From Bradyrhizobiaceae bacterium PARB1 (GTDB lineage Bacteria; Pseudomonadota; Alphaproteobacteria; Rhizobiales; Xanthobacteraceae): a stretch of 64,000 nt of DNA. The stretch is from the NCBI GenBank assembly GCA_002256345.1, contig NKIY01000006.1, positions 310,001 through 374,000 of the forward strand, in the 5' to 3' direction. Shown piece by piece: positions 1 to 64,000 of this stretch. Below the pieces are notes generated by a model. It was not told the origin of the DNA. It was given only the letters and a program-made list of their open reading frames with translations, and made no database searches. Within the stretch, counting starts at the first letter, position 1. Every line of letters begins with the position of its first letter. Position numbers and translations under genes: made by a program.

Positions 1-2
1 CG

Positions 3-1382
3 GCCGATTTCGGCTATGAGAAAAACAATATCACGGCGATGACGCGCTTCATCGATCTCGGCACGCTGCCCGCAGTGCCGGTGGCGCCGGATGCGCGCGC
101 GAATTATGTGCCGAACTGGGGCTTCTGGGAGTCCGAGGCGCGTTACGGCATGGTGCAGGGCGAGGTGGACATCACCGAGAACCTGACAGCCTATGCTCAG
201 GCGGGCATCGTCACCGGACAGACGCGTTATCTCTATTCCGATATCCGGATGACAAATCTGAATGGCACGTTCACCGGCGATCCCCGGCGCAACAATCAGG
301 CGCGCGACCAGATGGCTGCGCAGGCAGGCCTTCGCGCATCGGTCGATACCGGGCCTGTCAATCATGCGATCAACTTCAACGTCGCAGGCTCCGAAGGCGA
401 AGTCCGGATCATCAACACGACGGGTACGCGGTTCACGTCGAATCTCTACAATCCGCGTGCCAGCGCGATCCCGACTGTCGATGTCGGTGCACCGCCGAAA
501 ATTTCGGACACGCAACTGTCGAGCGTTGGCATCGCCGATACGATGTCGGTGTGGGACAACCGTATCCAGTTCACCGTCGGCCTGCGGCACCAATATGTCG
601 AGTCGAATTCGTTCAATGCGACGACCGGCGCGCGCACGGGCGGCTACGATACCTCCGCGACGACGCCGGCTTATGCACTGGTCATCAAGCCGCTCGAAAA
701 CGTCTCGGTCTACGCCAATCATATCGAAGCGCTGGAGGCGGGCACTGTTGTCCCCGACACCTATAGCAATCGCGGAGAAGTACTGCCGCCATATCGGACG
801 AGGCAGTATGAAATGGGCGTCAAGGTCGATTGGGGGCGGATCACGACCACGGTCAGCGCTTTCGACATCACGCGGCCGATGCAGCTGGTGAACCGCACGA
901 CCAACATCCTCACGCAATCCGGCGAGAGTCGGAATAAGGGCGTCGAGATCAATGCTTTCGGCGAAGTGACCGAAGGCGTGCGCCTGCTCGGCGGCGTCAT
1001 GTTCATCGATGCGCGGCAGGAGAAGACGGACAACGTGGCATCCAATGGCCGGCGGACCTTCGGCGTGCCGGATACCCAGTTCAATCTCGGTGGCGAATGG
1101 GACGTGCCGTTCCTGCGCGGGCTGACACTGACGGGGCGCGCGATCTATACGAGCGGCTTCTTCACGGATCAGGCCAACCTGGTGTCTGCGCCAAGCTGGA
1201 CGCGCTATGACGCCGGCGCACGCTACACCTTCGCCTCGCCGTGGAATGCGAAGCCGGTGGTGGTGCGCTTCTCGGTGGAGAACGTGCTCAATTCCAACTA
1301 CTGGCAGGCCGCGACAAATGAGGGCTACATCATCCTCGGCGCACCGCGGACCTATCTGGTCTCGACGACTTTCAACTTCTGA
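3..1382 (+). CDS. TonB-dependent siderophore receptor, C-terminal part (5' end outside window)
   Basis: The frame is open from the first bases of the window, so the N-terminal plug domain and signal peptide lie upstream and only about 459 residues of the beta-barrel are visible. The product would be an outer-membrane receptor that takes up a ferric siderophore using TonB/ExbBD energy. The visible part has the alternating pattern of barrel strands. It ends in a strand close to TYLVSTTFNF, with the terminal aromatic residue that BAM recognises in outer-membrane proteins. The segment NEGYIILGAPRTYL is typical of FhuA/FoxA-type receptors. The ligand cannot be told from this part. Confidence 0.88.
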   Translation, partial: ADFGYEKNNITAMTRFIDLGTLPAVPVAPDARANYVPNWGFWESEARYGMVQGEVDITENLTAYAQAGIVTGQTRYLYSDIRMTNLNGTFTGDPRRNNQARDQMAAQAGLRASVDTGPVNHAINFNVAGSEGEVRIINTTGTRFTSNLYNPRASAIPTVDVGAPPKISDTQLSSVGIADTMSVWDNRIQFTVGLRHQYVESNSFNATTGARTGGYDTSATTPAYALVIKPLENVSVYANHIEALEAGTVVPDTYSNRGEVLPPYRTRQYEMGVKVDWGRITTTVSAFDITRPMQLVNRTTNILTQSGESRNKGVEINAFGEVTEGVRLLGGVMFIDARQEKTDNVASNGRRTFGVPDTQFNLGGEWDVPFLRGLTLTGRAIYTSGFFTDQANLVSAPSWTRYDAGARYTFASPWNAKPVVVRFSVENVLNSNYWQAATNEGYIILGAPRTYLVSTTFNF

Positions 1383-1442
1383 GGCGGCCCATCCGCGCTG
1401 GCGTTTGGTCCACAAACGCCGAGCGCGGCAGGGAATAACCCG

Positions 1443-1474
1443 TAGGGTGGGCAGGCTGCGCCTTGCCCACCCTA
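1443..1474. repeat. Intergenic inverted repeat (TAGGGTGGGCA / TGCCCACCCTA)
   Basis: Eleven-base perfect arms flank a 10-base loop. It lies in the 231-base gap between the receptor gene and the histidine kinase gene, which end toward each other. The sequence resembles a dispersed 'GTAGGGTGGGCA' repeat of Bradyrhizobium-type genomes. It could also act as a terminator, but no T-tract follows. Nothing else was recognised in this gap. Confidence 0.6.
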
Positions 1475-1613
1475 TGATTGCATTGCTGTACGTCGCTGGA
1501 ATTCGCGACGACCTCGAAGCCGCTGTCGTTCAGCTTCCTTTTCAGGCCGGGCCAGCCGGGAGCACCTGTAGGGTTGCCAGAGCGAAGCGTGCCTGCTTTC
1601 CAATCCGATCGCT

Positions 1614-3938
<2,325 letters not shown>

Positions 3939-4042
3939 ACTTTGCCCCCTCGGAAAATTTGCAGTGTCGATCGAACCCCAAACGCCCCGCCACTTCGAAT
4001 CGACAAAGCAATATGAATCCACTTTCCGGGCACTGTCGAGAG

Positions 4043-4057
4043 TCAACGAAACGTTAA
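4043..4057 (-). promoter_or_regulatory. Possible CtrA-type box before the histidine kinase gene
   Basis: On the minus strand the sequence reads TTAA-CGTTTCG-TTGA, one mismatch from the CtrA consensus TTAA-N7-TTAA, about 105-119 bases before the kinase start. It overlaps a perfect 10-base palindrome, ACGTTAACGT (4051-4060). CtrA control would fit a PleC-like kinase. Single sites of this kind also occur by chance. Confidence 0.25.
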
Positions 4058-4092
4058 CGTGAAATAAATGCTATCCAATGGAAACTGAGTGC

Positions 4093-4157
4093 GCGTTCGG
4101 ACTCAAAAACGAGTCCGAAACGCGAACGCCGCGCAGATGATGCGCGGCGTTTTGGTT
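4093..4157 (+). ncRNA. Candidate two-hairpin small RNA or double terminator
   Basis: Two stems lie side by side. The first is GCGTTCGGACTC (4093-4104) with GAGTCCGAAACGC (4111-4123, one bulged A). The second is AACGCCGCGCA (4125-4135) with TGCGCGGCGTT (4141-4151), followed on the plus strand by TTGGTTTTC. No plus-strand gene lies upstream, so on that strand it would end a short unknown transcript. On the minus strand it could instead end the MDR oxidoreductase mRNA, but the run of T there is poor. No clear promoter was found. Confidence 0.25.
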
Positions 4158-4159
4158 TT

Positions 4160-4255
4160 CTGTAGCCTGCATGGAGCGAAGCGTAATGCAGGGACAGGCA
4201 GATATGTTGAAGCGCCGGTCCCCGGATTGTGCTGCGCTCCATCCGGGCTACGCAC
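4160..4255. repeat. Dispersed intergenic repeat of Bradyrhizobiaceae type
   Basis: The stretch carries GTAGCCTGCATGGAGCGAAG at one end and GCTGCGCTCCATCCGGGCTA at the other. These imperfectly complementary ends are a recognisable dispersed intergenic palindrome of this bacterial group. It abuts the 3' end of the MDR oxidoreductase gene. No coding potential was seen. Confidence 0.55.
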
Positions 4256-5224
4256 TCAGAGCGTCACCACGATCTTGCCGAGATGCTTGTTCGCCTCCAT
4301 GTGGTCGAACGCAGTTGCGATTTCGGCGAACGGATACACCTTGTCGATCGGCAGCTTGAGCTTGCCACTCTCCACCGCCGGCCAGATGTCAGCGCGCACT
4401 GCGCTGAAGATATCGCGGATCTCTTGCAGGGACCTGGTGCGGAAGGTGACGCCGACATAGCTGATGCGTCGCGCCGCATGCAGGTCGAAATTGAAATCCG
4501 CATGGGTGCCGCCGAGACGTCCGACATTGACGATACGGCCAAGCACCTTGGTCGCTTTCAGATTCTGGTTGGCGACGGGGCCGGAGATCTGATCAATAAT
4601 CAGATCGACGCCGTCGCCATTCGTGGCCTTGAGGACCTCGTCGACCCAACCGGCTTCTTTCGAATCGACAGCAAGATCGGCGCCGAATTCACCGAGCCGG
4701 CCGCGGCGTGCCGCGTGTGTCGACGAGCCGATCACCGGCTTCGCGCCCTTCAGCTTTGCGATCTGCAACGCCATCAGTCCAACGCCGGAGCTCGCGCCCT
4801 GAATGAGGACGGACTGGCCGGCCTGCAATCCGCCGACGGTGACGAGGGCGTTGTGCATGGTCGTCAGCGCGACGGGCAGGGTGCTCGCGATCTCGAAACC
4901 CATTCCTGGCGGGATATGGAACAGGCGGCCGTGATCGGTCACCGTATATTCCGCAAAGGCCGCACCGCCCGACCCCATCACGCGCTCGCCAACCGTGAAG
5001 CCTTTTGCCTCCGGTCCCAGCTCGGCGATCTCGCCGGCCCATTCCATGCCGAGCACGGTGCCGACGCCGCCGGCCGCGCCATGGACGTGGCCCTTCGTCA
5101 TGCCGAGATCGGCGCGGTTGAGGCCACAGGCCTTGACCTTGACCAGCACCTGCGTGCCGGTCGGCTTGGGCGCTGCGACGTCGGCGATGGCGGCACCCTT
5201 CTCTGTATAGACGTAAGCCTTCAT
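4256..5224 (-). CDS. Zinc-independent MDR-family NADPH:quinone oxidoreductase
   Basis: 322 residues from the ATG at 5224, preceded by GCAGAGAG; an upstream in-frame ATG would add 13 residues that do not fit the family. The N-terminal GroES-like domain includes VKACGLNRADLGMTKG and GMEWAGEIAELG. The Rossmann part has the NADP-binding stretch IQGASSGVGLMALQIAKL. The cysteine ligands of zinc alcohol dehydrogenases are absent, which puts it with quinone oxidoreductase/PIG3-like enzymes that transfer hydride from NADPH to quinones or enals. It stands alone on the minus strand, flanked by repeats. The substrate is unknown. Confidence 0.85.
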   Translation of the reverse strand: MKAYVYTEKGAAIADVAAPKPTGTQVLVKVKACGLNRADLGMTKGHVHGAAGGVGTVLGMEWAGEIAELGPEAKGFTVGERVMGSGGAAFAEYTVTDHGRLFHIPPGMGFEIASTLPVALTTMHNALVTVGGLQAGQSVLIQGASSGVGLMALQIAKLKGAKPVIGSSTHAARRGRLGEFGADLAVDSKEAGWVDEVLKATNGDGVDLIIDQISGPVANQNLKATKVLGRIVNVGRLGGTHADFNFDLHAARRISYVGVTFRTRSLQEIRDIFSAVRADIWPAVESGKLKLPIDKVYPFAEIATAFDHMEANKHLGKIVVTL

Positions 5225-5270
5225 GGTGTTGCTCTCTGCAAAGGTGTGCTTGGTGCTGGTCACTCAACCG

Positions 5271-5402
5271 TGTCCCGGACGCGATGCAGCGCGCCTCTTT
5301 GGCGCGGTGCTTCGCAGAGCCGGGACCGTATCAGTCGCCGGAGTTTGTGACAGTCCCGGCTCTGCGAAGCGGCATATAGAATGCCGCATCGCGTCCGGGA
5401 CA
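5271..5402. repeat. Nested palindromic intergenic element (132 bp)
   Basis: Outer arms TGTCCCGGACGCGATGC (5271-5287) and GCATCGCGTCCGGGACA (5386-5402) are perfectly complementary. Inner arms GCTTCGCAGAGCCGGGAC (5309-5326) and GTCCCGGCTCTGCGAAGC (5353-5370) are also perfect. The element could fold into a large cruciform or RNA stem. A shorter relative lies at 13721-13770. It lies between two minus-strand genes. Confidence 0.75.
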
Positions 5403-5436
5403 CCGGGAAGTGCGCAATGGCATTTCGCCGTTGCGA

Positions 5437-7076
<1,640 letters not shown>

Positions 7077-7080
7077 ACAT

Positions 7081-7093
7081 TACGAAGTTCGTA
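7081..7093. promoter_or_regulatory. Palindrome TACGAA-G-TTCGTA, likely MarR operator
   Basis: A perfect 13-base palindrome begins five bases after the MarR stop codon and ends 58 bases before the first Mo-dehydrogenase gene. It sits in an AT-rich stretch (continuing TTATTTT) that could be the promoter of the operon. Size and position fit a MarR dimer site. The link to this MarR protein is inferred from position. Confidence 0.55.
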
Positions 7094-7151
7094 TTATTTT
7101 GAGGGCGCCGCCGGCTTCGCGTCGAATGCCGGCCCTCGGAGGAAGGCGCCC

Positions 7152-7658
7152 ATGGCTATTGCCGTCAACGGTACCGAATATCCGTTGCCCGATGACCCCA
7201 GGGTTTCGTTGCTCGACCTTTTGCGCGAGCGCGTCGGCCTGACCGGCACGAAACTTGGCTGCAATCAGGGCGCCTGCGGCGCATGCACTGTCGTCATCGA
7301 CGGACAGCGGGTGCTGTCCTGCCTGACGCTGGCCATGCAGGCGGACGGCCGATCTGTCACCACCATCGAAGGTCTGGGCGAGGAGGGCGCGCTGCATCCG
7401 TTGCAGCAGGCCTTCATCACCCATGACGGCCTGCAATGCGGTTATTGCACCCCCGGCCAGATCTGCTCGGCCATCGCCATGATGGAGGAGCTGCGCCGTG
7501 GCGACCCCAGCTACGTCACTGCCGATCTCGCTGCCGGTCCGGACGGCACACTCCGCGAGGAAATTCGCGAGCGCATGAGCGGCAATCTGTGCCGTTGCGG
7601 CGCGCATAACGGAATCGTTGAAGCCATCGAAGGCCAGTTGGTCGGAGGCGCAGCATGA
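7152..7658 (+). CDS. Aldehyde/xanthine dehydrogenase-type 2Fe-2S subunit (PaoA-like)
   Basis: 168 residues, start behind GGAGGAAGG. It would carry two [2Fe-2S] clusters that pass electrons from the molybdenum centre to FAD. The plant-ferredoxin cluster is at CNQGACGACTVVIDG plus the following SCLTL, and the second cluster is at CGYCTPGQ and NLCRCGAHNG. Unlike E. coli PaoA it has no twin-arginine leader, so the enzyme is probably cytoplasmic. An insert after the CxxC motif makes it slightly longer than CoxS-type subunits. It overlaps the next gene by 4 bases, as first gene of a tight three-gene operon. Confidence 0.92.
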   Translation: MAIAVNGTEYPLPDDPRVSLLDLLRERVGLTGTKLGCNQGACGACTVVIDGQRVLSCLTLAMQADGRSVTTIEGLGEEGALHPLQQAFITHDGLQCGYCTPGQICSAIAMMEELRRGDPSYVTADLAAGPDGTLREEIRERMSGNLCRCGAHNGIVEAIEGQLVGGAA

Positions 7659-8641
7659 CGCCGTTCCAGTATCACCGCGCGACTGACGCGGCCGAAGCCC
7701 TGGCGCTTGCGGATGCCGCCCAATGTCGCTTCCTTGGCGGTGGCACCAATCTCGTGGACCTGATGCGGCAGAATATCGAAGCGCCCGCCGCGCTGGTGGA
7801 TGTGAGCCGCATGCCGGCCTCTATCGAGGAAGAGGGCAATGGCGGCCTCGTGATCGGCGCGGCCGTCCGCAACAGCGTCTTGGCCGCGCATCCCGTCGTC
7901 CGCGCGTGCTATCCGATGCTGTCCCGCGCTCTGCTGGCAGGCGCTTCGGCGCAGATCCGCAACATGGCCACGGTCGGCGGCAATCTGCTGCAGCGAACGC
8001 GTTGCTCCTATTTCTACGATGCTGCCGGATCGAACTGTAATAAACGCAACCCCGGCGCCGGCTGCGATGCCATCGAAGGCTTCAGCCGCTATCACGCCAT
8101 CCTCGGTGCATCCGAACACTGCATCGCCACCCATCCGTCCGACATGAGCGTGGCGCTTGCCGCACTCGATGCGACCGTGCATCTCGCCAGTGCCACCGGC
8201 ACGCGGCACATTCCGCTGGTGGATTTCCATCAGTTGCCGGGCACCACGCCGGATATCGAGACCGTGCTGAAGCCGGGCGAGCTGATCACCGCCATCTCCA
8301 TTGCCCCGAGCGCCGCCGCCGCGCATTCGCGCTATCGCAAGGTGCGCGACCGCTCGAGCTATGCCTTCGCGCTCGTATCTGTCGCGGCCGGGCTGGATAT
8401 CGCCGATGGCCGCATTCGCGATATCAGGATCGCGCTTGGCGGGGTCGCTGCAAAACCGTGGCGTGCTTTCCGCGCCGAGGACGTTTTGCGCGGCGAGGCT
8501 CCCACGCGCGACAACTTCATCCGTGCGGCCGAAACCGAGCTCGCCGCTGCAAAGCCCACCGAGGCCAACGCCTTCAAGGTCGAACTCGCCAAGCGAACCA
8601 TCGCCGCCGTTCTCGGCGAACTGGCAGGAGAGCGCGCATGA
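7655..8641 (+). CDS. FAD-binding subunit with extra [4Fe-4S] segment (PaoB-like)
   Basis: 328 residues. The FAD PCMH fold shows FLGGGTNLVDLM near the N-terminus and IRNMATVGGNLLQ mid-protein. Right after that comes TRCSYFYD, then NCNKR, GCDA and HCIATHPSDM. These are the four cysteines that in PaoB and 4-hydroxybenzoyl-CoA-reductase-type subunits hold an additional [4Fe-4S] cluster. The C-terminal CO-dehydrogenase flavoprotein domain is complete. Start and stop overlap both neighbours by ATGA, which implies translational coupling and equal subunit amounts. Confidence 0.92.
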   Translation: MTPFQYHRATDAAEALALADAAQCRFLGGGTNLVDLMRQNIEAPAALVDVSRMPASIEEEGNGGLVIGAAVRNSVLAAHPVVRACYPMLSRALLAGASAQIRNMATVGGNLLQRTRCSYFYDAAGSNCNKRNPGAGCDAIEGFSRYHAILGASEHCIATHPSDMSVALAALDATVHLASATGTRHIPLVDFHQLPGTTPDIETVLKPGELITAISIAPSAAAAHSRYRKVRDRSSYAFALVSVAAGLDIADGRIRDIRIALGGVAAKPWRAFRAEDVLRGEAPTRDNFIRAAETELAAAKPTEANAFKVELAKRTIAAVLGELAGERA

Positions 8642-10950
8642 GCAAGCTGCAGAATGCGATCGTCGGCGGTGTCCGCACGGCGATGGGCTATGTGCCGTCG
8701 AGCTGGCTGCCGGGCGGCACGCCCGATCCTCTGATCGACAAGCGCGTGGCGCTCGGCACGCAGCAGTCGCGCATCGACGGTCCCGACAAGGTGCGCGGCG
8801 CCGCGCGCTTCGCGGCCGAAGTGCCGATGGATCGGCTCACCTATGCGGCCTTCGTGCATTCCACCATCGCGCGCGGAAAGATCGCGCAGCTCGATCTCGC
8901 GGCGGCCGAAGCCGCGCCGGGCGTCGTGCTGGTGATGACCCATCGCAATGCGCCGAAGCTGGCGCTGCCGCCGCCGATCGGCCTCACCAATCTCAAGGCC
9001 GCGGGCAACAATATCCTGCCTGTCATGCAGGATGCCGAGATCCGCTGGAACGGCCAGACGGTCGCGGTCGTGCTGGCAGAGACACAGGAACAAGCTAACC
9101 ACGCCGCCTCGCTGATATCAGTGCAATATGAGCGGGCCGTCACCCGCACGCGTTTCGACGATGCGAAGGCGCATGCGCAGACGCCGGACTCCCTGATGAT
9201 CGAGCCCAACCGGCTCAAGCGCGGCAACAGCGATGCTGCGTTCAAAAATGCGGCCGGTCGTGTCGATGCGGTCTATCGCACGCCCTGGCACAATCACAAT
9301 CCGATCGAGCCCAATGCGGCGACCATCGCGTGGGACGGTGACCGCCTGATTATCCACGACGCCACGCAGGCGCTGAACGGCACCGCCGGGTCGCTCGCGA
9401 AGGTATTCGGCATCAAGGAAACCCAGATTCACGTCAGCTCGCCCTATGTCGGCGGCGCTTTCGGCGGCAAAGCGTTGTGGGATCACCAGATTCTTGCGGC
9501 TGCGGCAGCGAAGCTCGCCGGTCGCCCGGTTCGCATCGTGCTGTCACGCGCGAGCATGCATCGCCTGATCGGCGGCCGCTCGCAGACTGAGCAACGCGTG
9601 GCGCTCGCGGCTGCTGCCGACGGCAAGCTCACCGCCGTGCTGCATCACGGCTATTCCGTCAAGCAGCCGCACAGCGCCTGCGATGAGGCCTTCACGCTGG
9701 CGAGCCGCTCGCTTTACGAGTCCGAGAGCCACGACATCGTGCAGCACACGCTCGATCTCGACGTTCTCGCCAATACCTTTATGCGTGCACCGGGCGAGGC
9801 AGTGGGTACTTTCGCGATCGAGAGTGCGATGGACGAACTGGCGCATGAACTGGGTATCGATCCGATCGCGCTCCGGCGGCGCAATATCGGCGAGAACGAT
9901 CCGGTCAGCGGCGCGCCCCGTTCGCAAAGCGACCTGATGCTCGCTTATGAAATGGGGGCCAAGCGTTTCGGCTGGCATCGTCGTACGGCCACGCCGCGGT
10001 CGCAGCAGAGTGGGGAATGGCTGATCGGCATGGGCTGCGCGACCGGTTCTTTTCCTTATGCGCGCATGCCCGGCATGTCGGCAAAACTCACCATCGACAG
10101 CCATGGACACGTCACCGTCTCGAGCGCCGCGCATGAGATGGGCATGGGCACCACCACGGTGCAACGCCAGCACGCCGCCGACCGTCTCGGGTTGCCGCTG
10201 GAAGATGTATCGGTCAGGATCGGCGACACCAGCCTGCCTTTCGCCAGCTTTGCCGGCGGCTCCTCGCAGACGGCCTCGCTCGGTGCGGCGATCAACGCGG
10301 CCAGCACAAAGCTCGCCGGCGACCTGCTGCGCCTCGCCGGCAACGACACGCCGCTCGCGGGCCTGCGGGCAAGCGAGGTCGAATTCGCCAATCATGGCCT
10401 GCGCAAGATCGGCGAACCATCGCGCTATGAGAGTTTCGTGTCGATCCTCAAACGCGCGGCGCGCAGCGAGATCAGCGCCATGGGCGAGAGTGGCGCACCG
10501 CTCGAAATGCTGAAATTCTCGATGCACAGCCGGTCCGCGATCTTCTGTGAGCTGCGCGTCAGCGACGTGACCGGTGAGGTCCGCATTGATCGCCTTGTCG
10601 GCGCCTTCGACTGCGGTCGCATTCTCAATCCCAAGACGGCGACCAGCCAGTTCAAGGGCGGCATGATCATGGGCATCGGCATGGCGTTGACCGAGGAGAC
10701 GCTGCTCGATCCGCGCAACGGACGCATCATGAGCGCGTCCATGGCGGATTACCATGTGCCGGTTCATCTCGATGTGCCGGATATCGACGTGCTGTGGACC
10801 GACATTCCCGATCCGCGCACACCCATGGGGGCACGTGGCATCGGCGAGATCGGCATCGCTGGCATTGCGGCGGCCATCGCCAATGCGGTGTTCAATGCCA
10901 CCGGTAAGCGCATCCGGGACCTGCCGATCACGCCGGACAAGCTGCTTTGA
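8638..10950 (+). CDS. Molybdopterin-binding large subunit (PaoC-like aldehyde dehydrogenase)
   Basis: 770 residues from the ATG that overlaps the previous stop. It holds the molybdenum cofactor and the active site. Marks are VGGAFGGKALWD (cofactor dithiolene region), MRAPGEAVGTFAIESAMDEL, AAHEMGMGTTTVQRQHAADRLG, FAGGSSQTASLGAAI and the C-terminal GARGIGEIGIAG, whose Glu is the general base of xanthine-oxidase-family enzymes. PaoABC enzymes oxidise a broad set of aromatic aldehydes to acids, so detoxification is the most likely role. A dedicated chaperone (PaoD/XdhC-like) is not in the window. Confidence 0.9.
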   Translation: MSKLQNAIVGGVRTAMGYVPSSWLPGGTPDPLIDKRVALGTQQSRIDGPDKVRGAARFAAEVPMDRLTYAAFVHSTIARGKIAQLDLAAAEAAPGVVLVMTHRNAPKLALPPPIGLTNLKAAGNNILPVMQDAEIRWNGQTVAVVLAETQEQANHAASLISVQYERAVTRTRFDDAKAHAQTPDSLMIEPNRLKRGNSDAAFKNAAGRVDAVYRTPWHNHNPIEPNAATIAWDGDRLIIHDATQALNGTAGSLAKVFGIKETQIHVSSPYVGGAFGGKALWDHQILAAAAAKLAGRPVRIVLSRASMHRLIGGRSQTEQRVALAAAADGKLTAVLHHGYSVKQPHSACDEAFTLASRSLYESESHDIVQHTLDLDVLANTFMRAPGEAVGTFAIESAMDELAHELGIDPIALRRRNIGENDPVSGAPRSQSDLMLAYEMGAKRFGWHRRTATPRSQQSGEWLIGMGCATGSFPYARMPGMSAKLTIDSHGHVTVSSAAHEMGMGTTTVQRQHAADRLGLPLEDVSVRIGDTSLPFASFAGGSSQTASLGAAINAASTKLAGDLLRLAGNDTPLAGLRASEVEFANHGLRKIGEPSRYESFVSILKRAARSEISAMGESGAPLEMLKFSMHSRSAIFCELRVSDVTGEVRIDRLVGAFDCGRILNPKTATSQFKGGMIMGIGMALTEETLLDPRNGRIMSASMADYHVPVHLDVPDIDVLWTDIPDPRTPMGARGIGEIGIAGIAAAIANAVFNATGKRIRDLPITPDKLL

Positions 10951-11031
10951 ACATTCCCGCCCAATGAACCATCCGGCAACGTACCGGCACAAATGATGCG
11001 ATACGACCGGTCAAGCCAAAGGACATCTTTC

Positions 11032-11517
11032 ATGAAGACTTCACAGAAAGCTCTCGTGGCAGTCGCCGGTCTGGCGGCGTGCTATATCGCAGCAGCTACA
11101 CCGGCATCTGCACAATCGGCCTTCGCAGGCATGCACGGCGCCTGGTCGGGCTCGGGAACGATCGCTCTTTCGGACGGATCGAAGGAGCGGCTGCGCTGCC
11201 GCGCCAGCTATCGCGTCTCGGCCGGCGACAGCATGCTGCAGCAATCGCTGCGCTGCGCCAGCGACAGCTACAAGTTCGAACTCAGCAGCGATGTGGTGAA
11301 CGAGGGCGGCCGTGTCTCCGGCTCCTGGAGCGAAACCTCCCGCGGCATCAACGGCAGCCTGCAGGGACGTGCAAGCGGCGGCCGGATCAATGTTGTGGCC
11401 GACTCGCCGGTGTTCACCGCGAATATCACGCTGACGACGACGGGCAACAAGCAGTCGGTCTCAATCACCTCGCAAGGCGATATCCGCCAGGTGTCGATCG
11501 CGATGGTGAAGAGCTAG
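11032..11517 (+). CDS. Secreted protein of unknown function (161 aa)
   Basis: The start is behind AAAGGA. A classical signal peptide runs to about residue 28, ending ATPASAQ, so the product is periplasmic. The mature part is beta-rich: a glycine/serine opening (MHGAWSGSGTI), two cysteines (in RLRCRAS and SLRCAS) that could form a disulfide, and repeated strand-like segments. I do not recognise an enzyme motif; similar small secreted proteins are common in Bradyrhizobiaceae. It follows the large subunit gene by 81 bases on the same strand, but has no obvious link to it. Confidence 0.75.
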   Translation: MKTSQKALVAVAGLAACYIAAATPASAQSAFAGMHGAWSGSGTIALSDGSKERLRCRASYRVSAGDSMLQQSLRCASDSYKFELSSDVVNEGGRVSGSWSETSRGINGSLQGRASGGRINVVADSPVFTANITLTTTGNKQSVSITSQGDIRQVSIAMVKS

Positions 11518-11632
11518 GCGATGCGGCACATTTGCAGCCTCGCAGCGTCGGTCAGTCTTCGCCCCTCATCGGTACGTTCAGTCGCGAACGTGAGCGACGG
11601 GAGCTGTGTGATCGCGCTCAAAGGCGGCGACA

Positions 11633-12472
11633 TCATCGTGCCCGTAATTGCAGAGCGAGCGCATTGACCTGGAGGTCGATCTCGGCGCCGCGGTGATCGC
11701 CGTCCCCGATAAACCAGGCTGCCGAGAGCCCCGTCCAGGCCACGATCCATGCGAGAACCCGATTGGCCTCAAAGCCCGTTTCCTCAGTGACGATGCCGAG
11801 GCGGGCTTCAAGTCGCCCGGGCAGCGTCGCCACCTGCCGCGTTGGGTCCGCAAGGTCCGGGTTGGTGAAGATATTGGCAAAATCGAACGTGCGCTCGCCA
11901 ACCAGCCCATGTGGGTCGATGGCGAGCCAGCCCCGGCTGCCGAAGTCTAGGACGTTGTCATGGTGGAGATCGCCGTGCAGCGGGCGAATGTCGCGTTGAT
12001 CTGCCAGCAGTGCCCGGGCTTGCTCCGCAGCAGGTGTAAGGGCCGGGTTGCTTGGCGACAGATCGAAAAGCGGCTGGAACCAGTTATCCAGGCGATGCAG
12101 TCCGGGTGAGGGATCCGAGCGCGACGCATGCAATTTCGCGGCGGTCTGGCAGAGTATACGGCAGGCCTCATCATCTTGCCCCGAGCGTGCCATATGCGCG
12201 AGGCTGTGCTGGCCGAGTGCGCGCTCCATTAGCAATGCACCGTTCGATGCAGCGACGATCTTCGCCGCGCCTTGTCCGCTCCACCATGACATCAATTGGT
12301 ATCCGGCGTGCTCATCGGGAATCCGCGCGACTTTCAGCATCGCCGGCCCGGATTGGTGGAGAACAGGTAGCACCCAGCTGGAACGCGTGGTGATCAAAGG
12401 GCCGTCAGGGATGAGAGCCCAATCCCTCAGATGCGGTTCAATCTCTCGCGGAAGCTCGGACAAATCACTCAT
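11633..12472 (-). CDS. APH(6)/hydroxyurea-type antibiotic kinase family protein
   Basis: 279 residues from the ATG at 12472. It resembles streptomycin 6-phosphotransferases: MLKVARIPDEHAGYQLMSWW (ATP-binding lysine), LLMERALG hinge, catalytic loop HGDLHHDNVLDF and IDPHGLVGERTFDFANIF (magnesium-binding Asp). All kinase residues look intact, so it could phosphorylate aminoglycosides or a related small molecule. Codon use matches the surroundings and no mobile element is near, so it looks like an intrinsic chromosomal gene, not acquired resistance. The true substrate is unknown. Confidence 0.85.
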   Translation of the reverse strand: MSDLSELPREIEPHLRDWALIPDGPLITTRSSWVLPVLHQSGPAMLKVARIPDEHAGYQLMSWWSGQGAAKIVAASNGALLMERALGQHSLAHMARSGQDDEACRILCQTAAKLHASRSDPSPGLHRLDNWFQPLFDLSPSNPALTPAAEQARALLADQRDIRPLHGDLHHDNVLDFGSRGWLAIDPHGLVGERTFDFANIFTNPDLADPTRQVATLPGRLEARLGIVTEETGFEANRVLAWIVAWTGLSAAWFIGDGDHRGAEIDLQVNALALQLRAR

Positions 12473-12611
12473 GCAAGCTAGATGACGAAGCACTGCGTGG
12501 AACGCAAGTGCACCTGCAGTGCGTCTTTATGCGGCGGGTCAGTCCGTGCGATCATTCATTCAAAACGTACTCCGTGATGGTGCACGATGCAGCCGACCGT
12601 AGGATTGGGAC

Positions 12612-13586
12612 TCAATACAGCCCCGCCACCTTGCCGCGTTGCGCCACCAGCGCCAGCACGGAATCGATCGCGGGCGTCGGGATGCCGGTGAGGCGTCCCA
12701 TTTCCTGCACCACCGTCACCAGCGGATCGATCTCCATGGGCCGGCCGCGTTCGAGATCCTGCAGCATGGATGTCTTGTGCGCGCCGACTTTTCGCGCGCC
12801 CTCAATGCGGCGTTCCACATCGACGCGAAAGCCGATGCCAAAACTCTCGGCGATGGTCTGAGTCTCCAGCATGATCGCTTTCGATAGCGCGCGCGTTCCC
12901 TGATCGGTGCAGATCACATCGAGCGTGGCATGGGTGAGGGCGCTGATGGGATTGAAGCAGACATTTCCCCACAGCTTCAGCCAGATCTCGTCGCGGATGC
13001 GATCGAGCACCGGCGCTTTCAATCCGGCAAGCTCGAACATCGCCGCCAGCCGTTCGACATCGTCCGTGCGTTCGCCCGAGGGCTCGCCGAGCGGAAACTT
13101 GTCACCATAGACATGGCGGATCACCCCGGGCGCTTCGATCTCGGTGGCGGGGTAGACGATGCAGCCGATAGCCCGGTGGGCGCCGAGTTCGTTCCACTGC
13201 CGGCCGCCGGGATCGACGCTCTCGAGCGCCGTTCCTTCATAGCGATTGCCGTGGCGGTGGAAGTACCAATAGGGAATGCCATTGACGGCCGTGACGAGAC
13301 GCGTATGCGGACCGAGCAGCGGCTGCATCTGCTCGATCACGCCGGTGATGGAGTGGGCCTTCAGGCAGATGATGACGTAATCCTGCGTCCCCAGTTCAGC
13401 GGGATCGTCGGTGCAGGGGATGTGCACCATGCGTTCTTCATCACCGATGAGCAACTTGAGCCCGTTCTTGCGCATCGCTGCGAGATGGGCGCCGCGTGCG
13501 ACGAGACTGACATCGGCACCCGCGCGGGCGAGTTGGACTCCGAGATAACCGCCGATGGCGCCGGCGCCGTAAATGCAGATCTTCAT
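12612..13586 (-). CDS. 2-dehydropantoate 2-reductase family protein (PanE/ApbA); possible oxalyl-CoA reductase
   Basis: 324 residues. The N-terminal NADPH fold begins KICIYGAGAIGGYLG, and the C-terminal ApbA_C domain has EIWLKLWGNVCFNPISALT with the family's catalytic lysine. Ketopantoate reductases make pantoate for CoA synthesis. It sits beside the oxalate island, and in Methylobacterium extorquens a PanE paralogue (PanE2) reduces oxalyl-CoA to glyoxylate, so that role is possible here. Against it, the shared oxalate operator is not seen upstream. Many Bradyrhizobiaceae carry several PanE paralogues, so the substrate is open. Confidence 0.85.
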   Translation of the reverse strand: MKICIYGAGAIGGYLGVQLARAGADVSLVARGAHLAAMRKNGLKLLIGDEERMVHIPCTDDPAELGTQDYVIICLKAHSITGVIEQMQPLLGPHTRLVTAVNGIPYWYFHRHGNRYEGTALESVDPGGRQWNELGAHRAIGCIVYPATEIEAPGVIRHVYGDKFPLGEPSGERTDDVERLAAMFELAGLKAPVLDRIRDEIWLKLWGNVCFNPISALTHATLDVICTDQGTRALSKAIMLETQTIAESFGIGFRVDVERRIEGARKVGAHKTSMLQDLERGRPMEIDPLVTVVQEMGRLTGIPTPAIDSVLALVAQRGKVAGLY

Positions 13587-13636
13587 GCGATGTCACCGAA
13601 GCAGGCGTTGTGGAAAGATGACAAAGGAGATTGCGC

Positions 13637-13658
13637 CGCGGACCGCGTGCGGTCCGCG
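13637..13658. repeat. Perfect 10+2+10 inverted repeat upstream of the PanE-like gene
   Basis: CGCGGACCGC and GCGGTCCGCG are separated by GT, 51-72 bases before the PanE-like start. It could be a terminator for the CBS gene (no T-tract), an operator or a leader hairpin. Its function is not determined. Confidence 0.5.
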
Positions 13659-13720
13659 TTGACCTTTTGAGGCGAAGCGTTCTGGTTACTGGAGATATGT
13701 CCACTCACTGGACCATCTCC

Positions 13721-13770
13721 TGTCCCGGACGCGGCGCAGCGTGCAACGCTGCTCCGCAGAGCCGGGACAC
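13721..13770. repeat. Short copy of the TGTCCCGGACGCG...CCGGGACA intergenic palindrome
   Basis: TGTCCCGGACGCG at the left and CGCAGAGCCGGGACA at the right match parts of the 132-base element at 5271-5402. It ends just before the stop codon of the CBS gene. Confidence 0.65.
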
Positions 13771-13774
13771 GATG

Positions 13775-14206
13775 TCAGGCGACCGCCGCGTGCAGTTGCG
13801 GCGCGTCGTCTTGATCGAGCGCGCGGCTGATGTCGCGGATGCTGATCACGCCAACGAGTGTGTAGTCGTCGATGACGGGCACATGGCGGATGTGATGCCG
13901 GTTCATCAGGCGGCGCACATGTTCGAGCGTGTCGGTGGAAGAGCAGGAGATCAGCTGCTGCACCGAGATCATCTCGGACACCTTGCGATGGACGCCGGCA
14001 GCGCCGTGTTCGGCGATGGCGCGCACGACGTCGCGCTCGGAGAACATGCCGACGGCGGTGTTACCTTCGGTGCGGCACACATCCTTCACCACCAGAGCGC
14101 TGATATTCGCGGTGCGGAGCAACTGGGCGGCGATGGCGACGGTCTCATTCATCCGGACCGTGGCGATGCGGGTGCTCTTACGACGCAGAACGTCTCCGAC
14201 TTGCAT
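13775..14206 (-). CDS. CBS-domain protein, member of the oxalate regulon
   Basis: 143 residues from the ATG at 14206, behind GGGAGG. It is nearly all one CBS pair: first repeat about 1-68 (RIATVRMNETVAIAAQLLRTANISALVV ... GMFSERDVVRAIAEHG), second about 75-135 (DTLEHVRRLMNRHHIRHVPVIDD ... GVISIRDISRAL). Such stand-alone CBS pairs bind adenosine nucleotides and modulate partner enzymes. An oxalate-type operator lies 62 bases upstream of its start, so it is probably induced together with oxalate genes. Its partner is unknown; a CoA-using or transport protein of the island is conceivable. Confidence 0.88.
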   Translation of the reverse strand: MQVGDVLRRKSTRIATVRMNETVAIAAQLLRTANISALVVKDVCRTEGNTAVGMFSERDVVRAIAEHGAAGVHRKVSEMISVQQLISCSSTDTLEHVRRLMNRHHIRHVPVIDDYTLVGVISIRDISRALDQDDAPQLHAAVA

Positions 14207-14267
14207 GGCAACCTCCCTCGATTTTCCCTTGGCTGATCGGCTCAGGTCGATCTCGCAGGATGAATGT

Positions 14268-14284
14268 TGGTATATGGTATGCCA
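14268..14284 (-). promoter_or_regulatory. Oxalate-regulon operator a (TGGTAT-N5-ATGCCA)
   Basis: TGGTATATGGTATGCCA lies 62 bases before the CBS gene start. Arms TGGTAT/ATGCCA are complementary apart from one T/G-type mismatch. It shares its layout with the sites at 15937, 17437, 21045, 21425, 25589 and 25670. The 327-base gap 14207-14533 holds this site, a palindrome at 14402 and the oxlT terminator, and no gene. Confidence 0.75.
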
Positions 14285-14401
14285 GTTGTCAACGCGTGAT
14301 ATCGGGAAGTGCAACTAAAATCTGCAGAAGGGACAGTATTGCTGCCATTTCCAGCGATTCCGCCATGCGTTGCGGGCATCACGAGATTTCGTAGAGCATT
14401 A

Positions 14402-14415
14402 TCTGGCATGCCAGA
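14402..14415. promoter_or_regulatory. Perfect palindrome TCTGGCATGCCAGA, possible relic operator
   Basis: The left 12 bases, TGGCATGCCAGA from 14404, equal those of the operator at 25589, but the right arm ATGCCA is lost (AGCATT). It lies about 200 bases upstream of the CBS gene start. It may be a weak or decayed binding site. Confidence 0.35.
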
Positions 14416-14472
14416 GCATTTTTTTGGCGCCTCTGTGCTGCCTCTGGCTTGCCGCAAGGATGCCGCACGAAA

Positions 14473-14502
14473 AATGCGCTCATCCTTCCGAATGAGCGCA
14501 TT
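14473..14502 (-). terminator. Intrinsic terminator of the first oxlT gene
   Basis: AATGCGCTCAT (14473-14483) and ATGAGCGCATT (14492-14502) form a perfect 11-base stem with an 8-base loop. On the minus strand it is followed by a short T run. It lies 32 bases after the stop codon of the antiporter gene. Confidence 0.8.
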
Positions 14503-14533
14503 CACGCGTCGCAATCAGGTACCTTGATCAGGA

Positions 14534-15850
14534 TCAGGCGACTTTGGCGCCCTGGGTCGAGGCCTGTGCTGCAACTGGCTCGGTGCCGAGAATGAACGCC
14601 CTCCGCATCGGTTTGATCACAAACAGCGCCAGCAGCGCCGCTGTGGCGTTGAGCGCAACGGCGATGACGAAGACGGACTTCCAGCCATAGGTTGCCGCGA
14701 TCACGCTGGCGAGGGGCACCAGCAGCGAAGCCGTGCCCTTTGCCGTGTAGAGCATGCCGTTATTCGTCGCTGCGAATTTCGCTCCGAATGTATCGCCGCA
14801 GGTGGCCGGGAAGAGACTATAGATCTCGCCGAACACGCCGAAGTAAACTGCTGTTGCGAGTACGAAGACGAGCGGGTTATGGCCATAGGCCGACAGTGTC
14901 AGCAGCATGAGCGCTGCCGTGCCGAAGGCGATGAACATGGTGGGCTCGCGGCCGATCGTGTCCGAGATCCAGCCGAAGATGGGACGTCCGAAGCCGTCGA
15001 AGATGCGATCCAGCGAGATCGCAAAAGTGAGGGCGGCCATCTGGAAGCCGGCGAGGCTCACTGGCGTGTCGGCGATCTTGAAATCATGCGCGATGGGGGC
15101 GATCTGCGCCGCAGTCATCAGACCGCCGGCGGCGACCATTACGAAGACCAGATACATCACCCAGAAGATCGGGCTGCGCAGAACCTGCGGAGGCGTGAAA
15201 TCGATTCTGGTCTGCGGCAGATTGAGCTGCTTTCTGCGCATCGGCATGACCTGCGACGGCGGACGCATGAACAGCGCGAGCAGGACGACGATGACGCCCT
15301 GGCCGATGCCGAAATTGAAGAAGGCGGTCTGATAGCCGCTCTCCGCGATGACATGCGCGATGGGCACCACGGTCAATGCCGCACCTGCGCCGAAGCCGGC
15401 AGCGGTGGCACCGGCGGCGAGGCCGCGGCGGTCAGGAAACCACTTGAGGGCATTGCCGACGCATGTGCCATAGACTGCACCCGCGCCGATGCCGCCGATC
15501 ACGGCGCCGACGTAAAGCATCGCGAGTGTATCGGCATAGGAGTTGAGCACCCACGCAATGCTGATCATGACGCCGCCGAACATGATGACGATGCGCGGGC
15601 CGTATTTGTCGACGAACCATGCCTCGACCGGAACGAGCCAGGTTTCGATGAGCACGAACAGCGTGAACGCAAACTGGATCGAGGCGCGGCCCCAGTGATG
15701 CTTGGCGTCGATGGGATCGACGAACAGCGTCCAGCCATATTGAAGATTGGCGATCATCGCCATGCAGACGATGCCCATGGCCAGTTGGATCCAGCGGAAG
15801 TTGCCGGATGGCGAGGCGGGGTTCTGCGCGGAGTCAGTTTGCGAAATCAT
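14534..15850 (-). CDS. oxlT: OxlT-family oxalate/formate antiporter (copy 1)
   Basis: 438 residues from the ATG at 15850, behind GGGAGG. A 12-helix major facilitator of the OxlT group, expected to exchange external oxalate for internal formate in the inner membrane. The family block WGRASIQFAFTLFVLIETWLVPVEAWFVDKYGPR is present in split form, followed by AGATAAGFGAGAALTVVPI. In helix 11 YTAKGTA carries Lys371, which by alignment corresponds to Lys355, the oxalate-binding residue of Oxalobacter OxlT. It is similar to the next antiporter along its whole length. The shared operator lies 87 bases upstream and the gene is a single-gene unit. Confidence 0.9.
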   Translation of the reverse strand: MISQTDSAQNPASPSGNFRWIQLAMGIVCMAMIANLQYGWTLFVDPIDAKHHWGRASIQFAFTLFVLIETWLVPVEAWFVDKYGPRIVIMFGGVMISIAWVLNSYADTLAMLYVGAVIGGIGAGAVYGTCVGNALKWFPDRRGLAAGATAAGFGAGAALTVVPIAHVIAESGYQTAFFNFGIGQGVIVVLLALFMRPPSQVMPMRRKQLNLPQTRIDFTPPQVLRSPIFWVMYLVFVMVAAGGLMTAAQIAPIAHDFKIADTPVSLAGFQMAALTFAISLDRIFDGFGRPIFGWISDTIGREPTMFIAFGTAALMLLTLSAYGHNPLVFVLATAVYFGVFGEIYSLFPATCGDTFGAKFAATNNGMLYTAKGTASLLVPLASVIAATYGWKSVFVIAVALNATAALLALFVIKPMRRAFILGTEPVAAQASTQGAKVA

Positions 15851-15936
15851 CGGACCTCCCAATGTGCGCTGTTGCTCTCCTTCCGCGACGGGCTGTCGCA
15901 GGTGTGTGGCTTATTGCCGCAAGCGCAGGTGGAGGC

Positions 15937-15953
15937 TGGTATATTAAATGCCA
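15937..15953 (-). promoter_or_regulatory. Oxalate-regulon operator b
   Basis: TGGTATATTAAATGCCA, 87 bases before the first antiporter start. It has the same TGGTAT-N5-ATGCCA layout as the other sites of the island. Confidence 0.75.
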
Positions 15954-16038
15954 TCACGCAACACGGAACTTGGCCGATCACGCGGATTTTGTTGCTGCGC
16001 TGCAGCGCTTGTCGGCGCTTTTGATGCCGACAAACGAA

Positions 16039-16064
16039 AACGCGCCCGGCGAACCGGGCGCGTT
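16039..16064 (-). terminator. Intrinsic terminator of the second oxlT gene
   Basis: AACGCGCCCGG (16039-16049) and CCGGGCGCGTT (16054-16064) pair perfectly around CGAA. On the minus strand TTTTCGTTTG follows. It separates the two antiporter genes. Confidence 0.85.
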
Positions 16065-16092
16065 GGATCAGTGCAAGTTGGAAGGTGATTGA

Positions 16093-17382
16093 CTAGGAAG
16101 CCATCGCCTTGCTCACCACCACCTTGCGCCAGGGCTTGAGCACTGCGATCGCCAGCACCGACGCCAGGATGTTGGCGCCGGCGGCGATCAGGAAGACGCT
16201 GTCCCAATTGCCGGAGCCCTGCTGCATGTAGTTCGCGACAGGGACCAGCAGCGCGGCCGTGCCCTTGGCCGTGTAGAGCAGGCCGGCATTGGTTGTCGCA
16301 AATTTCGAGCCGAAGGTGTCGGTGCAGGTCGAGGGAAAGAGCGAGTAGATCTCACCCCAGGCAAAGAACACGAAGCCCGAGAGCAGCACGAACCACAGCG
16401 GATCCTGGCCCCACATATACAGCGCCCAGATGCCGAGGCCTTCCATGCCGAAGGCGATGAACATCGTGTTTTCGCGGCCGATCATGTCGGAGATCCAGCC
16501 GAAGAACGGACGCGTCAGGCCGTTGAGCACGCGGTCGATGGTGGCGGCGAAGGTGACGGCCGTCATCGTGACAGCCATCAGCGTGACGGGGACGTTGTCG
16601 ATCTTCCAGTCGGCGGCGATGGGCTTGAGGTTTGCCGTCACCATCAGGCCGCCGGCGCCGACGATCACGAACATGAAATACATCAGCCAGAAAATCGGAT
16701 GGCGGATGACTTCGGTTGGCGTGTAGTTGCGGCGGGTCTGGATGATGTTGGCATTCGCCACCACGCTCGGCACCTGACCGGCCTTCGGCGCGAACAGGAA
16801 GAAGGCGAGGATCACGATGATGATGCCCTGGCCGAGACCGAAATAGAGGAAGGTGGTCTGGAAGCCGGAATCCTGGATCATCGCCTGGATGGGCGCCACG
16901 GTGAGCGCAGAGCCTGCACCGAAGCCGGCCGCCGTGATGCCTGCGGCGAGGCCGCGCTTGTCGGGAAACCACTTCAGCGCATTGCCGACGCAGGTGCCGT
17001 AGACGCCGCCAGCGCCGATGCCCGCGATGATCATGCCGAGATAGAAGCCGTTGAGCGTCTCCGCTTGCGCATTGATGGCCCAGCCGACAGCGCAAAGGAC
17101 ACCGCCGACGAGCACGACGATCTTCGGGCCGTATTTGTCCACGAACCAGCCCTCGACCGGCACGAGCCAGGTCTCGAACAGCACGAAGAGCGTGAAGGCC
17201 CACTGGATCGAGGCGCGGTCCCAGCCGAATTTTTTCTGGATATCGGGGACGAAGAACGTCCAGCCATATTGGTAGTTGGCAATCATCACCATGGCGCCGA
17301 CGCCGATGGCCAATTGAGTCCAGCGATAGGCATCGCTGACGCGGGCGGCAGTAGGCGCCGCTCCGTGAACTGCATCAGTCAT
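16093..17382 (-). CDS. oxlT: OxlT-family oxalate/formate antiporter (copy 2)
   Basis: 429 residues; the start lies behind AGGAGGA. It is a paralogue of the upstream-coordinate antiporter, with the same family blocks: FGWDRASIQWAFTLFVLFETWLVPVEGWF in pieces, AAGFGAGSALTVAPI, EIYSLFPSTCTDTFG, and Lys373 in YTAKGTA of helix 11. The conserved lysine supports carboxylate exchange. Each copy has its own operator and terminator, so they are independent units of one regulon and may differ in affinity or in substrate (oxalate/formate or another dicarboxylate). Expected location: inner membrane, 12 helices. Confidence 0.9.
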   Translation of the reverse strand: MTDAVHGAAPTAARVSDAYRWTQLAIGVGAMVMIANYQYGWTFFVPDIQKKFGWDRASIQWAFTLFVLFETWLVPVEGWFVDKYGPKIVVLVGGVLCAVGWAINAQAETLNGFYLGMIIAGIGAGGVYGTCVGNALKWFPDKRGLAAGITAAGFGAGSALTVAPIQAMIQDSGFQTTFLYFGLGQGIIIVILAFFLFAPKAGQVPSVVANANIIQTRRNYTPTEVIRHPIFWLMYFMFVIVGAGGLMVTANLKPIAADWKIDNVPVTLMAVTMTAVTFAATIDRVLNGLTRPFFGWISDMIGRENTMFIAFGMEGLGIWALYMWGQDPLWFVLLSGFVFFAWGEIYSLFPSTCTDTFGSKFATTNAGLLYTAKGTAALLVPVANYMQQGSGNWDSVFLIAAGANILASVLAIAVLKPWRKVVVSKAMAS

Positions 17383-17436
17383 ACTTCCTCCTAATGCGCT
17401 GTTCTAGTACGTGTCCGACAGCTGCAACCGGGAGTT

Positions 17437-17453
17437 TGGTATATGATATGCCA
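17437..17453 (-). promoter_or_regulatory. Oxalate-regulon operator c
   Basis: TGGTATATGATATGCCA, 55 bases before the second antiporter start. The symmetry extends one base on each side (TTGG...CCAA). Confidence 0.78.
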
Positions 17454-17544
17454 ACTAACAAGAGAAATCTTGCCAGTTTGTCGCAGCTAGTTTCGCATAG
17501 CTGAATGTTGTGCTGCAAAAGCATCGCGCGATGTACTGATAGCA

Positions 17545-17574
17545 AAAAGCCGGCGGAAAAATCCGCCGGCTTTT
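17545..17574 (-). terminator. Terminator after tctA
   Basis: AAAAGCCGGCGGA (17545-17557) and TCCGCCGGCTTTT (17562-17574) form a perfect 13-base stem. A/T runs on both sides mean it could work in both directions. It ends the tctCBA transcript 28 bases after the tctA stop codon. Confidence 0.85.
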
Positions 17575-17601
17575 GTTTTTGAACAGTTATTCGAACTGTA
17601 G

Positions 17602-19107
17602 TTATGCTGTTGCAGTGCGAGCACGGATGCGCGTCAGGCCGTTCGAGATCACCGTCCAGAACAAAGCGATCAGGCCGAGGATCATGATTGTGCTCACCAG
17701 CGGGTTGGAGAAGAAGACGCCGAGCGAGCCCTGCGATCCCAGGAGCGACTGCCGGAAGGCTTCTTCCGCCTTGTCGCCCAGCACGATGGCAAGCACCAGC
17801 GGGGCGAGCGGGTAGTTGCACTTCTTCAGTGCGTAGCCGATCACGCCGAACACCAGCATCATCACCACGTCGAAAGTGGAGTTGTGCACGGAATAGGCGC
17901 CGATGGCACAGAGCACCAGAATCAGCGGCGCGATGATGCTGAAGGGCACGCGCAGGATCGCGGCGAAGATCGGCACGCAGGTCAGCACGATGATCAGGCC
18001 GACGAGATTGCCGAGATACATCGAGGCGATCAGGCCCCAGACGAACTCCTTCTGCTCGACAAACAGCATCGGACCGGGCTGCAGGCCCCAGATCAACAGG
18101 CCGCCGAGCAGCACGGCAGCGGTGGGCGAGCCGGGCACGCCGAGCGACAGCATCGGCAGCAGAGCCGAGGTGCCTGCGGCATGCGCGGCCGTCTCCGGCG
18201 CGATTACGCCCTCGATCTCGCCCTTGCCGAAGTTCTTGCCGTTCTTCGACACCCGCTTGGCGATGCCGTAGCTCATGAAGGAGGCCGGCGTGGCGCCTGC
18301 CGGGGTGACGCCCATCCAGCAACCGATGACGCAGGACCTGAGCGACGTCATCCAGTACTGCGGCAGGCTCATCCAGGTGCGAAGCACGACGCGCAGATCG
18401 ATCTTTGCCTTGCCACCGCGGAAGTTGAGGCCTTCTTCCATGGTCAGGAAGATTTCGCCGAGACCGAACAGGCCGATGACAGCGATCAGGAAGTCGAATC
18501 CGTTCAGCATTTCGGTGAAGCCGAAAGTGAGGCGGAGCTGGCCGGTGATGGAGTCGAGGCCAACGGCGGCGAGGGCGAATCCGATCATCATCGCCGCGAT
18601 CGTCTTGAAGGGTGGTTCCTTACTCAGTCCGACGAAACTACAGAAGGCGAGGAAATAGACCGCGAACTTCTCGGCGGGTCCAAATCGCAAGGCAAACCCC
18701 GCCACCAGCGGCGCCACCAGCGTGATCATGATCACGGCGAACAGCGCGCCAACGAAAGAGGAGGTGAATGCGGCGGTGAGAGATTCGGCAGCCTTGCCCT
18801 GCTGCGCCATCGGATAGCCGTCGAATGTGGTCGCGACCGACCATGGTTCGCCCGGTATGTTGAACAGGATCGATGTGATCGCGCCGCCGAACAACGCGCC
18901 CCAGTAGATGCAGGACAGCATGATGATGGCCGAGGTCGGCGGCATGCTGAAGGTGAGGGGGAGCAGGATCGCAACGCCATTGGCGCCGCCGAGGCCCGGT
19001 AGCACGCCGATGATAACGCCGAGCACGATGCCGAGTACCATCACCGCGATGTTGAAGGGCTGCAACGCGACGGCGAAGCCGTGAAACAGATTGACGATTT
19101 CTTCCAT
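17602..19107 (-). CDS. tctA: Tripartite tricarboxylate transporter large permease TctA
   Basis: 501 residues with about 12 membrane helices. TctA family marks are VLGIVLGVIIGVLPGLGGANG near the N-terminus, GAITSILFNIPGEP, and AHAAGTSALLPMLSLGVPGSPTAAVLLGGL in the second half; the two glycine/proline loops line the substrate path. It forms the channel of a solute-binding-protein-dependent secondary transporter, working with TctB and the periplasmic TctC. It is the last gene of tctC-tctB-tctA. Its place between oxlT and frc points to uptake of oxalate or a related dicarboxylate or tricarboxylate (inference). Confidence 0.9.
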   Translation of the reverse strand: MEEIVNLFHGFAVALQPFNIAVMVLGIVLGVIIGVLPGLGGANGVAILLPLTFSMPPTSAIIMLSCIYWGALFGGAITSILFNIPGEPWSVATTFDGYPMAQQGKAAESLTAAFTSSFVGALFAVIMITLVAPLVAGFALRFGPAEKFAVYFLAFCSFVGLSKEPPFKTIAAMMIGFALAAVGLDSITGQLRLTFGFTEMLNGFDFLIAVIGLFGLGEIFLTMEEGLNFRGGKAKIDLRVVLRTWMSLPQYWMTSLRSCVIGCWMGVTPAGATPASFMSYGIAKRVSKNGKNFGKGEIEGVIAPETAAHAAGTSALLPMLSLGVPGSPTAAVLLGGLLIWGLQPGPMLFVEQKEFVWGLIASMYLGNLVGLIIVLTCVPIFAAILRVPFSIIAPLILVLCAIGAYSVHNSTFDVVMMLVFGVIGYALKKCNYPLAPLVLAIVLGDKAEEAFRQSLLGSQGSLGVFFSNPLVSTIMILGLIALFWTVISNGLTRIRARTATA

Positions 19108-19137
19108 GTCGAAATGTCCTTACGAGACGCGACGGGA

Positions 19138-19635
19138 TCAGAGGCCGAGCATGTCTTCGAGCGGTCCCTTCGGGAGCGGCACGAGGAACCAGCGTTCGAA
19201 AATGAGATAGGTGACGATCGGCATGCCGAGCGAAATCGCGGCGATGATCGGCCAGTCATATTTGCCGAGCCAGCGCATGAACCAGGCGATGAAGATCATC
19301 GAGGCCACGTAGAGGCCGATGAACGGCAGCGCGGCGACATAGATGCCGGTGGGGATGACGACGCTGAACACCTGTCCGAGTTGTCCCCATTCGGCGAATA
19401 GCGGACCGTCCTCTTCGCGCAGTGTATTGAAGAGGTTGATGAGGCTCGAGATGATGATGAAGAGGCCGATATAGAACGGGAAGAAGCCGGCCTTCGGCCC
19501 TTCAGCGCCCCAATTGATGCCAGCCTTGATACTGCCATAGACGATGAGGGCGCCGAACAGGCCGATGACGGTGGTGACGCCGGCCTCGACCGCTTTGTGC
19601 GTCGGGCCTGAATTGTGGGTGTGTTGCGTGGTCAT
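19138..19635 (-). CDS. tctB: Tripartite tricarboxylate transporter small permease TctB
   Basis: 165 residues, four predicted helices: about 15-35, 47-67, 85-105 and 120-145. The family is poorly conserved, but the GPKAGFFPFYIGLFI block after helix 1 is the recognisable TctB signature. It pairs with TctA in the inner membrane. The gene is 30 bases ahead of tctA and 88 bases after tctC, consistent with one operon. Confidence 0.85.
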   Translation of the reverse strand: MTTQHTHNSGPTHKAVEAGVTTVIGLFGALIVYGSIKAGINWGAEGPKAGFFPFYIGLFIIISSLINLFNTLREEDGPLFAEWGQLGQVFSVVIPTGIYVAALPFIGLYVASMIFIAWFMRWLGKYDWPIIAAISLGMPIVTYLIFERWFLVPLPKGPLEDMLGL

Positions 19636-19723
19636 GAGACGTCCATTTCGAACTTGCGGATCGGGCTGGGTGTGGCCGGCTCAGTGACGTGAGCCGACGC
19701 AGCACGGTGCGTCTTTCGCGAGC

Positions 19724-20734
19724 TCAGTTGCTCGCGAGGAAGCCGGCTTCCTTCATCAGCGTCTCGTGGCGCTTCTCTTCGGTGCCCACCCAGCCGGCGT
19801 AATCTCCGCCGGTCATGAAGGTCGTATTGAAGGCGCCGCTCTTCATCAGATCTTGCCATTCGGGCGTGGCGCGAATCTTCTTGAACAGCTCGACGTAATA
19901 GTCGATCTGATCCTTGGTGGCCTTCGGCGACATGAAGATGCCGCGCAGCATTACATATTCGATGTCGAGGCCTTGCGACTTGCAGGTCGGGATGTCCTTC
20001 CAGCTCTTGCCGTCGGCGACCACCTCGTCATAGGCCATGGGCTTGCTGTCGAACACGCAGAGCGGCCGCACCTTGCCGCCGCGCCATTGCGCCACGGCCT
20101 CGATCGGATTGTTCACGGTGGAGTCGACGTGCTGGCCGACGAGTTGCACGGCAACTTCGCCGCCGCCCTTATAGGGAATGTAGGTGAACTTGCTGCCGAT
20201 CGCCTTTTCCATGGCGACGGTGATGATCTGGTCTTCCTGCTTCGAGCCGGTGCCGCCCATCTTCATGCTGCCCGGAGGCGCGGCCTTCACGGCTTCGATA
20301 TATTCTTTCACTGTCTTGTAAGGCTTGTCGGCATTCACCCATAAGACGAATTCGTCGAGCGCCAGCATGGCGACCGGCGTCATGTCTTTCCAGTTGAAGG
20401 GGATGCCTGTGGCCAGCGGTGTGGTGAACAGGTTCGACAGGGTGATGATGATCTTGTGTGGATTGTTGTTCGCCGACTTCACGTCGAGAAAACCTTCGCC
20501 GCCGGCGCCGCCCGACTTGTTGATGACCACGAGGGGCTGCTTCATCAGATTGTGCTTGGTGACGATGCCCTGAATGGTGCGCGCCATCTGGTCGGCGCCG
20601 CCGCCGGTGCCGGCGGGCACGATGAATTCGACAGGCCGCGTCGGTTCCCAAGCCGCGGCAGCGGGGAGACTGACTCCCAGACCAAGAATGGTCGCCGCGG
20701 CGGCCAGCGCGAGACATGAAGCAGAGCGTTTCAT
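19724..20734 (-). CDS. tctC: Tripartite tricarboxylate transporter solute-binding protein TctC
   Basis: 336 residues behind GGGAGAG. A signal peptide ends near residue 28 (SLPAAAAWEP). The mature protein begins with the Bug/TctC strand PVEFIVPAGTGGGADQMARTI, and the loop SGGAGGEGFLDVK binds a carboxylate in this family. It continues with GTGSKQEDQI and the C-terminal GWVGTEEKRHETLMKE. It would catch an organic acid in the periplasm and hand it to TctAB. The operator 311 bases upstream ties it to the oxalate genes, although the ligand itself cannot be read from the sequence. Confidence 0.9.
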   Translation of the reverse strand: MKRSASCLALAAAATILGLGVSLPAAAAWEPTRPVEFIVPAGTGGGADQMARTIQGIVTKHNLMKQPLVVINKSGGAGGEGFLDVKSANNNPHKIIITLSNLFTTPLATGIPFNWKDMTPVAMLALDEFVLWVNADKPYKTVKEYIEAVKAAPPGSMKMGGTGSKQEDQIITVAMEKAIGSKFTYIPYKGGGEVAVQLVGQHVDSTVNNPIEAVAQWRGGKVRPLCVFDSKPMAYDEVVADGKSWKDIPTCKSQGLDIEYVMLRGIFMSPKATKDQIDYYVELFKKIRATPEWQDLMKSGAFNTTFMTGGDYAGWVGTEEKRHETLMKEAGFLASN

Positions 20735-21157
20735 TGTTTCTCTCCCATTCGTTTTGATGCGTCGGTCGTGCGCCGACTTGTCATCGTCAGTTCGTGGTGG
20801 TCAGTGCGTGGTCGGTCGTCCTTCGAGTTTCCAGGCTGCAGGTATGCGGGCATGCCCTTGCGTGCGCCACATGCGCACGTCAGACTGCCGAGCCGGACGG
20901 GCTCGCCTGCAGATTGGGTGAGTGGGTTTGGATCGCTGTGTCATAGCGCATACGGCATCGCGCGCCCCGTCAGGGGCCGCTCGGCCTTCGTCCTCCCCCG
21001 GTATGCTTTTTGTTCAAATCTCAAGCATTACCGTTTACGCAGTTTGGTATGCGATATGCCACGCGGCAAGCGATTAGAGACGTTAAAAGCCGAGCAGGCC
21101 AATATGTCGCAGGGAGCGGGAGGTCTCGCTGCAATGCAACCTAAGGGCAAAAAAAGA
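20735..21157 (-). other. Long leader / promoter region of tctCBA
   Basis: The gap between tctC and the small gene at 21234 is 499 bases. Besides operator d (21045-21061) and the small gene's terminator it holds about 310 bases of untranslated leader, much longer than in the other regulon members (40-87 bases). Within it GCCCC-GTCA-GGGGC (20964-20977) can form a hairpin. No convincing open frame with a ribosome site was found on the minus strand. Confidence 0.45.
21045..21061 (-). promoter_or_regulatory. Oxalate-regulon operator d
   Basis: TGGTATGCGATATGCCA, 311 bases before the tctC start, flanked by TT. Same arms and spacing as the other sites. Confidence 0.7.
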
Positions 21158-21177
21158 GGCCCCGGAAAACCGGGGCC
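21158..21177 (-). terminator. Terminator of the 45-residue small gene
   Basis: GGCCCCGG (21158-21165) and CCGGGGCC (21170-21177) pair around AAAA. On the minus strand the stem is followed by TCTTTTTTTG. It lies 56 bases after the small gene's stop codon and marks it as its own transcription unit. Confidence 0.85.
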
Positions 21178-21233
21178 GAGGCTCGGGAGGAACGTCGAAT
21201 GCAACGCGGATCAGGTCCGCAGAAGCCTGAAAA

Positions 21234-21371
21234 TCAGAGGCCGAAGCGCGGCAGATCGCCGTTGCGCAGCGAGATCCGGGCGCTGGCCATCAGCGCACGA
21301 TCGATCGACGCAAGGAGGCGGCCGAAGAGGCCGTTGGAGGTGGCGAGATCGAAGGAAGCGGTCTTGGACAT
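21234..21371 (-). CDS. Small conserved-looking protein (45 aa) in the oxalate regulon
   Basis: The ATG at 21371 is preceded by AAGAGGAAATACCG, a strong ribosome site. The product starts MSKTASFDLATSNGLFGRLL, has an amphipathic middle (LLASIDRALMASARISL) and ends NGDLPRFGL before TGA. There is no signal peptide or full membrane span. An operator-like site lies 54 bases upstream and a clean terminator downstream, so the gene has every element of an independent regulon member. I do not recognise the family. A small regulator or membrane-associated helper of oxalate enzymes or transporters is possible. It is short enough to be missed by automated annotation. Confidence 0.72.
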   Translation of the reverse strand: MSKTASFDLATSNGLFGRLLASIDRALMASARISLRNGDLPRFGL

Positions 21372-21424
21372 CGGTATTTCCTCTTGAGGCGCAGTCGCGC
21401 CGTGTTCTGATCTGATGTCAATTT

Positions 21425-21441
21425 ACGTATACCAGATGCCA
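21425..21441 (-). promoter_or_regulatory. Oxalate-regulon operator e (degraded left arm)
   Basis: ACGTATACCAGATGCCA: the right arm ATGCCA is intact and the left keeps GTAT. It lies 54 bases before the small gene's ATG, the same distance as operators c and f to theirs. Confidence 0.6.
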
Positions 21442-21562
21442 AGGACCATAGATTTCTTCGCATAGCAGCAAGAAAATTTTGCAGTGCGAGATGACGCGAT
21501 TTGATTTTCTTATCAAAGTTCCATTCGGCGAGCCTCGTTGCAGAGGTGATGGTCCGACGCAA

Positions 21563-21586
21563 AAAGGCCGCCCGGAGGCGACCTTT
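21563..21586 (-). terminator. Terminator after frc
   Basis: AAAGGCCGCC (21563-21572) and GGCGACCTTT (21577-21586) pair with one mismatch around CGGA; on the minus strand TTTTTGCG follows. It lies 27 bases beyond the frc stop. Confidence 0.75.
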
Positions 21587-21612
21587 CGCATAAGATCGAC
21601 TTTGGCGACCAA

Positions 21613-22890
21613 TTACTCCGCAGCCACCTTGCGCGGCGGATCGAGGGCGCCGCTGTCGTGGATTTCGGCGACCTGGTGATCGCTGAAGCCGAGCACCTGC
21701 TTGAGGATTTCGTCGGTGTGCTCACCGAGCAGCGGCGAACGCTCGACCTTGGTCGGGCTGTCCGAAAGCTTGATCGGATTGCCCACCGACAGATATTCGC
21801 CGCGCTCGGGGTGATCGACCTTGACCATCGTGCCCGTGGCGTAGAGCGACTGGTCCTCGGCGATCTCCTTCATGGAGAGGATCGGACCGCAGGGGATGTC
21901 ATCCTTGTTGAGGATGTCCATCGCCTCGAACTTGGTCTTGGTCATGGTCCATTGTTCGATGCGGGCGAAAATCTCGTTGAGACGTGGCAGGCGGACGGCC
22001 GGTTTCGAGTAGTTCGGATCGGTCTTCCAGCCGGGTTCGCCGATGACGTCGCAGATCTTCTCCCACACCGGGGCCTGGGTGATGAAATAGATATAGGCGT
22101 TCGGATCGGTCTCCCAGCCCTTGCATTTCAGGATGCGGCCCGGCTGACCGCCGCCGCTATCGTTGCCCGCGCGCGGCACGGCATCGCCGAACGGCACGCC
22201 TTCGCCGAACTGGCTGTATTCCTTGAGCGGACCATGAGCGAGGCGCTGCTGGTCACGCATTTTGACGCGCGAGAGATTCAGCACGCCGTCCTGCATCGCG
22301 GCGGTGACCTTCTGGCCCTTGCCGGTCTGCGTGCGCTGATACAGCGCGGTGACGATGCCAAGCGCGAGATGCAGGCCGGTGCCGCTGTCGCCGATCTGCG
22401 CGCCGGTGACCAGCGGCAGGCCATCGCGGAAGCCGGTGGTCGACGCGGCGCCGCCGGTGCACTGCGCGACGTTTTCATAGACCTTGCAGTCTTCATAGGG
22501 ACCGGGACCGAAACCTTTGATCGATGCGACGATCATCTTCGGGTTGATCTCCTGGATCTTCTCGAACGGGAAGCCCATGCGGTCGAGCACACCCGGCCCG
22601 AAGTTCTCGACGAGAACATCGCACTGCTTCATCAGTGCGGTGAGGACTTCCTTGCCCTTCGGGTTCTTGGTGTCGAGGGTGATGGAGCGCTTGTTGTGGT
22701 TGAGCATGGTGAAATACAGGCTGTCCACATTCGGGATGTCCTGCAACTGGCCGCGGGTGATGTCGCCGACGCCGGGGCGCTCGACCTTGATCACGTCGGC
22801 GCCGAACCAGGCGAGAAGCTGCGTGCAGGTCGGGCCCGATTGCACGTGGGTGAAGTCGAGAATGCGAACGCCTTTAAGCGCCTGTGTCAT
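21613..22890 (-). CDS. frc: Formyl-CoA:oxalate CoA-transferase
   Basis: 425 residues, the usual length for Frc. This class III CoA-transferase moves CoA from formyl-CoA to oxalate, giving formate and oxalyl-CoA. Near-identity to the E. coli YfdW/Oxalobacter Frc pattern is visible: [25 protein letters not shown] in pieces, [10 protein letters not shown] with Asp168 (the catalytic aspartate that forms the acyl anhydride), [19 protein letters not shown], and [24 protein letters not shown] with the mobile glycine loop. It follows oxc by 94 bases on the same strand, as last gene of gntR-oxc-frc. It acts in the cytoplasm. Confidence 0.96.
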
Positions 22891-22954
22891 TGCTATGCTC
22901 CCGTACTATTTTTTGCCGGCTCGGCACTTGGAGATTGATACTTGAAGAAAATGA

Positions 22955-22974
22955 GCGGGGCCTCGCGACCCCGC
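22955..22974 (-). terminator. Hairpin between oxc and frc (weak terminator or processing site)
   Basis: GCGGGG (22955-22960) and CCCCGC (22969-22974) flank CCTCGCGA; on the minus strand TCATTTTCTT follows. It lies in the 94-base gap and could partly end transcription or set the oxc:frc ratio. Confidence 0.45.
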
Positions 22975-22984
22975 ATGATGCGAA

Positions 22985-24715
22985 TTACTTCTTCTTGCTC
23001 AGCACGCTCTGCGGATTGAGGTTGCCGATGCGGCCGGACTCGCTGCCCGCGGCCGGATCGATCACCGCATTGATGAGCGTCGGCTTGCCCGAATCCATCG
23101 CTTCGTTGACGGCGCGCTTGAGCTCATCCGGCGAAGTGGCGTTGACGCCGACGCCGCCAAAAGCTTGCATCATCATGTCGTAGCGCGAACCCTTGACGAA
23201 GACGGTGGGGGCGACGTCCGGGCCACCGGTCGGATTGACGTCGGTACCGCGATAGATGCCGTCATTGTTGAACACGACGATGCAGACCGGCAGATTGTAA
23301 CGGCAGATGGTCTCGACCTCCATGCCGCTGAAGCCGAAGGCGCTGTCGCCCTCGATGGCCAGCACCGGCTTGCCGGTCTCCACAGCGGCGGCGATGCAAT
23401 AGCCCATGCCGATGCCCATGATGCCCCAGGTGCCGACATCGATGCGCTTGCGCGGCTTGTACATGTCAACGATGCCGCGGGCGAGATCGAGCGTGTTGGC
23501 GCCTTCGTTGACGAGCATTGCGTCGGGGCGCTCGGCAATGATGGTGCGGAGAACGCCCAGCGCGCCGTGGTAATCCATCGGCGAGTTGTTGTTCATCAGC
23601 TTCGGCGCCATCTTCGCAACGTTCTCGTCGCGCTTCTTGGTGACGGCCGAGGTCCAGTCGCTCGATGCTTTCGTCCAGCTCTTGCCCATGCCATCGAGCA
23701 AGGCGGCGACGCAGGAGCCGATATCGCCCACGACAGGAGCGACGATCTCGACGTTGGAATCCATTTCCTTCGGCTCGATGTCGATCTGGATGAATTTCTT
23801 TGGTGCATCGCCCCAGGCTTTGCCCTTGCCGTGGGACAGCAGCCAGTTGAGGCGCGCGCCGATCAACATGACGACGTCGCTATCCTTGAGCACGGTGGAG
23901 CGCGCAGCGCCGGCGCACTGCGGATGAGTGTCGGGCAGCAGTCCCTTGGCCATGCTCATGGGCAGGAAGGGGACGCCGGAGGTCTCAACAAGAGCCTTCA
24001 CGGCGTCGTCGGCCTGCGCGTAGGCGGCGCCCTTGCCGAGAATGATCAGCGGCTTCTTCGCCGACTTCAGCACGTCGAGCGCGCGCTTGATGCTGTCCGG
24101 AGCAGGGAGCTGGGCCGGTGCAGCGTCGATCACCTTCACCAGCGACTTGCGGCCGGCGTCGGCATTCATCACCTGGCCGAACAGCTTTGCCGGCAGATCG
24201 AGATAGACGCCGCCGGGACGGCCGGACACCGCCGAGCGAATGGCACGGGCGAGGCCGATGCCGATGTCCTGCGCATGCAGCACGCGATAGGCGGCCTTGC
24301 AGAGCGGCTTGGCGATGGCGAGCTGGTCCATCTCCTCATAGTCACCCTGTTGCAGATCGACGATCTCGCGCTCCGAAGAGCCTGAGATCAGGATCATCGG
24401 GAAGCAGTTGGTGGTGGCATGGGCGAGGGCGGTGAGGCCGTTGAGGAAGCCCGGCGCCGAGACGGTGAGACACACGCCCGGCTTCTTGGTGAGATAGCCG
24501 GCAATCGACGCGGCATAGCCCGCGGCCTGTTCGTGACGGAAGGAGAGAACGCGGATGCCTTCAGCCTGCGCCATGCGGCCGAAATCGGTGATCGGAATGC
24601 CGGGCACGCCATAGATGGTGTTGAGCCCGTTCAGCTTGAGTGCATCGATGATCAGATGGAAGCCATCTGTCAGTTCTTGTTCGGTACCGGTGTCGATGCT
24701 GTGAACTGCGGACAT
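22985..24715 (-). CDS. oxc: Oxalyl-CoA decarboxylase
   Basis: 576 residues, close to the 568 of Oxalobacter Oxc. A thiamine-diphosphate enzyme that converts oxalyl-CoA to formyl-CoA and CO2, completing the cycle with Frc. The N-terminal Pyr domain has [17 protein letters not shown] and [11 protein letters not shown] with the cofactor-activating Glu62. The middle domain, which in this family binds an ADP-like activator, is present. The C-terminal PP domain has [19 protein letters not shown]...NN, the Mg/ThDP motif, and [11 protein letters not shown]. Consuming a proton per turn, the cycle also supports proton-motive force through oxalate/formate exchange. It lies 89 bases after gntR on the same strand. 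Confidence 0.96.
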
Positions 24716-24804
24716 TCCGCTCTCCCGTGACGTTTCTGAACGCGTATGGTTGTTGGTGGAAGCCGCGCGGCAGGCCGCGCGACGGCGTTGGGTAAAATCA
24801 GGTT

Positions 24805-25536
24805 CTAGGTAAAGAGCTCCTGGCCGTGCGCCTCGACATAGGACGCGAGACCGAGCGTGTGATCGCGCGCACGCTTTTCGGCCAGCTCGGTGTCGCGCTC
24901 TTCGAGTGCTTCGATGATGGCGAGATGCTCGGGCAGGGAGGTCGCGGTGCGATCGACCCGGCCGATGGTGAGCTGACGATAGCCACGCACATGCAGCAGG
25001 ATGTCGTTGGTCATGTCGATCAGCACCGGACTTTCGCTGAGCGAGAGCACGGCCTGGTGAAAGGCGATGTTCGCCTTTGAATATTCCTCGACGTGATCCT
25101 GCGGCAGGCGATCCTTGCCAAAATCCTTGAAGAAGTCGCGCAGCGCCGAGATGTCTTTCTTGCGCGCAGTCGTCGTGATCAAACGTGCGGCCATGCTTTC
25201 CAGCGCCGCCCAGGCGCGGATCATGTCGACGATCTCGTTCTTGGTCTTGCGCACCACGACGATGCCGCGGCGTGGCACGGTCCTCACGAAACCGTCCTGT
25301 TCCAGCATCGCGATGGCTTCGCGGATCGGTGTGCGGCTGACGCCAAGGCGCTCGGAGAGGGCGCGCTCGTCGAGCATCACCGGATCCGGTGTCGTGTAGA
25401 TGTCCATCTTAAGAATGGCTTCTTTCAAGGCTTCATAGGCCTTGGTCTTGAAGCTGGTCTCGGGTGCGATCCGAACGATCGCAAGGTCGGCCTCGGACAT
25501 AATGGACGGCGCCTTGGTTGGTTTTCGCGTGGGCAT
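24805..25536 (-). CDS. GntR-family regulator with FCD domain, probable oxalate regulator
   Basis: 243 residues. The winged helix at about 25-95 includes [51 protein letters not shown], a textbook FadR-subfamily GntR reader. The C-terminal all-helical FCD domain (about 105-230) keeps the metal-site residues seen as [11 protein letters not shown] and H-containing [13 protein letters not shown] regulators bind organic acids. FadR/FCD operators often have the core TGGT-N-ACCA, close to TGGYAT-N5-ATRCCA found here, including one copy before this gene. It is the first gene of gntR-oxc-frc and so probably autoregulated. Confidence 0.88.
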
Positions 25537-25540
25537 GAAT

Positions 25541-25558
25541 CATCTCCGGTCGGAGATG
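25541..25558 (-). promoter_or_regulatory. Hairpin over the gntR ribosome-binding site
   Basis: CATCTCCG-GT-CGGAGATG is a perfect 8-base inverted repeat ending four bases before the gntR start codon. On the mRNA the 3' arm carries the GGAG Shine-Dalgarno sequence seven bases before the AUG, so folding would hide it. It could instead be a protein-binding site. Confidence 0.5.
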
Positions 25559-25588
25559 TCGTACCACAGAAACAACGTTCGGAATTTT

Positions 25589-25605
25589 TGGCATGCCAGA
25601 TGCCA
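25589..25605 (-). promoter_or_regulatory. Oxalate-regulon operator f (perfect arms)
   Basis: TGGCATGCCAGATGCCA, arms TGGCAT/ATGCCA perfectly complementary, 53 bases before the gntR start. It lies in the gntR/synthetase divergent region; operator g is 65 bases further on. Confidence 0.8.
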
Positions 25606-25669
25606 GCATGTCAAGCTGACGGCTATTTCAGCAATTTTGCGCTGCACCGCGCCTTGACTTTCAAGTTTC

Positions 25670-25686
25670 TGGCATACCAAATGCCA
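25670..25686 (+). promoter_or_regulatory. Oxalate-regulon operator g (perfect arms)
   Basis: TGGCATACCAAATGCCA, 40 bases before the start of the acyl-CoA synthetase gene. A TTGACT hexamer at 25654-25659 could be the -35 element, which would place the operator over the -10 region, as expected for a repressor. Confidence 0.8.
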
Positions 25687-25725
25687 TCAATTCGTCCGCG
25701 TCAAGAAACGCAATGGGAGAAGGCC

Positions 25726-27888
25726 ATGTCTCAATCGAATCTCGCCATCAAAGAAGCGCCCGCCTCGGCGAAAGATGCCGTTCGCAAGGTGCTTGATGCC
25801 GTCAAGGCGGACAAGCGCACCAGCCTGACGGCGCCGGAAGGCAAGCTTGTCTGCGACGCCTATGGCATTCCCGTGCCGAAAGAGGGCGTCGCCACCTCGG
25901 CAGCAGATGCTGCGAAGCTCGCGGGTGGCATGGGCTTCCCGGTGGTGATGAAGATCGTTTCGCCGGACATTCTCCACAAGACCGAAGCCGGCGGCGTCAT
26001 TGTCGGCGTGAAGACGGCCGAAGACGCGCAGAAGGCCTACGACACCATTCTGGCCAATGCCAAGAAGTACAAGGCCGATGCCAAGATCGAGGGTGTCCAG
26101 GTTCAGCAGATGCTGATGGGCGGCACCGAAGTCATCATCGGCTCGATCACCGATGGCTCGTTCGGCAAGCTGGTGGCCTTCGGTCTTGGCGGTGTGCTGG
26201 TGGAAGTGTTGAAGGACGTCACCTTCCGCCTCGCACCCGCGACCAATGAAGACGCGCTGTCGATGCTCGACGGCATCCAGGCCGCGGAGATGCTGCATGG
26301 CGTGCGCGGCGGTGATCCCGCCAATCGCGAGGCGCTGGCAGATATCATCGTCAAGGTCTCGCAGCTCGTCAGCGATTTCCCGGAGATGGTCGAGCTCGAT
26401 CTCAATCCGGTGTTCGCCACCAAGAAGGATGCGATCGCGGCCGACGTCCGCATCGTCGTGGATTTCGATTACAAGCCGCGTCCGGCGCCGCGTGCCAAGG
26501 AAGAAATCGTTGCGGCGATGAACCGCATCATGATGCCGAAGGCCGTCGCGGTGATCGGTGCCTCTGCCGAGGACGGCAAGATCGGCAACTCGGTGATGAA
26601 GAACCTCATCAACGGTGGCTACAAGGGCGAGATCTATCCGATCCATCCGAAAGCCGACGAGATCATGGGCCGCAAGGCCTATAAGAGCGTCAAGGATGTG
26701 CCGGGCGTGATCGACACCGCGGTGTTCGCGATCCCTGCGAAATTCGTCGCTGGCGCGCTGACCGAATGCGGCGAGAAGAAAATTCCGGGCGCGGTGCTGA
26801 TCCCGTCGGGTTTTGCCGAAGCCAACGAGCCTGAGCTGCAGGAAGAGATCGTTGCCATCGGCAAGAAATACGACGTGCGCCTGATGGGGCCGAACATCTA
26901 TGGCTTCTACTATACGCCGGCCAATCTCTGCGCGACGTTCTGTACCGCCTACGACGTGAAGGGCTCGGCGGCGTTGTCGTCGCAGTCGGGCGGCATCGGC
27001 ATGGCGATCATCGGCTTCTCGCGTTCCGCCAAGATGGGCGTGTCGGCCATTGTCGGTCTCGGCAACAAGTCTGATATCGACGAGGACGATCTGCTCGCCT
27101 TCTTCGAGCAGGATCCGAACACCAACATCATCGCGCAGCATTGCGAGGATCTGAAGGACGGCCGCGCCTTTGCGGAAGCGGCCAAGCGCGTCTCCAAGAA
27201 GAAGCCGGTGGTGGTGCTCAAGGCGGGCCGTACCTCGGCTGGCGCCAAGGCTGCCTCGTCGCATACCGGCGCGCTCGCCGGCAACGACAAGATCTATGAG
27301 GATGTGCTGAAGCAGTCCGGCGTGATCCGCGCCCGCTCGCTGCGGCAGTTGCTCGAATTCGCTCGCGGCATTCCGGTGCTGCCGACGCCGAAGGGCGAGA
27401 ACGTGCTGATCATCACCGGTGCCGGTGGGTCGGGTGTGCTGCTGTCGGACGCGGTGGTGGATAACGGCCTGTCGCTGATGGCGATGCCGCCGGATCTCGA
27501 TGCGGCCTTCCGCAAGTTCATCCCGCCCTTCGGCGCCGCCGGCAACCCGGTCGACATCACCGGTGGCGAACCGCCGATCACCTATGTGAATACGGTGAAG
27601 CTCGGCCTCGAGGATGAGCGCATCCACTCGCTGATTCTTGGCTACTGGCACACGATCGTGACCCCGCCGATGGTGTTCGCCAGGAACATGGTCGAGATCA
27701 AGAACGAGATGAAGAAGAAGGGCATCGAGAAACCGATGGTCGCTTCGCTCGCCGGCGATATCGAGGTCGAGGAGGCCGCGGAGTATCTCTACCAGAACGG
27801 CATTCCGGCCTATGCCTATTCGACGGAGCTTCCGGTGGAAGTGCTCGGCGCCAAGTACAAGTGGGCGCGTGGGGCAGGGCTGCTGTAA
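25726..27888 (+). CDS. NDP-forming acyl-CoA synthetase (acetate-CoA ligase family), oxalate regulon member
   Basis: 720 residues from the ATG at 25726 behind GGGAGAAGG. Domain order is ATP-grasp first (about 30-245; MKIVSPDILHKTEAGGV, ELDLNPVF), then the CoA-binding domain (about 268-400; AVAVIGASAEDGKIGNSV, MGPNIYGF), then the succinyl-CoA-ligase-like part with SSHTGALAG holding His513, the expected phosphohistidine. The reaction would be acid + CoA + ATP = acyl-CoA + ADP + Pi, reversible. The gene starts next to operator g and diverges from gntR-oxc-frc. It could prime the Frc cycle by making formyl-CoA or oxalyl-CoA, or recover ATP from formyl-CoA. The substrate is inferred from context only. 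Confidence 0.88.
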   Translation: MSQSNLAIKEAPASAKDAVRKVLDAVKADKRTSLTAPEGKLVCDAYGIPVPKEGVATSAADAAKLAGGMGFPVVMKIVSPDILHKTEAGGVIVGVKTAEDAQKAYDTILANAKKYKADAKIEGVQVQQMLMGGTEVIIGSITDGSFGKLVAFGLGGVLVEVLKDVTFRLAPATNEDALSMLDGIQAAEMLHGVRGGDPANREALADIIVKVSQLVSDFPEMVELDLNPVFATKKDAIAADVRIVVDFDYKPRPAPRAKEEIVAAMNRIMMPKAVAVIGASAEDGKIGNSVMKNLINGGYKGEIYPIHPKADEIMGRKAYKSVKDVPGVIDTAVFAIPAKFVAGALTECGEKKIPGAVLIPSGFAEANEPELQEEIVAIGKKYDVRLMGPNIYGFYYTPANLCATFCTAYDVKGSAALSSQSGGIGMAIIGFSRSAKMGVSAIVGLGNKSDIDEDDLLAFFEQDPNTNIIAQHCEDLKDGRAFAEAAKRVSKKKPVVVLKAGRTSAGAKAASSHTGALAGNDKIYEDVLKQSGVIRARSLRQLLEFARGIPVLPTPKGENVLIITGAGGSGVLLSDAVVDNGLSLMAMPPDLDAAFRKFIPPFGAAGNPVDITGGEPPITYVNTVKLGLEDERIHSLILGYWHTIVTPPMVFARNMVEIKNEMKKKGIEKPMVASLAGDIEVEEAAEYLYQNGIPAYAYSTELPVEVLGAKYKWARGAGLL

Positions 27889-27914
27889 GGCTCGCTCGTT
27901 AGCGATCAAAAAGA

Positions 27915-27942
27915 AACGCCGCTCGGGAAACCGGGCGGCGTT
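27915..27942 (+). terminator. Terminator of the acyl-CoA synthetase gene
   Basis: AACGCCGCTCGG and CCGGGCGGCGTT pair around GAAA, with one G-T pair, and are followed by TTTTTTG's T run. It lies 26 bases after the stop codon. Confidence 0.85.
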
Positions 27943-27970
27943 TTTTGTTGGATGCAAACTACAAACTCAG

Positions 27971-28095
27971 CCCCCATCCTGAGGAGCGTCGTCTTCGACC
28001 GTGTCTCGAAGGATGGCAGCGGGCTCTGAGCGAGGCCTTTCATAGTTTGAGACGCGCGCCAAGTGGCGCGCTCCTCACCATGAGGGCGGTGTTGT
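27971..28095. repeat. Dispersed Bradyrhizobiaceae palindromic repeat
   Basis: The stretch holds CCATCCTGAGGAGCG, CTCGAAGGATGG, GAGACGCGCGCCAAGTGGCG and CTCCTCACCATGAGGG. This combination is a characteristic intergenic repeat of this group of genomes. It fills the gap between two convergent genes. Confidence 0.7.
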
Positions 28096-28100
28096 AGGGC

Positions 28101-29402
28101 CTACACGATCACCTTCTGCTCAGCCACGCCCTCGCGCCCAAAGATGCGCAGATAGCGATCGATCTCTTCCTGGCTGCCGCCCGTGGTCTTAGCGGGGTTG
28201 TCGGAGAGCTTCACGGCAGCGCGTCCATTCGCTGCGGTGATCTTGCACACCAGGCTAATCGGATCGAGCGTATCCAGCCCGCGCGGATGCGCGCCGCGGA
28301 AATCGTTCGTCGCCATGGTGCCCCAGCCAAAACTCTCGCGGATGCGGCCCCGGAAACGCTGGTGCAGATCGATCATCAGATCGACCTCCAAGCCATCGCT
28401 GAACATCGCGCGCTTCTTGCGCGGATCCTCGCCGCGCATGGCGTACCAGGCGATGACTTCCTCGCCCGCGGCGATAGGCTCCTTGCTGTCCATGCGCATG
28501 CCCGTCCATTTCGACGCCCAGGGCGGCGCGTCGCGCAGGAATTGGGTCATGCCGAAGGTGTCGGGCAGGATGATCAGCAACTCGCCGTCATAGACTTCCT
28601 GCCACTTCGCCAGCACGTCATATTGCGCGGTCTTCAATGCTTCGTCGCTGTCGGCGAGGCAGCCAAACACCATGGGCAGTTCATGCGAATTGGTGCCGAT
28701 GGCTTCGAACGAATGTTTGAAGGCGAGCAGCGCGTTCGACGTGCCGACAAAGCTGCGGCCAAGCTCGTTGGCCATCGCGTCGGTCACCCATTCCTGCCAC
28801 AGGAAACCATGGCGGCGGCGGGTGCCGAATTCGGCCAGCCGCATATCGGGATAGGACTTCAGCTTCTTGATCTTGTTCCAGATCTTGGTCTTGGTCTGGG
28901 CATAGAGAATGTCCAGCTCGAACTTGTCGAGCGAAGCCATCGCGATGCGCGAACGCAGTTCGCTGACAATGGCGAGGGCGTAGATTTCCCACATGGTCAC
29001 CGCAGCCCATTCACCCTCGAAGGTGAGGACATATTGGCCGTCGACCACTTCGAGCTTGTAGTCGGGCAGCCGGAAGGTGCGCAGATATTCGATATATTCC
29101 GGGCGGAAAATGTCGCGGCGGCCGTAGAAACGGTTGCCGGCCAGCCAGATCAGCTCGTTCTCGCGGAAGGTGAGGGTGCGGGCGTGGTCAAGCTGCGCGC
29201 GCAGAACGGCTTCCGGGATGATTTCCGCCAGTCGCACCGTTTTGGTGCGGTTGATCAGGCTGAAGGTAACCGGCACTTTCGGATAGAGCATCCAGATAAA
29301 CTGGTGCATCAGGAATTTATAGAAATCCGTATCCAGCAGAGAGCGGATGATCGGATCGAGACGATAATTGTGGTTATGGACCCGGGTGGCGAAATCCATC
29401 AT
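28101..29402 (-). CDS. pncB: Nicotinate phosphoribosyltransferase
   Basis: 433 residues from the ATG at 29402 (a second ATG follows at once); the frame extends further up but the added residues do not resemble the family. It makes nicotinate mononucleotide from nicotinate and PRPP for NAD salvage. Marks are LLDTDFYKFLMHQFIW, TFSLINRT, GTRRRHGFLWQEW (the phosphorylated His region, S/TRRRHG), GTSNALLAFK and SDGLEVDLMIDLHQRFRGRI with the PRPP site. It is an ordinary single-copy metabolic gene and probably unrelated to the neighbouring transport genes. Confidence 0.93.
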   Translation of the reverse strand: MMDFATRVHNHNYRLDPIIRSLLDTDFYKFLMHQFIWMLYPKVPVTFSLINRTKTVRLAEIIPEAVLRAQLDHARTLTFRENELIWLAGNRFYGRRDIFRPEYIEYLRTFRLPDYKLEVVDGQYVLTFEGEWAAVTMWEIYALAIVSELRSRIAMASLDKFELDILYAQTKTKIWNKIKKLKSYPDMRLAEFGTRRRHGFLWQEWVTDAMANELGRSFVGTSNALLAFKHSFEAIGTNSHELPMVFGCLADSDEALKTAQYDVLAKWQEVYDGELLIILPDTFGMTQFLRDAPPWASKWTGMRMDSKEPIAAGEEVIAWYAMRGEDPRKKRAMFSDGLEVDLMIDLHQRFRGRIRESFGWGTMATNDFRGAHPRGLDTLDPISLVCKITAANGRAAVKLSDNPAKTTGGSQEEIDRYLRIFGREGVAEQKVIV

Positions 29403-29597
29403 CGCAACGCCACTCCCCAAATCATGCCTGACACCGGCATTTTTCCTTGAGCGGCCCGGCCGCAGCATCGACGCCGCAAGCGCGGCCCATTGATGAAATT
29501 GGCGTATCCGTGGGCCAAAAGGATGTCAACGCAATCGCTGAATCCGGAATCCGGAATCATTTGGGCAAAACTGGCCGGCCTGCCGTGCCAGGCATGC

Positions 29598-30380
29598 TCA
29601 GCGCGTGAGGCGTGGATCGGCGACGTTGCCCTGCAGTGTCGTCTGGATGGCGGAGCGGAGTGTGGTCTGGTCGCTGCGGTCCCAGTCCGTCATCCGGATA
29701 TCCGCCAGCAAGGTGGCGGATTTGCCGAACACGACGATGCGGTCGCCGACCGCCATCGCCTCTTCGAGCTGGTGCGTGATCAGGATCGCAGTGGAGCGGA
29801 ACTCGCGGGCGAGACCCACGAAGGTCTGGCGCAGATCGTTTGCTGTGACCTCATCGAGGGCGCTGAACGACTCGTCTGCCAGCAGGATTTCCGGCTGCAC
29901 GGCGAACGCGCGTGCAATCGCCACGCGCTGACGCATGCCGCCAGACAATTCACGCGGATAGGCGTTAGCGAATTTTTCGAGACCAAGCCGCTTCAACCAG
30001 AATATTGCGCGTTCTTGCTGAACAGTCTCGGCGATGCCGATCAGTTCGAGCGGAAGCTTCACGTTGTCGATGGCCGAGCGCCAGGGCAGCAACCGGTCCT
30101 GCTGGAAGATCGTCGCGATCTTGCCCCGAAAGTGATTGAAGTCATCGTAGGGCGTCTTGGTGCCGATGGTAATGCTACCGGCGGTCGGATGCTCGAGGCC
30201 GATCAGCAGGTCGAACAAAGTCGATTTGCCGCAGCCGGTCTTGCCGACAATGGCGACGAGTTCGCCGGGCGCGATGCGCAGCGTGAGCTGATCGATCGCA
30301 AGGATGGATTCACCCGTCGTGGTCTGCCGAAACACCTTGCGCAGCTGTGCGATCTCGATGGGCGCCGATGCTCCGGTCAT
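29598..30380 (-). CDS. ABC transporter ATPase, nitrate/sulfonate/taurine type
   Basis: 260 residues from the ATG at 30380, which overlaps the permease stop codon by ATGA. Walker A is VGKTGCGKSTLFDLL, Q-loop TIFQQDRLLPWRSAIDNV, signature LSGGMRQRVAIARAFAV, Walker B ILLADESFSALDE and switch ITHQLEEAMAVGDRI. The Q-loop wording DRLLPWRSA is typical of SsuB/TauB ATPases. It energises the permease and solute-binding protein encoded just upstream in the same three-gene operon. Confidence 0.92.
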   Translation of the reverse strand: MTGASAPIEIAQLRKVFRQTTTGESILAIDQLTLRIAPGELVAIVGKTGCGKSTLFDLLIGLEHPTAGSITIGTKTPYDDFNHFRGKIATIFQQDRLLPWRSAIDNVKLPLELIGIAETVQQERAIFWLKRLGLEKFANAYPRELSGGMRQRVAIARAFAVQPEILLADESFSALDEVTANDLRQTFVGLAREFRSTAILITHQLEEAMAVGDRIVVFGKSATLLADIRMTDWDRSDQTTLRSAIQTTLQGNVADPRLTR

Positions 30381-31177
30381 GCGCGCCACCTCAGCACGCG
30401 GGTCTCGAGCAGCACGATGAGCGCCTCCAGCATGAAGAGCAGCACCACAAGCACAAGGGTCCAGGCAAAGACATCGGCGACCGAGAACAGCTCTTGCGCT
30501 ACGGATAGCTGATGTCCGATGCCTGTGACTGCACCGACCAGTTCGGCAATGGTGACGACGCGAATGGCGAGGCTGAGCGTGATCTTCCAACTGGTGATGA
30601 TGCCGGGGGTGATGGCCGGCAGCATCAGCTTCGCGAAGAATTGCAGCGATGTCGGGCGGAAGGAGCGGATCATCTGCTTCAGGTCGCGCGAGACTTCGCG
30701 CATATTGTCGAGCGCATCGACCGTGAAGACGGGGGCGCAGACGACGACCAGCACGAAGACGATGCGGAATTCGACGCCCTTGAACCACAGCACGGCGAAC
30801 AGGATCCAGGACACCACCGGCACCGCCATCAGGATGCGGACCATCGGCCTGAGATAGCGCTCGACGCTGCCCGACAGATACATCAGCACGGCAACGAGCA
30901 TGCCGATGACGAAGGACACGAACAGTGAGAGCAGGACGCGCCCGAGCGTCACCGCTACATCGAGCGGTGTGATCTTGGTCAGGCTCTGCGCGATGCGGCC
31001 GAGACCAGGGATCGCGAAGGCGGGGATGCCGAGCGACGGCGCGAGATAGGACATGATCTGCCATGCCGCCGCGAAGAGTGCGATCGAGATGATCGTCTCT
31101 CGCGGAAGGCCTGGCATCATGGGAGCACGACGCGGCTCTTCGAACGGCGTCGCCGGGCGAACCTCGTCAGGGGGCAT
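30377..31177 (-). CDS. ABC transporter permease, SsuC type
   Basis: 266 residues from the ATG at 31177, which overlaps the end of the solute-binding-protein gene by 11 bases. Six predicted helices start near residue 24 (ETIISIALFAAAWQIMSYLAP). The cytoplasmic coupling loop is AVTGIGHQLSVAQE preceded by LPAITPGIITSWKITLSLAI, the EAA-like motif of SsuC/TauC permeases. Together with the ATPase and binding protein it forms a complete importer. Proline and arginine-rich residues before helix 1 are not conserved in the family. Confidence 0.9.
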   Translation of the reverse strand: MPPDEVRPATPFEEPRRAPMMPGLPRETIISIALFAAAWQIMSYLAPSLGIPAFAIPGLGRIAQSLTKITPLDVAVTLGRVLLSLFVSFVIGMLVAVLMYLSGSVERYLRPMVRILMAVPVVSWILFAVLWFKGVEFRIVFVLVVVCAPVFTVDALDNMREVSRDLKQMIRSFRPTSLQFFAKLMLPAITPGIITSWKITLSLAIRVVTIAELVGAVTGIGHQLSVAQELFSVADVFAWTLVLVVLLFMLEALIVLLETRVLRWRA

Positions 31178-32147
31178 AGATGATCGCATCGTCGGGCAGC
31201 TTGGGATGGAAGCCGGCCGCGACCGCGCGCTGGAATGTATCCCAGATGCTCTTCTTCTCCGCCGCCTCCCAGGCTGGCTTGGCATCGAAGACCCAGCGCT
31301 TTGCGTGGACGGCTTCCTTGAGGACGCCGGGCGGCAGCTTCACCGTCTCGACAGCGATCTTGTCGGCGCCATCGGGATCGGCTTGAAGATATTTGGTAAC
31401 GTCCGCGAGCGCCGCGACGAATTGCTTCGGCGCATTGGCGTTCTTCTTGATGGTGTCCTCGCGCATGGCATAGACGAGCTCCCAGCCCGTCACGTCCGCC
31501 ATTTCCTTCCATGCGGCGTCGGCATTGAAGATGATCTTCAGGCTCGGGTCATCCTTCATCATCATGGTAGCGATCGGCTCGATGATCATGGCCGCGTCGA
31601 CGCGCGCCGCTGCAAGCTGGGCGCGGGCGACGGCGAAGTTGGCGTTGACTAGCGTCATGTCCTTGGTGAGATCGATGCCTTTTGACTTCGCGTAGATCGA
31701 GAGGATCTGGAACTGGCCGCTGCCCATGTCGGCTGCGAGTTGCTTGCCCTTGAGGTCCGTGAGCGACTTGATCGCGGGATCCTTGCTGATGATCACGAGA
31801 TCGGCGAGCGTCGCGCCGGTGGCGATGATACGAAGCGGCACGCCTTCGAGGCGCAGCTTCTGAAAATAAGTGGGGCCACCGATCAGGGTATCGATCTCGC
31901 CGGTGGCCAGGCCGGCATAATAGGCGGAGAACGACGGATAGGTCTGCACCTCGGCTTCGAAACCGTTTTTGGTATCGAACTTCTGCGCCTTCATGATGTT
32001 GACGATGATCGGTGCAAATACTGGAAGCGTGAGGCTGCCGACGCGGATTTTCGCAAGCGACTGGGCTGATGACTTTGTGATCTGTGTCGTGCCTAGCAGC
32101 GTAGCAGCGGTGCCCAAGGCGAAGGCGCGTCGCGAAAGTCCGGTCAT
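31167..32147 (-). CDS. ABC transporter solute-binding protein, SsuA/NMT1 type
   Basis: 326 residues from the ATG at 32147, seven bases after GGGAG. A twin-arginine leader (SRRAFALGTAATLLG) suggests export in folded form. The mature part has the NMT1/THI5-like features YYAGLATGEIDTLIGGPTYF, LKGKQLAADMGSGQFQILSIYAKSKGID and ARVDAAMIIEPIATMMM, the two-lobed fold used for sulfonates, nitrate, taurine or pyrimidine precursors. Its ligand cannot be deduced. It is the first gene of a three-gene operon, transcribed away from the hydrolase operon. Confidence 0.9.
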   Translation of the reverse strand: MTGLSRRAFALGTAATLLGTTQITKSSAQSLAKIRVGSLTLPVFAPIIVNIMKAQKFDTKNGFEAEVQTYPSFSAYYAGLATGEIDTLIGGPTYFQKLRLEGVPLRIIATGATLADLVIISKDPAIKSLTDLKGKQLAADMGSGQFQILSIYAKSKGIDLTKDMTLVNANFAVARAQLAAARVDAAMIIEPIATMMMKDDPSLKIIFNADAAWKEMADVTGWELVYAMREDTIKKNANAPKQFVAALADVTKYLQADPDGADKIAVETVKLPPGVLKEAVHAKRWVFDAKPAWEAAEKKSIWDTFQRAVAAGFHPKLPDDAIIYAP

Positions 32148-32224
32148 AAACATCTCCCAGGAAGCGTGGTGGCAAACGTTGTGGCGCGTAGCTTTTCGAT
32201 CGATCTCATGCGGCAGTGCGGCAT

Positions 32225-32242
32225 TCGTTTGTAAGCAAACGA
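32225..32242. promoter_or_regulatory. Palindrome TCGTTTG-TAAG-CAAACGA (TTTG-N4-CAAA motif 1)
   Basis: Seven-base perfect arms around TAAG, with GCAT/ATGC further out. It lies 78 bases before the solute-binding-protein gene in the divergent promoter region. The same TTTG-N4-CAAA core appears at 35024-35035, with looser forms at 32305 and 46349. Confidence 0.6.
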
Positions 32243-32304
32243 TATGCCAAAAATACATTCACTGAATCCTCTTGCTCACTCGAAATAACGCTACTAGCAT
32301 TTTG

Positions 32305-32316
32305 TATGTGCGCAAA
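32305..32316 (+). promoter_or_regulatory. TTTG-N4-CAAA-like motif 2 before the hydrolase operon
   Basis: TATG-TGCG-CAAA, one mismatch to the TTTG-N4-CAAA core, 30 bases before the hydrolase start codon. An extra TTTG directly precedes it (32301-32304). Confidence 0.45.
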
Positions 32317-32346
32317 TGAAATCTGCTCACAGCGCAGGAGGCCGAT

Positions 32347-33207
32347 ATGCCGCACCTCACGACGCCGGACGGGACGAAGCTCTATTATGAGGAGGTCGGC
32401 GCCGGGAGTCCTGTGGTTTTCGTGCATGAATATGCGGGCGATTACCGCACCTGGGAGCCGCAGCTTCGTTACTTCTCCCGCGCGCATCGCTGCGTGACCT
32501 ATAGCCAGCGCGGCTATCCGCCGTCGGATGTGCCGACCGATCCCGCGAAATACGGACAGGATATCGCGCGCGACGACGTCATCGCGCTGTTGGATACGTT
32601 GAAAATCGATAAGGCACATATCGTCGGCCATTCCATGGGCGCATCAACTGCGCTGCATGTGGGTATCCATTATCCCGATCGCTGTCTGTCGGTGACGGCC
32701 GCAAGCTGCGGCTATGGGTCGAGCCCCGATCCTGCCTTTGTCGAGCAGGGACGGGCGGCATCACGCGAGACGGCAAAGATGTTCGAGACGGTCGATTGGC
32801 TGACGGCTGCTGCGCGTTATGCTGATGGTGCGACGCGGCAGACGCATAAGAACAAGGATCCGCGCGGCTTCGCAGAATTCGCCAAGATGCTGGCCGATCA
32901 TTCGCCGATCGGCCACGCACTGACCATGCGCGAGCTGCAGGCGAAGCGGCCGATGCTGTGGGAGATGAAGCCGCAACTTGAAAAGTTCGCTCCGCCGCTG
33001 CTGATTATCGTTGGCGATGAAGATGATTGGTGCCTCGATCCCAGCATTTTTCTGAAGCGCACGGTGCCGACCGCCGGCCTGCTCGTGCTGCCGCGTGCCG
33101 GCCATACGATTACCTGCGAGGAACCGGCGGCGTTCAATGCCGCGCTCGCCGAACTTTTCCCGGCGGCCGAAAGCGGCCGCTGGATGTCACACCGACCTGC
33201 GGTCTGA
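32347..33207 (+). CDS. Alpha/beta hydrolase
   Basis: 286 residues behind AGGAGG. Marks are VVFVHEYAGDYRTW (oxyanion hole region, HE instead of the usual HG), VGHSMGAST with the nucleophile Ser, a cap region, then IIVGDEDDWC with the acid and AGHTITCEEP with the catalytic His. This is the haloperoxidase/MhpC-like group, which includes ring-fission product hydrolases, lactonases and esterases. It is the first gene of hydrolase-enoyl-CoA-hydratase-SDR, a set that suits degradation of a ring-cleavage or lactone intermediate. The substrate is unknown. Confidence 0.88.
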   Translation: MPHLTTPDGTKLYYEEVGAGSPVVFVHEYAGDYRTWEPQLRYFSRAHRCVTYSQRGYPPSDVPTDPAKYGQDIARDDVIALLDTLKIDKAHIVGHSMGASTALHVGIHYPDRCLSVTAASCGYGSSPDPAFVEQGRAASRETAKMFETVDWLTAAARYADGATRQTHKNKDPRGFAEFAKMLADHSPIGHALTMRELQAKRPMLWEMKPQLEKFAPPLLIIVGDEDDWCLDPSIFLKRTVPTAGLLVLPRAGHTITCEEPAAFNAALAELFPAAESGRWMSHRPAV

Positions 33208-33211
33208 TCCG

Positions 33212-34000
33212 ATGGCGGCGCCCGGCGATATCTCCATCGATATTGCGGAAGGTATAGCGACGCTACGGCTGGCCAATCCTGCGCGCCGCAATGCAATCTC
33301 CACTGCGATGTGGCAGAAAATCGCTGCCTTCGCCCAGGACGTTGCGATGCGAAAGGACGTCCGCGTCGTTGTCATTCGCGGCGAGGGCGAGGACATGTTC
33401 TCCGCCGGAGCCGACATTTCCGATTTCGCGACGGCAAGGAGTGGCGACGGCAATGCGCGCGCTTATGACGATCTCGTCGAGTATACCTGCCGCGCCATCG
33501 AAGCGATCCCGCAGCCGACCATCGGTGTGATTTTTGGCGGCTGCATGGGCGCTGGCTCGTCCGTCGCCGCAAGCTGCGACATGCGCATCGCGGCCTCCGA
33601 TGCCTTCTTCGCCGTGCCGGCTGCGAAGCTCGGTCTTGGCTATGATCCACGCGGCATCGCGCGTTTCATCCGAATCTTCGGCGCTGGTGCGACGCGGCAG
33701 GTGCTGTTCACCGCGGATCGCCTTCCAGCTTCGCGCGCTTACGAACTCGGCGCCGTGCATGTTCTCGCCCCGAAGGCTGAGGTCGCCGCGCTTGCCGCAG
33801 GGCTGGTGCAAAAAATTGCCGGCAATGCACCGCTGACGATCAAGGCCGCAAAAGCCGCGATCCGCGCGCTGACCACGAACGATGCTGATCTGATGGCCGA
33901 GGCCGAGCGCTTCTACGCTGCTGCCGATGCCAGCGCCGACTACACCGAAGGCCGACTGGCTTTCGCCGAGAAGCGGTCCCCACGCTTTACCGGGAGCTGA
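33212..34000 (+). CDS. Enoyl-CoA hydratase/isomerase family protein
   Basis: 262 residues from the ATG at 33212, four bases after the hydrolase stop. The crotonase fold shows IATLRLANPARRNAIST, GEGEDMFSAGADISDF (first oxyanion loop), IGVIFGGCMGAGSSVAASCDMRIAAS (second) and AAKLGLGYDPRGIARFIRIFG. The usual Glu of hydratases in the last block is replaced (GYDPRG), so it may be an isomerase, hydrolase or ring-opening member and not a classical hydratase. It is probably translated together with the hydrolase and belongs to a catabolic pathway through CoA thioesters. Confidence 0.88.
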   Translation: MAAPGDISIDIAEGIATLRLANPARRNAISTAMWQKIAAFAQDVAMRKDVRVVVIRGEGEDMFSAGADISDFATARSGDGNARAYDDLVEYTCRAIEAIPQPTIGVIFGGCMGAGSSVAASCDMRIAASDAFFAVPAAKLGLGYDPRGIARFIRIFGAGATRQVLFTADRLPASRAYELGAVHVLAPKAEVAALAAGLVQKIAGNAPLTIKAAKAAIRALTTNDADLMAEAERFYAAADASADYTEGRLAFAEKRSPRFTGS

Positions 34001-34053
34001 CGACCACGACCGATCGCACGATTTCCTTTCGTCAAACCCAGAAGGACAGTCCC

Positions 34054-34863
34054 ATGGATCTCCAACTCAAAGGCAAATGCGCTCTCATCACCGGTGGCAG
34101 CGAGGGTATCGGCAAGGGCATCGCCATGACGCTGGCGAAAGAGGGCGTCAATGTCGCGATCTGCGCGCGCCGCCTAGAGCCGCTGGAAAAGACCGCCGAG
34201 GAGATCAAAAGCGCAACAGGTGTCACCGTTGTCGCGATCGCCGCCGATCTCACCAAGGACGCGGATGCCAAGAATTTCGTCGAGACCGCGCACAAGAAGC
34301 TCGGCGCCATCGACCTCATGATCAACAATGCCGGTTCAGCGCCCGGCGGCGTGATCGAGACGTTGACCGAGGCTGATTGGGAGCAGGCGCTGCAGCTCAA
34401 ATTCATGGGCTATGTGCGTTGTCTACGCTATGCGCTGCCGATCATGGTCAAGCAGGGCGGCGGCCGCGTGGTCAATCTGATCGGCAATGACGGCGTCAAG
34501 CCGTCCTATTGGGAGATCGCCCCCGGCGCAGCGAATGCCGCTGGACAGAACATGACGCTGTCGCTCGCCGGGCAGTATGGTCGCCACAATATTTCGTTCT
34601 GCGCGGTGAATCCGGGGCCGGTGCGTACCGAACGCTGGGCCGGTCTTGTCGGCGCCATGTCGCGCGACATGAAGATTTCCTACGAGGACGCCGACAAGCT
34701 GGCGCCCGCCTCGATTCCGCTGGGCCGTATTGCCGAAGTCGAGGAAGTTGCCAATCTGGTGGTCATGCTGTCGTCGCCGCTCGTTCAGATGGCCAACGGC
34801 ACCATGATTGAGATCGATGGCGGTCAGGACAAGGCGCTGATGGATCGCTTCCGCGACCGCTAG
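34054..34863 (+). CDS. Short-chain dehydrogenase/reductase
   Basis: 269 residues. The Rossmann N-terminus has GGSEGIGKGIA, and Asn is in INNAGSAPGG. At the position of the usual YxxxK the sequence reads SYWEIAPGAANAAGQNMTL, where the canonical Tyr-x3-Lys is not present. The active site is therefore atypical, though many divergent SDRs share this. The C-terminus GTMIEIDGGQDKALMDRF is normal. It is the last gene of the hydrolase operon and ends before a GC-rich stem. It would oxidise or reduce a hydroxyl/keto intermediate, or have a changed role. Confidence 0.85.
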   Translation: MDLQLKGKCALITGGSEGIGKGIAMTLAKEGVNVAICARRLEPLEKTAEEIKSATGVTVVAIAADLTKDADAKNFVETAHKKLGAIDLMINNAGSAPGGVIETLTEADWEQALQLKFMGYVRCLRYALPIMVKQGGGRVVNLIGNDGVKPSYWEIAPGAANAAGQNMTLSLAGQYGRHNISFCAVNPGPVRTERWAGLVGAMSRDMKISYEDADKLAPASIPLGRIAEVEEVANLVVMLSSPLVQMANGTMIEIDGGQDKALMDRFRDR

Positions 34864-34875
34864 TCGCGGTACACG

Positions 34876-34902
34876 CGCGGCGGCGTTGATTTTGCCGCCG
34901 CG
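34876..34902 (+). terminator. Terminator-like stem after the SDR gene
   Basis: CGCGGCGGC (34876-34884) and GCCGCCGCG (34894-34902) pair perfectly around a 9-base loop; the run after it (TACTGCTTTGT) is only moderately T-rich. It lies 12 bases past the stop codon. Confidence 0.6.
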
Positions 34903-34995
34903 TACTGCTTTGTCTGCGTCCTCGATTCATGCGCGGTATGCCGCACATGATCAAAACTTCAGCGACATGCATGGCGTGTTGCTGTAAGTGCAGCC

Positions 34996-35024
34996 TTGAC
35001 AAGAAAATAGGTGCGCCGGACTAT
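34996..35024 (+). promoter_or_regulatory. Candidate promoter of the liv-type operon
   Basis: TTGACA (34996-35001), a 17-base spacer, then GACTAT (35019-35024). The -35 is a perfect consensus; the -10 is weak. The TTTG-N4-CAAA palindrome begins at the last base of the -10, as a repressor site would. The leader to the start codon is about 130 bases. Confidence 0.5.
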
Positions 35025-35035
35025 TTGCGTGCAAA
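35024..35035 (+). promoter_or_regulatory. Palindrome TTTGC-GT-GCAAA (TTTG-N4-CAAA motif 3)
   Basis: Five-base perfect arms overlap the start region of the liv-type operon promoter. The core is the same as in the palindrome at 32225-32242. Confidence 0.58.
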
Positions 35036-35162
35036 CTAATTCGAGTTGCTCGCCTTCGACGCGAACGAGATTGGTTCGCTGCGTTTGAGCCTGCGAGACC
35101 TTAACGACACCATCTTCGCAATCGTTGATCACACATCTGTGGATCACAACGGGAGTTCGATC

Positions 35163-36374
35163 ATGACGACGGCTCGTACACTCGGTTCACTCGCCATCGC
35201 TGGCGCATTGGCGCTGACATTCGGTCGGATTGCCTCGGCGCAGGACACGATCAAGATCGGCGAACTCAACAGCTACAAGACGCAGACCGCATTCCTCGAT
35301 CCCTACAAGAAGGGCTGGGAGCTGGCGATCGAAGAAATCAACGCCAAGGGCGGCGTGCTCGGCAAGAAGCTCGAGGTGATCTCGCGTGACGATGGCTCGT
35401 CGCCGGGCGATGCCGTGCGCGTTGCCGAAGAACTGGTGACGCGCGAAGGCGTCAACATTCTCGCCGGCACCTTCCTGTCCAATACCGGCCTCGCAGTGAC
35501 GGAATTCGCCGGCAAGAAGCAGGTCTTCTTCCTCGCCGCCGAGCCGCTGACCGACAAAATCACCTGGCAGAACGGCAATCGCTATACGTTCCGCCTGCGC
35601 GCCACGACCTACATGCAGGTGGCGATGCTGGTTCCCGAGGCGCTGGCGGCGAAGAAGAAGCGCTGGGCGCTGGTCTATCCGAACTATGAATACGGCCAGG
35701 CTGCAGCGGCGACGTTCAAGGAGATGATGAAGGCGAAGCAGCCCGACATCGAATTCGTCACCGAACAGGCGCCGCCGCTCGGCAAGGTCGATGCCGGCGC
35801 CGTGGTTCAGGCGATCGACGATGCCAAGCCGGATGCGATCTTCAACGTTCTGTTCGGCGCAGACTTCGCCAAACTCGTACGCGAAGGCAGCACGCGCGGC
35901 GTCTTCAAGGATCGCACGGTCGTGAGCGTGCTGTCCGGCGAGCCGGAATATCTCGACCCGCTCAAGGACGAGGCACCGGTCGGCTGGATCGTCACAGGCT
36001 ATCCCTGGGACAAGATCAAGATCCCTGAACATCAGGCATTCCTGGCCGCCTATCAGAAGAAGTACAACGACTATCCGCGTCTCGGATCGATCGTCGGTTA
36101 TGCGACCATGAAGTCGCTCGCTGCCGGTATTGCCAAGGCAGGATCCACTGACACTGAAAAGCTCATCACGGCCTTCCGTGGTCTTGATGTCGTTGGTCCG
36201 TTCGGTCCGTTCACCTATCGCGCCAGCGATCATCAGGCGACGGCCGGTGCCTTTGTCGGCAAGATCGCGCTGGAGAACGGCAAGGGCACCATGACCGACA
36301 TCAAATATGTCGATGGCGCTACCGTGCTGCCGAGCGATGCCGAAGTGAAGAAGCTTCGTCCGGCTGCCGAGTAA
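35163..36374 (+). CDS. ABC transporter solute-binding protein, LivK/amino-acid-aromatic-acid type
   Basis: 403 residues from the ATG at 35163 behind GGGAG; a longer frame upstream is untranslated leader. The signal peptide ends near residue 26 (GRIASAQDT). The Peripla_BP_6 fold shows IKIGELNSYKTQTAFLDPYKKGWELAIEEINAKGGVLGKK in pieces, SRDDGSSPGDAVRVAEELVTREGVNILAG, and KKRWALVYPNYEYGQAAA. This subfamily in Rhodopseudomonas-like bacteria often binds aromatic acids, not amino acids. It is the first gene of livK-livHM-livG-livF, so the importer is complete. Confidence 0.9.
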   Translation: MTTARTLGSLAIAGALALTFGRIASAQDTIKIGELNSYKTQTAFLDPYKKGWELAIEEINAKGGVLGKKLEVISRDDGSSPGDAVRVAEELVTREGVNILAGTFLSNTGLAVTEFAGKKQVFFLAAEPLTDKITWQNGNRYTFRLRATTYMQVAMLVPEALAAKKKRWALVYPNYEYGQAAAATFKEMMKAKQPDIEFVTEQAPPLGKVDAGAVVQAIDDAKPDAIFNVLFGADFAKLVREGSTRGVFKDRTVVSVLSGEPEYLDPLKDEAPVGWIVTGYPWDKIKIPEHQAFLAAYQKKYNDYPRLGSIVGYATMKSLAAGIAKAGSTDTEKLITAFRGLDVVGPFGPFTYRASDHQATAGAFVGKIALENGKGTMTDIKYVDGATVLPSDAEVKKLRPAAE

Positions 36375-36443
36375 GGGAACGGGGCCGATGGTCGCAACGC
36401 TTGCTCTCCCCACGGTATCAGCGCGGGGAGAGGCGGGGCTCCG

Positions 36444-38330
36444 ATGAATCTCAGCGCGTTCGTCTTCCAGGCCATCAATGGGCTGTCGGCGGCATCGGGT
36501 CTCTTCCTGGTCGCCGTCGGCCTGTCGCTGATCTTCGGGGTCACCCGGATCGTCAACATCGCTCACGGGTCCCTCTATATGCTGGGGACCTATATCGCCT
36601 ACAGTCTTGCCACCAAGATCGGCGGAGCGCTCGGCTTCTGGGGCGGCATCGTGCTGACGGCCATATTGGTCGGCATCCTCGGCGCGATCATCGAGGTTCT
36701 GCTGCTTCGGCGCATCTATCGCGCACCCGAATTGTTCCAACTCCTTGCCACGTTCGCCCTCGTTCTCGTCTTCAACGACGCTGCGCTGTGGATCTGGGGG
36801 CCGGAAGATCTACTCGGCCCGCGCGCGCCGGGGCTGAAGGGCTCTATCGAAATCCTCGGGCGAAGGTTACCGACCTACGACATCTTCCTGATCGTCGTCG
36901 GTCCCGTGGTGCTGCTGTTGCTTCATATGGCCCTGTCGAAGACACGCTTCGGCCGGCTAATGCGGGCGGCGACGCAGGATCGCGAGATGGTCGGCGCGCT
37001 CGGCGTCAATCAGGCGATGCTGTTCACGGGCGTCTTCGCGCTCGGTGCAATGCTCGCTGGCCTCGGCGGCGCGCTGCAGATCGCACGCGAGCCGGCGACC
37101 TTGACGACGGACTTGAATGTTATCGGCGATGCCTTTGTGGTGGTGGTGGTCGGCGGCATGGGATCGATCACCGGCGCCTATGTTGCCGCTGTGATCATCG
37201 CCGAAGTGAAGGCGCTTTGCATCGCGCTCGGCGTGATCGACTTCGGACTGTTCACCGTCAATTTCTCCAAGATGACACTGGTCGCCGAATTTCTCGTGAT
37301 GGCCATTGTGTTGATCGCGCGGCCTTACGGATTGCTTGGCCGCGAGCAGGGGGCGGTACGCAGCGTTGCCGAGCCCGAGGAACCGCTACGTCCGGCGACG
37401 ACGGCGACCAAGATCGGCGGTCTCGTCGTGTTGCTCGTGCTGATCTGCATGCCGCTGATCGCCAGGAGTTCGCCCTATACTCTAGTGCTTGGCATCGACG
37501 TGCTGATCGCCATCCTGTTTGCCGCCAGTCTGCATTTCATCATGGGGCCGGGCGGTATGCATTCATTTGGCCATGCGGCCTATTTCGGTCTCGGCGCCTA
37601 TGGTGCTGCTTTGCTGGTGAAGTGGTTCGCTGCACCGATGGGAGTTGCGCTGTTGTCGGCACCGCTGGCAGCGCTTGTCGGCGCGCTGCTGTTCGGCTGG
37701 TTTGCCGTGCGTCTGTCCGGCGTCTATCTCGCCATGTTGACGCTGGCTTTTGCGCAAATCGTCTGGGCCGCGGTCTTCCAATGGGAAACGCTCACTGGCG
37801 GCTCCAATGGTGTCCTCGGTGTCTGGCCGTCGGCGCCGTTCGAGAGCCGTCCGGCCTTTTACTATCTCACGCTCGCGCTTGCGGCGCTCGGCGTGTTCGT
37901 GCTCCGGCGTTTCCTGTTTGCGCCGTTCGGCTATGCCATGCGGGCCGGGCGTGACTCCCCGTTGCGCGCGGAAGCGATCGGGCTCGACGTCAAGCGCGTG
38001 CACTGGCTGGCTTTCGCCATCGCGGGATGCATCTGCGGCGTTGCCGGAGGTCTGTTTGCCTTCGCGAAGGGATCGATTTCGCCGGAGACGATCGCTGTCG
38101 GCCGATCCATCGACGGCCTGGTGATGGTGCTGCTCGGCGGCTTGCAGACATTGACCGGCCCGATCGTCGGCGCCTCCGTCTTTGCGGTGCTTCAGGACAA
38201 CGTCATGCGGTCCACTGAATACTGGCGCGCGCTGCTGGGGGGCGTCATTCTCCTGCTCGTGCTGGCATTCCCGGCGGGCATCGTCGGTGGTCTCTCCAAG
38301 CTGTTTGTGCGTCGGAAGGCGGCCTCATGA
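36444..38330 (+). CDS. Fused LivH-LivM ABC permease
   Basis: 628 residues. The N-terminal half (about 1-300) is LivH: GLSLIFGVTRIVNIAHGSLYMLGTY, GRLMRAATQDREMVGALGVN, GDAFVVVVVGGMGSITGA. The C-terminal half (about 320-615) is LivM: HFIMGPGGMHSFGHAAYFGLGAYGAAL, GYAMRAGRDSPLRAEAIGLDVKRVHW, VMVLLGGLQTLTGPIVGA. Normally these are two genes; here one chain carries both halves of the membrane channel joined by a linker of about 20 residues. No frameshift is involved. It overlaps livG by four bases. Confidence 0.92.
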   Translation: MNLSAFVFQAINGLSAASGLFLVAVGLSLIFGVTRIVNIAHGSLYMLGTYIAYSLATKIGGALGFWGGIVLTAILVGILGAIIEVLLLRRIYRAPELFQLLATFALVLVFNDAALWIWGPEDLLGPRAPGLKGSIEILGRRLPTYDIFLIVVGPVVLLLLHMALSKTRFGRLMRAATQDREMVGALGVNQAMLFTGVFALGAMLAGLGGALQIAREPATLTTDLNVIGDAFVVVVVGGMGSITGAYVAAVIIAEVKALCIALGVIDFGLFTVNFSKMTLVAEFLVMAIVLIARPYGLLGREQGAVRSVAEPEEPLRPATTATKIGGLVVLLVLICMPLIARSSPYTLVLGIDVLIAILFAASLHFIMGPGGMHSFGHAAYFGLGAYGAALLVKWFAAPMGVALLSAPLAALVGALLFGWFAVRLSGVYLAMLTLAFAQIVWAAVFQWETLTGGSNGVLGVWPSAPFESRPAFYYLTLALAALGVFVLRRFLFAPFGYAMRAGRDSPLRAEAIGLDVKRVHWLAFAIAGCICGVAGGLFAFAKGSISPETIAVGRSIDGLVMVLLGGLQTLTGPIVGASVFAVLQDNVMRSTEYWRALLGGVILLLVLAFPAGIVGGLSKLFVRRKAAS

Positions 38331-39094
38331 GCGATCTGAGCATTCGCCAGTTGTCCAAATCCTTCGGCGGCGTTCGTGCGGTCAACGACGTGTCGTTCGA
38401 AATCAAGCGAGGCGAGTTTCTCGCACTGATCGGGCCGAACGGCGCCGGCAAATCCACCTGCTTCAACATGATCAACGGCCAGTTGCCGCCGGACACCGGC
38501 GAGATCTGGTTCGAAGGCAACAAGCTCAATGGCAGGAAGCCGCGTGATATCTGGCGGCTCGGCATCGGTCGTACATTCCAGGTTGCGGCGACGTTCAATT
38601 CGATGACCGTGGTCGAGAACGTGCAGATGGCGCTGCTCTCACATGCAAACCAGATCTATCGGCTGTGGCAGCCTGCGCGCACGTTGCATCGCGACCGCGC
38701 GCTGGAGTTGCTGGCCCAGGTCGGCATGCAGGATGCCGCCGATCGGCCGAGCCGCGAACTGGCTTACGGCGACGTCAAGCGCGTCGAGCTCGCCATTGCG
38801 CTGGCCAACGATCCGCGCCTGCTTCTGATGGACGAGCCGACTGCAGGAATGGCGCCGAAGGAGCGCAACGATCTCATCGCGCTGGTAAAGCGGCTGGTCA
38901 TTGAACGCGGCATCTCGGTGCTGTTCACCGAACATTCGATGGATGTTGTATTCGCCTTTGCCGATCGCATCATCGTGCTGGCGCGCGGGCGATTGATCGC
39001 CGATGGCGATGCGAGGTCGATCCGCGACAATCCGCAGGTGCAGGAAGTCTATTTCGGTACCGGCAAGACCTTCAAGGCGGAGGTGAGGGCATGA
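38327..39094 (+). CDS. ABC transporter ATPase, LivG type
   Basis: 255 residues. Walker A GPNGAGKSTCFNMINGQ, Q-loop GRTFQVAATFNSMTVVENV, Walker B LLLMDEPTAGMAPKERNDL and the switch TEHSMDVVFAFADRI. In place of the usual LSGG the signature reads ELAYGDVKRVELAIAL, as in many LivG proteins (SYGxxR). Overlaps of ATGA on both sides couple it to the permease and to LivF. Confidence 0.92.
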   Translation: MSDLSIRQLSKSFGGVRAVNDVSFEIKRGEFLALIGPNGAGKSTCFNMINGQLPPDTGEIWFEGNKLNGRKPRDIWRLGIGRTFQVAATFNSMTVVENVQMALLSHANQIYRLWQPARTLHRDRALELLAQVGMQDAADRPSRELAYGDVKRVELAIALANDPRLLLMDEPTAGMAPKERNDLIALVKRLVIERGISVLFTEHSMDVVFAFADRIIVLARGRLIADGDARSIRDNPQVQEVYFGTGKTFKAEVRA

Positions 39095-39819
39095 GCGCGC
39101 CGATGCTCACGGTAGATGGACTGCGCGCCTCCTATGGCGCCGCGCAGATCCTTTACGATATCGGGCTCGACGTCGGCCGCGGCGAAGTCGTGGCACTCAT
39201 GGGTCGCAATGGTGCCGGCAAGACCACCACCATGAAAGCGGTCATGGGTCTGATGGCGCAATCCGCCGGCAGGGTCGTGTTCGACGGGCACGACATCTCC
39301 CGCCGTCAGCCCTATGAGATCGCCCGGCTCGGCCTTGGTTTCGTCCCGGAAGATCGCCGCATTTTCTCTGACCTCACGGTGCTGGAAAATCTCGATATCG
39401 GGCGCCAGGCGCCGCGCAAATTTAGCGACGGCATCGACGCGCCTGTATGGACCGAGCAGAAGTTGCTCGCTTTGTTCCCCAATCTCGGTGAGATGCCGAA
39501 CCGGCCGGGCGGGCGCATGAGCGGCGGCGAGCAGCAGATGCTGACGGTAGCGCGGACGCTGATGGGCAATCCGCTCCTGATCCTGCTCGACGAACCGTCG
39601 GAAGGCGTTGCGCCCGTGATCGTGGAGATGATGGCCAACACGATCCTCGAACTCAAGAAGGCCGGCGTCTCCATCCTGCTGTCCGAGCAGAATGTCCATT
39701 TCGCCGAACTTGTGTCCGATCGCGCCTATGTTCTCGAAAAAGGTCAAATTCGATGGAACGGGACCATGACGGAGCTGGCCGGGAACGTCGATATCCAGCG
39801 TGCCTATCTGACTGTCTAG
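39091..39819 (+). CDS. ABC transporter ATPase, LivF type
   Basis: 242 residues. Walker A MGRNGAGKTTTMKAVMGL, Q-loop LGFVPEDRRIFSDLTVLENL, signature MSGGEQQMLTVARTLMGNP, Walker B LLILLDEPSEGVAPV and LLSEQNVHFAELVSDRAYVLEKG. It completes the LivK-HM-G-F importer and is followed after about 70 bases by the MarR gene on the same strand. Confidence 0.93.
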   Translation: MSAPMLTVDGLRASYGAAQILYDIGLDVGRGEVVALMGRNGAGKTTTMKAVMGLMAQSAGRVVFDGHDISRRQPYEIARLGLGFVPEDRRIFSDLTVLENLDIGRQAPRKFSDGIDAPVWTEQKLLALFPNLGEMPNRPGGRMSGGEQQMLTVARTLMGNPLLILLDEPSEGVAPVIVEMMANTILELKKAGVSILLSEQNVHFAELVSDRAYVLEKGQIRWNGTMTELAGNVDIQRAYLTV

Positions 39820-39890
39820 CGATCAAAACTTCATCTGTTCCTGTCAGCGTGGATCGTTCATAACTGACGTCAGACAACGGAAACGTGGTG

Positions 39891-40349
39891 ATGCAGAAGT
39901 CGGGCAAAGTGAAATCGCAGGCCGGCGCCGAGGCGCCCGCCGGCTATGAGCTCGATGTACAGGTTGGCTTTTTGCTCCGCGTCGCCATGCAGCGCCACAC
40001 CTCGATCTTCATGTCCCATATGATCGAGGAATTGACGCAGACCCAATTCGCCGTCATGGCCAAATTGCATGAGGTTGGGCCGTCTTCTCAAAATCACCTC
40101 GGGCGTTTGGTCTATCTGGATGCCGCCACCATCAAGGGGGTTGTGGATCGCCTCGGACTACGCGGTTTCGTCAGCGCGGGCGCCGATCCCAATGATCGCC
40201 GCCGCCGCGCGGTGTCGTTGACGGAAAAGGGCAGCAGCGTGATCGAAGTTGCGATCCGCGTGGCGACTGATGTCACCGTCAAGACGCTTCGACCGCTGAC
40301 GACTGACGAGCAGCGAACACTCACGCGGCTCCTGAAGAAGATTACGTAG
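39891..40349 (+). CDS. MarR family regulator of the second accessory block
   Basis: 152 residues from the ATG at 39891; two GTG codons just before it are possible starts and no strong ribosome site is visible. The winged helix reads QTQFAVMAKLHEVGPSSQNHLGRLVYLDAATIKGVVDRLGLRGFV followed by the wing DPNDRRRRAVSLTEKG, flanked by dimer helices. It is the only regulator gene in the 29.6-46.3 kb block and so the best candidate reader of the TTTG-N4-CAAA motif. Upstream is another palindrome, CTGACGTCAG (39864-39873). Its end overlaps the convergent Mo-hydroxylase gene by eight bases. Confidence 0.86.
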   Translation: MQKSGKVKSQAGAEAPAGYELDVQVGFLLRVAMQRHTSIFMSHMIEELTQTQFAVMAKLHEVGPSSQNHLGRLVYLDAATIKGVVDRLGLRGFVSAGADPNDRRRRAVSLTEKGSSVIEVAIRVATDVTVKTLRPLTTDEQRTLTRLLKKIT

Positions 40350-42636
40350 CGTTGATCAGCGCCTTGACCTGCTGCGGCGATACCGGCAGCCGCGTGATCG
40401 CTCCGGGCTGACCGAGCGCGTCGTCGATAGCTGCGGCGATGGCTGCACCGACCGCATTTGCGCCGCCTTCGCCTGCGCCTTTCAGCCCCATCGGATTGAG
40501 CGGGCTTGGCGCATCCTCGGTGATGATGACCTCCACATGCGGCACCTCGCGTGCGGTTGGCATCAGATAGTCCGCGAATGTCACCGCCAGCGGTTCACCG
40601 CGGTCGTCATAGCTGAATTCCTCAAACAGCGCACCGCCGAGGCCTTGTGCGACGCCGCCGACGATCTGGCCGTCCACCAGCATAGGGTTGATCGCCTTGC
40701 CGATGTCGTAAGCCACCAGATAGCGCTCCACGTTAATTCCTCCGGTATCGGGAGCGATCGAGACAACGGCGATGTGAACCCCGTAAGGATAGGTCATGTG
40801 CTTCGACTCGAACGAGGCCTCGGCAACGAGGCCTGGCGCGTGGTCGCCGGCTTCGAGTGCCTTGGCGATTTCGGCCAGCGACATCGACGGCCCGACGCTG
40901 CCATCGATGCGCACGATCTCACCCTCGACGATATCGAGTTGATCGACGGGCAATTGCATCAATTCCGCCGCCGTCGCGAGCGCCAGATCGCGCAGCTTCA
41001 GCGCGGCGAGGCGGGTGGCTTCGCCGGTCATGACGGTGACGCGCGAGGCGAACGCGCCCAGACCGCGACCGATGCGATCGGTCTGGCCGTGGATGACGCT
41101 GACGCGGTCATAGCCCACACCGAGTTTTTCAGCGCAGACCTGCGCGATCACGGTCTCGACGCCCTGGCCGACCGAGGCGGCGCCGGTGACGACTTCCACA
41201 TGGCCGCTGGTTTCGACGGTGATCCTGACATCGTCGAATGGTCCGAGGCCGCTTTTCTCGACGAACATGCCAATGCCGGCGCCGACCAGTTCGCCGGCCT
41301 TGCGCCGCTCGGCGATCTGCGCGCGCAAATCCGTCCAGCCGATCCCGCCCAGTGTCTTGTCGAGCAGCTTTGCATAGTCGCCGGAGTCGAGCACGATGTC
41401 GGTACCGAGCGTCTCCAGCTCGCGCGTCACCGGCATCTCGCTGACCGGGATCAGATTGCGACGACGGACCTCGACGCCGTCAATACCGACCTTGGCGGCG
41501 ACGGCGTCGAGCAGCCGCTCGCGCACAAAGGTGCTCTCATAGCGGCCGGGTGCACGATAGGTGCCGCCGGGCGTCTTGTTGGTGAGTCGGATATGTCCAC
41601 GGGCGCGATAGGCGGGAATGCGATACGGGCCAGGCAGCATTGCTGCGGCGAGATCGGGAACGGTGGCAGCGTGCGTCCGCATATAGCCGCCCTGATCGTG
41701 AAAGAATTCGTCGTCGATGGCGAGGATGTTGCCGTGTTCGTCGATGGCGGCGCGGATGTGATGTGTCTGCTGCCGCGAATGATTGGCAGCTATCAGATGT
41801 TCGCGGCGATCCTCGATCCATTTCACGGGGCGCCTGAGGCGCATCGCGGCGAGACAGACCAGCACATCCTCGGGATACAGTTCGCCGCGAATGCCGAATC
41901 CGCCGCCGACATGGCCTTCGTAGAGATTGGTGTTCGCGGGCGTACGGCCGAACATCTTCGCGAGCTGGTCGCGATTCCAGTGCGGCACCTTGGCTGCGCC
42001 GTACATTTCCAGCATATCTGTTTCGGCGATATAGCGCCCGATCGCGCCGCGGGTTTCCATCGGTACGCCGGAATGGCGGCCGATCGACAGCGAGAGTTCG
42101 ACAGTCGCATGAGCAGTAGCGAAAGCGGCGTCGACGTCGCCATAGCTCTTATCGATCAGCGCTGTCTCGGTCGGGAGGCCGTCGCCGAATTCACCGATCT
42201 CGCCATCCGCATGCAGGATGACTGGCAGCTCCTCGATCTCGACTTCCACATGCTCGGCCGCGTCCTCGGCGAGATAAGGGTCTTCGGCGAATACTACGGC
42301 GACGGGATCGCCGACATAACGCACTTTGTCTTTGGCCAGAATGGTCTGCCGATAGGCGGCGAGCTGTTCGAGCCGGGTCAGGCGGAAGTCAATCGGTGGA
42401 ACATCCGCGACATCCTTGAAACTCCAGGCTGCGATGACGCCGGGCAGAGCGAGAGCCGGCGCGAGATTGACCGACACGATACGGCCATGCGCATAGGTCG
42501 AACGCACCACGCGCATATGGAGCTGGTTCGGGAAATTGACGTCAGCAGCGAACTTGCCTTCCCCGCGCAGCAGCGGTCCGTCTTCCTTGCGGAGAACGGA
42601 TTTGCCAACCAGCATGGGTTTGGCAGGCGCGCTCAC
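40342..42636 (-). CDS. Molybdenum hydroxylase large subunit (second of two in the operon)
   Basis: 764 residues from a GTG at 42636 overlapping the small-subunit stop by GTGA. A xanthine-oxidase-family molybdopterin subunit with GGGFGIRGELYPEDVL, TPGGTYRAPGRYEST, TGAASVGQGVETVIAQVCAEKLG and the C-terminal GAGEGGANAVGAA with the active-site Glu. The loop that in true CO dehydrogenase is AYRCSFR here is TYRAPGR with no Cys, so it is not a CO dehydrogenase. The enzyme should hydroxylate an organic ring or aldehyde. Last gene of the M-L1-S-L2 operon. Confidence 0.9.
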   Translation of the reverse strand: MSAPAKPMLVGKSVLRKEDGPLLRGEGKFAADVNFPNQLHMRVVRSTYAHGRIVSVNLAPALALPGVIAAWSFKDVADVPPIDFRLTRLEQLAAYRQTILAKDKVRYVGDPVAVVFAEDPYLAEDAAEHVEVEIEELPVILHADGEIGEFGDGLPTETALIDKSYGDVDAAFATAHATVELSLSIGRHSGVPMETRGAIGRYIAETDMLEMYGAAKVPHWNRDQLAKMFGRTPANTNLYEGHVGGGFGIRGELYPEDVLVCLAAMRLRRPVKWIEDRREHLIAANHSRQQTHHIRAAIDEHGNILAIDDEFFHDQGGYMRTHAATVPDLAAAMLPGPYRIPAYRARGHIRLTNKTPGGTYRAPGRYESTFVRERLLDAVAAKVGIDGVEVRRRNLIPVSEMPVTRELETLGTDIVLDSGDYAKLLDKTLGGIGWTDLRAQIAERRKAGELVGAGIGMFVEKSGLGPFDDVRITVETSGHVEVVTGAASVGQGVETVIAQVCAEKLGVGYDRVSVIHGQTDRIGRGLGAFASRVTVMTGEATRLAALKLRDLALATAAELMQLPVDQLDIVEGEIVRIDGSVGPSMSLAEIAKALEAGDHAPGLVAEASFESKHMTYPYGVHIAVVSIAPDTGGINVERYLVAYDIGKAINPMLVDGQIVGGVAQGLGGALFEEFSYDDRGEPLAVTFADYLMPTAREVPHVEVIITEDAPSPLNPMGLKGAGEGGANAVGAAIAAAIDDALGQPGAITRLPVSPQQVKALINAT

Positions 42637-43112
42637 GACCGGCGCATCTCGACGGCTGCGGCGCGCACCGCCTTGATGATGTTCTGATAGCCAGTGCAGC
42701 GGCACAGATTCGACGACAACACGTCGATGAGATCGTGATCGGAAATATCCGGCTCACGCTCCAGCACGCCCACGGCCAGCATCAAAAAGCCCGGCGTACA
42801 GAAGCCGCATTGCAGGCCGTGGTTTTCCATGAAGGCGCGCTGCATCACATGCATCTCGTCGCCTTTGGCGAGACCTTCCACGGTGCGGATCTGTTGGTGG
42901 CCTGCCTGCTGGGCGAACATCAGACAGGAGCGCACCGGCTCGCCATTCACAAGCACCGTACAGGCGCCACAGACACCATGTTCACAACCGATATGCGTGC
43001 CGGTCTGTCCACATTCCTCGCGAATGGCGTCGGCTAGCGTGCGTCGCGCTTCGACGCGGATCGCATATGCTTTGCCGTTGATGATGAGGGTGATGTCGCT
43101 CTTGTCGGTCAT
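42633..43112 (-). CDS. Molybdenum hydroxylase 2Fe-2S subunit (CoxS type)
   Basis: 159 residues. The ferredoxin-like cluster is at CEHGVCGACTVLVNGEPVRSCL; the second cluster is at CGFCTPGFLM and NLCRCTGYQNI. Standard length and no leader, so cytoplasmic. It carries electrons from the molybdenum subunit to FAD and lies between two large-subunit genes, overlapping each by four bases, so one small subunit probably serves both. Confidence 0.93.
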   Translation of the reverse strand: MTDKSDITLIINGKAYAIRVEARRTLADAIREECGQTGTHIGCEHGVCGACTVLVNGEPVRSCLMFAQQAGHQQIRTVEGLAKGDEMHVMQRAFMENHGLQCGFCTPGFLMLAVGVLEREPDISDHDLIDVLSSNLCRCTGYQNIIKAVRAAAVEMRRS

Positions 43113-45460
43113 GGCAGTTTCCCGCTGTTGCGGAGCGCCGCTCGGATGCGCTGCGGTGTTGCCGGCATCTCGTCGATGGAAACATCGAACGGTTTCAGGG
43201 CATCGTTGACGGCGGAGATCACTGCCGCGGGGGCGCCGATGGCGCCGCCTTCGCCGAGGCCTTTTGCTTTCGTGATGGTGTTGCCGGTTAGCGTCTCGAT
43301 GTGATGCAACTCGATCTCCGGAATCTCATGCGCGGTCGGTGGCAGGAAATCCGCCAGCGTCGACGTCATGATGTTCCCGGTCTCGTCATAGATGATCTCT
43401 TCGAGCAGCGCATTGCCGATCCCTTGCGCGACGCCGCCATGCACCTGGCCATCGGCGATCATCGGGTTGATGAGCAGCCCGGCGTCCTCGGCGACAAGGA
43501 ATTTTTCGAGCGTGACGCTGCCGGTCTCGATATCGACCTCGACGACAGCGACGTGGCACGCATTGGAAAAGGTGCCCGAAGGGTCGTAGGTCGCATTTTC
43601 TGAAAGGCCCGGCTCGATCTCGCCTTTGAAGATATGCGCCTGATGATAGACCGCACGCGCCATCGACGCGATGGTAACCGACCGATCAGTGCCCATCACA
43701 TGCGCTCTGCCTGATTCCAGCCGGATGTCTTCGGGCGAAGCCTCCAGCAGATGGCTGGCCATCTTCAGCAGCTTGGCCCGGATCTTTTGCGCAGCGAGCA
43801 GGCTGGCGCCGCCGGACAGCACCAGCGAGCGGCTGGCAAATGTGCCCCAGCCATAGGGCGAGCGGTCCGTATCGCCGTGGATCACCTTGATGAACTGCGG
43901 ATCGATACCGATCTCGTCCGCGATGATCTGCGCGAGCGACGTCCGCAATCCCTGGCCATGCGGCGATGAGCCAATGCGCGCCTCGACGAAGCCGGATGGA
44001 TCGATCGACAGCACCACGGTCTCGAAGCCCGGCGTGATTTCCATGCCGCGCGCTGCGAAGGCCGGGCTGCCATATCCGGTGCGTTCGGAGAAGGTTGCAA
44101 AGCCGATGCCGAGATAGCGGCCTTCAGTGCGTGCTGCTTCCTGGCGCTTGCGGAAGGCGTCGAGGCCGATAGCCCTTACTGCCATTTCCATGGTCTCGCG
44201 ATAGGTGCCATCGTCGAAGACGAGGCCGGTCGCGGATGTGTATGGAAACGTATCGATCAGGTTGCGGCGGCGCAGTTCGGTCGGCTCGATGCCGAAGGTG
44301 CCGGCTGCCTTGTCCATCAGTCGTTCCAGAACGAAAGTGATCACCGGCCGCGATACGCCGCGATAAGGCGCCATCGGGCAGGTATTGGTCATCACTCCGC
44401 GCGAGCGGCAGTCATAGGCACGGACATCGTAAGGGCCAGGCAATTCGGCCAAAGCCATCAGCGGCTCGACGCCGCAGGTGGTAGGGAAGCAGGAATACGC
44501 GCCGATATTCGCGACGATATCGCCGCGCAGCGCCAGTAGTTTGCCGCTGTTATCGAAGGCGCCCTCAAGCTCCACATATTGATCGCGGCTGTGGAAGCTG
44601 GCGATCAGGTTTTCGCGGCGGTCCTCGGTCCAGGCGACCGAACCGCGCAGACGCCGGGCCAGCCACACCAGCAGCACATATTCCGGCGCCAGCGACATCT
44701 TCTGCCCGAAGCCGCCGCCGACATCGGGCGCGATTACGCGCAGCTCAGATTCGGGAATACCGAGAATGTCGCATACTGCCGTGCGCATGAGGTGCGGCAT
44801 CTGCGTCGTGCAGGTCAAAGTTACACGTTCGGTGAGGGGATCATAGATCGCATGTCCGGCGCGCGCCTCCATCGGCGTCGCGTTTTGGCGGCGTGAGCGT
44901 GCCTCAACCTTGACGATGCGATCCGCCGATCTCCACACATCCTCGAATTTCGGCGTGACGATATGGCCTTCGACGATCACATTGTGCCGCGTCCCATCAT
45001 GCACGCGCGGTGCGTCTGCGGCGAGCGCGTCCCGCGCGTCGGTCAGAGGCTGCGTCTCGGCTATTGCGACCTCGACCTGATCGGCAAAGTCCTCCGCCTG
45101 TTCCTTGCTCGACGCATAGACGGCTGCGATGCATTCACCGGTAAAGCGAACCACGCCATCGGCGAGGATCGGCTGGCCGATCGGTACATAGTTGAACTTG
45201 CTGAGCATCGGCTTGATCGGCTTTAGGCCTTTCAAATCGTTTGCCGTGACCATACCGATGCCATCGGGGGCATCGATCCGTTCGATCGTGCCCGCCGCCA
45301 GATGGCTTCGCACGAAGCGAACCCAGTGCGTGGCCGCAAGGTCGGCCGTGAAACGGCCGCGGCCGGCGACGAGGGCGGGGTCTTCGAGCCGGCGGATCGA
45401 GCGCCCAACCCATGTCGTGCCCGATCCCTTGGTGTGCTCTGTCTTTGCGTGCACGGTCAT
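43109..45460 (-). CDS. Molybdenum hydroxylase large subunit (first of two in the operon)
   Basis: 783 residues from the ATG at 45460, which overlaps the FAD-subunit stop codon; the frame runs on upstream but those residues are the FAD gene read in another phase. Marks are RSIRRLEDPALVAGRGRFTAD, VGGGFGQKMSLAPEYVLLVW, CPMAPYRGVSRPVI (no CO-type Cys), GSSPHGQGLRTSLAQIIADEIG and GEGGAIGAPAAVISAVNDAL with the active-site Glu. It resembles 'form II CoxL' proteins. It is clearly different in sequence from the second large subunit. Both look complete, so the operon may make two enzymes or a mixed one. Confidence 0.9.
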   Translation of the reverse strand: MTVHAKTEHTKGSGTTWVGRSIRRLEDPALVAGRGRFTADLAATHWVRFVRSHLAAGTIERIDAPDGIGMVTANDLKGLKPIKPMLSKFNYVPIGQPILADGVVRFTGECIAAVYASSKEQAEDFADQVEVAIAETQPLTDARDALAADAPRVHDGTRHNVIVEGHIVTPKFEDVWRSADRIVKVEARSRRQNATPMEARAGHAIYDPLTERVTLTCTTQMPHLMRTAVCDILGIPESELRVIAPDVGGGFGQKMSLAPEYVLLVWLARRLRGSVAWTEDRRENLIASFHSRDQYVELEGAFDNSGKLLALRGDIVANIGAYSCFPTTCGVEPLMALAELPGPYDVRAYDCRSRGVMTNTCPMAPYRGVSRPVITFVLERLMDKAAGTFGIEPTELRRRNLIDTFPYTSATGLVFDDGTYRETMEMAVRAIGLDAFRKRQEAARTEGRYLGIGFATFSERTGYGSPAFAARGMEITPGFETVVLSIDPSGFVEARIGSSPHGQGLRTSLAQIIADEIGIDPQFIKVIHGDTDRSPYGWGTFASRSLVLSGGASLLAAQKIRAKLLKMASHLLEASPEDIRLESGRAHVMGTDRSVTIASMARAVYHQAHIFKGEIEPGLSENATYDPSGTFSNACHVAVVEVDIETGSVTLEKFLVAEDAGLLINPMIADGQVHGGVAQGIGNALLEEIIYDETGNIMTSTLADFLPPTAHEIPEIELHHIETLTGNTITKAKGLGEGGAIGAPAAVISAVNDALKPFDVSIDEMPATPQRIRAALRNSGKLP

Positions 45461-46314
45461 TGCTGCGAATGTTCGAGCGCACGTCGTGTCACGGCGCGGA
45501 CGAGATCGCGGCGATACTCGGCGGTGGTCTGGATATCCTCCATCGGATCGACGGCCTTTGCCGCCGCTTCGCCGGCAGCGACGAACAGGTCGTGTGAGGG
45601 GGGCTGCCCATTCAGCACATGCTCCGCCTCGGCAATCCGCCGCGCGTGGTCCTCGGCACCGCCGATGCCGACGCGTGCATCGGTGATCTTGCCGTCCGCC
45701 ATTCGGTAAGTGACCAGCGCTGCCGACATTGCAAAATCGCCGGCACGGCGGCTGAATTCGTAGAAGCCGAATCTGGCGTCGTCCGGCAGCAGCGGCAGCC
45801 GCGCCTCGGCGAGGAAATCGTCCTCCTGCAGTGTTGTCGTCATGATGCCTTCGAGGAAGTCCTCGACTGGCACGATGCGCTCGCAGCGTATGCTCTTGAC
45901 CACCAACTGTGCGCCGAGCGTCGCCGAGACGAGACACCATTCCGAGGATGGATCGGCATGGGCAAGACTGCCGCAAAAGGTCCCGCGCATGCGGATCGGG
46001 TAATGCGCGATATGCTTGGCGACGTAGGCCAGCAGGTGCCCCAGCGGTCCGTCGATCACCGGCTTGTGGAAGGCACCATGGCGCACGCGCGCACCGATCG
46101 ACAGATAGTCGGCATCGACGGCGAGGCGGTCGAGCCCTTCGACCTCATTGATATCGATCAGATGCGCCGGTCGCGCCATGCGAAATGCCATGATCGGCAC
46201 AAGGCTTTGCCCACCAGCGAGAATGCGCCCGTCCTGCGGTGCATATTCGGCCAGGGCACTCACGACTTCGTCCACCGTGCGGGGAACGTGGCGAGTAAAC
46301 GGCGCCGGTTTCAT
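45457..46314 (-). CDS. Molybdenum hydroxylase FAD subunit (CoxM type)
   Basis: 285 residues from the ATG at 46314, after GGGGGTTGGTCGG; an ATG five codons further up is possible. The FAD fold shows RILAGGQSLVPIMAFRMARPAHLIDIN and YPIRMRGTFCGSLAHADPSSEW; the latter replaces the usual GTIGGS with GTFCGS, an otherwise common variant. The C-terminal CO_deh_flav_C domain is complete. There is no [4Fe-4S] insert, unlike the FAD subunit at 7655. It is the first gene of the M-L1-S-L2 operon, with a TTTG-N4-CAAA-like motif 35 bases upstream. Confidence 0.9.
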   Translation of the reverse strand: MKPAPFTRHVPRTVDEVVSALAEYAPQDGRILAGGQSLVPIMAFRMARPAHLIDINEVEGLDRLAVDADYLSIGARVRHGAFHKPVIDGPLGHLLAYVAKHIAHYPIRMRGTFCGSLAHADPSSEWCLVSATLGAQLVVKSIRCERIVPVEDFLEGIMTTTLQEDDFLAEARLPLLPDDARFGFYEFSRRAGDFAMSAALVTYRMADGKITDARVGIGGAEDHARRIAEAEHVLNGQPPSHDLFVAAGEAAAKAVDPMEDIQTTAEYRRDLVRAVTRRALEHSQQ

Positions 46315-46348
46315 CCGACCAACCCCCATAAGGAGTGTCAAAAAATCA

Positions 46349-46360
46349 CTTGTATGCTAA
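46349..46360 (-). promoter_or_regulatory. TTTG-N4-CAAA-like motif 4 before the Mo-hydroxylase operon
   Basis: CTTG-TATG-CTAA, two mismatches to the core, 35 bases before the FAD-subunit start. This is the weakest of the four sites; its value lies in position and shared spacing. Confidence 0.35.
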
Positions 46361-46469
46361 CAATCGTCCCCTTCTTGTCAATCTGCGCGGCTGCTGGAAA
46401 TCGCGGCGACGCGCGCCTGCGAATGCGGCACTGCGTAGATGCGTGCGATGCTGCGCTGCGGCAGTCAGG

Positions 46470-47765
46470 TTATGCTGGGACGTTGCGATCGAGCGCAAAG
46501 TCATCAAGCAGCGGCGAGCGTTTGCCGTCGATCAAATCGCCGAGCAGCTGGGCGGCGAGATAGCTGAAAGTGATGCCGTTGCCGCCATAGCCGTAAGCAG
46601 CGAACAGATTTGGATGATCAGATACGGGACCGATCAGCGGCAATCCATCGCGCGTGGTGTCGAATGTGCCGGCCCAGCGATGAGTAATGTTCAGCTCGGC
46701 GCGAGGCCATAGCGTTTGCAGGCGTTGGCGCAGAACGTCGGCTTTGTTCGCAATCAGCGCATCGCGTGCGTCCGGCTCGATGATCTCGTCGCTATCCTCG
46801 CCGCCGATAATGATGCGTCCGGACGGGGTGGTGCGCGCATAGAGATAGTCCTTGCTGTCCTCCCAGATCAGAACGCCATCACGCCACAGCCGATCCGGCT
46901 GCGGCGCAGTCGCGATCGCCCAGCTCGACGATGGCGACTGCACCTTCGTCACCACGATGTCCGGCATCACATAGCCGGTAGCGAGGATGACGTGACGGGA
47001 TTCGATGGTCCGTCCTGCGGCGGTGAGGACGCCGACGCTATGTGAGGCACAATCGTAGCCGACGGCCTCCGCCTCATAGAACCTCGCGCCGCGGGCATGG
47101 GCGATGTTGAGCAGCCCGATCACCATCTGCATCGGATCGCAGTCTGCTGAGTTGGGGGAGACGATCGCCCCGGCACGCGCAATCTCGTATGCGCCGATCA
47201 GGGCGCGATGATCGAGGAACGTGCCAGGCAGCCCGGCGCGCCCTCGCAAGGCCTGCTCGGCCATCAGGCTGGAGGAGTCCTCGCTCGCTGCAAGATACAG
47301 CGACGACTTTGGACGCATTTCACAGGGCAGAGCGAGATTGCGCATCAGCGCCTGCAATCCCGCCACCGCATCGAAGCTCGCGCGGTAGGCCCGCGCGGCG
47401 CGATCAAAGCCATAGAGCTCGGTCAATTCGCTCAGGGAGCGATCGATCTCCCACAGGAGCATCGATGTGCTCGCCGCCGTGCTGCCATGGCCCGGCATCT
47501 CGCGGTCGACCAGAACCACGTCGCGGCCCTGCCGCGTCAGCCGTTCGGCGATCAGAGCGCCGGTGATGCCGCAGCCGACGATCAGCGCGTCGCAGCGGAT
47601 GTCCTGGGTGAGGGGATGGCGGGTAGGGCGGGGCAGACGGGCAAACCAGGGGGACCGGCCGCCATGGAGATCGTCTTGTTCGGTCGTGTCGGGATTCAGG
47701 TCAGAAATGGGGGCACCGCGGGTTTGGGGTCTGCTCGCCGGGAGGCTGCTGACAATGTCCTGCAA
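46470..47765 (-). CDS. FAD-dependent amino/imino acid oxidoreductase (DAO family)
   Basis: 431 residues. After about 55 variable residues comes the FAD-binding DALIVGCGITGALIAERLTRQGRDVVLVDRE. The DAO fold continues with GSTAASTSMLLWEIDRSL, HVILATGYVMPD and, near the C-terminus, WAGTFDTTRDGLPLIGPVSDHPNLFAAYGYGGNGITFSYLAA. Relatives include gamma-glutamylputrescine oxidase, glycine oxidase and D-amino acid dehydrogenases. It is transcribed toward the Mo-hydroxylase operon but 155 bases away, so probably separate. The substrate is not known. Confidence 0.87.
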   Translation of the reverse strand: MQDIVSSLPASRPQTRGAPISDLNPDTTEQDDLHGGRSPWFARLPRPTRHPLTQDIRCDALIVGCGITGALIAERLTRQGRDVVLVDREMPGHGSTAASTSMLLWEIDRSLSELTELYGFDRAARAYRASFDAVAGLQALMRNLALPCEMRPKSSLYLAASEDSSSLMAEQALRGRAGLPGTFLDHRALIGAYEIARAGAIVSPNSADCDPMQMVIGLLNIAHARGARFYEAEAVGYDCASHSVGVLTAAGRTIESRHVILATGYVMPDIVVTKVQSPSSSWAIATAPQPDRLWRDGVLIWEDSKDYLYARTTPSGRIIIGGEDSDEIIEPDARDALIANKADVLRQRLQTLWPRAELNITHRWAGTFDTTRDGLPLIGPVSDHPNLFAAYGYGGNGITFSYLAAQLLGDLIDGKRSPLLDDFALDRNVPA

Positions 47766-48019
47766 CGGGTTCCGTTCCGAGCGGCCGCAGCCCGTCGGCT
47801 GCCGACTCTCCTAGGCGTCCTCGAGGTGCGGGGTGACCGGCCAGTCGTCAGTCAAAAATTCTTATTTTTCAATTTGTTGTGTCCCCACTTGGCATGATCG
47901 GGACGGCCGGATTAAAGATGCGGCCAAATCGAACCAGCGTCTGGCGTTCCGACCTCGCCGGAGCCCCTCGGGGCCGCCGTTGCTTCGCCGTTTCAACTGC
48001 CCCGCAAAGGACACCGCCC

Positions 48020-49288
48020 GTGTCAAAGACCGCTACGCTCGCCCCGCAGCTCTCGCTTCCGAAGGACAAGATCAAGATCCTTCTGCTCGAGGGCGTCAAT
48101 GACAGCGCCGTCGAACTGATCGACGTCGCGGGCTACACCAATGTCACGCGCCTGACCAAGGCGCTCGGCGGCAATGAGTTGAAGGAAGCGCTCAAGGGCG
48201 TCCATTTGCTGGGCATTCGTTCGCGCACCCAGATCACCCAGGATGTGCTGGACGCCGCCGATCGCCTCATCGCCATCGGCTGCTTCAGCGTCGGCACCAA
48301 TCAGGTGGACATCGATGCTGCCCGCCGCAGCGGCATTCCGGTTTTCAACGCACCGTTCTCCAACACCCGCTCGGTGGCCGAACTCGTCATGGGCGAGATC
48401 GTGATGCTGTTCCGCCGCATCGTCGATCGCTCGGTGGCGGCCCATGAGGGCAAGTGGGACAAGTCGGCCACCAACAGCCACGAAGTCCGCGGCAAGACGC
48501 TGGGCATTGTCGGCTACGGCAATATTGGCTCGCAGCTTTCGAACCTCGCCGAGACCTTTGGCATGAAGGTGATCTATTACGATCACACCGATCGTCTCCG
48601 CCATGGCAATACTGAGCCGGTGGCGACGCTGCAGGAATTGATGGCGCAGAGCGATGTCGTCAGCATGCATGTGCCGGAGACGCCAGCAACCCAGGGCATG
48701 ATCGGCGCGACCGAACTGTCCTGGATGAAGGACGGTGCCTATTTCATCAATAACAGCCGCGGCACGGTGGTCGATCTCGATGCGCTGGCCGAGGCGCTCC
48801 GCAGCGGCAAATTGCGCGGCGCTGCGGTGGACGTGTTCCCGGTGGAGCCGAGCTCAAACCAGGAGAAGTTTGTCACCCCGTTGCAAGGGCTGCCCAACGT
48901 ATTGCTGACGCCGCATGTGGGCGGCTCGACGGAAGAGGCACAGGAACGCATCGGCGCCGAAGTGGCACGAAAGCTGATCGACTACAGCGACACCGGTTCG
49001 ACCGTCGGCGCCGTCAACTTCCCGCAGGTGCAACTGCCGGCGCGTCCGCAGGGTACGCGCTTTATCCAGGTTCAGCGCAACGTCCCGGGCATGCTTGGCC
49101 GCCTTAACGAGGTGCTCGCGCGGCACGCCGTGAACATCGCAGCGCAGTATTACGAGACCAACAACGATGTCGGTTACGTCGTCCTCGACGCCGATGCGTC
49201 GGCGGCCGACAGCCAGCGTGTGCTCGAAGATATCCGTGCGCTCGACGGTACCATCCGCGCACGTTTGCTTTACGAATACAAAGATTAA
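48020..49288 (+). CDS. serA: D-3-phosphoglycerate dehydrogenase
   Basis: 422 residues from a GTG at 48020, eight bases after AAAGGA; the longer frame upstream is not conserved in SerA. First step of serine synthesis: 3-phosphoglycerate + NAD+ to 3-phosphohydroxypyruvate. It aligns end to end with E. coli SerA: KDKIKILLLEGVN, IGCFSVGTNQVDIDAA, FNAPFSNTRSVAELVMGE, LGIVGYGNIGSQL (NAD), NNSRGTVVDLDAL with the catalytic Arg, LLTPHVGGSTEEAQE with the catalytic His, and the C-terminal ACT domain NVPGMLGRLNEVLARHAVNIAAQY, which senses serine. This is the short E. coli-like form, not the long form usual in Rhizobiales. Confidence 0.95.
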   Translation: MSKTATLAPQLSLPKDKIKILLLEGVNDSAVELIDVAGYTNVTRLTKALGGNELKEALKGVHLLGIRSRTQITQDVLDAADRLIAIGCFSVGTNQVDIDAARRSGIPVFNAPFSNTRSVAELVMGEIVMLFRRIVDRSVAAHEGKWDKSATNSHEVRGKTLGIVGYGNIGSQLSNLAETFGMKVIYYDHTDRLRHGNTEPVATLQELMAQSDVVSMHVPETPATQGMIGATELSWMKDGAYFINNSRGTVVDLDALAEALRSGKLRGAAVDVFPVEPSSNQEKFVTPLQGLPNVLLTPHVGGSTEEAQERIGAEVARKLIDYSDTGSTVGAVNFPQVQLPARPQGTRFIQVQRNVPGMLGRLNEVLARHAVNIAAQYYETNNDVGYVVLDADASAADSQRVLEDIRALDGTIRARLLYEYKD

Positions 49289-49325
49289 GTCGGGACGCCC
49301 GTCACGACGGGCAGGGACCAAGCGC

Positions 49326-50321
49326 TTGACCTATCCGAACTGCACATTCTCCGTTGCCCCAATGATGGACTGGACCGATCGGCATTGCCGCGTGTTCCAC
49401 CGTCTGCTGGCGCGGCGTGCGCTGCTTTATACGGAGATGGTGACGACGCCGGCGATCATTCACGGCGATCGCAAGCGTTTGCTCGGCTTCGATGCCAGCG
49501 AGCATCCGGTGGCGCTGCAACTTGGTGGCTCCGATCCGGCACAGCTTGCTGAAGCCGCGAAGATTGGCGCCGATTTCGGCTATGACGAAATCAATATCAA
49601 TGTCGGCTGCCCATCGGATCGCGTGAAGGAAGGTCGCTTCGGCGCATGCCTGATGGCGGAGCCCGATCTCGTTGCACGCTGTGTTGCTGCGATGAAGGCT
49701 GCGGTCGATGTGCCCGTAACGGTGAAGTGCCGTATCGGCGTCGACGATCAGGACCCTGAAATCGCGCTCGACGCTTTGGCGAAAGCGGTGGTTGCCGCTG
49801 GCGCCGATGGCCTGATTGTGCATGCCCGCAAGGCGTGGCTGAACGGTCTTTCGCCCAAGGAAAACCGCACCATCCCGCCGCTGAATTACGATCGCGTCTA
49901 TCGGTTGAAAACAGCGATGCCGGATGTGCCGATCGCTATCAACGGCGGCATTCCCGGTGTTTCAGAAGCCAAGGCGCATCTCGCGCATGTGGATGGCGCG
50001 ATGCTCGGCCGTGCGGCCTACCAGGAGCCATGGCGACTGCTGACCGTCGATCCCGAGATTTTCGGCGAGCCCGCACAGCATGCCACCATGAAGGACGCGA
50101 TGGAGGCGATGATGCCGTATATCGCGGACCAGCTTGCGCAGGGCACGCGGCTGCATTCGATCACGCGGCACTTTGTCGGCGCATTTCACGCGGTGCGGGG
50201 TGCACGCGCGTTCCGCCGACATCTTGCCGAACATGGCGTGAAGCATGGTGCGGGGATCGACGTGCTGCGCGATGCGATTGCCCTGGTCGAGGATGAGCCG
50301 GCGGTGTCGGAAGCGGCGTGA
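49326..50321 (+). CDS. dusA: tRNA-dihydrouridine(20/20a) synthase
   Basis: 331 residues from a TTG at 49326; the conserved FSVAPMMDWTDRHCR begins eight residues later, so little room exists for another start. A flavin TIM barrel that reduces U20/U20a in the tRNA D-loop. Marks are GGSDPAQLAEAAKIGADFGYDEININVGCPSDRVKEGRFGACLM in pieces (Cys is the catalytic acid), VTVKCRIGVDD, IVHARKAWLNGLSPKENR and INGGIPGVSEAKAHLAHVDGAMLGRAAYQEPW. It follows serA by 37 bases and may share its transcript. Confidence 0.94.
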   Translation: MTYPNCTFSVAPMMDWTDRHCRVFHRLLARRALLYTEMVTTPAIIHGDRKRLLGFDASEHPVALQLGGSDPAQLAEAAKIGADFGYDEININVGCPSDRVKEGRFGACLMAEPDLVARCVAAMKAAVDVPVTVKCRIGVDDQDPEIALDALAKAVVAAGADGLIVHARKAWLNGLSPKENRTIPPLNYDRVYRLKTAMPDVPIAINGGIPGVSEAKAHLAHVDGAMLGRAAYQEPWRLLTVDPEIFGEPAQHATMKDAMEAMMPYIADQLAQGTRLHSITRHFVGAFHAVRGARAFRRHLAEHGVKHGAGIDVLRDAIALVEDEPAVSEAA

Positions 50322-50324
50322 CGC

Positions 50325-50837
50325 TTACGGATAACCGCGCAGCTTCAGCTTGTCTGCGCGTACTTCCCAGCTTTCCAGACGATCGAGAAAGCTCATGCCG
50401 AGCAGATTGCTCTTCATCAATCCGCGCGGGACGATGAGGGCGGGGACCGAGCGTTCCACCAGTTTGCCGACGGCGAGGCGGTCCAGCGTCAGCCGCGCTG
50501 CCTTGGTGCGGCCAGAGACGGTTTCGACGTCGATATTGTAGGCGAGCAGCTCGACTGGCAGCCCGATGGCTTTGGCGGTCTCATAAGACAGCATCACCGA
50601 GGTCGCGCCGGTATCGATGACCATCGGCGTGGCGATACCATTGATCGTTGCCTGCAGGGCGAACTCGCCGCCATCGCCGCGCGGGACATCGACGGTACGC
50701 AGCATTGGCGGGACCTGCTTGCGCAGAATTTCCGTGACGAGCGTGCCGGCCTTCGTAATCTGCTTGGGATCGCCATAGGCAAGCGCTGCACCTGCGGTGG
50801 CGAGGATGGCGATGATCAGCAGCAGGACGCGCGTCAT
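50325..50837 (-). CDS. TIGR02281-type clan AA aspartic protease
   Basis: 170 residues from the ATG at 50837. One N-terminal membrane anchor or signal (about 1-22), then a retropepsin-like domain with MVIDTGATSVMLS, whose DTGA holds the catalytic Asp, and NLLGMSFLDRLESWEVRADKLKLR at the end, the typical family close. It would work as a dimer in the periplasm; natural substrates are not known. It ends four bases from the dusA stop on the opposite strand and is followed upstream by the DUF1289 gene, an arrangement often seen in Rhizobiales. Confidence 0.88.
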   Translation of the reverse strand: MTRVLLLIIAILATAGAALAYGDPKQITKAGTLVTEILRKQVPPMLRTVDVPRGDGGEFALQATINGIATPMVIDTGATSVMLSYETAKAIGLPVELLAYNIDVETVSGRTKAARLTLDRLAVGKLVERSVPALIVPRGLMKSNLLGMSFLDRLESWEVRADKLKLRGYP

Positions 50838-50862
50838 GCGGCATCCCCGCAAACTAAACCGT

Positions 50863-51081
50863 TCAGGACGTCGCAGGGCGTGACTTGCGGGCGAAAGTCG
50901 AGGGCGGCGCGAAGCCGGCCTCCGTCATGCGCGTTTCCAGCGTCGCCATGATGCTCAGGCGTTCCGCACTCTCCATGCGGCCCCAGCGGGCGATCTCCTG
51001 CAGCGTGCGTCCGCATCCGAAGCAGAGCTTGGCTTTGGGATCGATGACGCAGATGGCGACGCACGGTGTTTCTTTGTTCAT
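50863..51081 (-). CDS. DUF1289 domain protein
   Basis: 72 residues from the ATG at 51081; an upstream ATG at 51111 is equally possible, and the ribosome site is weak for both. The domain is CVAICVIDPKAKLCFGCGRTLQEIARWGRM with four cysteines in C-x3-C-x8-C-x2-C spacing, probably a metal site, followed by SAERLSIMATL. Function unknown; relatives are small iron- or zinc-binding proteins. It lies 25 bases ahead of the aspartic protease gene. Confidence 0.85.
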   Translation of the reverse strand: MNKETPCVAICVIDPKAKLCFGCGRTLQEIARWGRMESAERLSIMATLETRMTEAGFAPPSTFARKSRPATS

Positions 51082-51184
51082 CCTGCGATATTGAAGCGGT
51101 TTGCCGCTCATGCGCAAGCCGTGAGGCGTGTTGTTCGCGCAGGGGCCGGTCCGAAAAACGCTGCACACTTTTCGGGATCATCCG

Positions 51185-52786
51185 CTACAGACCCGTTCCC
51201 GCATTCATGATCGGTTTGTTGCGCGCCCGCCGCTTTTCGTCGGCGATATTGATCTCGTAGTCAGGCTGCAGCGGCGGTGCGTCCTCGGTGACCGGCGCGA
51301 GCGCCGACATCACGCGCTCCGGCGGGAAGGTGATGATCACCTCGGTGCCGATGCGCAGCTTCGATTTCAGCGTGAAGGTGCCGCCATGCATGTCGATCAG
51401 GCTTTTGGCGATCGGCAGGCCGAGGCCGGCGCCTTGCTCGGCGGATTTGATCGAGTTCGAACCCTGGCCGAACGAGGCGAGCACGATCGGGATTTCGTCT
51501 TCGGCAATGCCGGAGCCGGTGTCCTTGCAGCTCAGATACTGGCCACCCGAGGCGGTCCAGCCCACCTTGAGCCAGATCTCACCGCCCTGCGGTGTGAACT
51601 TGATGGCATTGGAGAGCAGGTTGAGCACGATCTGCCGGCAGGCGCGCTCGTCGCCCCAGACGCGCGGCATGCCGTGTTCGAACACTTCGTGGATGGTGAT
51701 GCCGCGGCTGGTGGCGCGCAGCTTCAGCAGGTGATGGCAATCGGCGACGACGTGTTCGAGCGAGACGGCTTCTTCGTTCAGTTCGTAGCGGCCGGCTTCG
51801 ATGCGCGAAAGATCGAGAATCTCGTTGATGAGATTGAGCAGGTGCACGCCGGAATTATGGATGTCCGCTGAATAGTCCTTGTAGACCGCAACTGCGTGCC
51901 CGCCGAAAATCTCGCTCTTCATCACTTCGGAGAAACCGAGAATGGCGTTCAGCGGCGTGCGCAATTCGTGGCTCATCTGGGCGAGAAAGCGCGACTTGGC
52001 CACATTGGCGGCTTCGGCACGGTGGCGCGCTTCGTCGGAGATCGCCTTGGCCTGTTCCAGCTCACCGATCAGCGCGTCCTTCTCGGCGCGCGCTTCGAGC
52101 GCGGCGAGCGTGGTCGAATGCAGGCGCTGGGCGAGCAGGATGAAATAGCCTTCCGCTGCGACAGCCAGTGCCGCGAGGACGTAATTGTCGAAGTTGCCGC
52201 GCAGGGTGAAGCTCATCGCCACACCGAAGGTCACCGGCGCAGTGGCGGCGATAGCTGCGATCGGCAGGCTCGACGCGAGCATGCTGGAGACGGCCACCAC
52301 CAGCAGCATCAGGAACATCATCAGCGAATTGGACACGACGTCAGCGCCGGTCGGATGCACCAGGATCGATGTCCAGGCGAGGCCGTAGAGAAGGTCCAGC
52401 GCCATGAAGCGCGTACGCCATTTCCGCGTGGTGTTCGGGCCGGGCGGCTCAGTGAGATAGCGATTGCAGGCACGCAGGATCACGGCATGGATGCACAGCA
52501 TCCCACAGGCCCAGGCCGCTGCCGGCAGCGGCTGCAGCCAGACGCCAAACACGATGCCGGTGCCAACCACCAGCAGCGTCACCACCAGCGAGGCGGAAAG
52601 ACGGGTCTGCGCATATTGACGGAGCAATTCGCGGTCGAAGGCGGGGCGGGTCCCTGATGTCGACGTCAGCCGGTCGCGCGCTTCGCGCACGCGCTGCTGG
52701 GCCGCCCGCCGGTTGCGTGCCGGTGCAGCGACGGGCTCTTCAGCCGGCAGCTGGACGACCTCGGGCCTGACGGCGGGCTCACTCAT
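51185..52786 (-). CDS. Membrane sensor histidine kinase (PdhS/DivJ-like)
   Basis: 533 residues from the ATG at 52786 (a GTG precedes it directly). A charged N-terminal tail is followed by about six membrane helices in residues 64-220, with almost no periplasmic loop, so the sensor is probably the membrane domain itself. Then come a short coil, HisKA with SHELRTPLN (His273), and HATPase with NLLSNAIKF, DTGSGIAEDE and GAGLGLPIAK. The HisKA block ...HLLNLINEILDLSRIEAGRYEL resembles DivJ/PdhS kinases. No partner regulator is adjacent. Confidence 0.88.
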   Translation of the reverse strand: MSEPAVRPEVVQLPAEEPVAAPARNRRAAQQRVREARDRLTSTSGTRPAFDRELLRQYAQTRLSASLVVTLLVVGTGIVFGVWLQPLPAAAWACGMLCIHAVILRACNRYLTEPPGPNTTRKWRTRFMALDLLYGLAWTSILVHPTGADVVSNSLMMFLMLLVVAVSSMLASSLPIAAIAATAPVTFGVAMSFTLRGNFDNYVLAALAVAAEGYFILLAQRLHSTTLAALEARAEKDALIGELEQAKAISDEARHRAEAANVAKSRFLAQMSHELRTPLNAILGFSEVMKSEIFGGHAVAVYKDYSADIHNSGVHLLNLINEILDLSRIEAGRYELNEEAVSLEHVVADCHHLLKLRATSRGITIHEVFEHGMPRVWGDERACRQIVLNLLSNAIKFTPQGGEIWLKVGWTASGGQYLSCKDTGSGIAEDEIPIVLASFGQGSNSIKSAEQGAGLGLPIAKSLIDMHGGTFTLKSKLRIGTEVIITFPPERVMSALAPVTEDAPPLQPDYEINIADEKRRARNKPIMNAGTGL

Positions 52787-52826
52787 CACGCTTACACAAA
52801 TCCTGCACGCAAAAGCGGGCGGTTTT

Positions 52827-52844
52827 CACAGATCATTATCTGTG
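52827..52844. promoter_or_regulatory. Inverted repeat CACAGAT-CATT-ATCTGTG upstream of the kinase gene
   Basis: Perfect seven-base arms lie 41-58 bases before the kinase start. ATTATCTGTG recurs at 52892-52901, and a direct repeat CCTTAAAG occurs at 52854 and 52866. Together they suggest a regulator site for the kinase promoter. Confidence 0.4.
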
Positions 52845-52908
52845 CCGCACAATCCTTAAAGGGTGCCTTAAAGAACGCGATAATCCGGTTAATTATCTGT
52901 GAAAACGA

Positions 52909-52948
52909 CTGCGGCCGGGGAAGCGCGATACGCTTCGCCCGGCCGCAG
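52909..52948 (-). terminator. Terminator of the 3-hydroxyisobutyrate dehydrogenase family gene
   Basis: CTGCGGCCGGG (52909-52919) and CCCGGCCGCAG (52938-52948) pair perfectly, with an inner AAGCG/CGCTT stem; TCGTTTTC follows on the minus strand. Confidence 0.75.
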
Positions 52949-52970
52949 GTTTGTCAGTGTTTATAGGTAC

Positions 52971-53840
52971 TTACTTCTCGAAACGGGCGAGCAGCGCGGA
53001 CGTATCCCAGCGCTTGCCGCCGATCTTTTCCACTTCCGCGTAGAAGTTATCGACCAGCGCCGTGACAGGCAGGCTGGCGCCGTTGCGGCGGGCCTCACTG
53101 AGGCAGATCGACAGGTCCTTGCGCATCCATTCGACGGCGAAGCCGAAGTCGAACTTGCCCTCATTCATGGTCTTGTGGCGGTTCTCCATCTGCCACGACT
53201 GGGCGGCACCCTTGGAGATCACCTCGACCACCGAATTGACGTCGAGCCCGGCCTTCTTGGCGAAGTGGATACCCTCCGACAGCGCCTCGACCAGGCCGGC
53301 GATGCAGATCTGGTTCACCATCTTGGTGAGCTGGCCCGAGCCGGCGGGGCCGAGCAGCTTCTGCATCTTGGCGTAGGACGTGATGATCGGCTCGACCTTG
53401 GCATAGACCGACGCCTCGCCGCCGCACATCACGGTGAGGGCGCCGTTCTCGGCGCCGGCCTGACCGCCGGAGACGGGGGCGTCGATGAAATGGAAGCCGG
53501 CTTTGGTGGCCGCGGCGTCCAGCTCGCGGGCCACTTCGGCGGAGGCCGTGGTGTGATCGACGAAGACCGCGCCCTTGGCCATGCCGGAGAAGGCGCCATC
53601 CGCACCGGTGGTCACCGAGCGCAGGTCGTCGTCATTGCCGACGCAGGCCATCACGAAATCTTGGCCTTCCGCGGCGGCCTTCGGGGTCGGCGCGGATTTG
53701 CCGCCGAATTTCTCCACCCATGCTTTCGATTTGGCCGCATTGCGATTGTACACGGTGACCTCGTGGCCGCCCTTGGTGGCGAGATGGCCGGCCATGGGGA
53801 AGCCCATGACGCCGAGACCGATGAAAGCAACTTTGGCCAT
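52971..53840 (-). CDS. 3-hydroxyisobutyrate dehydrogenase family NAD(P)-dependent oxidoreductase
   Basis: 289 residues. The N-terminal Rossmann fold VAFIGLGVMGFPMAGHLATKG is followed by YNRNAAKS, which suggests NADPH preference (Arg after the second strand). The substrate loop is FIDAPVSGGQAGAENGALTVMCGG, the catalytic Lys is in GQLTKMVNQICIAG, and the tail is KDLSICLSEA. Possible products are 3-hydroxyisobutyrate dehydrogenase, tartronate-semialdehyde reductase or a succinic-semialdehyde-type reductase. Tartronate-semialdehyde reductase would link to glyoxylate metabolism, but nothing in the context proves it. Confidence 0.87.
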   Translation of the reverse strand: MAKVAFIGLGVMGFPMAGHLATKGGHEVTVYNRNAAKSKAWVEKFGGKSAPTPKAAAEGQDFVMACVGNDDDLRSVTTGADGAFSGMAKGAVFVDHTTASAEVARELDAAATKAGFHFIDAPVSGGQAGAENGALTVMCGGEASVYAKVEPIITSYAKMQKLLGPAGSGQLTKMVNQICIAGLVEALSEGIHFAKKAGLDVNSVVEVISKGAAQSWQMENRHKTMNEGKFDFGFAVEWMRKDLSICLSEARRNGASLPVTALVDNFYAEVEKIGGKRWDTSALLARFEK

Positions 53841-54123
53841 ATCCGAACCCTTATGTGCTGCCGGCTTTGCCGCCGGTTATCGACTGTGGGGAGGTGTGCC
53901 CCGCAGAACAGCGGGAACGCGGAGCGGCCGCAGCATAGTCGCTGGGCCGGATGCGGCAAAGCCCCGAGGTTGCGGCTGCGCGACTTTGTGTGCGCCGCGA
54001 GAGGATTTCGGACCCGAATTGCGCCGACGCAAATCCCGGCGCGATCGTGACCGGAACGGCATGGACATCGCGCGCAGGTGCTCTATCTCTGCGGTCTGAG
54101 TACTGCCGACCGGGAGACATCAT

Positions 54124-55272
54124 TTGAGCGTTTCGAAACAACAGGTTCTGGATAGCCTCGCCAGAGTGGCGTCGCCGCGTGGCGTGCCGCTCGTGCATGC
54201 CAATGTGTTGTCCGAAATTGCCGTCATGGACGGCAAGGTGATGTTCTCGATCAATGTCGATGCTGCCGAGGCGCGGGCCTGGGAAAGTGTGCGCGCGCAG
54301 GCCGAAGCGGCGGTGCGTGCCATTCCCGGCGTCACCGGCGCGATGGTGGCGTTGACCGCGGAGCGCAAGCCCGGCTCGATGCCTGCCGCACCGGCGCCGC
54401 ACCGCCATGGTCCGGGCGGCCATTCGCATGGCGTGCAGCCTGTCTCGGCCCATCGGCCGCATCAGCCACCGGGCGCGCCGTCGGCCCTGAGCAAACAGGC
54501 CGAGATTCCCGGCGTGAAGGCGGTCATCGCTGTGGCCTCGGGGAAGGGCGGTGTCGGCAAATCGACGACCTCGCTCAATGTGGCGCTTGGCCTGCGCGAT
54601 CTCGGCCTCAAGGTGGGGCTGCTCGATGCGGATATCTACGGCCCCTCGGTGCCGCGTCTCACGGGCATCAACGAGAAGCCGGTGCTGGACGACGACAGGA
54701 AGATGATTCCGATCCAGCGCTTCGGCCTCTCCATCATGTCGATCGGCTTCCTCGTCGAGGAAGAGACCGCGATGATCTGGCGCGGGCCGATGGTGATGTC
54801 CGCGATTACCCAGATGTTGCGCGATGTGGCCTGGGGCCAGCTCGATGTCCTCGTCGTCGATATGCCGCCCGGCACTGGGGACGCCCAGCTTACGCTGGCG
54901 CAGAATGTTCCGCTGAAGGGGGCGGTGATCGTCTCGACCCCGCAGGATCTCGCACTGATCGATGCCCGTCGCGGGCTTGCGATGTTCACCAAGGTGAATG
55001 TGCCAGTGCTCGGCATCGTCGAGAATATGAGCTATTTTCAGTGCCCGGAATGCGGCACCCGCTCGGACATCTTTGGCCATGGCGGTGCCCGTCACGAGGC
55101 CGAGCGGCTGGGGGTGCCGTTCCTTGGCGAAGTGCCGCTCCATATGTCGATTCGCGCGATGTCGGATGCGGGAACGCCGGTGGTGGCGAGCGAGCCGGAA
55201 GGGCCACACGCAATGATCTACCGGTCGATCGGCCAGCAGATCCGGGAGCGGTTGCAGGCCGTTCTCGCCTGA
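54124..55272 (+). CDS. apbC: Iron-sulfur cluster carrier ATPase Mrp/ApbC
   Basis: 382 residues from a TTG at 54124 behind GGGAGAC. An N-terminal MIP18-like domain (about 1-85) is joined by a linker rich in His, Pro and Gly (about 88-125, with HRHGPGGHSHG) to the ParA/MinD-type ATPase. The P-loop is SGKGGVGKSTTSLN, switch regions are LLDADIYGPSVPRL and VDMPPGTGDAQLT, and YFQCPECGTRSDIFG carries the CxxC that holds a bridging [4Fe-4S] cluster in the dimer. It delivers clusters to apoproteins in the cytoplasm. The His-rich linker is longer than usual. Confidence 0.93.
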   Translation: MSVSKQQVLDSLARVASPRGVPLVHANVLSEIAVMDGKVMFSINVDAAEARAWESVRAQAEAAVRAIPGVTGAMVALTAERKPGSMPAAPAPHRHGPGGHSHGVQPVSAHRPHQPPGAPSALSKQAEIPGVKAVIAVASGKGGVGKSTTSLNVALGLRDLGLKVGLLDADIYGPSVPRLTGINEKPVLDDDRKMIPIQRFGLSIMSIGFLVEEETAMIWRGPMVMSAITQMLRDVAWGQLDVLVVDMPPGTGDAQLTLAQNVPLKGAVIVSTPQDLALIDARRGLAMFTKVNVPVLGIVENMSYFQCPECGTRSDIFGHGGARHEAERLGVPFLGEVPLHMSIRAMSDAGTPVVASEPEGPHAMIYRSIGQQIRERLQAVLA

Positions 55273-55480
55273 TCGCGCTGCGTCTGCGAAGCGGACGCAG
55301 AATGTCGCATAGTACTTTCGTCCAATCGGGCGAACTACGACGCTCGTCTCATTTTCCGCCGCTTCATAACCGTGTTACATCACCCGCCACCAAGAGCGGC
55401 GGCGGTTGAATCGCGCAGTGATTGCGCCGTCGAAAAGCTCGAAGGATTTGTGGGGAAACGCTTTCAAAAGGAGAGCTTGA

Positions 55481-56572
<1,092 letters not shown>

Positions 56573-56593
56573 TCGAGGCCATCGCAACGAAGC

Positions 56594-56627
56594 AAAACCC
56601 CGGCCTCCGCGAGGAGGCCGGGGTTTT
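56594..56627 (+). terminator. Terminator of the TRAP solute-binding-protein gene
   Basis: AAAACCCCGGCCTCC and GGAGGCCGGGGTTTT form a perfect 15-base stem around GCGA, followed by CATTTTCG. It starts 21 bases after the stop codon. Confidence 0.9.
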
Positions 56628-56635
56628 CATTTTCG

Positions 56636-56755
56636 TCATTGCGAGCGAAGCGACGCAACCCGGTCGTGTGCTGGTGGCTTGCTGGATTGCCTCGTCGCTT
56701 TGCTCACGGAAAGCCTTTGGCTTTTCCTGACCTCGCAATGACGGCGAGATCCGCC
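56636..56755. repeat. Dispersed 'GTCATTGCGAGCGAAGCGA' type repeat
   Basis: The stretch opens with GTCATTGCGAGCGAAGCGAC and closes with CCTCGCAATGACGGCGAG, with TGGATTGCCTCGTCGCTTTG inside. This is a well-known intergenic palindromic repeat of alphaproteobacterial genomes. It lies between two convergent genes. Confidence 0.7.
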
Positions 56756-56759
56756 GGCG

Positions 56760-57107
56760 CTAGAAACTCGCTCCGTTGATCTTCTGGATCTCCAGCGTCG
56801 CCAGATCGATCGACGGCACGCAACGCAGATTGATGGCGGCCATCATCGCGCCATTCGGGCCCTTGCCCTCGCCATAGGGGGCGATGCCGCAGGTGGCGCA
56901 GAAATGATGCGCGATCTGGTGCTTGTTGAACTGATAGGTCGAGACCTTTTCGGTCGGCGTCTTCAGCGTGAGCTTGTCGCGCGGCACGAAAGCCAGCAGG
57001 CCACCGCGTCGCCGGCACATGGAGCAATTGCAGTCCATTGCCGACGCGAATTCACCCTCGACGTCGAATGCAATGCCGCCACAATGGCAGCTTCCTTCAC
57101 GGCGCAT
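56760..57107 (-). CDS. GFA (CENP-V/glutathione-dependent formaldehyde-activating) family protein
   Basis: 115 residues. The zinc-binding fold has all the usual ligands: SCHCGGIAFDV, DCNCSMCRRRGG and HHFCATCGIAPYGEG. The family was named for Gfa, which was proposed to join formaldehyde to glutathione, but most members are of unknown function. It is 89 bases downstream of the TRAP large permease on the same strand and could be part of that operon. Confidence 0.88.
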   Translation of the reverse strand: MRREGSCHCGGIAFDVEGEFASAMDCNCSMCRRRGGLLAFVPRDKLTLKTPTEKVSTYQFNKHQIAHHFCATCGIAPYGEGKGPNGAMMAAINLRCVPSIDLATLEIQKINGASF

Positions 57108-57196
57108 CAGCGATCCTCCGAACTGGATCGCGGGACGTTACTGCCGTTCTGGTACGCGGACAACAGCCGGCGATCGATCTCAGAAAGGACCAGTCG

Positions 57197-58609
57197 CTAT
57201 TGTTTCGGCTGTCCGAAGTCCGGCATTGCCGGCATCTCGATCTGCGGGATCTCGATCTTCACGTTCGACGTATCGATCACCGTGTTGTCGATCCAGTAGG
57301 TCACGAGGCCCGGCCACAGGATCACGATGATCACAAGCAGGACCTGCATGCCGACCCACGGGATCGCTCCGAGATAGATGTCGCGGCTCTTCACTTCCGG
57401 CGGTGCGATGCCGCGCAGATAGAACAGCGCAAAGCCGAACGGCGGATGCATGAATGACGTCTGCATGTTGACGCAAAGCAGGACGCCGAACCAGACGAGG
57501 TCGATGCCGAGCTTGGCTGCGACCGGCGCCAGCAGTGGGATGATGATGAAGGCGATCTCGAAGAAGTCGAGGAAGAACGCCAGGAAGAACACGAAGATGT
57601 TCACGAAGACGAGGAAGCCGACCTTGCCGCCGGGAAGGCCCGTCAGCAGGTGTTCGATCCAGTGCGAACCGTCCATGCCCTGGAACACGAGGCTGAAGCA
57701 GGTCGAACCGATCAGGATGAATACCACCATCGAGGTCAGGCGCATGGTGGAGGTCATTGCCTGTTCGACGAGCGGCCAGGTCAGGCGGCGATGCAGGGCA
57801 GCAAGCGCCATGGCGCCCACCGCGCCCATGGCGCCGGCTTCGGTCGGCGTGGCGAGGCCGAGGCCGATGGTGCCGAGCACCAGGAAAATCAACACGATGG
57901 AGGGGATCATGCCCCACAGCACGCGGCTGATCAGCTTCCAGCCCATCGGCTCGCGTGCGTGTTCGGGAATCGGCGGCATCGATGTCGGACGCAGGATCGA
58001 CATCATGACGATGAACAGCAGGAAGATCACGACCTGCAGGATCGAGGGGCCGATAGCGCCGAGATACATGTCGCCGACCGAGCGGCCGAGCTGGTCGGCG
58101 AGAACGATGAGCACCAGCGACGGCGGGATCAACTGGGTGATGGTGCCGGATGCCGCGATCACACCGGTCGCCAGCTTCATGTCGTAGCCGTAGCGCATCA
58201 TGATCGGCAGCGAGATCACGCCCATGGCGATCACCGAGGCAGCGACCGTGCCGGTGATGGCGCCGAGAATGGCGCCGACGATGATGACCGCATAAGCGAG
58301 GCCGCCCGGGATCTTACCGAACAACTGGCCGGTGCCTTCGAGCAGGTCTTCGGCGAGGCCGCAGCGCTCGAGGATGGCGCCCATGAAGGTGAAGAACGGG
58401 ATCGACAGCAACAGGTCGTTGGAGACCGTGCCGTAAAAGCGGAACGGCAGTGCCTGCAGGAACGACGGATCGAAATGGCCCGTGAAGATACCGAGAACGC
58501 CGAAGAACAGGCCAACGGCGGCGAGCGAGAAGGCGACCGGGAAGCCGAACACCATGAAGCAGATCATGGTGCCGAACATCAGCGGAGGAAACACGCCGTA
58601 GGAAAACAT
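57197..58609 (-). CDS. TRAP transporter large permease (DctM type)
   Basis: 470 residues with about 12-13 helices. Marks are FMVFGFPVAFSLAAVGLFFG, LLSIPFFTFMGAILERCGLAEDLLEG, GAITGTVAASVIAMGVISLPIMMRYGYD, ASGTITQLIPPSLVLIVLADQLG and NMQTSFMHPPFGFALFYLRG. It is the ion-coupled transport subunit of a TRAP system. Its length (470) and the SFMHPPFG block match the large permeases that pair with TakP-like binding proteins. It lies 61 bases after dctQ, separated by a terminator-like hairpin. Confidence 0.92.
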   Translation of the reverse strand: MFSYGVFPPLMFGTMICFMVFGFPVAFSLAAVGLFFGVLGIFTGHFDPSFLQALPFRFYGTVSNDLLLSIPFFTFMGAILERCGLAEDLLEGTGQLFGKIPGGLAYAVIIVGAILGAITGTVAASVIAMGVISLPIMMRYGYDMKLATGVIAASGTITQLIPPSLVLIVLADQLGRSVGDMYLGAIGPSILQVVIFLLFIVMMSILRPTSMPPIPEHAREPMGWKLISRVLWGMIPSIVLIFLVLGTIGLGLATPTEAGAMGAVGAMALAALHRRLTWPLVEQAMTSTMRLTSMVVFILIGSTCFSLVFQGMDGSHWIEHLLTGLPGGKVGFLVFVNIFVFFLAFFLDFFEIAFIIIPLLAPVAAKLGIDLVWFGVLLCVNMQTSFMHPPFGFALFYLRGIAPPEVKSRDIYLGAIPWVGMQVLLVIIVILWPGLVTYWIDNTVIDTSNVKIEIPQIEMPAMPDFGQPKQ

Positions 58610-58665
58610 CGGTGGTCCTGACTATCGAATGCGTATCGTCGAATGGGTGGGTGCAAAAAAGAAAA

Positions 58666-58684
58666 CGCCGCTATTGCAGCGGCG
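58666..58684 (-). terminator. Intrinsic terminator overlapping the dctQ stop codon
   Basis: CGCCGCT (58666-58672) and AGCGGCG (58678-58684) pair around ATTGC. On the minus strand the stem contains the TAG stop of dctQ and is followed by TTTTCTTTTTTG. It lies inside the operon, ahead of the large permease gene. Confidence 0.7.
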
Positions 58685-59207
58685 CTTCGTAATGGGTGTC
58701 GATCTTGACGAGACCAGCGAGGGCGGCGATGCGCTTGGCGAGCTCGGCGAGGCCCTGCAGCACAAGCAGGCCGAAGCCGACCGGCAGCACGAGCTTTACC
58801 GGCCACAGGATCAGGCCGCCGGCATTGCTGGAGACTTCCTGCGAATTCCACGAGTTCAGGAAGAACGGGATCGTCATGTAGGTGAGATAGATCATCGCCG
58901 GCAGCAGGAAGACGCACAGGCCGATGATGTCGATCCACAACCGCGTACGGTCGGAGACGGCGGAATAGAGCAGGTCGACGCGCACGTGCTCGTTGAGGCG
59001 CAGCGTCTGCGATGCGCCGAAGAACACGATGCCCGCGAACATGTACCACTGGATTTCGAGCCAGCCGTTCGACGAGTAATGGAACAGATAACGGATAGTC
59101 GCGTTGCCGGCGCTGATCAGGCAGGCAAACATCACCAGCCATTTGGCGAGGAAGCCGAAGGCATCACTCAGCCGGTCGATGGCGCTCGTGAATTTGAGTA
59201 CGTCCAC
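58671..59207 (-). CDS. TRAP transporter small permease (DctQ type)
   Basis: 178 residues, four helices (about 20-40, 50-70, 92-115 and 135-155). DctQ marks are NATIRYLFHYSSNGWLEIQWYMFAGIVFFGAS and NEHVRVDLLYSAVSDRTRLWIDIIG. Length and the inserted region between helices 3 and 4 fit the TakQ-like branch. The gene starts the minus-strand permease operon and is divergent from the AraC gene 246 bases away. That gap (59208-59453) holds no recognisable gene. Confidence 0.9.
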   Translation of the reverse strand: MDVLKFTSAIDRLSDAFGFLAKWLVMFACLISAGNATIRYLFHYSSNGWLEIQWYMFAGIVFFGASQTLRLNEHVRVDLLYSAVSDRTRLWIDIIGLCVFLLPAMIYLTYMTIPFFLNSWNSQEVSSNAGGLILWPVKLVLPVGFGLLVLQGLAELAKRIAALAGLVKIDTHYEAPLQ

Positions 59208-59453
59208 GGTTTCCCCCGAAATTCGTCCAAACCTTCGCGAGCCTCGTCTTTCCTACTGAGAAAGCGGAGCTTTTTCCGCTGGGCGAAGAAAATTTGCGGC
59301 ACCATTTCAGTGCGTCATGCGATCGTCAATCGGAAAATCGACAGATTGACGCGCGCGGCAAAACGTGGGTGGAAGGATGTCGGCCGCTCGACATCGCGGT
59401 AGCGTGGGCTGGACCGTTTCGGTCTAATACCGCAGGAACGGGGATATGCCGCC

Positions 59454-60182
59454 GTGACGGCGTCCAACACAGAGGGTTGCTGGCAATATGCGCGTCAGCG
59501 TGGCGGCGCCCGCTTCGAATATGCCCGATGCGCGGGGGGCGTGCTCGCGCCGCTCGGCATCCACTTCCATGAAGAAAGTCAGCTTGCTCTGGCCCTGGAT
59601 GGAAACCGTGCCTTCCAGCTCGGGGCTCAAGTGGTGCAGGTACCGGTAGGGCACTGTCTCTATATTCCGGCAGGAATGCCCCACCGCAGCCTGCCAAATG
59701 GGCCGACGCGATGTCTCAATCTTTACTTTTCGTACGACCGTCTACCACGGTGTCACGTCATTTTTCCGCTTCCGGCCAGTGAGCTTTGCAGCAACACTGT
59801 TGAGGGTGACGATATCGATGCTGCTAAGCTTGTCGCCCTGATCGGGTGCCGCCGGCTCGCAATCGAAGCGGACGAGTGGGCGCGCGATGACCTTTTGAGG
59901 CTCGTTAGGCCGGACGACGGGACCCGTATCGGTACGATTGCTGCGCGTCTCGGGGTGAGCCGGGAGACTTTCACGCGATCGTTTTACCGACGTGTGGGCA
60001 TGTCACCCCATGCGTTTCGCATCGTCGGCCGATTGAATGTGGCGCGCGGTAGAATCAGGAACGGCGCTTCTATTGCCGACGCAGCCGCCGCTTGCGGATT
60101 TGCGGACCAAAGCCATCTCGGACGACATTTTCGACGGGTTTTCGGTGTGACCCCGCGGGAGTATCTTGAGACGATGCGATAG
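59454..60182 (+). CDS. AraC family transcriptional regulator
   Basis: 242 residues from a GTG at 59454, which is not firmly set because no ribosome site stands out. The N-terminal cupin has HFHEESQLALALDGNRAF and GHCLYIPAGMPHRSLPNG. The C-terminal pair of helix-turn-helix motifs reads GTIAARLGVSRETFTRSFYRRVGMSPHAFR and IADAAAACGFADQSHLGRHFRRVFGVTPREYL. In this family the gene usually controls a neighbouring exporter; the TSUP gene 63 bases downstream is the obvious target, the divergent TRAP operon the second. Confidence 0.87.
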   Translation: MTASNTEGCWQYARQRGGARFEYARCAGGVLAPLGIHFHEESQLALALDGNRAFQLGAQVVQVPVGHCLYIPAGMPHRSLPNGPTRCLNLYFSYDRLPRCHVIFPLPASELCSNTVEGDDIDAAKLVALIGCRRLAIEADEWARDDLLRLVRPDDGTRIGTIAARLGVSRETFTRSFYRRVGMSPHAFRIVGRLNVARGRIRNGASIADAAAACGFADQSHLGRHFRRVFGVTPREYLETMR

Positions 60183-60245
60183 TCACAAACGTTCCAGACA
60201 GGGCCGCTTCGGGCTACTAGCCTTCGCCGGTGCGGGAGCGCCGGT

Positions 60246-61007
60246 ATGGACTTGTTCGTGATTTTTCTTCTATCTCTTGCCGGCATCGTCGGCGGTGCGA
60301 TCAATGCCCTCGCCGGAGGTGCTACGCTGATCACATTTCCGGTCATGCTCGCGGCAGGGATGCCGCCGGTTGTGGCCAATGCGTCAAACGCGGTCGCGAT
60401 AGCGCCGGGTCATCTGATTGCGGTCTTTGCGGATCGTGAAAAGTTTCCCGTAGTCGATTGGCAGATTGCCGCGTCGTTGATTGTGTGCATCGCCGGTGGA
60501 AGCGTCGGCGCACTTCTTCTACTCGCTTTGCCTGACGGGCATTTCGTCATGCCTGTTCCAGCCTTGATCGGCTTTGCGACTGCTTTGTTTGCCTTCGCGC
60601 CGCATATCTCAGCATGGTCGGAAAAACGCCGTGGCAGTGCCGTGCCGTCAAAGCGGACAGAGGTGATGGCGTTGGCAGGAGCAGCGGTCTACGGCGGCTT
60701 CTTCGGTGCCGGCCTCGGTATCATTCTGTCCGCGGTGCTATCACTTGTAGAGCCAGGTGACGTTCGTAAGGTCAAGGTTCTGAAAAACCTGCTGGCGACG
60801 GCCGTCAGTCTTGCGGCTATCGTCATTTTCATTTCGTGTGGCATCGTCCTGTGGCAGCAGACGCTCGCGATGATGCTGGGAGCGATGCTCGGCGGATATG
60901 CGGGTGGTTATCTGGTTCGTGTATTGCCGGCTGAAGTCGTTCGATGGTTTGTCATCGTTGCCGGGACGGTCCTGACGATCGTCTATGCTCGGCACTACTG
61001 GTTTTGA
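60246..61007 (+). CDS. TSUP (TauE/SafE) family anion exporter
   Basis: 253 residues, about eight helices arranged in two repeats. The first repeat starts IVGGAINALAGGATLITFPVMLAAGMPPVVANASNAVAI, the family's glycine-rich hairpin; the second has GGFFGAGLGIILSAVLSLV. TSUP proteins export sulfite, sulfoacetate or organic anions. The preceding AraC gene probably regulates it. The transported anion is not known. Confidence 0.88.
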   Translation: MDLFVIFLLSLAGIVGGAINALAGGATLITFPVMLAAGMPPVVANASNAVAIAPGHLIAVFADREKFPVVDWQIAASLIVCIAGGSVGALLLLALPDGHFVMPVPALIGFATALFAFAPHISAWSEKRRGSAVPSKRTEVMALAGAAVYGGFFGAGLGIILSAVLSLVEPGDVRKVKVLKNLLATAVSLAAIVIFISCGIVLWQQTLAMMLGAMLGGYAGGYLVRVLPAEVVRWFVIVAGTVLTIVYARHYWF

Positions 61008-61017
61008 AGCCGCGCCG

Positions 61018-62049
61018 CTATCCGCCGGTGACGCTCATATGCCGGGACACGCTCGGCCGGTTGTGGCGGCGGTCGATGATGAAATCGTGGCCTTTCGGCT
61101 TCAGGCCGATGGCGCGGTCGATGGTGGCGTTCAGCAGATCGTTGTCGGCGGAGGCACGTAGCGGCTTGCGCAGGTCGGACGCGTCCTCGTGGCCGAGGCA
61201 GGTGTGGATCGTGCCGGTGCAGGTGATGCGGACGCGGTTGCACGACTCGCAGAAGTTATGGGTCATCGGTGTGATGAAGCCGAGCTTGCCGCCGGTTTCC
61301 GCGACGCGGACATAACGGGCAGGGCCGCCGGTATCGTCGGGCAGATCGGTGAGCGTGTAGCGGCCGGCGAGCCGGGCGCGCAGGAGCGACAGCGGGACAT
61401 ACTGGTCGATACGGCCTTCACCGATATCGCCCATCGGCATCACCTCGATCAGGGTCAGCGCCATGTCACGGCCATGCGCCCATTCCATCAAAGCGGGAAT
61501 CTCGTCCTCGTTGAGGTTCTTCAGCGCGACGGCATTGATCTTCACCGCGAGGCCGGCGGCCTGCGCGGCGTCGATGCCGGCCATCACCTTGGAGAGATCG
61601 CCCCAGCGCGTGATGGTCCTGAACCTGTCGGCGTCGAGTGTATCGAGCGAGACATTGATCCGCTTCACGCCGCAATCGGCGAGTTCGTCGGCATATTTGG
61701 CGAGCAGCGAGCCGTTGGTGGTGAGGGTCAGCTCCTTCAGCGCGCCGGTCTTCAGGTGCCGCGACAGCGAACGCACGAGGCCCATCACGTTACGACGGAC
61801 CAGAGGTTCGCCGCCGGTGAGGCGCAGCTTCGTCACGCCCTTGGCGATGAAGGCGGAGCAGAGCCGGTCTAGTTCTTCCAGCGTCAGCAAGTCTGCCTTT
61901 GGCAGGAAGGTCATGTCTTCCGACATGCAATAGAAGCAGCGCAGATCGCAGCGATCCGTCACCGAGACGCGCAGATAGCTGATCCGCCGGCCGAACGGAT
62001 CGGTCATGGCGGAGGAGGCCTGTGCGGGAATGAGCGTGGTGACCGACAT
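61018..62049 (-). CDS. moaA: GTP 3',8-cyclase (molybdenum cofactor biosynthesis MoaA)
   Basis: 343 residues. A radical-SAM enzyme making 3',8-cyclo-7,8-dihydro-GTP, first step of molybdenum cofactor synthesis. The N-terminal cluster is CDLRCFYC, preceded by [12 protein letters not shown] binding [10 protein letters not shown]; the C-terminal second cluster [21 protein letters not shown]; and the chain ends in SVTGG, the GG tail needed for activity. The start at 62049 follows AAGG. Its product is required by the two molybdenum hydroxylases of this window. Confidence 0.95.
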
Positions 62050-62177
62050 TCAAACGCCTTGCTGCATGCGACGAGCGGCATGCTTGCCGCTTGTCACAAT
62101 GTAATCATGCAGAACGTTCGGCACAATTGCGCCAAATGTCGAGTGACGTTTGCTTATGATGCGATTTGGAAAGCTTA

Positions 62178-62195
62178 TGCCGCGCATGCGCGGCA
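62178..62195. repeat. Perfect 18-base palindrome TGCCGCGCATGCGCGGCA
   Basis: It lies 41-58 bases past the lipoprotein stop codon on the minus strand, with no T run, between that gene and moaA. It could be a terminator stem or a protein site. Confidence 0.5.
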
Positions 62196-62235
62196 ACGGC
62201 GGATCGAGGCCAGCCCGATCCACCTGTCCGCGCGA

Positions 62236-62679
62236 TCAGCGCGGATTGGGGAACGGCGTGGTGGCCGCTTCAGCAGGCGCTGCGGCCGGAGCGGGCGCAG
62301 CGGCACGCTTCTTGGCAGCCTTGCGGCCCTTGCGGGGCGGCGTCGTCGGCTGCAGTTCGACAGCGACCGGGCTCGGATCGACCGTGGTGCGCGCGGGCGA
62401 GGTGAAGTCGCCGGGCACGCGGGTTACGCTGACCGGAACAGTTACCGGCTGGAACTTGGGCAACGTGAACGTCACCTCGAAATTGCCTTCGGTGACGATC
62501 GGCAATGAGCACGGGGTGGTACAGGCTGGGCCGACCGAGGTCTTCGCCTCGGCGCCAGGCGGCGTCGATTCGAATTGGACGGTAACCGGCTCGGGTGCCG
62601 ACTTGAAGGCATCCATGGAGAACGAAGAGCAGCCAGCGAGGCTCAGGCCCGCTGCCGTCAATACCAATACTCGACGCAT
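62236..62679 (-). CDS. Lipoprotein with PEGA-like domain
   Basis: 147 residues. The signal peptide ends in the lipobox LAGC (Cys at about 17), so the protein is lipid-anchored. Then comes a single beta domain: VTVQFESTPPGAEAKTSVGPACTTPCSLPIVTEGNFEVTFTLPKFQP in pieces, matching PEGA repeats, with a CTTPC cysteine pair. The C-terminal 40 residues are Ala/Pro/Lys-rich and low in complexity (PPRKGRKAAKKRAAAPAPAAAP), perhaps a wall- or DNA-facing tail. Function unknown. Confidence 0.85.
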   Translation of the reverse strand: MRRVLVLTAAGLSLAGCSSFSMDAFKSAPEPVTVQFESTPPGAEAKTSVGPACTTPCSLPIVTEGNFEVTFTLPKFQPVTVPVSVTRVPGDFTSPARTTVDPSPVAVELQPTTPPRKGRKAAKKRAAAPAPAAAPAEAATTPFPNPR

Positions 62680-62828
62680 AGTTGAATCCGTATACTTTCG
62701 CGGCTTGCCGCAGTCCCCACGTGAACAATAGGAGCGTGGGTCCGATGACGCAACCAGCCGGCGCGTGATAGTTAATAGATGGTTAATTCCATCGTGGAGA
62801 AGCCTGAAAAACTCAACTAAATGAGCAG

Positions 62829-63512
62829 CTAAGAGCGTGTGACCGGAACCAGTCGCTCAACCGTAGCGGGTAGATCGCGGAAATGATCGATGATCACGTC
62901 CGGGTTCAGGTCGGCAATCGGGGTCTCCGTATAGCCGAAAGTGACGCCGATCACCGGCACATTGGCCCGGCGCGCGACGCCCACATCCGGCCCCGCATCG
63001 CCCACCATCACCACCGCCGACATCTCGCCGCCGGCCTTGGCTACGGTCTGCTGCAGGATCACCGGATCGGGCTTGGAGACGCCAAAAGTGTCGGCGCCGC
63101 AAATCGCCGCGAAACGCGCGGTAAGGCCGAGCTTTTCGAGCAGCAGCTTTGACAGCCACTCCAGCTTGTTGGTGCAAACGGCGAAGCGATAGCCCTTGGC
63201 TTCCAGCGCATCGAGCGCTGCGATCAGGCCGTCGAAAGGCCGCGAGTCGTCGGCGATATGTTCAGCGTAATAATCGATGAAGTCCGCGGTCAGCCGGGTC
63301 ACCTCCGCAGGCGTCATTTCGCGGCCCTCGACCTCCAGCCCGCGCTCGATCAGCCGGCGCGCGCCCTGGCCGATCATCTTGCGCGCCGATTCCTGCGGTA
63401 CGGGGGCGAGGCCTTCGCGGGCCAGCACATGGTTGAGAGCGCTGATCAGGTCAGGAGCGGTATCGACGAGGGTGCCGTCGAGGTCGAAAACGACGAGGGG
63501 GGCTTTGGTCAT
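62829..63512 (-). CDS. gph: Phosphoglycolate phosphatase
   Basis: 227 residues from the ATG at 63512; the ribosome site is weak. HAD phosphatase with all four motifs: [12 protein letters not shown] (nucleophile Asp), [15 protein letters not shown] (Lys) and [17 protein letters not shown] (Mg Asp). The alpha-helical cap is at about 18-85. It removes phosphate from 2-phosphoglycolate, formed by Rubisco or DNA repair. It is divergent from rpiA, a pairing common in Rhizobiales. Confidence 0.92.
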
Positions 63513-63574
63513 GCGGGGATCGCTAGCGGGCTGCGCCCGATCCCGCAAGACCCGCGCTGCGGACGCCGGTCAGC

Positions 63575-63618
63575 TTTCCCGGGAAAGCAAGCCTTGTTTC
63601 CCAGGAAAGCAGGCCTTG
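63575..63618. repeat. Two tandem 22-base repeats in the gph/rpiA divergent region
   Basis: Unit 1 (63575-63596) is TTTCCCGGGAAAGCAAGCC plus TTG; unit 2 (63597-63618) differs at two positions (CCCAGG and GCAGG). Each unit carries the near-palindrome TTTCCCGGGAAA. It lies between the divergent starts of gph and rpiA. Confidence 0.7.
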
Positions 63619-63702
63619 CACTCTGTTCCTTCACGGCAAACGTCGCTAGATATGCCGCGCTCCCGCCCGCGGGACCGATCTGACTGCAAGGACCACCAGC
63701 CG

Positions 63703-64000
63703 ATGGATATGGATGCACTGAAACGACAGGCCGCCGCCAGGGCGCTGGAACAGGTGCAGGACGGCATGAAGCTCGGCCTCGGCACTGGCTCGACCGCCAA
63801 GCATTTTGTCGATCTTTTGGGCGAGCGTGTGAAGGGGGGCCTGACGGTGATCGGCGTGCCGACCTCGGAAGCGACCCGCATCCAGGCTGAGGCCTGCGGC
63901 ATTCCGCTGACCACGCTCGACGACATCGATCATCTCGACATCACCGTGGACGGTGCCGACGAGGCCGATTCCGACCTCAATCTCATCAAGGGCGGCGGCG
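63703..64000 (+). CDS. rpiA: Ribose-5-phosphate isomerase A, N-terminal part (3' end outside window)
   Basis: About 99 residues are visible, running off the window end. The start ATG at 63703 (a second at 63709) is behind AAGGA. It interconverts ribose-5-phosphate and ribulose-5-phosphate in the pentose phosphate pathway. Family marks are [57 protein letters not shown] with the catalytic Asp residues. The rest of the gene is beyond 64000. Confidence 0.95.

Follow-up and report, generated by a model that had tools for sequence, protein, structure and literature searches.

A repeated operator beside an FCD-type GntR gene points to a dispersed oxalate-utilisation regulon in Bradyrhizobiaceae bacterium PARB1

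Introduction

Oxalate is plentiful in soils and around plants. The window analysed here, a 64,000-nucleotide stretch of the Bradyrhizobiaceae bacterium PARB1 genome, carries an oxalate catabolic cluster in which one short repeat precedes gene after gene, and this raises the question of what reads the repeat and how far its control extends. The open-access literature searched contained no paper joining a GntR regulator with oxalyl-CoA decarboxylase, papers retrieved with 'oxalate regulon' and similar phrases were, judged by their titles, medical with none bacterial, and the operator motif was not found in the GntR literature searched. The GntR protein of the cluster is apparently so far undescribed and appears to belong with the FCD/GntR regulators of catabolism. 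We consider it highly likely, from sequence comparison, that the 17-bp repeats are operators of this protein (24805-25536) and define a dispersed oxalate-utilisation regulon under repression relieved by an oxalate-derived ligand.

Results

The oxc, frc and oxlT genes, all of whose products exceed curated NCBIfam cut-offs, mark the cluster as one for oxalate catabolism. Its genes are:

12612..13586, minus strand: panE-like reductase (ketopantoate reductase family), behind the CBS gene; Pfam ApbA/ApbA_C, NF005089 above cut-off
13775..14206, minus strand: CBS-domain protein, 143 aa; Pfam CBS in two stretches
14534..15850, minus strand: oxlT1, oxalate/formate MFS antiporter; NCBIfam TIGR04259, 645 bits, cut-off 335
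16093..17382, minus strand: oxlT2, oxalate/formate MFS antiporter; NCBIfam TIGR04259, 647 bits, cut-off 335
17602..20734, minus strand: tctCBA, tripartite tricarboxylate-type transporter; Pfam TctC, TctA and TctB, all above cut-off
21234..21371, minus strand: small gene, 45 aa, marked by its own operator
21613..22890, minus strand: frc, formyl-CoA:oxalate CoA-transferase; NCBIfam TIGR03253, 737 bits, cut-off 504
22985..24715, minus strand: oxc, oxalyl-CoA decarboxylase; NCBIfam TIGR03254, 1021 bits, cut-off 739
24805..25536, minus strand: gntR, encoding a 243-aa GntR regulator of the FCD type, the proposed reader; both Pfam domains, GntR and FCD, score above cut-off, with a comparative footprint as further evidence
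25726..27888, plus strand: acs, encoding a 720-aa ADP-forming acyl-CoA synthetase; Pfam matches include Ligase_CoA_2 and ATP-grasp_5

The two OxlT proteins are 57% identical. No NCBIfam equivalog reached its cut-off with the acs product, TctA and TctC had no NCBIfam match at 1e-10, the 45-aa product had no Pfam match, and an Rfam scan of 12000-29000 returned nothing at gathering scores. The panE-like product is a possible oxalyl-CoA reductase by family and linkage, and its gene perhaps lies within the CBS transcript. A CBS-panE pair was dropped as a general arrangement after counting; of the 33 relatives whose sequence extends far enough, just 15 have panE behind CBS, so we treat panE as a possible member of the regulon. 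A panE-like gene also occurs in the gcl stretch of relative G106.

The original prediction of seven 17-base copies of TGGYAT-N5-ATGCCA agrees with a pattern scan of the window, which found six exact copies in 11.4 kb and, as claimed, a two-mismatch copy at 21425; the perfect arms predicted for both operators adjoining gntR were borne out. The operators are:

14268..14284, minus strand: operator of the CBS gene, 61 bp before its start; 24 relatives, in most about 30-48 bp before CBS
15937..15953, minus strand: operator of oxlT1, inverted repeat, 86 bp before the start; 6 relatives
17437..17453, minus strand: operator of oxlT2, inverted repeat, 54 bp before the start; 25 relatives, about 52 bp before oxlT2
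21045..21061, minus strand: operator of tctCBA, with 310 bp to the tctC start; spacing of about 300 bp in 22 relatives
21425..21441, minus strand: operator of the small gene, direct repeat TGGCAT-C-TGGTAT-ACGT, 53 bp before the start; also found by a 15-base pattern
25589..25605, minus strand: operator of gntR-oxc-frc, TGGCATCTGGCATGCCA, three half-sites, 52 bp before the start; TTGACA 3 bp upstream on the minus strand; kept in 80 of 80 loci
25670..25686, plus strand: operator of acs, TGGCATACCAAATGCCA, three half-sites, 39 bp before the start; 81 bp from the gntR operator

These gaps place the predicted range of 40-87 bases, tctC excepted, within one base of the measured 39-86. Conservation of the tctC leader is poor, with a mean column identity of 45% over 12 sequences.

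With up to two mismatches on both strands the window holds 29 matches against 8.7 +/- 3.7 in shuffled sequence, and none of 100 shuffles reached 29. Exact copies do not turn up often by chance across the genome: TGGYATN5ATRCCA occurs 8 times in 6,953,485 bases and its control, the pattern reversed but not complemented, not at all. Allowing two mismatches raises the genome count to 785 and that of the control to 317, so the loose copies are mostly background, and that scan was rejected as too noisy a source of further members. A site at C26:1015367 fits with one mismatch and was absent among the matches listed by the two-mismatch scan.

Two of the exact genome sites fall outside the window, at C11:686577, 56 bp before sucC, and at C24:31544, 72 bp before a class-V aminotransferase gene; a second frc (frc2) is preceded by a one-mismatch site. 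Of 30 family loci, just 3 have the site at the sucC copy scanned, though G149 and G122 have a sucC site as well; the aminotransferase site is present in 1 of the 30, also occurs in G149 and G150, and probably belongs to the regulon in this genus only. In relatives the operator additionally marks in-cluster sucCD, formate dehydrogenase and glyoxylate-carboligase genes, varying by lineage, with formate dehydrogenase genes so preceded in 9 loci, a tally that leaves out the site-bearing L276 and L280. The gene list first proposed therefore stands for the genes it named and was incomplete, since sucC, the second frc, the aminotransferase gene and, in relatives, formate dehydrogenase are marked as well.

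Comparison with related genomes links the operator to oxalate genes. In 80 related gntR loci there are 238 exact sites at spacer 5, present in all 80, with none for the reversed pattern; spacer 8 gave one match and spacers 0-4, 6, 7 and 9-12 none. All but one of these sites (237 of 238) precede recognised oxalate-cluster genes, which bears out the claim of an oxalate regulon. Among 149 family genomes the pattern occurs in 37 of the 37 with a GntR at least 76% identical (171 sites) and in 46 of the remaining 112 (85 sites), partly genomes with 47-58% identical homologues. The genomes are related, so the counts are not independent, and the arms appear invariant partly because the search pattern selects for them. 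What the comparison of sequences shows is the operator, the membership of the regulon and the conserved link between operator and gntR.

The copies are not all of one form. A third half-site is present in 160 of 160 gntR and acs sites of relatives and in 0 of 77 tctC, oxlT and CBS sites, and the small-gene operator has the direct-repeat form in 41 of 41 relatives examined, so the copy at 21425 is a variant form and not a decayed one. Its left arm does look degraded on the plus strand, as first described; along transcription it is a direct repeat whose third, inverted half is weak. The single 17-bp palindrome of the original prediction thus gives way to what is, judged from these sites, a half-site grammar rather than one fixed palindrome. 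In 73 of 80 loci the gntR and acs operators lie 81 bp apart.

The chances are about even that the true unit is a 10-bp FCD palindrome (TGGYATRCCA-like) with an extra half-site, the 17-bp repeat being a composite and site strength following the third half. The distribution of third halves and the direct repeat at the small gene favour this reading, as do published cases of GntR sites with an additional half-site 7-12 nt away from the centre (PMC4494728) and the 10-bp palindrome bound by Atu1419, a regulator among the best PDB matches (PMC7797058). Set against it, the structural genes keep the outer arms but not the centre, and the spacer is 5 nearly without exception. The proposal concerns the binding unit only and is compatible with GntR repression of the regulon.

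Promoter geometry bears on the direction of control. Across 76 distinct tctC, oxlT and CBS contexts, TTG occupies positions -8 to -6 relative to the operator (100, 93 and 93%) and T the fourth base past it (99%), giving the layout TTGnnn-17-nAnnnT, in which the A is the operator's own last base; the placement of the operator relative to this conserved TTG element is evident in the aligned contexts. The acs and sucC sites differ in having TTGACA some 11 bp ahead of the operator, and the aminotransferase and small-gene sites lack the -35/operator arrangement. A strict sigma-70 scan of the region found no promoter, and the inferred -10 boxes are poor. Operators in the -35/-10 spacer or just past the -35 usually repress. 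Since the operator would fill this spacer at the transporter and CBS promoters, the model that fits best is repression lifted by a signal derived from oxalate.

We propose that in the absence of oxalate GntR dimers would occupy TGGYAT half-sites within core promoters, either between -35 and -10 or over the -10, and would block RNA polymerase, including at the gntR promoter. An oxalate-derived acid or CoA ester entering the FCD pocket would release GntR. Direct binding by GntR, repression rather than activation, the effector and the binding stoichiometry are what we infer. An alternative keeps the regulon and its reader but makes GntR an oxalate-requiring activator or dual regulator, comparable to CitO with citrate. 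FCD activators such as CitO are known (PMC4746285), and the differing geometry at acs and sucC would suit one; the filled spacer at tctC, oxlT1, oxlT2 and CBS, and the gntR operator 3 bp past TTGACA, speak against it, and we regard it as unlikely.

The product of gntR is very probably the reader of the operators, to judge from where they occur. Among whole genomes with an orthologue, 36 of 37 have an exact site just before gntR and the 37th a one-mismatch site. Upstream of gntR homologues of 47-58% identity, 26 of 59 have a site with at most one mismatch. In 60 upstream regions (the 59 homologues and the G089 orthologue), 12 have an exact site, 27 one within one mismatch and 43 within two, against 0, 1 and 3 for the reversed pattern and 0, 0.1 and 1.7 for shuffled sequence. 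Some homologue sites alter both arms together (TGGAAT...ATTCCA), and oxc and/or frc-type genes lie in all 20 neighbourhoods inspected among the 59. There are exceptions: one of two orthologous gntR copies in G050 has no exact site, and G106 has its own gntR with no operator upstream. Outside the family the exact operator precedes gntR in just 1 of 20 homologues; in a PWM scan of these 20, the best score reached p<=0.05 against 200 mononucleotide shuffles in 15, which lends weak support. The original proposal that the encoded GntR is the reader is thus supported by comparison.

The protein has an N-terminal winged HTH (PF00392, 47.3 bits, cut-off 27) and a C-terminal FCD domain (PF07729, 78.6 bits, cut-off 24.3). 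In the four PDB chains shown, His occupies the positions aligned with H160, H204 and H226, a putative metal-binding triad of the FCD domain; an Asn is found where some chains have Asp. The third-best PDB sequence match is 6z74, presumably Atu1419 of Agrobacterium fabrum, in which the three FCD histidines are likewise aligned. Because all scores fall below the curated NCBIfam cut-offs (NanR 61.9/260, LldR 39.2/311, GlcC 34.1/301, PdhR 24.8/330 bits), the protein is none of these four regulators.

That a different transcription factor reads the sites, with gntR merely one target, is very improbable. An operator before a regulator gene does not by itself prove binding by its product, but the sites co-occur with this GntR lineage and precede even the 47-58% homologues, genomes retaining few sites keep their sole exact one at gntR (G028, G067, G072, G108, G129, G141 and G144), and GntR is the sole DNA-binding regulator among the window cluster proteins scanned. 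Chance or a dispersed repeat family, which occasional exact matches in genomes with no close orthologue (G017, G018, G071) might suggest, has a negligible probability, those matches being scattered with mostly G+C-rich spacers; the reversed and shuffled controls, the other spacer lengths and the counts per genome set the cluster sites apart from chance.

Discussion

The regulon proposed here, repressed by GntR, would have an uptake arm of two OxlT proteins and TctCBA, and an arm for CoA activation and decarboxylation comprising FRC, a second FRC, OXC, the ADP-forming acyl-CoA synthetase and SucCD. It would also take in the CBS gene, with the PanE-like reductase behind it in some species, a glyoxylate-type aminotransferase in this genus and, in other relatives, formate dehydrogenase and a glyoxylate-carboligase operon.

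More speculatively, one dedicated oxalate regulator may govern the path that leads from uptake to CO2 and continues beyond glyoxylate, with SucCD, a central TCA enzyme, and in many relatives a distant formate dehydrogenase under its control. Half-site arrangement (triple at gntR and acs, inverted at the transporters, direct at the small gene) might then set the response of each promoter, and control of SucCD would imply a priming role in oxalate activation for succinyl-CoA or a related ligase. We put this forward tentatively, as a possibility that is rather less likely to hold than to fail.

If the regulon is real, oxalotrophy in Bradyrhizobium, Tardiphaga and relatives gains a regulator, an operator and a list of genes; the regulon would also offer a candidate part for an oxalate biosensor, and candidate pathway genes in acs, CBS, panE-like, sucCD and the 45-aa gene.

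Known systems resemble this one in part. Methylobacterium extorquens reportedly assimilates oxalate via oxalyl-CoA reduction, as Schneider is said to have described in 2012, and PanE2 is said to be the reducing enzyme. Some species here likewise have a PanE-family reductase among their oxalate genes, but its linkage is variable (15 of 33) and the window protein is a candidate for such an enzyme. The E. coli yfdXWUVE/EvgA system also controls frc and oxc homologues, and the formate-dehydrogenase homologue ydeP is EvgA-regulated; EvgA, however, is an acid-stress response regulator and not a GntR protein (PMC3720670).

FadR/FCD regulators (LldR, GlcC, PdhR, FadR) share with the window protein an N-terminal GntR HTH and C-terminal FCD domain, a site beside their own gene and a catabolic regulon for a small carboxylic acid (PMC4494728). 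The survey's consensus is TKGT/ACMA, with a GT-AC distance of 2-3 nt in one palindrome; the TGG/CCA boxes here resemble it, with TGGT.../...ACCA in part of the sites and TGGC in others, whereas TGGYAT halves here also form a 17-bp N5 inverted repeat and a direct repeat of 7-bp period (PMC4494728). The word oxalate is absent from the main text of that survey. E. coli NanR is a GntR repressor acting on repeated GGTATA, as TGGYAT units are repeated here, directly in one promoter class; NanR, responding to sialic acid, uses three direct repeats, whereas inverted, direct and mixed arrangements occur here within one regulon (PMC8012715).

Atu1419 is one of the nearest known systems. Its palindromes lie between -35 and -10 or over the -10, two sites surround its own promoter as at gntR here, and its core ATGTATAC is also contained in the common CBS operator TGGCATTATGTATACCA (PMC7797058). 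It differs in recognising a 10-bp palindrome, ATGTATACAT, in controlling a hydroxycinnamate pathway, and in acting as a tetramer that loops over 190 bp (PMC7797058), where 81 bp separate the two sites here.

Genes of the cluster and copies of the operator

In the window, oxalyl-CoA decarboxylase (Oxc), formyl-CoA transferase (Frc) and both OxlT antiporters exceed NCBIfam cut-offs, and TctA, TctB and TctC exceed those of Pfam. The gntR product (24805..25536, minus strand) combines a GntR with an FCD domain and scores below cut-off for every named NCBIfam regulator. The gene divergent from gntR encodes an ADP-forming acyl-CoA synthetase (acs). A ketopantoate-reductase-family (panE-like) gene is situated behind the CBS-domain gene; its membership of the regulon is uncertain, since it holds this position in just 15 of the 33 loci that extend 600 bases or more past CBS. 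A 45-aa gene (21234-21371), whose product has no Pfam match, recurs in 41 of 80 loci with readable upstream sequence, always behind a direct-repeat operator. The 310-base leader from operator to tctC start (20735-21044) has a comparable length in 22 relatives; its sequence is poorly conserved, with a short conserved stretch near the ribosome site, and an Rfam scan gave no match. Between oxlT1 and the CBS operator, TCTGGCATGCCAGA (14402-14415) has a perfect TGGCATGCCA core of 10 bp; on the plus strand the stretch was also picked out as a terminator-like stem.

The original prediction placed TGGYAT-N5-ATGCCA at seven positions from 14268 to 25686, 40-87 bases before start codons except at tctC. 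All but one match exactly, the copy at 21425 departing at two bases; the distances, measured as 39-86 bases with 310 at tctC, agree. The pattern (TGGYAT-N5-ATRCCA) is rare, with eight exact matches in the 6,953,485 bases of the genome and none for the reversed control (read backwards, not complemented). The window accounts for six of these matches, and two lie elsewhere. A 15-base direct-repeat form occurs at five places, comprising three already counted, the small-gene site and one caught solely by this form, before a second frc (416 aa, 72% identity to the first). The operator observation is confirmed.

Operator sites of the genome outside the window
Exact site, 56 bp before sucC in an mdh-sucC-sucD stretch (L001, L103); genome pattern search
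Exact site, 72 bp before a class-V aminotransferase gene (L002, L104); genome pattern search
TGGCATCTGGTATGCCT, G000:C26:1015367 (L372:1501), 43 bp before the start of the second frc; direct-repeat pattern search

Association of the operator with GntR

Searching with the GntR protein yielded 199 confirmed candidates, of which the best 80 loci were kept, mostly labelled Bradyrhizobium or Tardiphaga. Every one of the 80 contains the pattern, with 238 occurrences in 1.497 Mb; reversed controls gave no match, and spacers of 0-12 other than 5 gave a single match (spacer 8). By nearest gene, 160 sites fall in the gntR/acs gap, 25 at oxlT2, 24 at CBS, 22 at tctC and 6 at oxlT1, with one unassigned. 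Each locus has two sites in this gap, and in 73 of 80 the distance between them is 81 bp.

Among 149 genomes of the family, 37 encode an orthologue, meaning a GntR with 76% identity or more. The pattern is present in every one of these (171 sites) and in 46 of the other 112 (85 sites). An exact site lies directly before gntR in 36 of the 37, counting G124, placed by contig coordinates through locus L014, and G046, whose site touches the matched gntR start. In the remaining genome, G089, a site with one mismatch lies some 101 bp upstream of the gntR stretch that was matched. G050 has two orthologous copies, one without an exact site. In several orthologue genomes the sole exact site is the one at gntR. 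Matches in four genomes without a close orthologue (G017, G018, G071, G038) are mostly scattered and at background level; one of two in G092 lies just before the gene of a 50% GntR homologue.

The association extends to more distant proteins. We searched -350 to +20 within 600-base upstream stretches of 59 GntR homologues (47-58% identity, a subset of those found) and the G089 orthologue. The operator was present exactly in 12 of these 60 regions, with up to one mismatch in 27 and up to two in 43 (12, 26 and 42 of 59 without G089), against 0, 1 and 3 for the reversed pattern and 0, 0.1 and 1.7 for shuffles; the counts are not independent because the genomes are related in groups. Some sites have both arms altered jointly (TGGAAT...ATTCCA), as would be expected of symmetric binding. 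Of 20 neighbourhoods sampled from the 59, 17 hold oxc (82-88% identity) and three have oxlT and CBS genes along with one resembling frc; the sampled GntR lineage is therefore tied to oxalate genes. Beyond the family the signal weakens, with an exact operator at one of 20 GntR homologues. Two oxalate clusters (L195, L197; genomes G084, G062) contain two tandem GntR homologues, 52-56% identical to the window's, together with gcl, hyi- and glxR-like, panE-like and sucCD genes.

Promoter geometry and half-sites

In 76 distinct tctC/oxlT/CBS contexts, oriented by transcription, TTG occupies -8 to -6 (100, 93, 93%), and the fourth base past the operator is a T (99%). On these positions the operator would lie within a -35/-10 spacer of 17 bases and extend over the first two bases of a predicted -10 box, nAnnnT, to which its own last base contributes the A. 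The gntR site lies 3 bases after TTGACA. At acs and sucC the distance from TTGACA to the operator is about 11 bases, which would put the operator on the -10 region. The aminotransferase and small-gene sites have no -35 element, and a strict promoter scan of the region found nothing. The simplest reading is that operator-bound regulator would occlude RNA polymerase.

A third TGGYAT half overlaps one arm (TGGYAT-N-TGGYATRCCA) in 160 of 160 gntR/acs sites and 0 of 77 tctC/oxlT/CBS sites of the best 80 of 199 loci; the window's own CBS site does have it (TGGTATATGGTATGCCA). In 41 of 41 loci the small-gene site has the direct-repeat form TGGYAT-N-TGGYAT, the 17-mer being imperfect in all 41.

Extent of the regulon

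The proposal of an operator-defined oxalate regulon under GntR is supported by these comparisons and its mechanism is testable, but the gene list first given was too short; the regulon appears larger and lineage-variable. In nine genomes (G025, G043, G016, G059, G087, G065, G123, G106, G139) a sucCD pair lies within the operator-marked cluster, as a second copy in all four examined (G016, G025, G043, G059). In the window's genus and genus g25, which includes Bradyrhizobium through the coordinate match of G105 to L037, the operator instead precedes the mdh-linked sucC (G000, G026, G024, G149, G122); of 30 sucC loci scanned, only those of the first three carry it, which makes it lineage-specific. 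In G106 and G139 (L196, L203) a distant sucCD-like pair stands behind an operator and adjoins an IclR-family regulator gene; it scores exactly at the SucC cut-off (370.3 of 370) and 336 of 604 for malate-CoA ligase.

The aminotransferase gene diverges from a large FAD/FeS oxidase gene. To call it glyoxylate-type is a guess, since its best NCBIfam match, BhcA, is below cut-off (430.6 of 650). In another family, the oxalate cluster L271 (G210) has a 59% GntR, an exact operator and fdsB-fdhA adjoining an FAD oxidase/aminotransferase pair, an arrangement that supports the aminotransferase as a probable member. Downstream of the operator-marked aminotransferase, L104:7934-12137 and L252:6119-8001 carry a gene for an enoyl-CoA hydratase and a second tctCBA-like transporter set.

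At nine loci the operator precedes a fused NuoE/NuoF-type subunit gene, called by scanning (L272, L283), by 85-86% match to L272 (L286, L287) or by N-terminal sequence (L273, L274, L275, L279, L282). The next gene in L283, cut by the locus end, encodes a formate-dehydrogenase alpha-type subunit below cut-off (TIGR01591, 581.7 of 666 bits); a gene close by is MoeA-like (418 of 440 bits). Within the window's genus the NuoE/NuoF-type gene is present in two of 18 genomes, with the operator at both; the window's own genome gave no match. In G106 the operator lies 23 bp before a glyoxylate carboligase gene (above cut-off), followed by genes taken from Pfam families as hyi, glxR, a panE homologue and pyk, the names hyi and glxR being our own reading.

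Relation to known regulators

We found no GntR regulator tied to oxalate or oxalyl-CoA decarboxylase; the search covered open-access papers only and is not proof of absence. Titles and abstract openings on oxalate catabolism mention no such regulator, phrases such as 'oxalate regulon' return medical titles only, and the main text of a GntR motif survey lacks the word oxalate (PMC4494728). For Bradyrhizobium diazoefficiens, higher levels of Frc and Oxc are reported in the cytoplasm-enriched fraction during growth on arabinose than on mannitol (PMC5996035). This is uninformative on the regulator.

PDB 6z74, which we take to be Atu1419, is among the best PDB matches of the window's GntR. Atu1419, an FCD protein, is described as reading a 10-bp palindrome that overlaps -10 or lies between it and -35 (PMC7797058). 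NanR reads direct GGTATA repeats (PMC8012715), and the motif survey describes GntR sites with additional half-sites 7-12 nt from the centre (PMC4494728). Given these parallels the kind of site is known, and this combination of forms within one regulon is the unusual part; the regulator is likewise of a known kind, of which this member is apparently new.
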